Part shown: piece after piece, positions 1 to 32,055 of the stretch | Layout of the letters: each line of letters starts with the position of its first letter | Position numbering within the stretch: the first letter of the stretch is position 1 | Source of the DNA: a virus | Reading direction: 5' to 3' (one strand) | DNA: 32,055 nt | Virus record (IMG/VR): IMGVR_UViG_3300043409_000891 | Span: 1 to 32,055 of that record | Program-made: the position numbers and the translations under genes | Notes under the pieces: generated by a model | Told to the model about the DNA's origin: nothing | Seen by the model: the letters and a program-made list of their open reading frames with translations, nothing else | Database searches by the model: none

Positions 1-668
1 GACCGGAAGCAGCACGAAACCCAGTCTTGCATAAGGGGGGTGTTCCCGGTATTAAGTTGGTGTGCCGAGTACGCCGAAGTCCAAGGGTACACATCAGTAG
101 GCAGGCCGAAGTGTTTCCGTGCTTCTAGTACTCGACCGGGAACAACGGTGATTGGCACCCGTTGGGTCATTTGCGCAACCACGGCGGCAGTCTCAGGCAT
201 GGAATCTCCGGAGTCGCAATGGTACACCGTCATACGGTCCCAGTACGGCCGCAGGAGGAACAGCGCGGCGGTCGAGTCCTTACCCCCTGAAAACTGGAAC
301 GCGATGCGCTCGTGGCGGGCTATTACCTGCTCCACAGTCTCCGGAAAAAACGACCTTAAGTCGTACACCGGCTCCGTACGCGCAGCCAAGACTTCCAGCT
401 TTGCCAACGACTCTGGGGTGTGCGTGAACCGGTCTTCTCCGTTGCACTGGAAGTCTCGGCACACTTGGGGGCGGGCGTCGTACGCGGTGCACGAGCCTGC
501 TTTGTACGCGGGGCAATGCGCAGAAGTATTCACGGCCGACGGCCTCCCCGGTGCCACTCCAAGGGCTACACCCACGGCAAGAGCTTCACTGCGCGTGACT
601 GGCAAGAGCATGGCTGTACCCCCCACTTCGCAGCACTTGCCACACCCCTTTTTACATTCCAGTTTCAT
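1..668 (-). CDS. YkgJ-type cysteine cluster fused to PAPS-reductase-like PP-loop protein (3' end cut off)
   Basis: The first 222 codons are visible; the C-terminus lies beyond the left edge. Residues 5-75 hold Cys 5, 9, 12, 13, 52, 60, 70 and 75 in a C-x3-C-x2-CC ... C-x2-Y-x2-RP-x2-CR-F layout, as in the YkgJ (UPF0153) metal- or Fe-S-binding family. Residues 124-133 read FQFSGGKDST, the PP-loop ATP-pyrophosphatase motif of PAPS reductases and DndC-like proteins, followed by a Rossmann-like stretch with HCDSGDSMPET. A WVSCCFR segment at the edge resembles the C-terminal CC motif of that family. The ATG shares one base with the TGA of the upstream virion gene, so translation is probably coupled. 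The PP-loop call is strong. The substrate (sulfur transfer, DNA or RNA thiolation, or sulfate reduction) cannot be told. Confidence 0.85.
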   Translation of the reverse strand, partial: MKLECKKGCGKCCEVGGTAMLLPVTRSEALAVGVALGVAPGRPSAVNTSAHCPAYKAGSCTAYDARPQVCRDFQCNGEDRFTHTPESLAKLEVLAARTEPVYDLRSFFPETVEQVIARHERIAFQFSGGKDSTAALFLLRPYWDRMTVYHCDSGDSMPETAAVVAQMTQRVPITVVPGRVLEARKHFGLPTDVYPWTSAYSAHQLNTGNTPLMQDWVSCCFR

Positions 669-2455
669 CAGTAAATCGCGGCCCCCGCGCCAATGGCGGT
701 TCCGAGTAGTTGCCCGCTCTGACCCGCTGCCGCCGTGTTGGCTTGAGAAACCATGTTGTTGTAGCTGTTCTGCGCGTTGAGAACGCCGCCGAGGCCCGTA
801 ATGTTCTGCCCCATACCCGTCTGCTGGAACCCTGCGCCCTGTGCCATACCCGTAAGAAGCTGTCCGCCCGGCTGCATCGTGTTGGCAACAGCCGCGTTCC
901 CCGCGTTGGTGGACACCCCGTACGCACCCTGAGACGCCCCGGGGAGGTTGCGGTACAGCCCGGCCACGTCCAGTTTGCGGGCCCAGTTAGTGGAATCGTC
1001 CTGCAACCGGAGATTGCGGTTGTTCATATTGCGTTGCAGTCCAAGCTGGCCCTGCTCCATATTCATCCCGCGATTGGCAAGCAGCCCCTGCGTCATCCGG
1101 TCGTTGGATGCGTTGCGGGAATCATAATCCTGAGCCAAGGCAGCACGGCGCTGGTCGTATACCTGATTGCCTTGCGCGTACGAGCGGTCCATCCCGGCGT
1201 ACCGACGGTCCAAGTCTTCATTACTCTGGGCGCGGGCTTGGTTCATCCCGGCGTACCGCTGGGCATATTCCTCGTTAGTCAGGGCGCGGGCTTGGTTCAT
1301 GGCTCCGTACCGCTGGTCGTATGCTTGGTTGCCTTGCGCGTATTCGTCTCCCATTGCAGCCCGGCTCTGGTCGTACTGGGCATTACGCGCTTGGTAGTTT
1401 TGACCGATGAGCCCACGGGCTTGGTCTATGCCAGCGGTGCGAGCGGCGTTAGCCCGACTGGAGAGCAATCCAGCGTTTGAGTACCCCTGAGTGGCAGCAG
1501 CAGCAGCCATCCTCTCCGGCGAATACCCCAGCCGAGCGGCTTGGCGCATGAGCATACCGGCTTGCTGCGTCATCCCACTGCGGGCGTCAGCCGTCGCGTT
1601 ATCTACACCGAAGTCGATGTCGGCCCGGCGGGCGTCGTAAATACCCCGATTACCACCGGTCATCAACTCGCGTTCGGACGTATTAGCGGCGTCGTTCCGG
1701 TTGGCGTAGTCCCGCATCGCCTGTGACCGGGAGGCATTCGTGCCGTATTGCTGCGCCGAAAACTGATCTAAACCAGCCGTACGCGATCTCGCATCAGCCA
1801 TCTGTTGGGCCGATAACTGGTCCATTCCAGCCGTACGACTCCTACCTTCGGCCATTTGCTGGGCCGAGAATTGGTCCATGTTCAAGCGTTGCGCCATGTT
1901 CGCGTCTTGTTGCCCACGAGACTGCGCTTCCAACCCAGCACGCCCAACTACGTCTGCTGCTTGGTTGGCGTCATAGCGAGACAAGATGCCTTGGCGGTCA
2001 GCCTCCGCTTGGCCTCGCATCGAGTCGTAATTGCTGCCTATAGCCGCACGGTCAGCCTCATCCCGCGCCGTAAAGTCCGTCGTCGACTGGCGATTGAGCG
2101 ACTCTTCGACCGGCCGCTGATTGGCCTTCATGTAGTTGTAGTAGTCGTCCCCCTGCGTCCTCGCCTGATCCATCAAGGCGATCTGCGAGTTCGACACCCG
2201 GTCGGAAACTCCTCGGTTGATGTCGTACTGACGGCGAGTCTCAGCTAGTTGCTCGCGGCCGAGGGTTGCGCCTATCTGAGCAGCTTCCGTGGAGGAGGTA
2301 GCCAGCGGGGTGTAATCCGGCGGTGGAGGGGGGGCCGGAGCATCACCACCAAAGATGAAATCGTTGTAAACGACTTTGCCCCACGAATGCTTCGGGAACG
2401 CGGCATTCGGGTCGCCCAGAGGAATGTCCCCGGCGGGGTTAAGGCGCATACGCAT
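668..2455 (-). CDS. Repeat-rich virion protein, candidate DNA-ejection/internal protein
   Basis: This 595-residue protein is rich in Gln, Ala, Arg, Asn and Tyr. I chose the ATG at 2455 because an AGGAGG sequence sits 8 bases before it; a TTG six codons earlier lies upstream of that ribosome site. After a proline run (about residues 42-46) most of the protein is predicted helical. Residues about 194-236 hold three 18-residue repeats with core DQ(F/L)SAQQ. Residues about 354-444 hold further repeats of the types YAQGNQ-YDQR and RYAGMNQAR. The C-terminal ~100 residues are Gly/Ala/Gln-rich. No enzyme motif is visible. Length, composition and position downstream of the tail genes fit an ejection or internal virion protein of a short-tailed phage, but this is inferred from context. 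Its start overlaps the upstream GNAT-like gene by 17 bases. Confidence 0.6.
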   Translation of the reverse strand: MRMRLNPAGDIPLGDPNAAFPKHSWGKVVYNDFIFGGDAPAPPPPPDYTPLATSSTEAAQIGATLGREQLAETRRQYDINRGVSDRVSNSQIALMDQARTQGDDYYNYMKANQRPVEESLNRQSTTDFTARDEADRAAIGSNYDSMRGQAEADRQGILSRYDANQAADVVGRAGLEAQSRGQQDANMAQRLNMDQFSAQQMAEGRSRTAGMDQLSAQQMADARSRTAGLDQFSAQQYGTNASRSQAMRDYANRNDAANTSERELMTGGNRGIYDARRADIDFGVDNATADARSGMTQQAGMLMRQAARLGYSPERMAAAAATQGYSNAGLLSSRANAARTAGIDQARGLIGQNYQARNAQYDQSRAAMGDEYAQGNQAYDQRYGAMNQARALTNEEYAQRYAGMNQARAQSNEDLDRRYAGMDRSYAQGNQVYDQRRAALAQDYDSRNASNDRMTQGLLANRGMNMEQGQLGLQRNMNNRNLRLQDDSTNWARKLDVAGLYRNLPGASQGAYGVSTNAGNAAVANTMQPGGQLLTGMAQGAGFQQTGMGQNITGLGGVLNAQNSYNNMVSQANTAAAGQSGQLLGTAIGAGAAIY

Positions 2456-2798
2456 ATTCACACCCTCCTGCAATTCTTTGTTTTAGGACCATACCGCCGA
2501 TGGTTGCCATCTTGGCCCCTACGCTGTCGAAGCGCACTTTCGTAAGTGTATATCCTCTGGCGTTTGCCCACTCGGCAATCTGCCGAAGACGCCGCCTAGA
2601 GGCCCATTTCCCACGGAATTCGGGGAGTACGCCAAGGTGAAAATACCGGTCTTTCCCTGCCACAGCCCCAGCTACGGCACCATCCAGAAATAAAGCAACT
2701 ACGTCCCACCCAGCCGGGTCAACCAACCCCCGGTCGCGGTAGCACTTCACAAACACGTCGTGTGCCGTTGGGTGAGGGGCGATGGTGAACTCGGTCAT
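2439..2798 (-). CDS. GNAT-like acetyltransferase fold protein
   Basis: The 119-residue product has the order expected of a short GNAT domain: a strand around VVALFLDGAVAGAVAG, a strand plus turn FHLGVLPEFRGKWASRR resembling motif A (V-x-P-x-x-R-G-K), a helix QIAEWANARG, and a final strand with VGAKMATIGGMVLKQR. The classic R/Q-x-x-G-x-G/A pyrophosphate loop is degenerate, so catalysis is uncertain. Similar small GNAT-like proteins are common among virion genes of short-tailed phages. The gene overlaps the preceding one by ATGA, placing it in the tail and ejection operon. It could be an active acetyltransferase or a structural relic of the fold. Confidence 0.55.
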   Translation of the reverse strand: MTEFTIAPHPTAHDVFVKCYRDRGLVDPAGWDVVALFLDGAVAGAVAGKDRYFHLGVLPEFRGKWASRRRLRQIAEWANARGYTLTKVRFDSVGAKMATIGGMVLKQRIAGGCEYAYAP

Positions 2799-2992
2799 CC
2801 CTGCAATAACTCCAGTATTTCGTTGATCTTGGCCGCGATCTCCGGGGCCGTTACGGTGTCAGGGTTGGGGATCAGCGCAACGGTGGACCGCCTGCGACCC
2901 ATAATGATCTCCAAGGACTCGGCCACAGCCCCATCAAACCGGGTGCGACTCTCACCAGTTTTTGGCAATGAAGGGATACCGGGCTTCTTCAT
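2795..2992 (-). CDS. Small phage protein of unknown function
   Basis: This 65-residue protein has a basic, proline-containing N-terminus (MKKPGIPSLPKTGESRTRFD), a middle segment ESLEIIMGRRR, and a C-terminal helix ending EIAAKINEILELLQG. No domain is recognised. It overlaps both neighbours by four bases (ATGA), with a tail-nozzle candidate upstream and the GNAT-like gene downstream. That tight packing and the intact frame argue that it is real. Composition suggests a small virion-associated or assembly protein, but nothing in the sequence fixes a function. Confidence 0.6.
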   Translation of the reverse strand: MKKPGIPSLPKTGESRTRFDGAVAESLEIIMGRRRSTVALIPNPDTVTAPEIAAKINEILELLQG

Positions 2993-5004
2993 CCGTCTTT
3001 TAATCCGATCATGGTTTCGGCAATACGCACTTCTTTAATGTTGCACTGCGCCAGAACCTCGATGTGGAACACGTCGCGCTTGTACCCAGCCGGGAGCCGG
3101 AATGCCGTGTTGTTGCTGACCGTGCGGGTAGCGAGCAGGGTGTCGTCGCTATAGAGATTGAAAGTCACCTCGTTGGTGACTGCGTTTTCCGGGTAAGCGA
3201 CCATGGCAGACCCGTTGATGGGGTACGCAGAAACAATCGAAGCGTTGATCGACCCTTTGACCGCTTGGGGGGACGCCGCAATCAGGGCGGCGTTGGCGGC
3301 TACCACAACAGCTTGAGCAGCATCTATCGCCGCTTGCTGCGCCGGATCTATGACAAGATCGAAGTCAACTTTTGCAGCCCCCAAGTTCACCGGGGCCGGA
3401 AATACAAACTCCTTACTCATCCAATCGGAAAACAACACAACTTTATCCGGGTCGTCCCAAAGGAGTATCCCTTCGCTTGTTGTCAGGTACAGTTCACCCG
3501 TCGCCTCATCCGTGTACAACTCGTAGGCCGACACGTCCGCAGTGGTATGTAATTCCCCGTCGAAAATCAGTATTTTTTTGGTTCCGGCATCATTGTCGTA
3601 CGCCACATACATACGTTCGTTGGCGGTAGCGCACACCATGGTGCTGGGGTTGAGGTCATCCCATTCGTCCCGGGTATAGAATGGTTTGGTGAAAAGGGCC
3701 GCACCTGACGGTCCCGCGCTGATTAGACCATGCTTCGATGCGTACAGGACCCCGCCCGCGTAGCTGATAACGCTGCGCTTGGACAAGCATGGGTACATAC
3801 CCGGCACGTTTTCCCCGGACATGGACAATGGCTCCGTGCCGGTAACCACGAAAGGCGTACCCGCCGTGGCCATGATGATGGTCGAACCTGACGTAGCCAA
3901 TCCAACGCCATTAAACCCGGACGATAGCTGATACGCTGTTGGCCACGCGTGGGGTTGGGTAGGCTCGGAAAAGCACAGCAAGTTGTTGACAAACCCTACC
4001 AACGCGCCTGAAGAGTGGACACATAGTCCAGTCAATCCAACCGGGGGCGGTACCCACCCGACAGAGACCAGATCGTCCCCGGCGATAAGGGAGTCCGACA
4101 GGGTGTCGCTGTACGTCGTGGTTGCGACTGCAACTCCAGTAGCGTTGATTAACTGAAATACACCGGTAGTCCCGGTCGTACGGTACAGGTTCTTGGTCAT
4201 GCCGCTGATATTCCACGGCGTGCTTCGAGACCACGATACGGCCGTTGCGTAGTTACCAGCAACCGTGAACGTGGACGCGGAGGGAACGGAGGCCACCGTA
4301 AACGTGCCCAGAACCGTAGGAGATGCGTTGCTCAACACCACGGAGTCACCTACCCGCAACCAGTGCTTAGCCGCCGCAGTAGCAGTAAAGGTTGTCACCG
4401 AAGAAAACGCGGCCGTCCCGACCCCTGAGTTGGCGGGAGCGGTGTCCATCGCGGCAATAGCCCACGTACCGTCGGGCTTACCCGTAGCCGAGAGCGACAG
4501 CGGAGAAGGGGAAGATTCCTCCCCCAAGGCGGTTTCAAACGTGTAGCAGTAGAACCGCGTTACATCCGTGGCCACGCCACCCGAGGGGGTCACTGTAGGG
4601 GCTGTCTGCGGTGTCGGCACACCTAGCGTGAACTCGGAAGCGGCCAAGGGGAAGTTGTTGGTGCTGCCGACAACAGCAGACGTGTACACCGCCATCTTGG
4701 GTACGCCATCGCCGGTCCAGCAGAACCGGGACGTAACGTCCGTGGGCAACGGAGCGCGAACACAGTCGACGTCAACCGGCCACGAAAACCAGTCGGACGA
4801 GGACGTGCCGTTACGTGCTTTGAATATGGACAGCGCCGGGTTTGTTTTCGGTGTAAGGGGGACATACGATAGCCCCGGCTCGCGCAAAGGACGAAGTTCA
4901 CCCGACTGGAGTTTGATGTTGATAGCCCTTTGCGCCGCCGTAGGGGGCAAAAGACGCTTCCCGATTAGCGGAAACAGTCCTCCAAAGGGGGCGAATTTGA
5001 TCAT
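2989..5004 (-). CDS. Large virion protein, tail nozzle/tubular protein candidate
   Basis: This 671-residue protein is dominated by predicted beta strands, Gly/Ser/Thr turns and WD-like or FDG elements, as expected of a beta-propeller-like tail protein. The N-terminus (MIKFAPFGGLFPLIGKRLLPPTAAQRAINIKLQSGELRPL) is the type seen at the start of many podovirus nozzle or tubular proteins, where AAQRAINIKL leads into 'relative to input' strands. An Ala-rich helical patch (about DPAQQAAIDAAQAVVVAANAALI) lies near residue 560-580. The protein is about the size of podovirus tail tubular protein B. Placement between fibre or lysis genes and ejection candidates agrees. It could also be another propeller-like tail component; no catalytic motif is seen. 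Confidence 0.55.
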   Translation of the reverse strand: MIKFAPFGGLFPLIGKRLLPPTAAQRAINIKLQSGELRPLREPGLSYVPLTPKTNPALSIFKARNGTSSSDWFSWPVDVDCVRAPLPTDVTSRFCWTGDGVPKMAVYTSAVVGSTNNFPLAASEFTLGVPTPQTAPTVTPSGGVATDVTRFYCYTFETALGEESSPSPLSLSATGKPDGTWAIAAMDTAPANSGVGTAAFSSVTTFTATAAAKHWLRVGDSVVLSNASPTVLGTFTVASVPSASTFTVAGNYATAVSWSRSTPWNISGMTKNLYRTTGTTGVFQLINATGVAVATTTYSDTLSDSLIAGDDLVSVGWVPPPVGLTGLCVHSSGALVGFVNNLLCFSEPTQPHAWPTAYQLSSGFNGVGLATSGSTIIMATAGTPFVVTGTEPLSMSGENVPGMYPCLSKRSVISYAGGVLYASKHGLISAGPSGAALFTKPFYTRDEWDDLNPSTMVCATANERMYVAYDNDAGTKKILIFDGELHTTADVSAYELYTDEATGELYLTTSEGILLWDDPDKVVLFSDWMSKEFVFPAPVNLGAAKVDFDLVIDPAQQAAIDAAQAVVVAANAALIAASPQAVKGSINASIVSAYPINGSAMVAYPENAVTNEVTFNLYSDDTLLATRTVSNNTAFRLPAGYKRDVFHIEVLAQCNIKEVRIAETMIGLKDG

Positions 5005-5060
5005 TGCTGGATAGTAGCCTTGAACGCCGTGGTTGCTTGTTCCCTAGTAAACGTAATCAT
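5001..5060 (-). CDS. 19-residue micro-ORF coupled to the tail gene
   Basis: The peptide reads MITFTREQATTAFKATIQQ. Its ATG overlaps the TGA of the upstream 51-residue gene (ATGA), and its own TGA overlaps the ATG of the 671-residue tail gene (again ATGA). An AGGAA lies about six bases before the start. It fills the gap between two genes exactly, so ribosomes could pass from gene to gene. It may be a coupling leader or a functional micro-protein. The sequence shows coupling geometry only. Confidence 0.4.
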   Translation of the reverse strand: MITFTREQATTAFKATIQQ

Positions 5061-5212
5061 TTTTCGTTCCTTTTGTTGAACAACTCAAACAGCGTTTTGA
5101 TCTTTTCTTCCAGTACCGCAACTCTTAGGTCAATCTTTGACAGCACAATGATTAGCGTGATCAAGGCCAACAGAATGGGCCACGCCTTCACCAGCATATC
5201 AAAGGTGTCCAC
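5057..5212 (-). CDS. Small single-pass membrane protein with coiled-coil tail, possible lysis accessory
   Basis: This 51-residue product starts at GTG, which overlaps the TAG of the gene before it (TAGTG). A hydrophobic segment AWPILLALITLIIVLS at about residues 10-24 is followed by an amphipathic charged helix, KIDLRVAVLEEKIKTLFELFNKRNEK, with a leucine heptad look. An N-terminal membrane anchor plus coiled coil is the architecture of small spanin- or antiholin-like phage proteins. It sits in a four-gene block of tiny membrane or helical proteins. No lipobox or specific family is recognised. Confidence 0.55.
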   Translation of the reverse strand: MDTFDMLVKAWPILLALITLIIVLSKIDLRVAVLEEKIKTLFELFNKRNEK

Positions 5213-5379
5213 TACACGGCCTTGGTCACAAGGTGGAGCAGCAAGGCAATAATGAACCCCGCAATGGTAATGCCGATATGTTCAATCCGTTTCAACCGAG
5301 CGTTGATCGTGTCGTAGCGCAGTTCGCATACAGCTTCATGCGAGGTCAGGCGAACATCCAATTCGTTAACGGTCGCCAT
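5212..5379 (-). CDS. Small protein with coiled coil and C-terminal membrane anchor (haemolysin XhlA-like layout)
   Basis: The 55-residue product begins MATVNELDVRLTSHEAVCEL; an alternative ATG lies one codon earlier at 5382. Residues 1-34 form a charged amphipathic helix (NELDVRLTSHE ... YDTINARLKRIEHI). Residues about 36-51 (GITIAGFIIALLLHLV) form one membrane helix ending TKAV. This N-terminal coiled coil with a C-terminal anchor matches the layout of XhlA-type lysis-associated proteins. The start overlaps the TGA of the upstream holin-like gene. The function is inferred from architecture and neighbours. Confidence 0.6.
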   Translation of the reverse strand: MATVNELDVRLTSHEAVCELRYDTINARLKRIEHIGITIAGFIIALLLHLVTKAV

Positions 5380-5561
5380 CATTTATCCGACACGGGTTGA
5401 GTGGTCATAAACCGCAGCACAACGATTGCCACCGCAATGACCCCGCCGATTGCCGCTTGAACTGCGGGTTGCACGGGAATCTGGAAGAGGAAGCCCTGCG
5501 CGACGGAAAGAAGCGCAACGATGATGCCGAGCCAGACTGTTTTTGATCTAAGGATGTTCAT
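5379..5561 (-). CDS. Two-TM holin-like protein
   Basis: This 60-residue protein has a short basic N-terminus (MNILRSKTV), a first hydrophobic helix about residues 9-26 (VWLGIIVALLSVAQGFLF), a short turn with prolines (QIPVQP), a second hydrophobic helix about 34-51 (VQAAIGGVIAVAIVVLRFM) and a polar tail. Two helices with a short loop and a length near 60 are typical of small class II holins and of phage membrane proteins annotated as such. It neighbours two other tiny membrane proteins. A separate 3TM-type holin candidate lies beside the lysozyme at 13.8-14.3 kb, so which one forms the lysis hole is open. Confidence 0.55.
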   Translation of the reverse strand: MNILRSKTVWLGIIVALLSVAQGFLFQIPVQPAVQAAIGGVIAVAIVVLRFMTTQPVSDK

Positions 5562-5573
5562 AGGTGCGCGTCC

Positions 5574-5732
5574 TTATTCTTCTTTGACTACGGGTTTGGT
5601 CAGTTCATCAATCCTACGCCCCGCCGCAGCCAGCAGCGCACGGAGATGCACGACCTCATTCAACGCTGCGTCCCGCTGCATCTGGACGGCTTGCACAATG
5701 TCCTGCGGCTCAGTCTTCAGTTCTTCGCTCAC
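5574..5732 (-). CDS. Small coiled-coil protein of unknown function
   Basis: This 52-residue protein starts at GTG (5732), preceded by AAGGAAACCCC, and ends at TAA (5574). The product is one long charged helix with Leu/Ile/Val spacing (DIVQAVQMQRDAALNEVVHL, then RALLAAAGRRIDELTKPV). No membrane segment is present. It lies between the tail fibre and the holin-like gene and is probably expressed with them. Such small helical proteins often accompany fibre or lysis genes, but no family was recognised. Confidence 0.6.
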   Translation of the reverse strand: MSEELKTEPQDIVQAVQMQRDAALNEVVHLRALLAAAGRRIDELTKPVVKEE

Positions 5733-5741
5733 GGGGTTTCC

Positions 5742-7730
5742 TTATGGGTGGGAGGATTTGTAGGCTTGGAAGTCGGCGGCGAGTTCTTTGATTGCTGCCA
5801 CAAGTAACGGGATCATATCCGTGTACTGCACCCCTAACTTATCTGGGTCAGACGCTTCAACTGCTTCCGGAAATACTGCTTGAACGTCCTGTGCAATCAA
5901 AAAACTACGGCGAGTTTCTTCTGAATCAGTTTTGAATTTGCCGATAACCGCACGAAGGGTAGACACTTTGCTGACCGCGTCCGTTATGGGTTCAATGATG
6001 TCTTTTAACCGCTCGTCAGATGTGGCAGTCCACGCGGTCGCCGCTGGAACAATATAAACACCAGTCCCCGCCGAAGTAACTACCTCATAACTACCGTCTG
6101 TGCGGAAAGGGTTGATACCAACATACCAACGCTTGGTAGCAGAGCCAGAGTCTGTTCCGTAAAGCTGCATATACGCTGATTTGGATGCCCCAGACTGCGT
6201 AGCACCGACCAACAAATATTGACCCCCTGTTGCGGAAACCACATCCATTGACCCACCAAAAACAGAATTCGCCCCGACAAAATAAACCGGGTAGTTCGTG
6301 CCATCGGTAATACCTAAGTTACCGTTGTTGTATATCTGCCAAGTCGTTGCGGTTGCATTGGTTTTTGCGAGGTAGATGGTTGGCTGTGTTGCGTGGTTTA
6401 TAGTCAACGTGCCAACACCCGCAGATGCTGCGCCTATTGTTGTCGCCCCCGTCACGCCTAGGGTGCCGGGTATGGTTACGGCACCTGCGACTACTTTAAG
6501 GTCAGCAGCAGCCCCGGCGATGCAAACCTGAAATCCACCAGATAGATTGTCTATCGCAACCATTGCTGCGTCCGCAGCGCCAGTTATTTCGGCGTAAGCA
6601 GAACCCGTTGCTTGGTAAATTACTTGTCCAGCATCGACAAAACATCCATACCCCGCTCTAGCACCTGTACCTCCACTAGCGTTTGTCGCGGAAAAGTTCG
6701 TGAGTGTGTTTTGCGCGACGCCAAGCGAAATGCCGGTCGTGCTGTTTATGTTCCCACTCGCATTGATCGCCGCCATCGTGCTGGTGCCCGTCACGCCGAG
6801 GGTGCCGGTTACGGCGATGCCCCCGGACAGCAGATCAAGGACGTTCGTGCCACCTACCGTAAACCCGAATGCGTTGGCGGTAGAAATTGCTCCCGGCCCC
6901 CATTGCCAGAGCGAGGCAGCGGCGTTGTATTTGCTGTTGAAGTAGCCTTTAGTTGTAAGGCTAAGTAATCCGTCAGTCCCAAGCGTCGAAAGCCCCGTCA
7001 CACCCAAAGTCGTCCCAACCGTAGCCGCTCCTGCCATTGCTACCGTGCCAGAGGCGTTGATCGCCGCCATCGTAGCGGTTCCACCAACACTAAGCGTTCC
7101 CGGAAGGGCCCCGTTGGACGCCCCGAACGCAGTCATGACGGTCCACGATGCCGCAGTCGTACCGGTTATAAGCACGCAGATAATATCTGCACTGTTTCCG
7201 GGCTGAATGGCAACAACGGCATTACTACCAGACGAATTTACGGTGACTATGCCCGTGCTGTTGTTGTTGATCGTGAACGACTTCCCGGTATACAACGTCG
7301 ACACTACCGGCAACACCACCGTGTGCGTAGTAGACCCGGTCAATGTCTGTATTTCTGTGCTGCCCTTGGTAAGAGTCAGCGTGCCAGCCGATGTTGCCGT
7401 AGTGGTGAACCCCGGACGCGTACGAAAGTCGGTCAACTCCCCAGCGGTAATACGCTGTTCAATCAGGTCGCCGATGGCCCACGTAGTTGCACTTGTCCCT
7501 TCCTCACCACGCGTAACCGTGAGCACATCCGAGGTAGCGGCACGGGCGGTGATCTTAATGACTTCCCTCGTACCGGCGGTATTCTCCAGCGTAATGAACG
7601 CAACGTCGGGGGAAACGATGAGGGGGAACCGGTCCCCGTGTCCGGTCTGAACCGTGACAGAGGTTTGCCCGCTGGAAGTGATGGCGGCGGCAAGAGTGGA
7701 GAACGCGTTGTTGTTGTACAGAGTAGGCAT
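5742..7730 (-). CDS. Tail fibre/spike with C-terminal S74 intramolecular chaperone
   Basis: This is a 662-residue receptor-binding fibre candidate. The N-terminal ~100 residues (LYNNNAFSTLAAAITSSGQT ... GDRFPLI ... TREVIKITARA ... LTVTRGEEGTSATTW) are the widespread phage fibre attachment module. The shaft is built of low-complexity beta repeats such as GTLGVTG-TMAAINASG. The last ~95 residues (about 568-662) carry TSDERLKDII, then FLIAQDVQAVFPEAV and YTDMIPLLVAAIKEL, the peptidase S74 chaperone seen in endosialidases and many fibres; it folds the trimer and then cuts itself off at the Ser of the SD-RLK motif. Start ATG 7730 follows the upstream TAA by two bases. The domain call is firm; the receptor is unknown. 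Confidence 0.9.
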   Translation of the reverse strand: MPTLYNNNAFSTLAAAITSSGQTSVTVQTGHGDRFPLIVSPDVAFITLENTAGTREVIKITARAATSDVLTVTRGEEGTSATTWAIGDLIEQRITAGELTDFRTRPGFTTTATSAGTLTLTKGSTEIQTLTGSTTHTVVLPVVSTLYTGKSFTINNNSTGIVTVNSSGSNAVVAIQPGNSADIICVLITGTTAASWTVMTAFGASNGALPGTLSVGGTATMAAINASGTVAMAGAATVGTTLGVTGLSTLGTDGLLSLTTKGYFNSKYNAAASLWQWGPGAISTANAFGFTVGGTNVLDLLSGGIAVTGTLGVTGTSTMAAINASGNINSTTGISLGVAQNTLTNFSATNASGGTGARAGYGCFVDAGQVIYQATGSAYAEITGAADAAMVAIDNLSGGFQVCIAGAAADLKVVAGAVTIPGTLGVTGATTIGAASAGVGTLTINHATQPTIYLAKTNATATTWQIYNNGNLGITDGTNYPVYFVGANSVFGGSMDVVSATGGQYLLVGATQSGASKSAYMQLYGTDSGSATKRWYVGINPFRTDGSYEVVTSAGTGVYIVPAATAWTATSDERLKDIIEPITDAVSKVSTLRAVIGKFKTDSEETRRSFLIAQDVQAVFPEAVEASDPDKLGVQYTDMIPLLVAAIKELAADFQAYKSSHP

Positions 7731-7732
7731 GG

Positions 7733-8326
7733 TTACATCCCCTTAATCTTGGCGACAAATGCTTGGTAGTGCGATGTCGCACGGGCGGTATTCGAGTGTT
7801 CGTCGTCTTTGCTCTCTGCGCGGTAGATCACGTAGTCTGCCAGCGCGGGCTCATACGAAACAGGTATTTCGGTTATCGAGTCGGTAAGGGCGAGATCAAG
7901 TGGTACCGCTGTATACACCACATCCACTGTTTGCGGCGTGGCGGGAGCTTTTGGGTAGATAAAGAACCGCAGCGGATCGCTAGGCAACCTAGCCCACTGC
8001 TCTACGTCTCCGGCCGTGTCCGTGCGCCACCCGGGGTTGAAACGGTCCATGGCTGACATATCAAATTCCGTCAACGCCGCCCCTCCGTGGATAGACAGCA
8101 CGCTAACTAGGTTTTGCGCGGCCGGAAAGGTGAGTAGGTGCTCGACCGCACCGGGGGTACACGTTACGTCACCGATTGCACGAAACAAGTCCGGACGCAG
8201 CGAAGACACCTCCTTCATGCCCGCGTTAACGTATATCAGAAGGGTGGCGCTACTATTCCGGTAGGTAGCCGATTCTGCGTCGTTGATCACACCGCGAGCA
8301 AAATCAATGACTGATTGTGGAGTCAT
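7733..8326 (-). CDS. Head-tail adaptor-like virion protein (DUF6682-like)
   Basis: The 197-residue product starts MTPQSVIDFARGVINDAESA and contains SATLLIYVNAGMKEVSSLRP, EFDMSAMDRFNPGWRTDTAG, SDPLRFFIYPKAP and YVIYRAESKDDEH. I recall these as strongly conserved blocks of the phage family DUF6682, usually found near fibre and adaptor genes. The helical N-terminus followed by a beta region recalls phage adaptor (gp11/gp4-like) proteins. The start overlaps the TGA of the upstream gene by ATGA. The family name is from memory and the adaptor role is inferred from context. Confidence 0.65.
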   Translation of the reverse strand: MTPQSVIDFARGVINDAESATYRNSSATLLIYVNAGMKEVSSLRPDLFRAIGDVTCTPGAVEHLLTFPAAQNLVSVLSIHGGAALTEFDMSAMDRFNPGWRTDTAGDVEQWARLPSDPLRFFIYPKAPATPQTVDVVYTAVPLDLALTDSITEIPVSYEPALADYVIYRAESKDDEHSNTARATSHYQAFVAKIKGM

Positions 8327-8988
8327 GCGTGCCTCTGGACTGTCGCATTCGCGGTCGTTCTGGTAATCGTCACCGTTGCCGCCCCATGCAACACGGCACC
8401 GACGCTGGAAGCGTGCCGGGTAACAACCGAGGACCCAGTCGCCAACAGGGTATCACCTAGGGCATTCGGAACGCTATTTCCGGATATGGTAACCACACCG
8501 GTTCCGGAGCTAAGGTCCGCCGCCGGATAGAGCAGCCCGATAGCAGTCCACGAGGACGCACCGGCGGCAGACACCGTGTTCGCGCCCTGCAGCTGAGCAA
8601 AGTCAGCAACAATAGCGTTTGTAGCGGCCGAAGAGACTGTATTACCCCCCTGCGAAATGGACGCAGTAGAGACAATACCGACCGTACCGGCCGTCACTAC
8701 CGTGTTCGCACCTTGCGACAGGGAGGAGGAGGAGACGACGCCGACCGTACCAGCCGTCACTACCGTGTCCGCGCCTTGCGTCTGAGCAAAGGCAGCGACA
8801 ATAGCGTTTGCAGCTGCCGAAGAGACTGTATTGGCCCCCTGCGAAATGGACGCAGTAGAGACAATACCGACCGTACCGGCCGTCACTACCGTGTTCGCAC
8901 CTTGCGACAAAGACGCATCAAGGTATCTCTGATCAGCGCCGTTTATACCCCCGGCGTTAATCCCGTAGCTGTTTACCGCAGCGGTCAT
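8323..8988 (-). CDS. Virion protein with six 21-residue SQGANTV repeats
   Basis: In this 221-residue protein, residues 26-151 are six tandem 21-residue units with core (S/Q)QG(A/G)(N/D)TV. They alternate as three unit types that repeat once, giving two 63-residue super-repeats. The units are predicted short beta strands joined by Ala/Gly turns, as in a beta-solenoid or fibrous appendage. The C-terminal ~70 residues (ISGNSVPNALGDTLLATGSS ... ATVTITRTTANATVQRHA) look like a separate beta domain. Both ends overlap neighbours by ATGA. It is likely a virion surface or fibre accessory protein; no family was recognised. Confidence 0.6.
   Translation of the reverse strand: MTAAVNSYGINAGGINGADQRYLDASLSQGANTVVTAGTVGIVSTASISQGANTVSSAAANAIVAAFAQTQGADTVVTAGTVGVVSSSSLSQGANTVVTAGTVGIVSTASISQGGNTVSSAATNAIVADFAQLQGANTVSAAGASSWTAIGLLYPAADLSSGTGVVTISGNSVPNALGDTLLATGSSVVTRHASSVGAVLHGAATVTITRTTANATVQRHA
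8536..8913 (-). repeat. Two 189-bp tandem super-repeats inside the SQGANTV gene
   Basis: The coding DNA at 8536-8724 and 8725-8913 is a recent duplication in register with 63 codons. For example, the 70 bases 8651-8720 and 8840-8909 are identical, offset by 189 bp. Other parts have drifted. This points to expansion by slippage or unequal recombination. Confidence 0.85.
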
Positions 8989-9401
8989 GAGTTCGCGGCG
9001 GTGATGGCAAAGGTGTTGATGGTCACAACTTGTGCGCTGGCTATGCTGGTGTTATCCACCGTCATGTCGCCTCCGCCCGCTGTAATGGTAACCGTACCTT
9101 GCAGCACGCCAGTAGTGCCGTCGGACTTCCACAACCGGAAGTGCGTGCAGGCCGTACCCGACCCGGCTCCAGCGTCCCCCGCACCTGACCATGTACCGGT
9201 TTTGGACATGACACCAGAAGCGGCGGCGGTAAAGTAGTCGGAGGGAAGCGTTATCTGGCAAAGCATCGTGCCGGTAATGACGGCGGCGACGTTAGCGGGT
9301 ACCGACCCAGAGTATAGGCGCAGGATAGCCGAAGTACCGGCATGGGTCTCCAACGCGTCCAGCTGGGCGTTACGTAGATTGACACTGTATTGGAGGGCCA
9401 T
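8985..9401 (-). CDS. Small conserved phage virion protein
   Basis: This 138-residue beta-rich protein starts MALQYSVNLRNAQLDALETH and contains LRLYSGSVPANVAAV, LPSDYFTAAASGVMSKTGTW and GGGDMTVDNTSIASAQVVTI. That pattern (MALQYS ... RNA-LDA ... GGGDMTVDN) recurs in many tailed-phage structural regions as a protein of unknown exact role. AGGAAACACC precedes the ATG. It lies between the adaptor-like 213-residue gene and the SQGANTV gene and overlaps the latter by ATGA. It may decorate the head or the tail collar. Confidence 0.6.
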   Translation of the reverse strand: MALQYSVNLRNAQLDALETHAGTSAILRLYSGSVPANVAAVITGTMLCQITLPSDYFTAAASGVMSKTGTWSGAGDAGAGSGTACTHFRLWKSDGTTGVLQGTVTITAGGGDMTVDNTSIASAQVVTINTFAITAANS

Positions 9402-9410
9402 GGTGTTTCC

Positions 9411-10052
9411 TTAGGCAAAAGGACGCATCTGTACGTGCGTCGAAGTATTGGTGCGAGTCTGATTACGTCGGATGATCGCGGCGGAAGCGAATGACTCGAA
9501 CTGCCGGTTGGACGCCATCGCCGCGTCGGGGTTAGACCACGGTTTATCCGGCTGCGATTGCAACCAGTACTTGGCGTACTCAGTCACGGCTTCGAGGTAA
9601 ATGTTGGCAAGTCGGTCGTCTAAAGTTGCAGCCGCCTTGGTGGGCATAAACACGACTTTGGCCGTCAGCGTTTCAATGGCAGTCGGAGTCGGGTATAAAA
9701 CAATTTCCACCGTACTGTCGTCAGTCACAGCGTAAATGGTAGGGGTCCCGGTCGCGGTAGTTTGCGCGGTGATGTGGTCTACCGAGCGAGCTACGAGGTA
9801 CTCCGGCGTGACGCGAGTCTGGCTAGTAGGGCGGCGAAGGCTCTCCACCGCGAGGATCTCGGTGCCGGTCGCCATAGTAGGGGCGTACGAGTTGTCGGCC
9901 ACCGCCAAGGTTATGTTTACTTCGACCGTCAAGGCTTGCGTTTTTTTGCAGAACTCCCGTGCGGCACGGCGAATAGCGTCATCCATCATGGGGTTCGGAA
10001 CCCCGGGGCAGTCGATGTACACCAGAGGCCGGAACACAGAGATTGCGGCCAT
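9411..10052 (-). CDS. Head-tail adaptor/connector candidate
   Basis: This 213-residue protein begins MAAISVFRPLVYIDCPGVPN, then PMMDDAIRRAAREFCKKTQA, an N-terminal helix common to phage gp11-like adaptors. A beta-rich middle (ITLAVADNSYAP, EILAVESLRRP, VEIVLYPTPTAIETLTAKVV) and a C-terminal helical pair with LEAVTEYAKYWLQSQPDKPW follow. The helix-beta-helix layout and length near 200 fit short-tailed phage adaptors that sit under the portal. Two genes in this segment (this one and 7733-8326) have adaptor features, so which one contacts the portal is open. Confidence 0.55.
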   Translation of the reverse strand: MAAISVFRPLVYIDCPGVPNPMMDDAIRRAAREFCKKTQALTVEVNITLAVADNSYAPTMATGTEILAVESLRRPTSQTRVTPEYLVARSVDHITAQTTATGTPTIYAVTDDSTVEIVLYPTPTAIETLTAKVVFMPTKAAATLDDRLANIYLEAVTEYAKYWLQSQPDKPWSNPDAAMASNRQFESFASAAIIRRNQTRTNTSTHVQMRPFA

Positions 10053-10055
10053 GGA

Positions 10056-10328
10056 TTACCCCAATCCCCGCTTTTTCTTCAGCGTCTTGGAAATCGATAG
10101 GTCGGGAAGATCGTCAAGATTGAGCTCTCCACTAAACTCGTTGTGCAAGGTTTCTTCCGGACCCGGTTCAGGCTGCAGCAGGGTTTTACCGTGGGGGGTA
10201 ACGAACATCACTCCATCCGCCCCGGTCTCCATAACCGGCCAAAAGTACTGGGCATCCTTGACCATGAACTCTCGTTTGCTGTCGCTCCACACTCCGGTGG
10301 GGAAAAGCTCTTCGGGAGTTTTCATCAC
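10056..10328 (-). CDS. Small acidic/basic protein of unknown function
   Basis: The 90-residue product has an N-terminal MKTPEELFPTGVWSDSKREF, a beta-like middle (VMETGADGVMFVTPHGKTLL), an acidic stretch (PEPGPEETLHNEFSGELNLD) and a basic end (LKKKRGLG). The start may be GTG at 10328, overlapping the upstream TGA, or the ATG directly after it at 10325; neither has a strong Shine-Dalgarno. It lies inside the virion operon between two structural genes and is probably a small head or connector component. No family was recognised. Confidence 0.5.
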   Translation of the reverse strand: MMKTPEELFPTGVWSDSKREFMVKDAQYFWPVMETGADGVMFVTPHGKTLLQPEPGPEETLHNEFSGELNLDDLPDLSISKTLKKKRGLG

Positions 10329-10885
10329 GAAATAGTTACGTCAAGGGATAAGTCAAACCGGTTGACAACGCCGAGAGGAGTCCAAGATCCAAGGCACTGT
10401 ACGACACCGATAAGAGTGAGGGGTTGCGCCGACTCAGGGTTACCGGAAGAGGTCGTATACGGCACGCGAGGGCGGCTACCGTTTGGCATCACGGTTTGGT
10501 ACCCGGTAACACCGGCGGTTAACCCACCAGCCGGATTGGTCCACGCGCCGTTAGCGAACGTGAATTTGACCACATGCTCCCGAAACGCTGCGGCGGTGAT
10601 AGCCATCGCGGTATTGTCGGCCGGGTACCCAGCGTCGGCAAACGGAATGCTCGTGACCGGGCGGAAGAGGAGCAGGGCGAAGTCAAGCGCCGTGATCACC
10701 AAGTTGCTACTGGCCGGGGTAACGACGGCGCTACACGCCGTAATCTCGCCCGCGTTTGTAGGCATGTAGAAGGTAACGGGAACGACCGAAGCCGCTGTAC
10801 CGCTGTTGGCGATAATGTCGCCTGTAGCGTACGCGGTGTTGTCGGCCGGACGGGAAAACGTGCCTGTTACTCGAACGGACGGCAT
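10325..10885 (-). CDS. Virion structural protein of unknown role
   Basis: This 186-residue, strongly beta-rich protein starts MPSVRVTGTFSRPADNTAYA and contains GDIIANSGTAAS, VPVTFYMPTNAGEIT and IPFADAGYPADNTAMAITAA. An excellent ribosome site, GGGAGGCAACAAAAATG, precedes it. The family recurs near capsid genes in many tailed phages without a proven function; a head decoration or minor capsid role is plausible. It is the first gene downstream of the hairpin at 10900-10933. Confidence 0.55.
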   Translation of the reverse strand: MPSVRVTGTFSRPADNTAYATGDIIANSGTAASVVPVTFYMPTNAGEITACSAVVTPASSNLVITALDFALLLFRPVTSIPFADAGYPADNTAMAITAAAFREHVVKFTFANGAWTNPAGGLTAGVTGYQTVMPNGSRPRVPYTTSSGNPESAQPLTLIGVVQCLGSWTPLGVVNRFDLSLDVTIS

Positions 10886-10899
10886 TTTTGTTGCCTCCC

Positions 10900-10933
10900 A
10901 AAAAAGGGCGCGGGCGAGGCCGAAGCCCCGCCC
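10900..10933 (-). terminator. Hairpin with TTCG loop and T tract
   Basis: Read on the minus strand, GGGCGGGGC-TTCG-GCCTCGCCC forms a 9-bp stem (one G-T pair) with a very stable TTCG tetraloop at 10912-10933. A six-T tract follows after a six-base GC-rich gap (10905-10900). The gap makes it an imperfect intrinsic terminator. It may reduce read-through between the highly expressed head genes and the genes beyond. Confidence 0.55.
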
Positions 10934-10945
10934 ACTACTTCATGG

Positions 10946-11311
10946 TTACGACTGCTTGGCAATCAGGTTGTCCGCCACCCACGTCAGACCGTCGGTACCC
11001 ACCTGAACAAAGGTAGCCCCGGTCAGAGTAGCAAGACCCTTTTCCGAATTGGTCGCGCCGCCGTTGATGGTCCCACCTGTGTTGGGGAAGATGTCCAGCG
11101 TAGCAGCCGACGTATTGTACACGCGGACTTTTGCGCCCTGCGCCATCGACGCCGGAAGAATCATGCTATCCCCAGCGGTAGCGACCGTCGCAACGACGTT
11201 GATCCCAGACGACAGCGTATTCGCCGCCGCCGTAGGTGCCGCGCCGCCAGCGAGTGCAGTAAGGCCGGTGGAGTAGCCACCGATTTCCAAAACTATTCCA
11301 GAGCTTGCCAT
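10946..11311 (-). CDS. Small head protein, decoration candidate
   Basis: This 121-residue protein is rich in Gly, Ala, Thr and Val with no charged patches. It begins MASSGIVLEIGGYSTGLTAL and contains NTLSSGINVVATVATAGDSM, AKVRVYNTSAATLDIFPNTG and VQVGTDGLTWVADNLIAKQS. The beta-sandwich-like composition and position directly downstream of the coat gene match small decoration or capsid-associated proteins. AAGGAGATTCATC precedes the ATG. No enzymatic motif is visible. Confidence 0.55.
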   Translation of the reverse strand: MASSGIVLEIGGYSTGLTALAGGAAPTAAANTLSSGINVVATVATAGDSMILPASMAQGAKVRVYNTSAATLDIFPNTGGTINGGATNSEKGLATLTGATFVQVGTDGLTWVADNLIAKQS

Positions 11312-11338
11312 GATGAATCTCCTTAAATTAGGTTTAGT

Positions 11339-11360
11339 GGGCCGAGGTTACCCCCGGCCC
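11339..11360 (-). other. GNRA-loop hairpin after the major capsid gene
   Basis: The minus-strand sequence forms a 9-bp stem, GGGCCGGGG / CCTCGGCCC with one G-T pair, closed by a GTAA tetraloop. It starts seven bases past the capsid stop codon and has no T tract, so it is not a standard terminator. It could protect the capsid mRNA 3' end or mark an RNase cut. Confidence 0.5.
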
Positions 11361-11366
11361 TGAGCG

Positions 11367-12419
11367 TTACTTGACGACGCCGAAGGCGAAGGCTTCAGGC
11401 TTCACGACCTTGCGGCCGTACACCGACAGGCCACGAATGAAGTCACCGAAGTCCGAGGGGTTGCGAACCTGCTCCGTCTTGTTCACCTGCGCGGCGAAAC
11501 TGATCGCATCCTTGTGTCCAGCGATGACTACGCGGCGAACGTCCGCGCTGGCCATCGTGCCGCCGGTCGACGTAGCCGCCTGACCAGTGACCCAACCCTT
11601 GCTGGTCGTACCACGCGGCAGCATGTTGCTGACGTAGACCGTGAAGCGGTCGATCATGCCGATCTTGCCAGTACGGACGATGCTGGAGGTGTCTCCGGTA
11701 AAGTACGCTTGCGCAAGGTTGGTCGACATCAGGATTTGCCGGTCGTACGGGCTCATCAGGAGGAAGCGCCCCGATTCAGGCACGTTCTGCTCGTCCAGCA
11801 CCGCGCCCATGTTCAGGATCAGCGTGAGCAGGTTGGCCGCAGTCGTCGTCACCGCGATGGGCGTGATGTCGGTCCCAAGGTTCAGCACCGACGACTTGAC
11901 ACCAGCAGTAGCGCCTTGGTTGGCAGCGGCGCAGCCACGCGTGTTAGCCGCCGTGGTGCTGGCGGTGTTCTTGTCCGTGCCTGCAGTGTCACCAGCCGTG
12001 GTGCAAAACATGCTGAAGAACACTTCTTCGGTAATGGACAGCTTGAGTTGCTTAGAAGCGTCGTCCATGTACATGTTTAGGAGGTTCATGTCGGACTGCG
12101 CTTCCTGCACGTCATTGCACTGGAACGCGAACGACTTGGCCTTCTCGATCAGCATGTCCTGATAGATCGGGGTCGGGACTTCGTACTGCAGGCTTCCGCC
12201 AATTACGTAGTCACTGATCGTCAGCGTCGGCGCGGTGCGGATTCGCACGGTATCGCCTTGGTTCTTAATCTCGCCTTCCCAGCTGGTATTGGTAATTTCG
12301 GCAAGCTGGTTGTCAACGTAGTACTTTGCGTTGAGTTTTTTCGACCAGAGCAGCGGGTTGAACGCCGCTGCAATGGTCGGGCTGGTCAGAAAGGGTGATG
12401 CGGGGGCCAGAATAGCCAT
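11367..12419 (-). CDS. Major capsid protein
   Basis: This 350-residue protein lies just downstream of a scaffold-like gene, in the standard position of the coat gene. It starts MAILAPASPFLTSPTIAAAF and shows coat-like blocks: NTSWEGEIKNQGDTVRIRT, YEVPTPIYQDMLIEKAKSFA, a long helix with AQSDMNLLNMYMDDASKQLK, GRFLLMSPYDRQILMSTNLA, IDRFTVYVSNMLPRG and a final DFIRGLSVYGRKVVKPEAFA. The domain order suits the HK97-fold coat of a short-tailed phage. It has an excellent ribosome site (CTAGGAGATTTACC-ATG) and is followed by a stable hairpin. A two-Cys loop (CTTAGD ... CAAANQ) sits in an Ala/Thr-rich insertion near the middle. Confidence 0.85.
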   Translation of the reverse strand: MAILAPASPFLTSPTIAAAFNPLLWSKKLNAKYYVDNQLAEITNTSWEGEIKNQGDTVRIRTAPTLTISDYVIGGSLQYEVPTPIYQDMLIEKAKSFAFQCNDVQEAQSDMNLLNMYMDDASKQLKLSITEEVFFSMFCTTAGDTAGTDKNTASTTAANTRGCAAANQGATAGVKSSVLNLGTDITPIAVTTTAANLLTLILNMGAVLDEQNVPESGRFLLMSPYDRQILMSTNLAQAYFTGDTSSIVRTGKIGMIDRFTVYVSNMLPRGTTSKGWVTGQAATSTGGTMASADVRRVVIAGHKDAISFAAQVNKTEQVRNPSDFGDFIRGLSVYGRKVVKPEAFAFGVVK

Positions 12420-12470
12420 GGTAAATCTCCTAGATTAAGTGGGTTTGGGCTGTTCTGGCTCCACGTTCAG

Positions 12471-13427
12471 CTAGCCGCGCACGCGGCCTTGCATGTACGC
12501 ATCACTCAGTTCAGCTTCGAGCTTGGCTGCTTCGTCGTATTTCCCAGCGATGTTCATCCTACGAACGTCGTCGAACAGTTTGGTCGCCTGAGCCTCGGTA
12601 AAGATACGAGTGCTGGCTGGGGACGTAACCTGCGCGGTACTGGTAGTACGAGTCGGCGTGATTTGACGTTCCAATTCGGCCTGACGCTGTTGTCGAGAGT
12701 CTGGGGGTAGAGCTTCAGTCGGTGCGGACTTCAGGTAGAAATCCACTACGTTCTTTAGCTTCACCATATCGCCGTTCTGGTAGACGAACTCAGCGTATGC
12801 GCGGCGAGGCTCACCCGTGTACGGATCTTTTTCGTCCAACCACGCGATCCACTTGGGATCTACGTTAAGTTGGTCGAAATTTGGGACCGCTTTGGCTAGA
12901 CGGGACTCAAAAGTTACCGAGGAAACATCCCCCGCAGCTTTGTGGACTTCCGCCTCCAACTGGGCAATCTTCGTATCGCGCTGAGCGAGTTCAGCCTTCA
13001 ACGGGGCCATTACTTCTCTGGCCACACGGCGCTGGACATCGAGCAGGTCTTCACCATAATCAGTTACGTCTTTCTCGGTTACCAACCCTTCTTCAGCTGG
13101 TGTTTCCACCTTGGGGGCGGTCCTAGCACTCAGTTCATCAATCTGACGCTGCATCTCTCTGTTCGCAGTGTGCAGACGAGGGACTTCGGCTTGGTACTTA
13201 CCCTCTAACGTGCGATACCTCTGTTCCCACACGTTATCTTGCGGCGGTGCAGCAACTTCAGGGGGCTGATTCGAGAGGATGGGCTCTTCCGAGGGCTGCG
13301 CGTCGGTAGGTGGGGTATCGGGGCCCGGTGTCCCTTCGACAGAAACTCCTGCTTGGGGGGCCAGCGTCCGTTCGTACTCTTCCAACTCCTGTAGGTCTCG
13401 CTCAACTTGCTTCGGTAGTGCAGCCAT
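12471..13427 (-). CDS. Capsid scaffolding protein
   Basis: The 318-residue product is charged and mostly helical. An N-terminal helix (MAALPKQVERDLQELEEYER) leads to a long Pro/Glu-rich linker (about residues 25-65), a coiled coil (about 70-170: RYRTLEGKYQAEVPRLHTAN ... LKAELAQRDTKIAQLEAEV) and a C-terminal helical region ending AKLEAELSDAYMQGRVRG. Composition and position immediately upstream of the coat gene are those of phage scaffolds. AAGGAGATTGAG precedes the ATG. No protease domain is visible. Confidence 0.8.
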   Translation of the reverse strand: MAALPKQVERDLQELEEYERTLAPQAGVSVEGTPGPDTPPTDAQPSEEPILSNQPPEVAAPPQDNVWEQRYRTLEGKYQAEVPRLHTANREMQRQIDELSARTAPKVETPAEEGLVTEKDVTDYGEDLLDVQRRVAREVMAPLKAELAQRDTKIAQLEAEVHKAAGDVSSVTFESRLAKAVPNFDQLNVDPKWIAWLDEKDPYTGEPRRAYAEFVYQNGDMVKLKNVVDFYLKSAPTEALPPDSRQQRQAELERQITPTRTTSTAQVTSPASTRIFTEAQATKLFDDVRRMNIAGKYDEAAKLEAELSDAYMQGRVRG

Positions 13428-13505
13428 CTCAATCTCCTTCGCTCCAACTCCACTCTAGGCTCCGTCTTTACGGTCTGCCCTTCATGTAATGGTCAGCTAG
13501 TGGTT

Positions 13506-13760
13506 TCAGGGTTTATTCAACTTCTCCAACGTAGACCCGGCGTTATCCACCGCGTCTAAAAACTCTATAAGGACACTCGCTCGGCCCTGCAGGCGGACAA
13601 ACCTGTCCGTATCTGCCTTGACCAGCGCATCCTTGTGTTCTTCAGCCATGTTGTTAAAGAACTTCAACAGAGGCTCCATTTCGGGGGATTTCATCCGGTG
13701 GAGTGCTGCTGCTGTGGCTTTATCCACAGTATTAAATCCGTTCATGCGAGACGGTACCAC
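13506..13760 (-). CDS. Small helical protein of unknown function
   Basis: The 84-residue product (GTG start at 13760; an internal ATG at codon 6 is an alternative) is all-helical: DKATAAALHRMKSPEMEPLL, then KFFNNMAEEHKDALVKADTD, RFVRLQGRASVLIEFLDAVD and a leucine-rich tail. Neither start has a clear Shine-Dalgarno. It sits between the holin/lysozyme pair and the scaffold. Such 80-residue helical proteins recur beside scaffold genes of podovirus-like phages, but I know of no proven role. Confidence 0.55.
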   Translation of the reverse strand: MVPSRMNGFNTVDKATAAALHRMKSPEMEPLLKFFNNMAEEHKDALVKADTDRFVRLQGRASVLIEFLDAVDNAGSTLEKLNKP

Positions 13761-13779
13761 ACTAAGAAAGTACCGGCAA

Positions 13780-14283
13780 CTATTTGCGACTAGCGTTAAG
13801 CATCACATCTTTTTTAGCAGAATTTGAAGTAGTGCCAAACCAGAAGCTGATGCAACCCGTCCAAGCCGTGCCGAGCGAACCCAGCATAATCATGATCGGA
13901 GGGGAGTCCACTACGCTGTTGTCGTGCATCATCCAGCCAAGGATGCCAAAGAACCCTGCGGTAACCATGTAGGTCAAGACGGTCGGCGTGTTGCTTTGCG
14001 TACTAATCTGCATCTGACGGGCCGAGTCGCGGTCTTTGAACTCAAGGTCGGCGTACCTGAACCCACGTTCCTTTTCCTCGTTCTGGTACTTGAGTTCCAG
14101 TTCCTTGATCTGCGCAAGATGCTCCGGGGTCAGCTTGCCGTCGTTGAACGCCTCTGTAACCGTGGCCACCGTTGCATTGTCCACACCAACGATCTTACCG
14201 AGGGCAGCTACGGCTACGCCTCCGAGGGGCCCGAGTAGCGCCGAAGCGAGCGTAGGAGCAAGGCCCTTCAGGAAGTCGTTCAT
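13780..14283 (-). CDS. 3TM-type holin (GTA/3TM holin family-like)
   Basis: This 167-residue protein has an N-terminal hydrophobic segment (APTLASALLGPLGGVAVAAL) and a charged helical middle with LTPEHLAQIKELELKYQNEE. Two membrane helices near the C-terminus follow, LTYMVTAGFFGILGWMM and PPIMIMLGSLGTAWTGCISF. This layout matches the 'holin of 3TMs' family found next to endolysins. Its ATG overlaps the lysozyme TAA (TAATG), tying the two. It should form the hole that frees the lysozyme. The second small-holin candidate at 5379-5561 raises the question of division of labour. Confidence 0.7.
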   Translation of the reverse strand: MNDFLKGLAPTLASALLGPLGGVAVAALGKIVGVDNATVATVTEAFNDGKLTPEHLAQIKELELKYQNEEKERGFRYADLEFKDRDSARQMQISTQSNTPTVLTYMVTAGFFGILGWMMHDNSVVDSPPIMIMLGSLGTAWTGCISFWFGTTSNSAKKDVMLNASRK

Positions 14284-14735
14284 TACGCGCTCCGAGTGAA
14301 CAAGGCTTCTTCGGCTTCTCTACGGGCGGTCAAGCCAGCAAGAGGGGTCAACACTCCGTTCACTGTCGCTTTGTCCCACCGCTTAAACTGACCAGCAGCA
14401 GCGTCGAAATCACCAGCATTGAGGTAACGAGCGAGAGTACTGCCACGGAAAGCGCCGCATCCAAGATTAAAAATGAAGCTGATGCAGGCATCGGCTTCCG
14501 ACTGACTGAGCGGGGTTTGAATTGCAGAACCAAGGCAGTTTTCGGCAGCATGGGCATCCTTTCGCAAAAGCGTGTCAGCCTCAAGTTCGGTAACGCAAGT
14601 GCCCGCGTGAACATCTTCCCCTGTATGTCCGTATCCGACCGTTAGCTTTCCGGCAGGGCAGATGTACGCGGCAAGGCGCAAGCCCTCGTACTTCTTGATT
14701 AACGCCAGACCGTCTTCCGAAATGGTGTACTTCAT
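14283..14735 (-). CDS. Endolysin: GH24 lysozyme (muramidase)
   Basis: The 150-residue product cuts peptidoglycan glycan strands. I chose the ATG at 14735 because GGAAGGTGCG lies just before it; a GTG four codons upstream is less likely. Residues 14-36 read KKYEGLRLAAYICPAG then KLTVGYG, giving the family's catalytic spacing Glu17-x8-Cys26-x5-Thr32. This is the E-C/D-T triad of T4/P22-type lysozymes with Cys in place of Asp, as in several phage enzymes. Downstream blocks LSQSEADACISFIFNLGCGA and LTPLAGLTARREAEEALF are typical of GH24. No signal or SAR segment is seen, so release should need the adjacent holin. Confidence 0.9.
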   Translation of the reverse strand: MKYTISEDGLALIKKYEGLRLAAYICPAGKLTVGYGHTGEDVHAGTCVTELEADTLLRKDAHAAENCLGSAIQTPLSQSEADACISFIFNLGCGAFRGSTLARYLNAGDFDAAAGQFKRWDKATVNGVLTPLAGLTARREAEEALFTRSA

Positions 14736-14797
14736 CGCACCTTCCACGAGAGTAACGCCTGCCTGCGTGATACGCGGGGCGCTATCGAATGAGTAGT

Positions 14798-14956
14798 TTA
14801 CTTAGTTTTGCCTTTTTTGGTCATCATATAAGGCATAGCAGCCATATTTTTTGCGCCTTTTGATGCCTGCATTTCTTTGGCCGAGTTTTTCATCATCTTT
14901 CCACCGGGCATCTTGTGCATGCCATCTTTTGTCATACCAGCTTTAGCGTATTTCAT
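14798..14956 (-). CDS. Met/Lys-rich micro-protein
   Basis: This 52-residue protein contains 11 Met and 14 Lys and almost no acidic residues. It reads MKYAKAGMTKDGMHKMPGGK, then a MMKNSAKEMQ stretch, then NMAAMPYMMTKKGKTK at the end. GGAG lies six bases before the ATG, and the gene ends at TAA 14798. Paired and spaced Met residues recall metal-binding or membrane-associating peptides, but the strong positive charge also fits nucleic-acid binding. It lies between the lysozyme and a DUF6321-like gene. Similar tiny basic proteins are known near phage portal genes; no function is established. Confidence 0.6.
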   Translation of the reverse strand: MKYAKAGMTKDGMHKMPGGKMMKNSAKEMQASKGAKNMAAMPYMMTKKGKTK

Positions 14957-14983
14957 AAAATCTCCGTTGGGGTAAGTTTACGG

Positions 14984-15019
14984 TTATTTACTTCTTGCGG
15001 CTTTAGGTTTGGTTGCCAT
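14984..15019 (-). CDS. 11-residue basic micro-ORF
   Basis: The peptide reads MATKPKAARSK. It starts one base after the TGA of the upstream 82-residue gene, with GGAAG ahead of the ATG. Its character matches the Lys-rich proteins on both sides. It may be translated by reinitiation, or it may be a decayed end of a longer gene. Confidence 0.3.
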   Translation of the reverse strand: MATKPKAARSK

Positions 15020-15020
15020 G

Positions 15021-15269
15021 TCAGCACTTCCACGCCCTTAAGCTTTTGTTTATCCGGCTATTGGGGTCATTAGCGGTCTTGGCGGAGGTCAGCTTCTCTT
15101 TCATCCCCGTCATCCTCGCGCAAAATGAATCCCTGCGGCTACCACCTTCAGGCTGCGGGGCTTTCAGCCCGGGTTTCCCCGGATTGGCTGCGTTGTAGGA
15201 AGCCCTACCCTTGGCGTTCAGCCCGCCCTTCGGGTTTTTGCCTTCTTTTCTCGTCCATGCTTGTGTCAA
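15021..15269 (-). CDS. Small basic phage protein (DUF6321-like)
   Basis: The 82-residue product starts at TTG (15269) behind GAGGTG. It reads MTQAWTRKEGKNPKGGLNAK, then GRASYNAANPGKPGLKAPQP, EGGSRRDSFCARMTGMKEKL and TSAKTANDPNSRINKSLRAW. I recognise this as the very conserved phage family DUF6321, with invariant KEG-NPKGGLN and SRR-SFCARM-GM blocks. It carries many basic residues and one Cys pair (SFCARM and the terminal KC). It lies directly downstream of the portal. The role is unknown; a head-associated or DNA-binding role is possible. Confidence 0.75.
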   Translation of the reverse strand: MTQAWTRKEGKNPKGGLNAKGRASYNAANPGKPGLKAPQPEGGSRRDSFCARMTGMKEKLTSAKTANDPNSRINKSLRAWKC

Positions 15270-15311
15270 TTTTTCACCTCACACAGTTTTGGGGATAAAT
15301 CACGCGTATCC

Positions 15312-17369
15312 CTACCCAGTACGCCCGGAGACGGTGTTTACCATCTGGTTGGACTGCCTACCCCCCGCCGGAGCCCCGTCTGGGAGCGTGTCAACGGTAT
15401 CCATCTCGGGCTGCATTTGCTGCATTTGCTGTGCTTGCTGCATTTGCTGCATTTGCTGCGCTTCTTGCGCGATCTTGGCCTGCAGTTTCTCGGCCGAAGG
15501 CACAATCTTGTCGACGTTCATGTCCAACAGGCGAGCGTGGTCGCGCAGAAGCTCTCCGGTGCCCAACGGACCCACGATAGCCTGTGCGGTGGCGTTGGTG
15601 AGGACGAGTTGGAGGAACTCTGCACGCCGAACGGCTGCGCTTTCCTTGGCCACAAGGGACATTGCCCCCTTGGCGATGATGTTGATGTCGCCGATGAGGT
15701 CAGGATCAGCCGCGTAGCGCAGGTTGTGCTGGTACAAACGCTCCAGCAGGCGGGAAATGACGTTGTGGTCGATGGAAGAGATGACCGACTTGATGGATTT
15801 CGACGCGTTGCTGATCATCATCGACAGCCCGGAGGCCGTTCTACCTGCTCCGGGTGCCTGTTCGCCGGTCATGTACCGGGGAATACCGGAGTATTCGTCA
15901 GCGAGGGTCTGAAACTTCTCAAAAACAGCCATCAACTCGTTGGAATTTGACTGCGGTTGGAAGAAATCAAGAGGTTTTGACGCGTCTTGGTAGTCCGTAT
16001 TCTGGAACTGCCATATTTTCCACGGGTACATCTGCGTAATGTTCTCACCGGGGGGCAGGCGGCTGACGTTGACGCCTACCTGTGGGCCCGAACTGATACC
16101 CATGTTGTTCGAGAGAGCTCTCGCGGACGCGTTGCACATGTCTTGGCAATCGCGGATCAAATCACAGACACCGTTGCCCCAAAACGCGCCGGGAATTTTC
16201 TCGTACGACGCGGTGTAGTAGGGCTTTCGACCCAGCGGGTCGTAGTTGAGCACCGCTTTGATGACTGTGTTTCCGATTACCCAGACCTCACAGGGGTAGG
16301 ACTTCTCCATGTCAGGTACGCCAGCAGCATCCATGCCCCACTCGACAAGCAACTTACCCTGTACGGTGTCCCACAACTGGATGGCGTCAATCACATCTTC
16401 AGTTCGGTAAGTCTCGGCGTTTAGTTTGCCCTCCGCCGTGGCCATGGCTTGGTCTACGGAAAGAAGTTCAGACTGCCCGACACCAAAGTTACTCAGTATC
16501 GAGCGCAGCGCGGCTTCGTCGTACCCGGGGACCCCGATCATGCCCTCGACGCCCTCGCGGGTCAGTCGATGCCGCTCAATGAAAAACCCGTCGTGGGGGC
16601 TGGCCGACCACGATGCCGGATAGCACATGAACGGATCGACACGTTCCCACTCCAGCGTAATCTTTTCTACAGGGACCAAACCGCCGCCCTGCCACTCCAA
16701 GGTCTTCCTCTTGCGAGGAACCGGCCCTTTCATTATCGCGGTGGGGAACGTGACGATGTCGTCGATGAACTCGGACAAGGCTTCGAGGAATTTTCCCTCG
16801 ATAAGCTGGTCCTCCATTTTCTGCTCCATGCGGTCGACGCGCTTCTCCGCCTCATCCTGCAGCACGCGCATCGCTTCATCCCGCATGCGTTCCTGCTCTT
16901 GCTTGATTAGCGCCGGGGAAGGGGGCTGACCCGTAGACTGGATCATCATCTGTATCGCGCCCATCATGGCATCCTGTGCCATCTTCTGTACTTCGGGTGG
17001 CAGGTCAGGTATGGGTGTCGCATCCAGCGACCACGGTTTGTCCGATCCGGAGCCAAGCAGCGTGTCCCGCAACCACGATGACGCGCCTCGACACTTGGTC
17101 GACGTCAACATCATGTAAATCTCGGAGCCCCCTTGCTCCTTGATAGCTGCCAGCTTGTCCGGGTCGTACTCACCGTTACGCTGTCGCAGGGCTTGAAGGA
17201 GACGTTGCTCCGGTACCTGCTTGGCTACTTTTGCCGACTCCCACCGTTTCTTTACGTGGGACGCGAGCCCTTGAATGACAGGATTGTTCTGATTGTCTGT
17301 GTTGGGTTTTGTCTGCGCCGCTAGCGAGGACGCAGAAGCAACAGGAATCAGTTGACTAAGACCAGCCAT
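15312..17369 (-). CDS. Portal protein
   Basis: This 685-residue protein forms the dodecameric ring at the head vertex through which DNA is packaged. It lies just downstream of the terminase genes. Key blocks are VKKRWESAKVAKQVPEQRLL near the N-terminus, PWSLDATPIPDLPPEVQ, WERVDPFMCYPASWSASPHD, the stem region ALSNNMGISSGPQVGVNVSR, YMTGEQAPGAGRTASGLSMM, and a C-terminal Gln/Met-rich tail. That tail, about residues 634-655, is a QQMQQMQQAQQMQQMQ tract encoded by a DNA microsatellite near 15409-15470. Length and architecture suit the large portal family of podovirus-like phages. GGGAG-TGCTTC precedes the ATG. Confidence 0.88.
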   Translation of the reverse strand: MAGLSQLIPVASASSLAAQTKPNTDNQNNPVIQGLASHVKKRWESAKVAKQVPEQRLLQALRQRNGEYDPDKLAAIKEQGGSEIYMMLTSTKCRGASSWLRDTLLGSGSDKPWSLDATPIPDLPPEVQKMAQDAMMGAIQMMIQSTGQPPSPALIKQEQERMRDEAMRVLQDEAEKRVDRMEQKMEDQLIEGKFLEALSEFIDDIVTFPTAIMKGPVPRKRKTLEWQGGGLVPVEKITLEWERVDPFMCYPASWSASPHDGFFIERHRLTREGVEGMIGVPGYDEAALRSILSNFGVGQSELLSVDQAMATAEGKLNAETYRTEDVIDAIQLWDTVQGKLLVEWGMDAAGVPDMEKSYPCEVWVIGNTVIKAVLNYDPLGRKPYYTASYEKIPGAFWGNGVCDLIRDCQDMCNASARALSNNMGISSGPQVGVNVSRLPPGENITQMYPWKIWQFQNTDYQDASKPLDFFQPQSNSNELMAVFEKFQTLADEYSGIPRYMTGEQAPGAGRTASGLSMMISNASKSIKSVISSIDHNVISRLLERLYQHNLRYAADPDLIGDINIIAKGAMSLVAKESAAVRRAEFLQLVLTNATAQAIVGPLGTGELLRDHARLLDMNVDKIVPSAEKLQAKIAQEAQQMQQMQQAQQMQQMQPEMDTVDTLPDGAPAGGRQSNQMVNTVSGRTG

Positions 17370-17403
17370 GAAGCACTCCCGGGAAGGTTATTGGAGCCTA
17401 CCA

Positions 17404-17442
17404 TAAAAAAAGCCCCCACGGGAGGGGGGTCCGGTGAGGGCT
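17404..17442 (-). terminator. Intrinsic terminator between terminase and portal
   Basis: On the minus strand AGCCCTCAC (17442-17434) pairs with GTGGGGGCT (17419-17411), nine pairs with one wobble and a 14-base loop, followed by seven T (17410-17404). It should separate or attenuate the terminase transcript from the portal and head transcript. Confidence 0.75.
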
Positions 17443-17502
17443 AAGTCGGCGGGGGAGGCCGATAGGAGCAGTACATGGAGACTACGAGGGCAGTGTACCA
17501 CG

Positions 17503-18906
17503 TCAAGTCCACCCCACCGCATTAACGCGCTTCACCGCCCGGTACTGAGACTCCCCCGCGTAGGACCCCTCGCCCATCAGGTACACCGTCAGGTAAGTGA
17601 ACCCGTCGGCCAAGTCCGACCATGGATGATCTTTCTTGGGTCTTTCCTCCATCTCGCCGTCTTTGCGGGCGGCAAACTTGTACCCATGCTTCAGGGCGGA
17701 GATCAACCCCGTACACCCGGCGTCAATCAGGAGCACAGCTTTGCCTTCGCTTTGCTGGGAAAACATCATCTCCCCGGAAGATATGCGAAGCTCCGTCTTG
17801 TTAGTAGGCGCTGTAATCACCTTGATCCGCTTTTTCTTCACGATCTCGAACACCGTCTCCTCTGTCGGCTGGCTACGCTGCTTAGCCGCTGGGTCGATGA
17901 TGATCTTCACCGGGCACCCCGCGAACCGAGACCGGAGCAGGGGGAGCAACTTAGTGTCGAGGAACCGCTCCATGCCCATGCTGTCTGGCGGCGCAACGTA
18001 GCAATCCGCGAGGATGTGCACCTTCCCCGAGGGGGTGCGCTGGCCGATAATAGCCGCCGGGGTCAACCCCGCGTCCAGCCCAATCAGCAGGGGGTGCGCG
18101 TCCGACACAATGTGCAGTAGCGGCGCGGGAGCGATGTGGAATGACGGCACGAACGTGGACCGGAACACAGGCATCCCTTCCTTGGACGTGCCGTACTCGC
18201 AGTCGATCATGGTCTTCACGTACTCGTCAGACAGACCGTCGGTGTCGTAGTATCCCGGCGGCAGGTAGGCGAGGTTCTCCGCCTCGGGACTTCGCCCACT
18301 GGGCTGCTTGAACAGCACCCACGAGCCCACCTCCCCGTCCATCACCTGCTGGTGCCATGTGTCCTGCGCGGGCATGTTCGTGTCCGCGATGATGCAAGGG
18401 TACGTAGCGCCCGGGCCGTCCTTGCGGCTGGGGTAGCGCCCCACCCGCTTGGTGCCGATCAAGCCCTCCACGATATCTTGGTTGATCTCCCGGAACTCGT
18501 TGAAAAACGCCGTGGTCGTCTCAAGGGACAGGAGCTTGCGGATGTCGTTGGCGTCCTCAAGGGACATGAACAGCACCTCGGACTCCACGTCCTCGAACTT
18601 CATGTAGTACGTCCGGTCGGAGGACACCCACCGCCCAAACACGCCGTCAGGCATCCAGTCTAGGAATGACTTTATCGTCGTAGTCTTCAGCATCGGCACG
18701 GTGTTCCTCACGATGAGGTGCCGGGTCCTGCGGATGCCGTCATTGTCCGGGGCTTGCTGCATGGAGTTCAGCAGGATGTGCATGATGCACGCGCTGGTTT
18801 TCCCGCCCCCCACCGGTCCGGCGAGGATCTTGAACGTGTCGGTTGCCTTCAGAAACCCCGCACAAGTTGGTGATGCCTTGTACGCGAGGCTGTGACTAAA
18901 CGCCAT
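17503..18906 (-). CDS. terL: Terminase large subunit
   Basis: This is the ATP-driven packaging motor and nuclease. In the 467-residue reading from ATG 18906, residues 30-38 are the Walker A-like loop GPVGGGKTS (Lys36). RHLIVRNTVPMLKTTTIKSF follows, and a Walker B-like TTAFFNEFREINQDIVEGL. The C-terminal RNase H-like nuclease carries LLIGLDAGLTPAAIIGQR (first acidic residue), IIIDPAAKQR (second) and HPWSDLADGFTYL near the end (third acidic cluster). An in-frame TTG seven codons upstream is possible, but the ATG has AGGA at suitable distance. It overlaps the small terminase by 11 bases. Length is normal for the family. Confidence 0.92.
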   Translation of the reverse strand: MAFSHSLAYKASPTCAGFLKATDTFKILAGPVGGGKTSACIMHILLNSMQQAPDNDGIRRTRHLIVRNTVPMLKTTTIKSFLDWMPDGVFGRWVSSDRTYYMKFEDVESEVLFMSLEDANDIRKLLSLETTTAFFNEFREINQDIVEGLIGTKRVGRYPSRKDGPGATYPCIIADTNMPAQDTWHQQVMDGEVGSWVLFKQPSGRSPEAENLAYLPPGYYDTDGLSDEYVKTMIDCEYGTSKEGMPVFRSTFVPSFHIAPAPLLHIVSDAHPLLIGLDAGLTPAAIIGQRTPSGKVHILADCYVAPPDSMGMERFLDTKLLPLLRSRFAGCPVKIIIDPAAKQRSQPTEETVFEIVKKKRIKVITAPTNKTELRISSGEMMFSQQSEGKAVLLIDAGCTGLISALKHGYKFAARKDGEMEERPKKDHPWSDLADGFTYLTVYLMGEGSYAGESQYRAVKRVNAVGWT

Positions 18907-19399
18907 CGGCGGTGTCCTGCAAAGCAACGATTTTCACGGTGGGGGAGGGTAGCGCGGGGTTGGCCCCCAAGTCGATGTTGATGCTGATCTTCGGACCCCC
19001 GCTGCCGGTGTCGTTGGGGGCATCCCCCGGGCGCTTGTCCAACCCCGCCCACCGCACGGTATTGGCAATGGCTGTGATGGCCACGCTCGGCGGGGTGTCC
19101 GGACTCTTCGCTATCCTGAACTGCGTGCGCAGCAACTCCTCGGCCTGAACCTGCGCCTTCAGCACAAACGAAGACCCGTTCTCGGTCAACTCCTTGGCAA
19201 ACTCCCGCACCCTGCGTCGGAACAGCTGGTCTTCACACAGGGACTCGAACTCGAACGGCGTCAACCCCAGATCGTAGATCAGCTGTTCCACCGGCAAACG
19301 CGGTCCCACCTGATTGCGGGCCACGTCGAACGCAATCTTCTCCCACTCAAGCGGGTGGGTCGGGGGGAACCCCACGGGGGTACGGGTTGAGTCAGTCAC
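18896..19399 (-). CDS. terS: Terminase small subunit
   Basis: This 167-residue protein lies directly upstream of terL and overlaps it. An N-terminal helical region with LPVEQLIYDLGLTPFEFESL CEDQLFRRRV looks like the helix-turn-helix DNA-recognition part. A central helical pair follows (KELTENGSSFVLKAQVQAEE, then LLRTQFRIAKSPDTPPSVAI), expected to form the ring. The C-terminal tail (ISINIDLGANPALPSPTVKI) is the TerL contact region in comparable proteins. It overlaps the KilA-N-like gene by ATGA. Confidence 0.8.
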   Translation of the reverse strand: MTDSTRTPVGFPPTHPLEWEKIAFDVARNQVGPRLPVEQLIYDLGLTPFEFESLCEDQLFRRRVREFAKELTENGSSFVLKAQVQAEELLRTQFRIAKSPDTPPSVAITAIANTVRWAGLDKRPGDAPNDTGSGGPKISINIDLGANPALPSPTVKIVALQDTADGV

Positions 19400-19662
19400 A
19401 GCGGTTTCTCAATAATTGCCTTGTAGAACGTAACCGGGTCGGCCCAGCGCGTAAACGCCAGAGCCACCATGGGATGCGCCATAGTCTGCGCCGGTTGCCC
19501 GCGATACGCAACGGACGGGGCCGATGAAGCCAGTGCGGGTTCCCCCGTCTCTTTCAGGGCAGACTCAACGGCCTTGTACTCCACGCACCGCCAGAAATTG
19601 CCAAAGCATTTGCTGGGGGCTAGCTTGCGGTGGATGGCGTGGAGGTCGACGTAGGTGGCCAT
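19396..19662 (-). CDS. KilA-N-like small protein
   Basis: The 88-residue product starts at ATG 19662, with AGGA about nine bases upstream; an earlier GTG-type start would add 13 odd residues. ATYVDLHAIHRKLAPSKCFG NFWRC and AHPMVALAFTRWADPVTFYK resemble the two ends of the KilA-N DNA-binding domain (the 'THP-ala-ARW-sPef' signature). The core between them is short, so it is truncated compared with typical 80-110-residue KilA-N domains. As first gene of the leftward arm it is placed like a regulator. It could bind the palindromes of the control region, but that is inference. Confidence 0.5.
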   Translation of the reverse strand: MATYVDLHAIHRKLAPSKCFGNFWRCVEYKAVESALKETGEPALASSAPSVAYRGQPAQTMAHPMVALAFTRWADPVTFYKAIIEKPL

Positions 19663-19976
19663 GGAGGAGATCCTGTAGTGGGTATGTACGCAGTGTACCA
19701 TGTACTAATAGCGGGTACGAAGCTCTCGTAGAAAGTACGACCTTAGAAAAATAGAAAAAAATTTGCGACGTAGGCATCTACTATCATAGGGCGAGGGCCC
19801 ACTGTGTCCCGGTGGGGGGCCCTCGGGGCCATGGCCGTTCCGTAGGCGGCGAGGGGGGATACTACTATCACCGGGCTGGCTCTGTGGGAGTAGACTGCGC
19901 CGGAGTAGGCTAGTACAATGAACTTGTTGGACGTGGAACCCGGACACGACAAACCGGGCTCGATAGGACCGATACC
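19663..19976. other. Divergent control region between leftward and rightward genes
   Basis: About 310 bases without a gene. It contains AT-rich runs (about 19745-19764), a hairpin with 8-bp arms GAGGGCCC / GGGCCCTC (19793-19800 and 19817-19824), CTACTATCA boxes near 19778 and 19862, two GGAGTAG boxes (19888-19894 and 19903-19908), and a rightward promoter (19891-19919). No leftward promoter with good -35 and -10 boxes could be picked out, so leftward transcription may use another signal or start elsewhere. Confidence 0.6.
19891..19919 (+). promoter_or_regulatory. Sigma-70-like promoter for the first paralogue
   Basis: TAGACT (19891-19896), 17 bases, then TACAAT (19914-19919). The -35 matches TTGACA at four of six bases and the -10 matches TATAAT at five of six. 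The bases after the -10 (GAACTTGTTGG) align with those after the second paralogue's promoter (GTACTTGTTGG), so both starts descend from one duplicated control segment. Two GGAGTAG-type boxes overlap the -35 and spacer. Confidence 0.65.
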
Positions 19977-20594
19977 ATGACTGCAACAATCCCTACCGTA
20001 AACCGCGACCCGGCGATTGGCGACCTGTTCGCCTCGGTCGTTAAGGTCGACGCATCGCTGAACTCGAAACTGGGCGAACTCGCCCAGTCCCTTGCGGACC
20101 AAGTTTCGGGATTCGACCTTCCGCATGCGTCGAAGCTTTCCCTGCTCGAATCGGCTTACAGCGCCGATTTTAAGCTTCTCGCCGTGAACAGGAACACGGT
20201 CGCGAGTCTGCGGGCCCTGCTGGTCGCCAAGGTCGCAGGCAACGAACTGGTCGAAGTCTCGGCCCCGTCGACCGATGGAAAGAAAGCCGGAATCAGCAAA
20301 CCCGCGAACATCCTGTCCGCCGGAGAAGCGAAAAAGCTTTCGGCGCAGATCAAGCAACAGATGGTTGAGGCGGAGCGGAGCCCGGAGGAGGAGGCCCGCG
20401 CCGAGGCCCTCGCCAAAAGCATGAAAGCGGCGGCGCAAAAGGTCGCCAACGATGCGGCGACCAAGGCGGTCGCCGAGTTTCAGGAAAAGGCCATGGCATT
20501 TGCGGTCTCCGAACCCGCTCGCGTGAAACTGGTCGAAGCGCTGGCGGCGCAAGGCTTCAAGATCATGAAAGACTCCAAGGCTCCGGCCAAGTAA
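19977..20594 (+). CDS. Paralogue A, alanine/lysine-rich early protein of unknown function
   Basis: This 205-residue, mostly helical protein has blocks shared with paralogue B at 20911: DASLN-KLGELA, FDLP-ASKL-LLESAY-ADFK, NRNTVASLRA, VAG--LVEV-APS-DGK, EAERSPEE-ARAEAL and SMKAAAQ. A charged linker around residues 100-150 suggests two helical domains. No known domain is recognised and there is no membrane segment. It is a one-gene transcription unit with a sigma-70 promoter before it and a strong terminator after it, which suggests early, high expression. Codon choice differs from B (more TCG and GCG here), so the copies are old or came from different sources. Confidence 0.8.
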   Translation: MTATIPTVNRDPAIGDLFASVVKVDASLNSKLGELAQSLADQVSGFDLPHASKLSLLESAYSADFKLLAVNRNTVASLRALLVAKVAGNELVEVSAPSTDGKKAGISKPANILSAGEAKKLSAQIKQQMVEAERSPEEEARAEALAKSMKAAAQKVANDAATKAVAEFQEKAMAFAVSEPARVKLVEALAAQGFKIMKDSKAPAK

Positions 20595-20610
20595 TCCGCA
20601 GCGTCCCGAA

Positions 20611-20645
20611 CCGCACCGGCTGAGGCCCGGTGCGGTCTTTTTTTT
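20611..20645 (+). terminator. Strong intrinsic terminator after paralogue A
   Basis: CCGCACCGG (20611-20619) and CCGGTGCGG (20627-20635) form a perfect 9-bp stem with a seven-base loop, followed by TC and eight T (20638-20645). Confidence 0.9.
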
Positions 20646-20649
20646 GCCT

Positions 20650-20727
20650 CAGCCCCGTGATAGTAGTCCACGCCCCGCCCCCATGCTGCAGCGCACCAAT
20701 GCGCCCCCCACTACTATCACGGGGCTG
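20650..20727. repeat. 18-bp perfect inverted repeat, CTACTATCAC family
   Basis: CAGCCCCGTGATAGTAGT at 20650-20667 is the exact reverse complement of 20710-20727, with 42 bases between. The right arm recurs as a direct copy at 19861-19879 with one mismatch, and shorter relatives (CTACTATCA) lie near 19778 and 21585. It directly follows the terminator, so it may be a regulator site or the remains of the duplication that made the two paralogues. Confidence 0.75.
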
Positions 20728-20734
20728 GCCGCGC

Positions 20735-20749
20735 TACTCCAATGGAGTA
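20735..20749. promoter_or_regulatory. TACTCCA-A-TGGAGTA palindrome
   Basis: Two perfect 7-base arms around one base. It is the cleanest copy of the palindrome family dispersed through the centre and right arm, and lies about 65 bases upstream of the -35 of paralogue B. Its position ahead of a promoter suits an operator, though the family also supplies GGAG ribosome sites elsewhere. Confidence 0.5.
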
Positions 20750-20778
20750 CGCTCTACTCCACCCACCCGGAGCGGGAT

Positions 20779-20804
20779 ACGTACGTTACGTACGTAACGT
20801 ACGT
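20779..20804. promoter_or_regulatory. 26-bp perfect palindrome upstream of promoter B
   Basis: The 26 bases are fully self-complementary and built from ACGT/GTAC steps (central part ACGTTACGTACGTAACGT). The palindrome ends ten bases before the -35 box of the paralogue B promoter. A site of this size and position is expected for a dimeric or tetrameric regulator. No equivalent is seen before promoter A. Confidence 0.6.
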
Positions 20805-20814
20805 TGTGCCCCTG

Positions 20815-20843
20815 TTGACAGGTAACGTATAGCATGGTAGAAT
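20815..20843 (+). promoter_or_regulatory. Sigma-70 promoter for paralogue B
   Basis: A perfect TTGACA (20815-20820), 17-base spacer and TAGAAT (20838-20843). The transcript should start near 20850, where TTGGCTC-GAT-GAGCCAA (20851-20867) forms a perfect 7-bp hairpin at its 5' end, a feature that can stabilise mRNA. Confidence 0.85.
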
Positions 20844-20889
20844 GTACTTGTTGGCTCGATGAGCCAAACGGCCACCCACCGACTGGGCT

Positions 20890-20905
20890 TACTACACTGG
20901 AGTAG
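20890..20905 (+). promoter_or_regulatory. TACTACACTGGAGTAG box acting as ribosome site
   Basis: The box contains GGAG (20899-20902) eight bases before the ATG of paralogue B. The same 16-mer occurs at 21618-21633 (no gene follows closely) and 22847-22862 (before a TTG start), and with one change at 24842-24857. Confidence 0.6.
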
Positions 20906-20910
20906 CTACC

Positions 20911-21525
20911 ATGAGCACAATCCCGAGCGTTACCCGCAACGAACTGATCGCAGGCATTTTCGCTGCGGCCACCAATCTGGACGCTAGCCTAAACGAGAAG
21001 CTGGGAGAACTGGCCAGCATTCTGGCCGCAGAGGTTGCCCCGTTCGACCTCCCGCTGGCCAGCAAGCTGGCGTTGCTCGAAAGCGCGTACGCGGCCGACT
21101 TCAAGAAGATGTCGGCCAATCGCAACACAGTAGCCAGCCTCAGGGCCGCGCTGACCTGTAAAGTTGCTGGCGGTATGCTGGTGGAAGTCAAGGCACCCAG
21201 CAAGGACGGCAAAGCTGGTGCCGTGCTCAAGCCTGCGGACAAGCTGTCAGTGGGTGAGGCGAAGAAGTTCGCTGCCACCGTCAAGTCGGATGCAGCCGAA
21301 GCAGAACGCAGCCCCGAGGAAGCTGCACGTGCCGAAGCCCTTGAGCGTTCCATGAAAGCCGCAGCGCAAGAGGTCAGCAACAAGCTGGCCACAGCGGTAG
21401 CGCAAGCCAAAGCCGAAGAGGCGTTCGCGTATGTCCTCCACGACGCGCAACGCGCCACGCTGGTGGCGAAGCTGGCCGCTGTTGGGTACAAGCTGGCGAA
21501 GCTGACCACGGCACCCACCAAGTAG
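20911..21525 (+). CDS. Paralogue B, alanine/lysine-rich early protein of unknown function
   Basis: The 204-residue product is alignable with paralogue A along its whole length. Blocks DASLNEKLGELASILAAEVA, FDLPLASKLALLESAYAADF, NRNTVASLRAALTCKVAGG, AERSPEEAARAEALERSMKA and AAQEVSNKLA correspond one to one. Between the shared blocks the helices keep length but not sequence. It has its own consensus promoter, a 26-bp palindrome upstream, and its own terminator. The function is unknown; soluble and helical, it could be a host-takeover or nucleic-acid-associated protein, but no motif decides. Confidence 0.8.
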   Translation: MSTIPSVTRNELIAGIFAAATNLDASLNEKLGELASILAAEVAPFDLPLASKLALLESAYAADFKKMSANRNTVASLRAALTCKVAGGMLVEVKAPSKDGKAGAVLKPADKLSVGEAKKFAATVKSDAAEAERSPEEAARAEALERSMKAAAQEVSNKLATAVAQAKAEEAFAYVLHDAQRATLVAKLAAVGYKLAKLTTAPTK

Positions 21526-21541
21526 TTCCCACCAACCTAGC

Positions 21542-21570
21542 AGCCCCGGGCAATCCCCGGGGCTTTTTTT
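21542..21570 (+). terminator. Strong intrinsic terminator after paralogue B
   Basis: AGCCCCGGG (21542-21550) pairs perfectly with CCCGGGGCT (21556-21564) around a five-base loop, followed by a run of seven T. It lies 16 bases after the stop codon. Confidence 0.9.
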
Positions 21571-22291
21571 CGCCCGCACACCCTCTACTATCACCAAGCT
21601 GCCCAGACAGGCATATTTACTACACTGGAGTAGACTCTACTACACACTAAAGGCCAGTGGGATACGTATCGGGCCAAGTGTCAACAAATATGTAGTGGGC
21701 TCAAGCACTTAGCGTTTTTAGTGTCAACATACTTACACCAAGCTTACACACTGGGGTAGGATCTACGGCCCACTAATGGCTAGTAGAATGGGCGAAAGCC
21801 CGAAACGTAGACTGGCGCATACTAGATCTATTATAAATAGAAAGTACGGAGCGTGAAAAGACGCTGTAAGTCGTTGATTACGCAGCAAGTGCCAACTCAA
21901 CCCGGCAGAAAGTGCCACTGACATCCAGAGATGTCAAGAAAAACGCAATGAAACCAACGAGATGCAACCGCAGGTGTCAACTTGCTATACTTGTACATGT
22001 ACATGTACATCAATATCGTGGCGTGTACGGGGGTGACACTGATCCGTACTGCCAGCAACATTTTTCGTATCTCCCCTAACTTCTCCGTTACGCAAAGATT
22101 TCTCTCTCGCCCAAAAAGGTGACAAGTTGACACTTTTCGCGGAATGATTCTCATTACGCTCGTAGCCCGTTGTTTCCTTACGTACTTTCCAATAGCCTAC
22201 AAGTGTCAAGGTTATTAGCGTTTTTGACACCTGCGTTGACACTTTTACTTTCTACTCGTCACTAGCTCCCTCCACCAACTAAGTGCCCCTA
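21571..22291. other. Gene-free, AT-richer region with iterons and palindromes (candidate origin/control region)
   Basis: About 720 bases where no reading frame has a ribosome site or protein-like composition. It holds a TACTACACTGGAGTAG box (21618-21633), GATACGTATC (21661-21670), seven GTGTCAA-type boxes, a hairpin TGACATC-CAGA-GATGTCA (21919-21936), CTATT-ATA-AATAG (near 21828-21840), and TGTACA three times in tandem (21992-22009). The AT content is higher than in the genes. The combination of directly and inversely placed short boxes with an AT-rich stretch is what replication origins and multi-operator regions look like. Confidence 0.5.
21678..22242. repeat. Seven GTGTCAA / TTGACAC iteron-like boxes
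   Basis: Forward copies GTGTCAA(C/G): 21678-21685, 21721-21728, 21974-21981, 22203-22210. Reverse copies (G/T)TTGACAC: 22126-22133, 22223-22230, 22235-22242. Several share the longer form AAGTGTCAAC or GTTGACACTTTT. Spacing is irregular. The reverse form contains a TTGACA, so some copies could also serve as -35 boxes, but no well-placed -10 follows them. Confidence 0.6.
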
Positions 22292-22320
22292 TTGACTTTT
22301 ACTAACCTTTGTGGTATAAT
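22292..22320 (+). promoter_or_regulatory. Near-consensus sigma-70 promoter for the RNA region and right arm
   Basis: TTGACT (22292-22297), 17-base spacer, TATAAT (22315-22320). Five of six and six of six matches make this the strongest -10 in the window. Transcription should begin near 22327, at the start of a 500-base segment with no convincing protein gene. No terminator is evident before the rightward operon, so it may also feed the first genes. Confidence 0.85.
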
Positions 22321-22326
22321 GGTCTT

Positions 22327-22808
22327 AGACGCTGGGGAATTACACCAGCAAGAGTAGATGCTACTCCACTGTAGTATCTACGGCAGCACAGCAGGATGGT
22401 CTGGGATTCAGAGCTTGAGTCTGCAAGGGAAGCACTGGCAATACCGGAAAGCCCCACGCTGCAAGGTGGGTAGCTAGTACGGCGCGAATAACCGAGGGGA
22501 ATCCCCGAGGGCGCGAGGGCGGCAATAGCGCACAGAGATGCGATGCCCTGCAAAACAGAGACCTTGTGAGTTCGGGGTGGAGTAGCTTGCCGCACTGGAG
22601 TGCGGCGAAGCCCTGTAAGGACGACTGAACGAAGCCCCTGCTGGTACCAATATGTGGAGTAACTCCATGGCCAAGGCATGGTGGCTCACTGCCGCCTAAA
22701 CCTCATGGGGTTTCTGTGTGTGCCTTACTGCCAGCCGGTAGGGCCCGGCTCCGACGCAGACAAGCGCGAAGGGGAAGGCTCGGTAGGGCTCACACAGAAA
22801 CCGTACCA
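22327..22808 (+). ncRNA. Candidate large structured non-coding RNA
   Basis: No credible gene lies here, yet hairpins are dense: GCTGG/CCAGC (22331-22335, 22345-22349); an 11-bp stem GTAGATGCTAC/GTAGTATCTAC with six-base loop (22354-22381); CCCAC/GTGGG (22453-22470); GGGG-AAT-CCCC (22496-22506); GCCGCAC-TGGA-GTGCGGC (22589-22606); TGGAG-TAA-CTCCA (near 22645-22657); CCATG/CATGG (near 22656-22680); and a 12-bp long-range stem GGTTTCTGTGTG/CACACAGAAACC (22709-22720, 22791-22802), extended by GCC/GGC, that encloses AGCCGG/CCGGCT (22733-22750). It starts just after a strong promoter. I looked for the tmRNA, RNase P and group I intron core motifs and did not find them. Large ornate phage RNAs such as GOLLD or ROOL are possible relatives, untested. 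The 3' limit is uncertain. Confidence 0.45.
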
Positions 22809-22809
22809 T

Positions 22810-22862
22810 GCAGTACCGTACCCGGCGGACCCGGGGTTGCAGTACTTACTACACTGGAGTAG
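22810..22862 (+). repeat. Repeated leader element, copy 1
   Basis: Bases 22810-22832 (GCAGTACCGTACCCGGCGG and onward) match 24809-24831 almost exactly. Both continue through a CCCGG...CCGGGG hairpin and a GGTT into the TACTAC-ACTGGAGTAG box that supplies the Shine-Dalgarno of the next gene. The pattern suggests a shared promoter, processing hairpin or operator cassette ahead of two early gene groups. Confidence 0.6.
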
Positions 22863-22865
22863 AAC

Positions 22866-23030
22866 TTGAACAAACCGATCTACGAAGACGAGCGCAACTA
22901 CGGACGGGAGGCCCTCGCCATGGCGGCGTGGGTGTTCCTCGTGGTGTGGATGGTGGGGGTGTCGATGGCCGAGGAACCGTCGGGCGGTTGCTCGACGGAC
23001 ACAGAGTGCGAGGAGACGAGCCATGACTGA
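22866..23030 (+). CDS. Small single-pass membrane protein
   Basis: The 54-residue product begins at TTG (22866), six bases after the GGAG of the TACTACACTGGAGTAG box. The polar N-terminus MNKPIYEDERNYGRE is followed by one hydrophobic helix at about residues 17-34 (LAMAAWVFLVVWMVGVSM) and an acidic tail with two Cys (GGCSTDTECEE). It is the first gene of the rightward operon and overlaps the next by eight bases. A small inner-membrane early protein could act on host envelope functions or superinfection exclusion; nothing proves this. Confidence 0.6.
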   Translation: MNKPIYEDERNYGREALAMAAWVFLVVWMVGVSMAEEPSGGCSTDTECEETSHD

Positions 23031-23214
23031 GCAAGAAGTTACACAGGAGCACCTGACCTACCTCGACGCCCTGCGCGAGTCCGGGGTGACCAACATGTTC
23101 GGAGCAGGAGCGTACCTCCAACGCGAGTTCGGCGTCAGCCAGCGTGACGCCCGGTTCATCCTCCAGACGTGGATGGCCACGTTCGAGCAGCGCCACCCGG
23201 GAGGTGCGTCATGA
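23023..23214 (+). CDS. Small conserved phage protein
   Basis: The 63-residue product MTEQEVTQEHLTYLDALRES, then GVTNMFGAGAYLQREFGVSQ and RDARFILQTWMATFEQRH, matches a short phage family with an invariant LR-SG-TNMFGA-YL core and a helix-turn-helix-like second half (FGVSQRDARFILQTWM). It follows the membrane protein with an eight-base overlap and joins the next gene by ATGA. It is possibly a small DNA-binding or adaptor protein; the family is unnamed to me. Confidence 0.65.
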   Translation: MTEQEVTQEHLTYLDALRESGVTNMFGAGAYLQREFGVSQRDARFILQTWMATFEQRHPGGAS

Positions 23215-23399
23215 CCCCCAAGGCCAAGCGCAAGTACACACCACCGAACGACTGGATGCGGGGTCAGTCGACCGCTGCGCTGTTCAAGTGCCTGTTCAAA
23301 GACCTTGAACTTCTGCGGTCGGGGGACTGGATACCGAACGACTACAGCGTTGACTGCACCATCGACGTGCTGAAGGAAATCAAGCGGAGGACGACGTGA
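23211..23399 (+). CDS. Small basic protein of unknown function
   Basis: This 62-residue protein starts at the ATG overlapping the previous stop (ATGA). The N-terminus is basic (MTPKAKRKYTPPNDWMRGQS), followed by two predicted helices (TAALFKCLFKDLELLRSGDW and CTIDVLKEIKRRTT). There is no known motif. It is read in the same coupled operon, with GTGA overlap into the next gene. Confidence 0.55.
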   Translation: MTPKAKRKYTPPNDWMRGQSTAALFKCLFKDLELLRSGDWIPNDYSVDCTIDVLKEIKRRTT

Positions 23400-23725
23400 C
23401 CACCAAGGCCGACATCATCCGCAAGCACTGCGCCGCCCACGGTCTGCCGTTCGTCGACCAGCAGCAGGTCCAGTTTGTGGCCAAGAAGTACAAGAGGGCC
23501 GCTCTGGAGGTGCTGCTGGGCATGCACCCTACTCCACTGGAGAAGCTGGACGAGCGCGACTGGGTGATCCTCCGTGCCATGAGGCTGGCGCACAGGTTCA
23601 ACGGCGACGGTGGGGACAACACGGTGGAGTACACCAAGCTCCTCGCGTGGCTGCGGGACAGGTACGGCTTGGTCCTGATCGCTGACGCGTGTGCGCTGAT
23701 AGCCGCAGAGCGGGCGAAGCCATGA
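23396..23725 (+). CDS. Small helical protein of unknown function
   Basis: The 109-residue product starts at GTG overlapping the preceding TGA. Predicted helices run through ADIIRKHCAAHGLPFVDQQQ VQFVAKKYKR, TPLEKLDERDWVILRAMRLA and YTKLLAWLRDRYGLVLIADA. No domain is recognised. Part of the DNA near 23527 reads CCTACTCCACTGGAG, a copy of the dispersed palindrome kept inside coding sequence. The stop overlaps the next ATG. Confidence 0.6.
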   Translation: MTTKADIIRKHCAAHGLPFVDQQQVQFVAKKYKRAALEVLLGMHPTPLEKLDERDWVILRAMRLAHRFNGDGGDNTVEYTKLLAWLRDRYGLVLIADACALIAAERAKP

Positions 23726-24333
23726 CTCCCCAAGAAGCCCAGATGGTCGACGCCCTTCGTGCCTTGGAGGGGCGCGAGTGGTACTCGTTCGACGAGTTGT
23801 CCGACGCGGGGCAGAAGCACGCCGTGCGTGCGTACGTGGATAACACTCAGGTCGAGCTAAGCACGGACTATGAGGAGGAGATACTCACGGAACTGGGGGT
23901 GGATGACGCCAGTATCTCGTGGTCCGGGTTTGGTAGTCAAGGCGATGGGGCCTCGTTCATCGGCAGCTACGCCTACTCCAGAGTAGTAAACAACGTCGGG
24001 AAGTACCCCGCTGGTGCGCTGGATGAGCTACGCCCCCTGTACAAGCAGCTGATCGCGCTGCAGCGTAGGCACCAGTGGCGGTTGTGTGCCAACATCGAGC
24101 GGAGGACCAGCCGGTACTACCACGAACATACCGTGGACATTAACGTGTACCGCACGGATGATAAGGACGTGCCGGAGGACGTGGCTACGCAGCTTGGCGA
24201 CATCCTGCGGGGCTTCATGCGCTGGGTGTACCGTAGCTTGGAGAAGGAGTGGGACTACCAGACCGGAGAGGGTGCAGTGGAGTACTTGCGCAACTGCTAC
24301 GACCAGTACGACGAGCAGGGGCATTTGCTGTGA
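23722..24333 (+). CDS. Conserved phage protein with SGFGSQGDGASF motif
   Basis: The 203-residue product starts at the ATGA overlap. The N-terminus ALEGREWYSFDELSDAGQKH AVRAY is followed by ILTELGVDDASISWSGFGSQ GDGASFIGSY. This WSGF-SQGDGASF block is a hallmark I recall from phage early proteins labelled only as conserved, sometimes as antitoxin-like. A beta-rich C-terminal half holds RYYHEHTVDINVYR, and a last helix with EKEWDYQTGEGAVEYLR. No catalytic motif is clear. A CTACTCCAGAGTAG palindrome lies inside the gene near 23969. Confidence 0.6.
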   Translation: MTPQEAQMVDALRALEGREWYSFDELSDAGQKHAVRAYVDNTQVELSTDYEEEILTELGVDDASISWSGFGSQGDGASFIGSYAYSRVVNNVGKYPAGALDELRPLYKQLIALQRRHQWRLCANIERRTSRYYHEHTVDINVYRTDDKDVPEDVATQLGDILRGFMRWVYRSLEKEWDYQTGEGAVEYLRNCYDQYDEQGHLL

Positions 24334-24689
24334 GCCGTAGGCATGGGGCGGCACGTTCTCCCCTACCCCCTGTGATGGCCCAAGTTCTGCACGGCTGGCG
24401 GGGGTTGGACGTGGCCGAGGCCGAGGCCGAGGCCGTCGACGTGACACGTGTGCCCGTAGAACCTACCATCGTGCTGGACGGCATGACGCGCCCGAGCAAG
24501 GCTGGCCTCACGGCGCTGCGCCGGGACGCGCAGGTGGCCGTAGCCAAGAGGCTGCTGGCAGGGGATAACCACTTCCGCACGCAACAGGACTACGAGTCGT
24601 ACTTTGCCTGCGAGATAGCGAAAGAGATGCTCAGGTTGATCGAGCGGGAGTTCCCACCGGAAACACACTGGAAGGAGGACGTGCCATGA
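24330..24689 (+). CDS. Small protein with Ala-Glu repeat, unknown function
   Basis: The 119-residue product starts at GTG (24330) overlapping the TGA of the gene before (GTGA), with AGGGG eight bases upstream. A (GCCGAG)n microsatellite near 24415-24433 codes for AEAEAEA. The C-terminal half is helical and charged (ALRRDAQVAVAKRLLAGDNH ... YFACEIAKEMLRLIEREFPP). No family was recognised. It is the last gene of the first sub-operon; about 170 bases and a repeated leader element follow before the next gene. Confidence 0.55.
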   Translation: MSRRHGAARSPLPPVMAQVLHGWRGLDVAEAEAEAVDVTRVPVEPTIVLDGMTRPSKAGLTALRRDAQVAVAKRLLAGDNHFRTQQDYESYFACEIAKEMLRLIEREFPPETHWKEDVP

Positions 24690-24808
24690 AGTAAGAAAGC
24701 CCAACCACGGGCCACACGAAACCCACTCCGGGAGCGTACTCTACGTGGGCGGATTGGCATCTAGGGGTCGTCTAACGCAGTTGGTGCAGACCCGTAGTAC
24801 GCAGCACC

Positions 24809-24857
24809 GCAGTACCGTACCCGGCGGACCCCGGGGTTCATTACTACACAGGAGTAG
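24809..24857 (+). repeat. Repeated leader element, copy 2
   Basis: Near-copy of 22810-22862, with one extra C in the CCCC run and four bases deleted before TTACTACACAGGAGTAG. It precedes the 279-residue DUF3150-like gene with AGGAG six bases before its ATG. Confidence 0.6.
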
Positions 24858-24860
24858 ATC

Positions 24861-25700
24861 ATGAGTCTGAAGGACAAGTGCATGTTGGTGAGTCTGTCCA
24901 TTGGCAAGCCGCAGATGACGGCCAAGGACAAGCAGGCGACGACCGAGGTTGCGGTCGACAAGCACGCCACGGAGGACGTGGTGGCGGTGACCAAGAAGCT
25001 GTACCCCAAGCACATGCTCAAGCCCATCCTGCACGCGGAGACGGCGGCGAGGTCTTACCTCAAGAGTGTGACCGAGCCGAGGGGCCCCGGGCTGGGCGTG
25101 CTGCCCTCCAAGCTGTTCATGGAGTTCCACCCGAAGATGGGCGAGTTCCGCGTTGGGTTCTTCCAAGCGGTGACGGTGTTCCTCAACAACTACTCCAGTG
25201 TATTGGCCATCGCACAGAGCCAGCAGGGGTCGATGTTCGAGCACAACACGTACCCGGACGTGAGCCAGTTGCGTTCGGAGTTCTCGTTCGACGTGTTGTA
25301 CCCGTCTCTGGAATCAGCGGGCAACATCACCCTGCAGATGGAGGCCGAGGGCCTCGCCGTCTACCGCAAGGAGATCGAGGCGCAGACCAACGTCAACCAA
25401 TCGGCACGGCAGAAGATGCTGTTCGGTAGGTTGGGAGAGGCGGTCAAGCGCATCAGTGTCCAGTGCGGCAAGGAGGATGGTAAGATTTACGACACGCTGA
25501 CCAGCAACCTCGACGACATGCTGCGCATCCTCCCCGCGCTCAACTTCGACGACGACCCTGTGTTCAACGCGGTGTGCGTGGATGCCCGCAAGCTGCTGGT
25601 GGCACCGCAAGCGATACGCACCGTGCCCGAGGTGCGCCAGACCGTGGCGTCTACGGCCGATGAGATCCTCGCCAAGATGGCCGCAGCGGGGTTCGCATGA
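24861..25700 (+). CDS. DUF3150-like partner of the MoxR/VWA module
   Basis: This 279-residue helical protein starts MSLKDKCMLVSLSIGKPQMT. It contains VTKKLYPKHMLKPILHAETA ARSYLKS, LPSKLFMEFHPKMGEFRVGF, LRSEFSFDVLYPSLESAGNI, LFGRLGEAVKRISVQCGKED and LTSNLDDMLRILPALNFDDD. I associate this domain with DUF3150 proteins that travel with MoxR-type ATPases and VWA proteins, though the name is from memory. It likely forms the third component of the module whose ATPase and VWA subunit follow. There is no enzyme motif. The start is set by the AGGAG inside the TACTACACAGGAGTAG box. Confidence 0.6.
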   Translation: MSLKDKCMLVSLSIGKPQMTAKDKQATTEVAVDKHATEDVVAVTKKLYPKHMLKPILHAETAARSYLKSVTEPRGPGLGVLPSKLFMEFHPKMGEFRVGFFQAVTVFLNNYSSVLAIAQSQQGSMFEHNTYPDVSQLRSEFSFDVLYPSLESAGNITLQMEAEGLAVYRKEIEAQTNVNQSARQKMLFGRLGEAVKRISVQCGKEDGKIYDTLTSNLDDMLRILPALNFDDDPVFNAVCVDARKLLVAPQAIRTVPEVRQTVASTADEILAKMAAAGFA

Positions 25701-25915
25701 TTGACCCCGCTGTCCCGCAGTGCATTCTCATCGTGGGGACGCAGCACCTGCTGATGCCGCAGGAGGATGCGTTCAACCTGTTCCGCAAGCTGCGGGACGC
25801 TACGGCGCTTGACTCCCACTACGGTGCTAAATACACTGTAGATACTACTAAAGCGGAGCTTCGCATTGCGTCGCTCAGCCCCACCGCGCTGGCTGCGATT
25901 CTGTTGGCGGAGTGA
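25697..25915 (+). CDS. Small protein of unknown function
   Basis: The 72-residue product starts at the ATG overlapping the previous stop. It shows a strand-rich start (AVPQCILIVGTQHLLMPQED), one helix (AFNLFRKLRDATALD) and a beta end. ACTGTAGATACTAC inside its DNA resembles the dispersed palindrome. No family was recognised; it is probably co-translated with the DUF3150-like gene. Confidence 0.5.
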   Translation: MIDPAVPQCILIVGTQHLLMPQEDAFNLFRKLRDATALDSHYGAKYTVDTTKAELRIASLSPTALAAILLAE

Positions 25916-26100
25916 TGGAGTTCACGTACAAGGTGGAGTTGGCGGAGTTTCACCGGATGCCCCGGGTCAGTACGTCGGCTCGATGGGTAACCGTGTCGTA
26001 CGGGTGGTTCAACTGGGTGTACTTCAGGGACGTACCCGCCCCCAGTGATACCGCCCGCGCAGTAGCAATGACTAAGGCATTGTTGCAGCTGGACGCATGA
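25912..26100 (+). CDS. Small protein of unknown function
   Basis: The 62-residue product starts at GTG (25912), overlapping the previous TGA, or at the ATG directly after it (25915). A beta-rich N-terminus (EFTYKVELAEFHRMPRVSTS), an aromatic patch (WFNWVYFRDVP) and a C-terminal helix (DTARAVAMTKALLQLDA) are visible. No domain is recognised. It is the last gene before the palindrome and the MoxR gene. Confidence 0.5.
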   Translation: MMEFTYKVELAEFHRMPRVSTSARWVTVSYGWFNWVYFRDVPAPSDTARAVAMTKALLQLDA

Positions 26101-26128
26101 CCTTCCCCGAAGGGTTTCGGGTTAACCA

Positions 26129-26145
26129 CTACTCCATGGGAGTAG
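26129..26145. promoter_or_regulatory. CTACTCC-ATG-GGAGTAG palindrome before the MoxR gene
   Basis: Two perfect 7-base arms around three bases, lying 17 bases before the ATG of the AAA+ gene. The gene's own Shine-Dalgarno is a separate AGGAG (26151-26155), so here the palindrome is not needed for ribosome binding. That favours a regulatory role for the family. Confidence 0.55.
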
Positions 26146-26161
26146 ACGATAGGAGTTACGA

Positions 26162-27208
26162 ATGAAGATCGAGTGGATTGCAGAAGAACTGGTGGAGAAC
26201 TACAACAACCTCCACCGTCGTCGTCGCACGATGTTCCTGCTGGGGCCCTCTGGTGTGGGCAAGTCGGACAGCATCCGTGAAGCGGCAGCGACACTGTCCT
26301 CGCAGTACAAGTGCGCTGTACCGGTGCTCGACAAGCGGCTCAGCCAGATGGAGCCGCCGGACTTCGGTGGAGTACCCAGCGTGGTGAACGGCCGGACGGT
26401 GAAGAACGTGCCGGACTGGTGGCCCTCCGACCCCGACAGCCGTGGCATCCTGCTGTTGGACGAGATCACGAGCGCCCCGCCCGTGATGCAGGCTGCGGCA
26501 TACGAGGTGGCGTTGGACCTCAGCATGGGCGGTGAGCCCCTGCCTGAAGGCTGGATGGTCGTGGCTGCGGGTAACCGTGCGTCTGACCGTGGTGTCACCT
26601 ACCCGTTGGCAGCACCCCTGCTGGCACGGATGACCGTGGTGACCGTGGAGTCGAGCCTCGATGGGTTCGTCGCGTACTGCGGCAAGCACAACGTACGTGG
26701 CGAGATTGTCGCGTTCGTGAAGAGCCGTGGCGAGTACCTCAACGAGCGCGACGAGACGATCAACACCAAGATCGCGGAGTTGCCCATCGGCAAGCCGTTC
26801 AGTAACCAACGTGCTTGGACTACGGCAGCGCAGTACTACCTCGACAGCCCGGTAGAGCGGCGGTTGGAGTTGATGCGCGGCAGTGTGGGGGACCGTGCTG
26901 CTACCGACCTAGAAGTGTTCTTGCGTATCTGGCAGACCATGCCCTCCATCGACGCGATCTTCAAGGACCCTGACTCCGTGGATACTCCAAAGGATGCAGC
27001 TACACGTTACGCTGTGTCGGTGGGGATCGCGGTGCGCCTGACGGCGACGAACTTTGCCATGGCCAAGAAGTACTTCGACCGGCTCCCGGGCGAGTTCAAG
27101 GCACTAACGGTGAAGCTCGCCTACAAGCGCGACAACACCATCGCGGAGTGCGCGGCGTTCGCTGAGTTCGTGGCGGAGAACCCCGAGTTGTGGAAGAGGG
27201 GGGCCTGA
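26162..27208 (+). CDS. MoxR-family AAA+ ATPase
   Basis: This 348-residue ATPase has Walker A GPSGVGKS at residues 28-35, Walker B ILLLDE at 96-101, sensor-1 Asn in AAGNRASD (Asn138) and an Arg in LLARM (about 156) as arginine-finger candidate. Its closest family is the MoxR/CobS-like chaperone ATPases, which remodel or activate protein complexes using a partner VWA protein. The expected VWA partner is at 27868. The DUF3150-like gene precedes it. AGGAG-TTACGA stands before the ATG. The target complex is unknown. Confidence 0.88.
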   Translation: MKIEWIAEELVENYNNLHRRRRTMFLLGPSGVGKSDSIREAAATLSSQYKCAVPVLDKRLSQMEPPDFGGVPSVVNGRTVKNVPDWWPSDPDSRGILLLDEITSAPPVMQAAAYEVALDLSMGGEPLPEGWMVVAAGNRASDRGVTYPLAAPLLARMTVVTVESSLDGFVAYCGKHNVRGEIVAFVKSRGEYLNERDETINTKIAELPIGKPFSNQRAWTTAAQYYLDSPVERRLELMRGSVGDRAATDLEVFLRIWQTMPSIDAIFKDPDSVDTPKDAATRYAVSVGIAVRLTATNFAMAKKYFDRLPGEFKALTVKLAYKRDNTIAECAAFAEFVAENPELWKRGA

Positions 27209-27209
27209 C

Positions 27210-27491
27210 ATGAAACGAGGCACTGTACGCGCCGTGTTCGAGGATGGCGCTCCTCCTGAACACCTCACCGGCTATATCGTCCCCTGCCCTGCGCACCCCC
27301 GGTACGCGTTCGTGGTGGCAAAGCACGAGGGATGGTGGCGGGTGTCGGAGGTGTACACCGGCGCACGAGTGAGCGAGGTTCAGAAGACCCGGGCCGACGC
27401 AGTCTGTGCATTCCACACCCGCATGGAGGGCGTCAGCGCCGCGTCCCTCGGTGCTGCGGTGGCGAAGAGACTTCTGGGGGACGCCGCATGA
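27210..27491 (+). CDS. Small protein of unknown function
   Basis: The 93-residue product starts MKRGTVRAVFEDGAPPEHLT, followed by strand-rich PRYAFVVAKHEGWWRVSEVY TGARV and a helix AASLGAAVAKRLLGDAA. The ATG follows the MoxR stop by one base, and its own stop overlaps the next gene by ATGA. No family was recognised. Being sandwiched between the ATPase and the VWA gene makes it a candidate accessory of that module. Confidence 0.5.
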   Translation: MKRGTVRAVFEDGAPPEHLTGYIVPCPAHPRYAFVVAKHEGWWRVSEVYTGARVSEVQKTRADAVCAFHTRMEGVSAASLGAAVAKRLLGDAA

Positions 27492-27847
27492 AGAAGACTA
27501 CGTTCACCAAGGCGTTGAAGTTCTCTGAGTCGCGTAAGGGCGGGGTAAACACCCGTTCCGGCTACCCCGGGTACCTGCTCGAACACCCCGCCGTGCCGTA
27601 CGGGTCGGTAGTGGTCGGCAGGGGGAGCAAGCGGGATATGGATCGGGCCTTGGGGTACTCGCTTACCAACTACTGGGTGGCGTACGACCCTGTGACTGGT
27701 TGCCGTATCTACGGCGGTGCACGGTATACCACCCGTGACCGGCTAGTGGCCGAGTTGACTTACACGCTGAACCGCCGCCCAGAATCATTGCAGGAAGAAC
27801 TACGCCGGGCCGCAACCATAAACGCAAAGGCTATGTTGTCCGCTTAA
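27488..27847 (+). CDS. Protein of unknown function inside the MoxR/VWA operon
   Basis: The 119-residue product starts at the ATGA overlap. It begins MKKTTFTKALKFSESRKGGV and contains GYPGYLLEHPAVPYGSVVVG, then SLTNYWVAYDPVTGCRIYGG and ARYTTRDRLVAELTYTLNRR. Predicted beta-rich middle and a C-terminal helix. No family was recognised. Coupling and position suggest a role with the ATPase/VWA pair. The following gap holds CTACTCCATTGGAGGTA, a variant of the dispersed box that serves as ribosome site of the VWA gene. Confidence 0.5.
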   Translation: MKKTTFTKALKFSESRKGGVNTRSGYPGYLLEHPAVPYGSVVVGRGSKRDMDRALGYSLTNYWVAYDPVTGCRIYGGARYTTRDRLVAELTYTLNRRPESLQEELRRAATINAKAMLSA

Positions 27848-27867
27848 CTACTCCATTGGAGGTAACT

Positions 27868-29097
27868 ATGAATCACGAGCAAAGGCTGGATATTGCAGCG
27901 GCGAAGCTGGCCATTCGCCAACCGTTTATCGCCACGATCTTTAGCGGGTTGCGGCGCGAGATATCCGACACCGTACCTACGGCGGCGGTGAAGGGAATGC
28001 ACCTGCGGTTTAACCCGCTGTTCATGGACGTGCTGGACGACGAGGAGCTGCTGTTCGTAGCAGCACATGAGGCGATGCACCCAGCGTTGCTTCACTCATA
28101 CAGGGTGGGCGACAGGCAACCGGGGCTGTGGAATACGGCGGCAGACGCCACGATCAACCCACAGTTGATTGAGTCGGGGTTGAAGATGCCTGTGTGGGAT
28201 GACAAGAAGTTTGCGATGTTCCCCGAAGCCAAGGCGGAGGGGAAGAAGAAGGGGGACCCCTTCGGTGTGCTGATCGACTGGGTGAAGGGCGACATGGACT
28301 CGGAAGTCGTGTACCAGAAACTTATCGAAGAGCAGGAGAAGAAGGAGAAGGACAAGCCCGAGGACGGCAGCGGTGACGGCAGCGGTGACGGTGACCCGAA
28401 GGGAGGGTGGGGTAACTCCGGGGATCTGGAAGCCGCTGATGGCGCGGGGGGTGAGGGAGATGCGCAGTCCGAGGCAGAGGTCCGTGTGTTGGTGTCTCAA
28501 GCTGCCCGCACGGCGTTCGCTTCGGGGGACAAGTCCGCTCTCATACAGCGTATCTTGGGTGTGTGCAGTCAGTCGGACACGGACTGGAAGGACGAGACGC
28601 GTTCGATGATGACCGAGTCATCGCGCAATGACTACTCGTACCGCCGGTTCTCTCGTCGGTTCCTGTACACGGGTGTCTACCTGCCCTCACTGTGGTCGGA
28701 GAGTCTGGGTACGCTGGGTGTGGGTATCGACACGTCCGGGTCCATGACCGAGAGCCAGCTGGCAGCTATCGAGAAGAACCTTCGCATCATCATCGAGGAC
28801 TGCGCCCCCGACCGGGTCATCGTCGTCTACTGTGATGCAGAGATCAACAAGACGGTCGTCTTCGAGAAGGGCGAGGAGCTTGTGCTGGAGATGTGCGGCG
28901 GTGGCGGCACCGACATGCGGAAGATTACGGACTACTTCAGTGGAGTAGAGGAGCGACTGGCCGGGGTGATTGTGTTCACTGACCTGTACACGCCGTTCCC
29001 TACGGTCGAGCCCGACTACACGCTGTTGTGGGGTGCGGTCAACGCGGACCGGAGCACGAAGCCGCCGGTTGGGCGCAGGGTTGAGGTGAAGGTATGA
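27868..29097 (+). CDS. VWA-domain protein with N-terminal metallopeptidase-like domain
   Basis: The 409-residue product (ATG 27868, GGAGG five bases upstream) is the likely partner of the MoxR ATPase. Residues 64-72 read VAAHEAMH, an HExxH zinc-type motif (His68, Glu69, His72), as in the putative metallopeptidase domain that precedes DUF2201-type VWA regions. A Lys/Glu stretch and Gly-rich, Asp-rich linker (about 150-200) separates it from the VWA domain. MIDAS elements there are DTSGS (288-292), GGGTDM (345-350) and FTDLY (370-374). MoxR-VWA pairs activate or remodel protein or metal-cofactor complexes; the target in this phage is unknown. Length is normal for the family. Confidence 0.88.
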   Translation: MNHEQRLDIAAAKLAIRQPFIATIFSGLRREISDTVPTAAVKGMHLRFNPLFMDVLDDEELLFVAAHEAMHPALLHSYRVGDRQPGLWNTAADATINPQLIESGLKMPVWDDKKFAMFPEAKAEGKKKGDPFGVLIDWVKGDMDSEVVYQKLIEEQEKKEKDKPEDGSGDGSGDGDPKGGWGNSGDLEAADGAGGEGDAQSEAEVRVLVSQAARTAFASGDKSALIQRILGVCSQSDTDWKDETRSMMTESSRNDYSYRRFSRRFLYTGVYLPSLWSESLGTLGVGIDTSGSMTESQLAAIEKNLRIIIEDCAPDRVIVVYCDAEINKTVVFEKGEELVLEMCGGGGTDMRKITDYFSGVEERLAGVIVFTDLYTPFPTVEPDYTLLWGAVNADRSTKPPVGRRVEVKV

Positions 29098-29396
29098 GCG
29101 CCGTGATTATGCCCCGGCATGTGGGGGCCAACATGATCGAGATGCAATACCCCGACGAGGCCCTCGTGCTGTTTAGCTACGGGACACCCGTGGCTGCGTG
29201 GATACGGGGGCCCGATAGGTTCCTGCGTACAACTGCTAAACACAGCAACACAACGGGGCGGCACATCGCCAAGTGGTTCCGGCTGTTCGGGGTCGCTAGT
29301 CCCCAACTGATCCCGCAGGAGTACATCGACGCCCTCGCATCATGTAGTCCAAAGGTATGGGCGTTACGAGATGCAATCAAAGAACTAGGAGCATGA
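29094..29396 (+). CDS. Small conserved phage protein (DUF8033-like)
   Basis: The 100-residue product starts at the ATGA overlap with the VWA gene. FSYGTPVAAWIRGPDRFLRT and the tight KHSNTTGRHIAKWFR block (S-TT-rHI-kW) are typical of a small phage family that I remember as DUF8033, usually in early regions. The second half has PQEYIDALASCSPKVWALRD. The role is not known. It ends two bases before the next ATG, with GGAG ahead of it. Confidence 0.6.
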   Translation: MSAVIMPRHVGANMIEMQYPDEALVLFSYGTPVAAWIRGPDRFLRTTAKHSNTTGRHIAKWFRLFGVASPQLIPQEYIDALASCSPKVWALRDAIKELGA

Positions 29397-29397
29397 C

Positions 29398-29667
29398 ATG
29401 GAACAAAAAGACGTAAGGGCGCTGTTCGAACGTGTTCAGCGTATCGAGGCCCGCATGGTCCGGGGCTTCACGGAGTTGGGTGTGGTCGTAACAGATGACG
29501 ACGGATGGTGTCGCATCGACCATGGGAAGTACACGGTCCACCTCAAAGGCGGGGGGAAGAGCTTCAAGGCGGTGCAGATCGCCCTTCTCAACGACGGGGC
29601 CCGGACCGGGGATGTGTACGAAGTGTCCGTCGCGGGTGTCCGCGTCGGTTCAGTCATCGCACTCTAA
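29398..29667 (+). CDS. Small protein of unknown function
   Basis: The 89-residue product has a helical N-terminus (EQKDVRALFERVQRIEARMV) and a beta-rich C-terminal half (TVHLKGGGKSFKAVQIALLN, DVYEVSVAGVRVGSVIAL). CTAGGAGCATGAC precedes the ATG. No family was recognised. The compact helix-plus-strand layout suggests a small binding domain. Confidence 0.55.
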   Translation: MEQKDVRALFERVQRIEARMVRGFTELGVVVTDDDGWCRIDHGKYTVHLKGGGKSFKAVQIALLNDGARTGDVYEVSVAGVRVGSVIAL

Positions 29668-29690
29668 CTAAAAAACTAGGAGCACTACAA

Positions 29691-30020
29691 ATGGACCAAG
29701 CAGAGATGTTGTCCCTCTTCGGGGGGATGTACGACAAGCTGGTGAACGACGTGGCAGCGAAGGTGATCTCGTTGCAGACCCAGAACAACGGGCTGGACAC
29801 GCTCAAGGAGCACATCGCGGAAGCCGTGAAGGCGCAGATCGGCACCGACATTGAGGACGCCGTGCGTGACTACGATTTCAGCGATGCAGTCGACAGCGCT
29901 ATGTCGGACTTCGACTTTGGGCTGGACGACGTCGTCAGCGAGTACCTCTCCGGGCGCACCGGCAAAGACGCCCTGAAAGACGCGCTCCGGTCGTGCGACT
30001 TCACCGTGTCCGTATCGTAA
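29691..30020 (+). CDS. Acidic helical protein of unknown function
   Basis: The 109-residue product starts at ATG 29691 with CTAGGAGCACTACA upstream; longer frames lie over the previous gene and are unlikely. It begins MDQAEMLSLFGGMYDKLVND and continues with a helix VISLQTQNNGLDTLKEHIAE and an Asp-rich region with YDFSDAVDSAMSDFDFGLDD (DFDF-type repeats). Strong negative charge is typical of DNA-mimic or protein-inhibitor phage proteins, but no family was recognised. Confidence 0.55.
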   Translation: MDQAEMLSLFGGMYDKLVNDVAAKVISLQTQNNGLDTLKEHIAEAVKAQIGTDIEDAVRDYDFSDAVDSAMSDFDFGLDDVVSEYLSGRTGKDALKDALRSCDFTVSVS

Positions 30021-30043
30021 GAACAAACCACAAGGAGCGTCAC

Positions 30044-30658
30044 ATGAAACGCAAATCCCCACGAAGTGTTTTCACTACGGCCGTACTATCATTCATCCGG
30101 CTTAACGGAGGGAGCAACGTGCTCAACGTCCATGCAGGATTTCCGGACGTCACTATCAAGGCCGTATCCAACAGCTTGTCGTCGCTGTGGAATGGAAATT
30201 ACCTAACCCGCGTCAAGGGGGTGACGAAGAACGTCAGCGGTCAGACCCTGTACGACTACACGGCTAAAACCATCGCACCCAAGCGGGCCAAGCCAGTCCT
30301 GTTGTGGAAAGACATTATCGCTGTCACCCCAGAGGAAGACGAAGCGATGAGCAAACTAGCGATGAACATAGACGCCCACTCCTCTGGGCATCAGTTTGAT
30401 ATACCCAAGTCCATCCTCGACGAAGCCCAAGAGATCATCTACGGCGACCGTGAGAAAACCTACGGGGCCCCGGACAAGAACCTCAAGATGATCGGTGACC
30501 TGTGGGCTGCATACAGTGGAGTACCGTTCACTGCCGAGGATGTGTGCAACATGATGATCTTGCTGAAGGTGGCACGCCTCGCTAACGACCCCAAGCACCG
30601 CGACAGTCAGGTTGACCTGTGCGGTTACGCGGCACTCATGGAGAGGATACAGAAATGA
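30044..30658 (+). CDS. Winged-helix-like N-terminus plus DUF6378-like C-terminus
   Basis: The 204-residue product starts at ATG 30044 behind AAGGAGCGTCAC. The first ~80 residues look like a winged helix: FTTAVLSFIRLNGGSNVLNV, a second helix VTIKAVSNSLSSLWNGNYLT and a wing RVKGVTKNVSGQTLYDYT. The last ~90 residues read SILDEAQEIIYGDREKTYGA, DLWAAYSGVPFTAEDVCNMM and LLKVARLANDPKHRDSQVDL CGYAALMERI. This is the phage DUF6378 signature (YGDRE-YG ... WAAY ... K-aRL ... D-vDl-GYaal). Combining a DNA-binding domain with DUF6378 is notable. The function is unknown. Confidence 0.7.
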   Translation: MKRKSPRSVFTTAVLSFIRLNGGSNVLNVHAGFPDVTIKAVSNSLSSLWNGNYLTRVKGVTKNVSGQTLYDYTAKTIAPKRAKPVLLWKDIIAVTPEEDEAMSKLAMNIDAHSSGHQFDIPKSILDEAQEIIYGDREKTYGAPDKNLKMIGDLWAAYSGVPFTAEDVCNMMILLKVARLANDPKHRDSQVDLCGYAALMERIQK

Positions 30659-30897
30659 AAATTAACGGGCAGCAAGTAGAGGGTGCGGAGTTTGCCTTTG
30701 ATTCTTGCCACAAAATTTATGTGTGCGAAACCAAGGACGACAGGGAGGCTGCTGAAGAGTGTGATTACGAGATACACCCGGTAGAAGCTATCGAGACCGC
30801 TTACGACGGTAGCTGCCCCCTGAGATTCATCAGTAATTGGGGTTTGACTAAACATTACGTCAGACAAAGTGAACACGCTGTTTTTGAGGAGGTGTGA
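30655..30897 (+). CDS. Small acidic protein of unknown function
   Basis: The 80-residue product starts at the ATGA overlap. It has four Cys (SCHKIYVC, EECDY, SCPLRF) and many Glu/Asp residues, with a C-terminal WGLTKHYVRQSEHAVFEEV. Cys spacing does not form a clear zinc finger. It is expressed in the coupled operon; the next gene has GAGGAGG seven bases upstream, inside this gene's end. Confidence 0.5.
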   Translation: MKINGQQVEGAEFAFDSCHKIYVCETKDDREAAEECDYEIHPVEAIETAYDGSCPLRFISNWGLTKHYVRQSEHAVFEEV

Positions 30898-30898
30898 G

Positions 30899-31126
30899 AT
30901 GAAAGAAACCCTGAACTGGGGTGACCTACGCGTCCTCGGGCGCACCGACAAAGGGGGGCGGTGGTTCCCAAACCCCAATATAGCGGAGTACTTCAACTCC
31001 ATCCGGAGTCCGTCCCGTGCGTGGCCTCACAGTTACGCCCGAGCCGCGCAAACTAGCAAATTTGCCAACTGGCTGTTTGATAATCGGGCGGAGTTGGCTC
31101 AACGATTTTTTAAGGAACTGAAATGA
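30899..31126 (+). CDS. Small basic protein of unknown function
   Basis: The 75-residue product starts at ATG 30899 behind GAGGAGGTGTGAG, the best ribosome site in this stretch. It is rich in Trp, Arg and Asn: LNWGDLRVLGRTDKGGRWFP, then YFNSIRSPSRAWPHSYARAA and a C-terminal helix FANWLFDNRAELAQRFFKEL. No family was recognised. It overlaps the next gene by ATGA. Confidence 0.5.
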   Translation: MKETLNWGDLRVLGRTDKGGRWFPNPNIAEYFNSIRSPSRAWPHSYARAAQTSKFANWLFDNRAELAQRFFKELK

Positions 31127-31299
31127 CCGTCAAATTAAACAAGGCGCACCGCGAAGACGCGGACGCTCTAAGGGCGCTGTTCCGTAAGTGGATGAACAAA
31201 CCCAGCTTGTCGTCAGTGCAGGCCCACGAGGATTGGGACGCGGAGTTTGCCGAGTCCGTCATCGTTGTGATGACGCTACAAGAACTGGAGATGAAATGA
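31123..31299 (+). CDS. Small helical protein of unknown function
   Basis: The 58-residue product is charged and helical: KLNKAHREDADALRALFRKW, MNKPSLSSVQAHEDWDAEFA, ESVIVVMTLQELEMK. It starts and ends in ATGA overlaps (31123 and 31296), so it is clearly part of the translation-coupled chain. No motif is recognised. Confidence 0.5.
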   Translation: MTVKLNKAHREDADALRALFRKWMNKPSLSSVQAHEDWDAEFAESVIVVMTLQELEMK

Positions 31300-31628
31300 A
31301 AACGAGCGAACTGACAGGCACCGCTCTTGATTGGGCGGTGACGAAGTGCGAGGAAGTAAAGATCGGGCAGCCAGAGGGACGCACGTTTGCGTTCGAATGG
31401 TCGCTGATGCACGATGTAGGCGACATGATCTACTCAACCGACTGGGCGCAAGGTGGCCCGATCATTGAGCGGGAAGGGATCGGCATAGATCTCTGGGGCA
31501 ACGATAAATGGGTGGCGAATTACTGCGAAGCAGAACAGTACGGCCCCACGCCGCTGATCGCAGCCATGAGAGCGTTCGTTGCCAGCAAGTTGGGCGACGA
31601 GGTTGACGTACCGGAGGAACTGAAATGA
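31296..31628 (+). CDS. NinX-like protein (DUF2591)
   Basis: The 110-residue product starts MKTSELTGTALDWAVTKCEE, the clear signature of the DUF2591/NinX family of phage proteins (MKtseLtG-aLdwAVa). Later blocks YSTDWAQGGPIIEREGIGID LW and YGPTPLIAAMRAFVASKLGD also belong to it. NinX genes are part of early or middle operons of lambda-like phages, but their role is unproved. It overlaps both neighbours by ATGA. Confidence 0.8.
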   Translation: MKTSELTGTALDWAVTKCEEVKIGQPEGRTFAFEWSLMHDVGDMIYSTDWAQGGPIIEREGIGIDLWGNDKWVANYCEAEQYGPTPLIAAMRAFVASKLGDEVDVPEELK

Positions 31629-31816
31629 AACCAAGAACCCTGAAGACCAAGGTCAACCAGAAGACGGTGGACAAGATTACTGTTTTGGTTGATGCCATTG
31701 CGGATGACGCTTACTGTGTGGAGTGCAAGGGGGCTGAGATTGAGCAGTTCCTTATCAACACGGCTTGTAGGTTGCAGATGATCGAAGCCATTATCTATAC
31801 GAGGGCGCAGAAATGA
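31625..31816 (+). CDS. Small helical protein of unknown function
   Basis: The 63-residue product begins MKPRTLKTKVNQKTVDKITV and continues LVDAIADDAYCVECKGAEIE QFLINTACRLQM. It has an N-terminal basic helix, a CxxC pair (CVEC) in the middle and an amphipathic C-terminal helix. ATGA overlaps mark both ends. No family was recognised. Confidence 0.5.
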   Translation: MKPRTLKTKVNQKTVDKITVLVDAIADDAYCVECKGAEIEQFLINTACRLQMIEAIIYTRAQK

Positions 31817-31950
31817 AACCACAAGAAGCAATCCGCCGCGCAGAAAACATCGTGGCAAAACCATACCAGACATTCTCCACCGACGAGGCCCGAGAGATTA
31901 TGGCGGGGCTGTTGAAGGCGTTGGACGAGAAAGCACTGGAGGCGAAATGA
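31813..31950 (+). CDS. Small helical protein of unknown function
   Basis: The 45-residue product MKPQEAIRRAENIVAKPYQT, then FSTDEAREIMAGLLKALDEK ALEAK is two charged helices with a Pro-Tyr turn. The start (31813) and stop overlap neighbours by ATGA. It is short but well supported by coupling. Confidence 0.45.
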   Translation: MKPQEAIRRAENIVAKPYQTFSTDEAREIMAGLLKALDEKALEAK

Positions 31951-32055
31951 CTCAAGCCGAGAAGCTAGAAGCAGCCATCAAGTGGTTGGACACACGGTGG
32001 GTTCTGCACTTGCAGAACCGAGTGCCTAAATTAAAAGAAGCCCTGCCGGATGTGT
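31947..32055 (+). CDS. Small helical protein, cut off by the right edge
   Basis: The first 36 codons read MTQAEKLEAAIKWLDTRWVL, then HLQNRVPKLKEALPDV. The ATG overlaps the previous TGA, and the 3' end lies outside the window. The start is amphipathic helical. No family can be assigned from this piece. Confidence 0.45.
   Translation, partial: MTQAEKLEAAIKWLDTRWVLHLQNRVPKLKEALPDV

Follow-up and report, generated by a model that had tools for sequence, protein, structure and literature searches.

Lineage-specific palindromes dispersed over the early arm of a phage genome and its relatives as putative operator sites

The palindrome TACTCCA-N-TGGAGTA is enriched in, and dispersed over, the early arm of the virus genome in IMG/VR record IMGVR_UViG_3300043409_000891 (positions 1 to 32,055, the whole stretch analysed and here called the window). 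Its arms are conserved between strains, and in distant relatives it is replaced in like positions by symmetric palindromes of other sequence. The copies are rather likely to be distributed operators, i.e. putative double-stranded DNA sites for a dimeric phage-encoded protein, located between genes, at gene starts, throughout the early arm. As judged from literature searches the family is apparently undescribed, the close descriptions found being those of the Cluster O, A and K systems.

A motif scan found 13 copies with at most 3 mismatches in the window against 0.76 expected (100 shuffles, all with fewer than 13), and so the original prediction of a real and enriched palindrome stands. Its confinement to the early arm is also borne out, with 8, 11 and 13 copies there at ≤1, ≤2 and ≤3 mismatches (0.01, 0.04 and 0.33 expected) and 0, 0 and 0 in the late arm. 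The accompanying claim that GGAGTAG/CTACTCC is nearly absent from the structural arm is right as to the early bias but a little too strong, since 6 of the GGAGTA/TACTCC words are in the late arm as against 26 in the early arm. Each site is a 15-bp dyad with arms of about 7 bp and a short free centre. The central base (C in 6 sites, G in 4, T in 2 and A in 1) confers no orientation, and a half-site variant, TACTACA, is found either way round, as the left arm in four copies and as the right arm in the copy at 22362. No Rfam family and no tRNA was detected when the window was scanned for them.

All eight intergenic copies reported earlier are present within one base of where they had been placed; none of the sites is assigned a strand. 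In the control region an exact copy (20735..20749) precedes by about 65 bp the −35 box (at 20815) of a sigma70-type promoter (TTGACA-17-TAGAAT, 20815..20843, + strand) for the gene that starts at 20911, and a TACTACA variant (20890..20904) provides the Shine-Dalgarno sequence of that gene. Another TACTACA variant in the control region (21618..21632) has no gene after it. The copy at 22362..22376 is in the early leader, at about +35 from a strong sigma70-type promoter (TTGACT-17-TATAAT, 22292..22320, + strand). Further along, the GGAG of a third TACTACA variant (22847..22861) is the Shine-Dalgarno of a TTG-start ORF at 22866, and copies with 2 mismatches serve in the same way for a DUF3150-like gene at 24861 (24842..24856) and a DUF2201 gene at 27868 (27849..27863). 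The centre of the copy at 26130..26144 (1 mismatch) is 25 bp before the ATG of an AAA-ATPase gene at 26162. Both promoters were read by eye from the sequence, and with about 13 sites to these two promoters, most sites are away from promoters.

Five less precisely placed copies had also been reported, and four of these were found, all in coding sequence: 23530..23544 (1 mismatch; in a stretch missing from a 97%-identical record, G001), 23974..23988 (2 mismatches; kept in G001), 25191..25205 (a weak copy with 3 mismatches, which may be chance) and 28933..28947 (1 mismatch; within the DUF2201 gene and kept in G001). Near 22577, where the fifth was expected, there is no full site, just the word GGAGTAG; a different hairpin at 22588 (GCCGCAC-TGGA-GTGCGGC) has 4 mismatches to the palindrome. 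An extra 3-mismatch match at 26360, within the AAA-ATPase gene, may be chance.

G001, which extends the genome, has 14 copies in the early arm and 1 in the late arm at ≤2 mismatches; the window and G001 have 13–17 copies, nearly all in the early arm. When the eight non-coding sites are compared between the two, 0 of 112 arm bases have changed as against 18 of 352 in the flanks, and the sole change within the sites is at a free central base, that of the 20735 site. Among records with a TerL at least 44% identical and at least 2 kb upstream of terL, six of six (the window, G001, L013, L030, L031 and G007) carry a palindrome family; L009–L012, L028 and L029, in which the sequence before terL amounts to roughly 1 kb at most, do not enter this count. 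Each of the four distant relatives, whose TerLs are 44–69% identical, has its own dispersed palindrome of another sequence: TGTGACA-N-TGTCACA (n=6) and TGTGAC-N2-GTCACA (n=3) in L013, TGGTAACGCGTTACCA (n=6) in L030, TGTTAACNGTTAACA (n=7) in L031 and TGGTTGCGCAACCA (n=14) in G007. The early arm holds all or most of these sites, often directly upstream of the ribosome site, and L013 alone leans in orientation (centre T 5, A 1). In a table of 10 sequences each lineage's motif is absent from the other lineages at ≤1 mismatch, except for one match in the window to the type found in Rhizobium phage RHph_TM3_14A. That the palindromes keep their placement and geometry through a change of sequence marks the element as distinct from the Shine-Dalgarno, and argues for a DNA-binding partner co-evolving with its sites.

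Beyond this group the search was largely negative. No palindrome family was seen in L025 (same species, mainly late-arm DNA) or in L032–L049 (TerL ≤41% identical), and no dispersed one in Rollin, Ss1 and Y3, whose TerLs are more distant. Searched as DNA against phage records the window had no near relative, and alignment of TerL against bacterial genomes gave no convincing prophage (one 31-residue match). There were 80 primase-matched loci, and the scan of the 60 of at least 10 kb flagged 10, eight of them GTTAC-type (L103 as TTACCT-N4-AGGTAA); the other two, L086 and L131, were discounted as G+C-rich words. The loci of G001, L057 and G007 (L056, L057 and L060) went unflagged because they cover the site-poor middle of the early arm.

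RHph_TM3_14A, a relative isolated on Rhizobium and not named in the papers searched, has 34 TTACC-N5/6-GGTAA sites. Their half-site spacing is strict (26 exact at N6, 8 at N5 and 0 at N3, N4 and N7–N10). Both arms of this genome hold sites and 24 of the 34 are in coding sequence, which makes early-gene repression a poorer fit there.

In the window's clade the sites tend to precede genes: 23 of 43 sites have a Shine-Dalgarno plus start within 60 bp, where randomly chosen positions would give 10.2 (with G001 excluded, 18 of 31 compared with 7.3). As originally claimed, some copies provide the Shine-Dalgarno itself, the four in the window being those at 20890, 22847, 24842 and 27849, and translation by itself is indeed insufficient, for the gene that follows 26130 is served by an AGGAG of its own, and no gene comes after 21618. 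The start association, these four copies and a one-base spacer that permits a 6-bp stem closing a 3-base loop all suit an RNA-level start element, in which the transcribed palindrome would fold, on or ahead of the Shine-Dalgarno, into a small hairpin and control translation, as proposed for the start-associated sequences of Cluster K. However, an A-G mismatch breaks the stem in the four TACTACA copies, and the palindromes of L013, L030, L031 and G007 are mostly outside the Shine-Dalgarno. Those of RHph_TM3_14A are mostly within genes. In each of the five families in the window's clade the symmetry continues into the centre, and G-U wobbles are no commoner than A-C mismatches (10 versus 7, and 22 versus 21 in RHph_TM3_14A), so there is no sign of RNA stems. 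Given the placement of the relatives' sites, the symmetry to the centre, the strict spacing and the G-U count, the Shine-Dalgarno and an RNA hairpin do not, on comparison of sequences, appear to explain the palindromes; the suggestion of an RNA element that hides or presents GGAG fares poorly, and such an element is unlikely.

Sites for genome maintenance, i.e. for partition, condensation, replication or packaging of phage DNA instead of gene control, are improbable too. The spread of sites over the whole genome, coding sequence included, in RHph_TM3_14A and in Cluster O phages (PMC4351075) is what such a role would give, and the distance of most sites from promoters accords with it. Against it are the early-arm restriction and gene-start enrichment in the window's clade, and the absence of a ParB_N domain from all 10 records searched, among them the window, G001 and G007.

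Distributed operators are the reading with which dyad symmetry, early restriction, strain-conserved arms and the relatives' different palindromes of similar geometry and placement agree, and that part of the original prediction is upheld. A dimeric phage-encoded protein would bind the palindromes as double-stranded DNA and most likely damp or time early transcription. At the two sigma70-type promoters it would act by binding nearby, and along the operon the bound protein would obstruct RNA polymerase, as stoperators do. The likening to temperate phages finds no support, as neither the window nor G001 has a phage integrase, HTH_3 or ParB_N. HTH_3 is absent from all 10 records in a genome-wide search (window, G001 and G007 included) and the integrase domain from the window, G001 and G007; one of the 10 records, the distant relative G009, has an integrase. 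Among 39 small proteins scanned against Pfam and PHROG there was no clear repressor, the best hint being HTH_23 at E 0.065 in one protein.

On weak evidence, that of position, the best-placed candidate binder is the product of the fast-evolving ‘gene X’ (20911..21525, + strand; 204 aa), which is between the two arms and has a 58% identical paralogue at 19977..20594 (+ strand). Gene X falls into no Pfam family, and its AlphaFold model (mean pLDDT 70.7) has no PDB fold match at E≤0.001 and one uncharacterised viral match at 2.2e-4. The protein has no match in named phages, and gene X proteins of different relatives have no detectable homology to each other. Homologues of RHph_TM3_14A gene X are in 5 of 25 records, with 19, 8, 10, 2 and 7 GTTAC-N7/8-GTAAC sites, and are absent from ten records chosen as site-free (0–3 sites; G020–G029), yet G011, G012, G014 and G015 have 11, 4, 7 and 8 such sites and no homologue; kinship confounds the comparison. 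For testing, gene X is a defined candidate, and RHph_TM3_14A is a phage that has been isolated.

That the sites instead serve a phage-encoded activator or antitermination factor that turns early genes on is very unlikely: sites do precede genes, and one, at about +35, is part of the early leader, but some are within genes and no sigma or activator gene was seen in the protein annotations. N4-type hairpin promoters used by a virion RNA polymerase are largely refuted, for although a 3163-aa protein of G001 matches the PHROG ‘virion RNA polymerase’ at 7e-17 and the 6-bp stem and 3-base loop resemble N4 promoters, the best stretch of that match covers profile positions 2093–2249 only, the protein lacks the T7-like polymerase motif set (RxxxK...YG and HD-type), the even palindromes of two relatives cannot form a symmetric 3-base loop and host-type promoters are present in the window.

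A bolder version of the distributed-operator reading is conceivable though doubtful: in apparently virulent phages, the operators would re-code rapidly, each lineage having its own palindrome and its own fast-evolving gene X regulator, with a fold that has no solved relative, so that a private DNA code controls early genes without lysogeny and may exclude close competitors.

Among known systems, the repressor of the Streptomyces temperate phage phiC31 binds conserved inverted repeats scattered in the early region. The window palindromes resemble these in their scatter over the early region, a likeness to the general description of that system. The Cluster K start-associated sequences (SAS) are a fixed asymmetric 13-mer centred on AGGAG (PMC3203893). 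SAS/ESAS keep to the non-structural arm, stand a few bases from start codons and contain a core Shine-Dalgarno; the window palindromes may resemble them in these respects, but the present sites are symmetric and the relatives' palindromes are mostly without a Shine-Dalgarno. The stoperators of Cluster A phages (L5, Bxb1), which are temperate, are oriented, asymmetric 13-bp sites to which an HTH repressor binds as a monomer (PMC6550527, PMC9283540). Numerous sites, few of them at promoters, and specificity that diverges between related phages are common to both, but formal membership fails, the 15-bp dyads being symmetric and unoriented; no HTH_3 repressor or integrase was found.

The closest described case is that of the 17-bp dyad repeats in Cluster O mycobacteriophages (Corndog), which number 34 over the whole genome and have a single sequence in five closely related phages; their function is unknown and a dimeric binder was predicted by the authors (PMC4351075). 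The window is like them in its numerous short dyads, whose 7-bp arms flank a short free centre, in the intergenic position of part of the copies, in their slight orientation and in having no integrase. The differences are that Cluster O has more than 30 copies in both arms, while here 13–17 start-associated copies occupy the early arm and relatives have another sequence in its stead. Scattered dyads, described in mycobacteriophages, have a like array in phages of a different group.

The palindrome TACTCCA-N-TGGAGTA occurs 13 times in the window at up to 3 mismatches, against 0.76 expected (13 was reached in none of 100 shuffles), and all 13 copies lie right of 19702, in the early arm, where 0.33 are expected. 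The concentration of copies in this arm described in the original prediction is borne out, and its 8 intergenic coordinates are correct to within 1 base; the copy it placed near 22577 falls short of a complete site. Four copies (20890, 22847, 24842 and 27849) supply a Shine-Dalgarno sequence (SD). The gene after the copy at 26130 has, as claimed, its own SD, and no gene is directly downstream of the copies at 20735, 21618 (as also foreseen) and 22362. A common stretch, GCAGTACCGTACCCGGCGGACC(C)CGGGGTT, is immediately 5′ of the copies at 22847 and 24842 (within 22800-22846 and 24790-24841).

Most of window 20716-31950 has an alignment at ~97% in G001 (IMGVR_UViG_3300021963_000339, 36811 bp), and window 1-940 has one at 99%; from the two together we infer that the genome is circular and about 56.6 kb long. 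It has 17 palindrome copies at up to 3 mismatches, and 14 early and 1 late at up to 2. At the 8 non-coding sites, compared between the two, 0 of 112 arm bases have changed versus 18 of 352 flank bases, the sole change within a site being of the central base; the coding copy at 23530 falls in a stretch missing from G001. Another record, L057, shows 3 sites, all within its early portion. In the 97% relative, a 3163-aa protein (L007 3195-12686) has a GHKL-ATPase domain, HExxH-like stretches and a partial PHROG ‘virion RNA polymerase’ match without the polymerase motif set. An early gene at L008 4471-5019 (reverse) has a PHROG ferredoxin match (4.7e-41).

Relatives were found via TerL (at least 44% identity, at least 2 kb 5′ of terL), G001 via the ATPase instead. 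A dispersed palindrome family well over shuffles is present in all six records, the window, G001, L013, L030, L031 and G007, with early/late counts of 9/0 in L013, 6/0 in L030 and 7/0 in L031, and nearly all early (12, with 2 late) in G007. The cross table of motifs against records is diagonal at up to 1 mismatch, except for one match in the window of the type found in Rhizobium phage RHph_TM3_14A. The palindromes are frequently 5′ of genes, as in G007 (TGGTTGCGCAACCA-aggag...ATG), L031 (GTTAACCGTTAACAA-ggaggcgtcATG) and L013 (TGTGACATTGTCACA-taaactaaggag...ATG); a single L013 copy adjoins a GGAG. With control-region sites left out, 23 of 43 sites in the six records have an SD plus start within 60 bp downstream, versus 10.2 at random positions, a figure which includes G001, though not independent of the window, and is somewhat inflated for the window because its sites themselves contain GGAG; with G001 removed it is 18 of 31 versus 7.3.

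The original prediction had also offered an RNA-level element. A selected RNA stem is expected to favour G-U pairs. Read in transcript sense, the mismatched pairs of the window’s clade number 10 G-U and 7 A-C, and those of RHph_TM3_14A 22 and 21, so that nothing in the sequences favours a stem, the power of this comparison being modest. Symmetry reaches the centre in all 5 families of the clade; half-site spacing is of a single length or of two lengths 1 base apart (L013 N2/N3, RHph_TM3_14A N5/N6), and in G007 of two lengths two bases apart (N0/N2; one leader copy). The variant half-site TACTACA is present in both orientations.

Between the arms of each relative sits gene X, the candidate binder. 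In several, this control region has a terminator-like end, sigma70-type promoter sequences and a long leader, and its palindromes are close to promoters (in L031 one site ends ~8 bp 5′ of a −35-like box). In the window, L013, L030, G007 and RHph_TM3_14A, gene X encodes proteins of 167-302 aa that match no Pfam family and have no detectable homology between relatives, the exception being the pair inside the window; the top cross-relative match, window 19977 with RHph_TM3_14A, has E 0.0014 in a six-protein library. The pattern would suit a rapidly evolving regulator; it does not speak to binding, for which gene X is a candidate. Window 19977-20594 and 20911-21525 are tandem paralogues that share 58% identity. 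Their intergenic modules resemble each other too, as a duplication of the control module would leave them. Another repeat, CTA(A)CTATCA[TC], keeps its sequence among relatives whose palindromes differ: the window has 5 copies (19778, 19862, 20658 in reverse, 20711 and 21585), L030 3, L031 3 and G007 7, all 18 in the control region only, and L013 and RHph_TM3_14A have none. A TACGTA-type self-complementary word array (20778-20805) is just 5′ of a −35 box at 20815. After a TTGACT-17-TATAAT promoter comes a long leader (22324-22860) with no convincing ORF and no Rfam family, whose first 357 nt fold better than shuffles (z −2.48); relatives have comparable leaders.

RHph_TM3_14A (MN988472) is related through portal, TerL, capsid, polymerase, helicase, exonuclease and primase. 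It has 34 copies of TTACC-N5/6-GGTAA (26 with N6, 8 with N5) and none at spacers N3, N4 or N7-N10, scattered across both arms and many genes; 10 are intergenic, and the intergenic share of the genome is 9.8%. A GTTAC-type family is in 8 of the 60 loci long enough to scan among 80 primase-matched loci. Ss1 and Y3 have no dispersed family, and Pseudomonas phage Rollin has only a local cluster of a different palindrome, with AAAAGGTAGYAAGTTACTACCTTTT, forward or reversed, occurring five times close to the record ends (L050 5-493; end of OR577172). The domains searched genome-wide, phage-integrase, HTH_3 and ParB_N, are absent from the window, G001, G007, L013, L030, L031 and RHph_TM3_14A; an integrase is present in G009, a distant relative.

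Judged from sequence, the palindromes work like a putative distributed operator set that is not a member of a described system. Cluster A stoperators are alike in distribution and divergence of specificity but differ in being asymmetric and oriented, with a monomeric HTH repressor as binder (PMC6550527, PMC9283540). Placement at gene starts recalls the start-associated sequences of Cluster K (PMC3203893). The closest description found is of Cluster O phages, which carry a 17-bp dyad in 34 scarcely oriented copies of unknown function; its authors inferred dimeric binders and thought control of transcription initiation unlikely (PMC4351075).

Follow-up and report, generated by a model that had tools for sequence, protein, structure and literature searches.

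Introduction

What is encoded by half a kilobase of phage DNA that follows a strong early promoter and appears to hold no gene? The question is raised by positions 22,327 to 22,862 of the IMG/VR phage contig IMGVR_UViG_3300043409_000891, whose 32,055 bases, analysed here as a whole, are called the window. A first-pass annotation had proposed that the stretch encodes a structured non-coding RNA of unknown class, in the manner of the large ornate phage RNAs GOLLD and ROOL. Part of that proposal stands: the stretch is promoter-driven and noncoding, is probably transcribed over about 540 nt and matches no Rfam family. The likeness to a GOLLD/ROOL-type ornate RNA does not stand. We argue here that the region is a long cis-regulatory 5′ untranslated leader of the rightward early operon, a reading to which we give a probability of about 0.6, and we weigh this against the other roles that such a region could play.

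Genome layout of the window

Late genes occupy the minus strand and early genes the plus strand, the latter from about 19977; landmark genes and the features discussed below are collected in Table 1. Cultured phages are distant kin only, with terminases that match over most of the protein at less than 40% identity (e.g., Rhizobium phage RHph_TM27A and Pseudomonas phage Rollin). A close relative is found in IMGVR 3300021963_000339 (G001, L007; hereafter L007), which is about 97% identical where the two align. Since the far end of L007 overlaps the left end of the window at 99%, the two combined point to a genome of about 56 kb. A paralogous gene pair of no assigned function lies at 19977–20591 and 20911–21522; its members are 58% identical, each is followed by a strong intrinsic terminator, and no kin of either were found beyond L007.

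Table 1. Features of the window, with strand and main properties
Feature	Position	Strand	Properties
Major head protein	11367–12419	minus	
Portal	15312–17369	minus	
Large terminase	17503–18927	minus	
AT-richer upstream region, putative control region	21600–22290 (to ~22300)	plus	46% GC vs about 61%; 8 of the window's 17 TGTCAA/TTGACA words
σ70-type promoter	22292–22320	plus	TTGACT-17-TATAAT, extended −10 (TG); 11 of 12 consensus positions
Putative untranslated 5′ leader of the early operon, ~540 nt	22326–22865	plus	start placed from the promoter; no phage-like ORF, terminator-like site or Rfam match
Palindrome copy near leader 5′ end, CTACTCCACTGTAGTAT	22361–22377	plus	complementary to the ribosome-binding site at 22846–22862 and paired with it in the MFE fold
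Strong long hairpin	22709–22802	plus	20-nt arms 22709–22728/22783–22802, 90% complementary
3′ module: CCCGG-CGGAC-CCGGG hairpin plus palindrome	22810–22862	plus	duplicated at 24809–24857 (83% identity, E 1.4e-12; 37-nt repeat at 89%)
Palindrome copy with Shine–Dalgarno GGAG of next gene	22846–22862	plus	3 nt ahead of the TTG start at 22866
First early gene after leader, 54 aa	22866–23030	plus	TTG start; likely membrane segment; codon log-odds +0.23
Second copy of 3′ module	24809–24864	plus	precedes the gene at 24861 (DUF3150-like)
MoxR-like ATPase	26162	plus	early
DUF2201 protein	27856	plus	early

A promoter followed by noncoding DNA

The near-consensus σ70 promoter that had been called at 22292–22320 is real, with TG ahead of its −10 element; 11 of 12 consensus positions are reached by two sites only in the whole window, this one and the one at 20815. 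Across 19600–24000, a promoter scan found eight promoter-like sites, compared with 1.4 in shuffles. The AT-richer stretch at 21600–22300, directly upstream, is a candidate replication origin or operator cluster. Further away, upstream of the second near-consensus promoter at 20815, the stretch 20641–20890 shows some of the strongest local folding of the window (z −5.6), the source of which is a perfect 18-bp inverted repeat (20650–20667/20710–20727) together with a CGTACGTTACGTACGTAACGTACG palindrome.

Codon usage bears out the earlier statement that the region holds no credible protein gene. Every ORF that touches the leader has negative codon log-odds (−0.10 to −0.39, vs +0.11 to +0.42 in established genes), and no ORF with phage codon usage was found in 22321–22865; on these grounds we rejected a concealed gene. 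The plus-strand ORF at 22678–22869 was also rejected on account of the relative, in which a 4-base difference in the length of the hairpin loop would shift its frame. Known RNA classes fare no better. Rfam covariance models, a search that had been suggested with the first-pass annotation, gave no match at the gathering threshold in the whole window and, at E ≤ 10 over 21500–23000, chance-level matches to other families only. Neither tRNA nor tmRNA was found in the window; the first-pass annotation had likewise seen no core motifs of tmRNA, RNase P or group I introns.

No terminator-like site was found on the plus strand of 22327–22866. The position at which the proposed RNA had been taken to end, 22862, is the end of a palindrome that holds the Shine–Dalgarno sequence of the gene at 22866, and not an RNA 3′ end. 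This gene overlaps the next start at 23023 and has no PHROG match. With no terminator in sight, a first coding-like gene that begins at 22866 and its Shine–Dalgarno sequence within the second palindrome copy, the region is best read as a 5′ leader: the features of a cis-acting leader are there, namely a promoter, a noncoding stretch free of terminators and, at the end, a Shine–Dalgarno sequence and a start codon.

Excess folding comes from a single hairpin and paired palindromes

The first-pass annotation had described dense hairpins across the whole region, which turn out to be mostly an effect of base composition. There are five perfect stems of at least 7 bp, compared with 3.4 ± 1.8 in shuffles, and 27% of shuffles have as many. 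The middle 320 nt (22378–22698) fold with a z of −0.08 against shuffles, the 250-nt window at 22401 (22401–22650) has a z of +0.52, and a fold scan of the whole window confines the region's clear excess to about 22561–22810, on both strands. The region as a whole does fold with z −3.8 to −4.2 in the sense direction, owing to one hairpin and to the mutual pairing of two dispersed palindrome copies. The antisense strand folds as strongly (z −4.6), as expected from inverted repeats in DNA, and stretches elsewhere in the window, such as 20641–20890, fold more strongly than the region does. The excess that a large structured RNA would be expected to carry along its whole length is thus limited here to one hairpin and the palindrome pair. 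Where a region is GC-rich and repeat-bearing, as here, local controls are needed before low folding energy is taken for an ornate RNA.

The hairpin itself is far above chance. Its 12-bp stem, which pairs 22709–22720 with 22791–22802, exists exactly as first described and forms part of a 20-nt inverted repeat; none of 60 shuffles contained a stem of at least 12 bp. The AAACC/GGTTT hairpin near 22699–22713, proposed as a switch-like competitor of this stem, is indeed present in the sequence, but at 5 bp its stem is unremarkable. Part of the hairpin loop has been swapped in L007, where the 20 bases at 22751–22770 of the window are replaced by 24 different bases (about 2036–2059), although the phages are otherwise near-identical there. 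The variable loop was considered as a guide and rejected in that role, since it has no 12-base complement in its own phage, where one same-strand 12-mer was the only match.

A dispersed palindrome lies at some ribosome-binding sites

The window contains the palindrome CTACTCCANTGGAGTAG at 12 sites, none of them outside 20.7–29 kb, giving 24 both-strand matches vs 0.26 expected. Four of the 12 sites fall within 25 nt upstream of a start, over the 13 early starts listed, whereas random placement would yield 0.48 (P about 0.001). Copies stand 3–5 nt before the starts at 20911, 22866, 24861 and 27868, with GGAG serving as the putative Shine–Dalgarno sequence. Seven of the 12 copies lie away from start codons, and some lie within genes. 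The hairpins formed by single copies at ribosome-binding sites are weak.

In the MFE fold, the stem predicted to close the whole RNA is formed by the copies at 22361 and 22846. Since a palindrome is complementary to every other copy of itself, this closing stem needs no RNA function as its explanation. In the full-leader fold, the GGAG within 22846–22862 has an unpaired probability of 0.00, that is, it is completely masked in the prediction. Such masking is an automatic consequence of two copies of one palindrome, and DNA operators may produce it as a by-product. Furthermore, since palindromes with GGAG stand just before starts and a duplicate of the region's last 50 bases precedes the gene at 24861, the end of the region reads as a translation-initiation module.

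Relatives and conservation

Leader homologues are scarce. None was found among 50,697 phage records, and scans of viral contigs with neighbouring proteins and DNA words found the leader in IMGVR 3300021963_000339 only. One exact-word scan of genome contigs for the leader returned nothing, and a terminase profile scan returned one short partial match only; eight other contigs with the word GGCAATACCGGAAAGCC had nothing in common beyond that word. The sole leader-bearing relative, at about 97% identity, is too close to supply covariation.

The first 430 nt of the leader differ from L007 at one position, whereas the gene at 20911 has 29 differences over 615 nt (Fisher 4e-6). We dropped this low divergence as a sign of selection, since the drop near the leader starts inside the preceding gene and a 1225-nt coding stretch from 25397 (25397–26622), which served as a control, has zero changes, its flanking stretches differing by several percent. 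The patchy divergence between the window and L007 is a pattern of mosaic recombination.

More distant relatives were found via the portal and terminase proteins. At their early/late junction, too, lie noncoding stretches, which are unrelated in sequence to the window leader, and noncoding sequence appears to turn over rapidly between relatives of this phage group. In L012, 704 noncoding bases extend from a perfect TTGACA-17-TATAAT promoter to the first early gene (1543–2240, minus strand; z −9.7) and contain TGTGACATTGTCACA palindromes. The junctions of L026 and L069 fold with a z of about −10 on at least one strand and are rich in repeats of their own. Phages of the group carry unrelated repeats of their own there: TGTGACATTGTCACA in L012, TAAGACAAT in L069 and a TTGGTTGCGCAACCAA-like word in L013.

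Another noncoding leader with conserved blocks (GCGCGAAyAGTAACGGGGAATCA, TCGGGTAATGCCGG and GACTTGyTCCGyTCGGTGTAG) occupies the same junction in L055 (6433–6960, minus strand), in its near-copies L115 and L116, and in L049 (41–579, minus strand). In an alifold model of its core, two-sided changes occur in 5 of 51 pairs, a number equalled by 3 of 500 shuffles, among three distinct sequences of which two are nearly identical. No Rfam family was matched, and the L055/L049 leader is a better structured-RNA candidate than the window leader. The two were also compared directly. Neither an nhmmer profile of the L055/L049 leader nor its covariance model at default filters matched the window leader, where the covariance model R1 scored at best 3.9 bits (plus strand) and 4.2 bits (minus strand), below its matches elsewhere in the same stretch. 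Two apparent traces of homology were considered, 17 of 23 positions matched at 22482 and the word GGCAATACCGGAAA matched at 22437, but the block order is reversed and both profile and covariance searches fail, and homology was rejected. A separate G/C-rich element upstream of the terminase genes, at about 6960–6890 in L055, recurs in many phages of the group, among them L053, L067, L072, L069 and L077, and is possibly a cos or pac site.

Discussion

Our preferred reading is that of a leader acting in cis on the operon behind it. Host RNA polymerase would start at the 22292–22320 promoter, transcribe some 540 noncoding bases and then, meeting no terminator, read through into the early genes from 22866. 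Within this transcript, the 5′ palindrome copy at 22361 would pair with the downstream ribosome-binding site, at the end of the leader, and could mask its Shine–Dalgarno sequence, with the hairpin at 22709–22802 drawing the two copies nearer to each other. The role of the leader is most likely cis-regulation of the first early genes, which could be exerted through the timing of translation and/or through a phage regulator acting on the palindromes. Those parts of the scheme that can be read from the sequence itself are the promoter, the noncoding nature of the stretch, the family of palindromes with its placement at ribosome-binding sites, and the hairpin. A leader is likewise supported by L012 (704 nt), L055, L116 and L049, in which the early side of the junction contains long noncoding stretches. 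Counting against it, the 54-aa first gene is backed by codon bias alone and has no database match.

The main rival to the leader reading is control exerted mainly on DNA, with the palindromes as operators for a phage regulator beside an iteron-type origin at 21600–22300, and with RNA folding as a by-product. The equal folding of the two strands (sense z −4.2, antisense z −4.6) fits such operators, as do the palindromes within genes and outside the leader, the AT-rich, repeat-bearing stretch directly upstream, a cumulative GC skew whose minimum falls near 21–22 kb of the window, and the unrelated repeats that occupy this junction in other phages of the group (L012, L069 and L013). It leaves unexplained, on the other hand, why some 500 noncoding bases should follow the start site, why the 22709–22802 hairpin exists and why palindrome and Shine–Dalgarno sequence should coincide, and we regard it as unlikely. 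Origin and transcript could also be linked more directly: a promoter and an approximately 540-nt transcript beside a candidate origin recall RNA II of ColE1, and the transcript might by analogy prime replication at the adjacent AT-rich region. It heads away from that region, however, and the genome of the close relative L007 encodes a helicase and a primase/helicase, which makes priming scarcely credible.

Two further possibilities place the function in the RNA. By analogy with put RNA or nut sites, an element within the leader might modify transcription of the early operon by antitermination. Such elements lie just downstream of a strong early promoter, as this region does; in HK022, about 270 nt separate putR from the start site upstream of it (PMC9378689). 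On the early strand, though, terminator-like sites are no more numerous than chance predicts, and with no visible need for antitermination we consider it improbable. The stand-alone large RNA of a new class, as first proposed, can draw on a noncoding, promoter-driven region with no Rfam match, on one hairpin far above chance, and on the related pair L055/L049, which does carry a noncoding, RNA-like leader with its five two-sided changes in 51 pairs. That model, however, finds nothing convincing in the window leader; 22378–22698 shows no excess folding; and there are neither a terminator nor relatives able to show covariation. With more than half of the region folding as its shuffles do, a closing stem made of copies of a 12-fold palindrome, and a 3′ side that runs without a terminator into a ribosome-binding site, the idea of a large ornate RNA is not supported and we find it highly doubtful.

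Within the leader reading, a more ambitious version can be formulated, in which the 5′ copy at 22361 acts in cis, masking the Shine–Dalgarno sequence of the first early gene, and could also pair in trans with the ribosome-binding sites of 20911, 24861 and 27868, coordinating early translation. Trans pairing is conceivable because at least these three other genes have the same ribosome-binding-site sequence; we treat this version as a long shot. If the palindrome did couple ribosome-binding sites to the leader, it would amount to a simple RNA-based coordination of several phage genes. If the region is a leader and nothing more, it documents how the early control region is organised in an uncultured phage group whose noncoding sequence turns over fast.

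Comparison with known systems

Like GOLLD and ROOL, the region is noncoding, several hundred nucleotides long and phage-encoded. Those RNAs are supported by covariation over many sequences and are often near tRNA islands (PMC12286853). The window region, in contrast, matches neither family, and the window has no tRNA, proximity to tRNAs being common in these families but not universal; more than half of the region lacks excess folding, a gene follows directly, and the sole relative is near-identical, leaving no covariation. Closer in context is the leader of L055, L115, L116 and L049, which is likewise noncoding, belongs to the same phage group and separates the late block from the first early gene, but which has no detectable homology to the window leader in sequence or structure.

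In the operator or 'stoperator' systems of temperate phages such as mycobacteriophage L5, a short motif is repeated over one transcription arm, with some copies at gene starts. The palindrome resembles these systems in recurring many times over one arm and in standing at some gene starts; it differs from them in that the motif is a palindrome and overlaps Shine–Dalgarno sequences. Finally, put RNA is about 70 nt long and has two stem-loops (PMC9378689), vs about 540 nt for the window leader. As in the early-operon leaders of phages with HK022 put RNA or lambdoid nut sites, the region lies directly downstream of an early σ70 promoter, is noncoding, contains hairpins and would be read through into the early genes.
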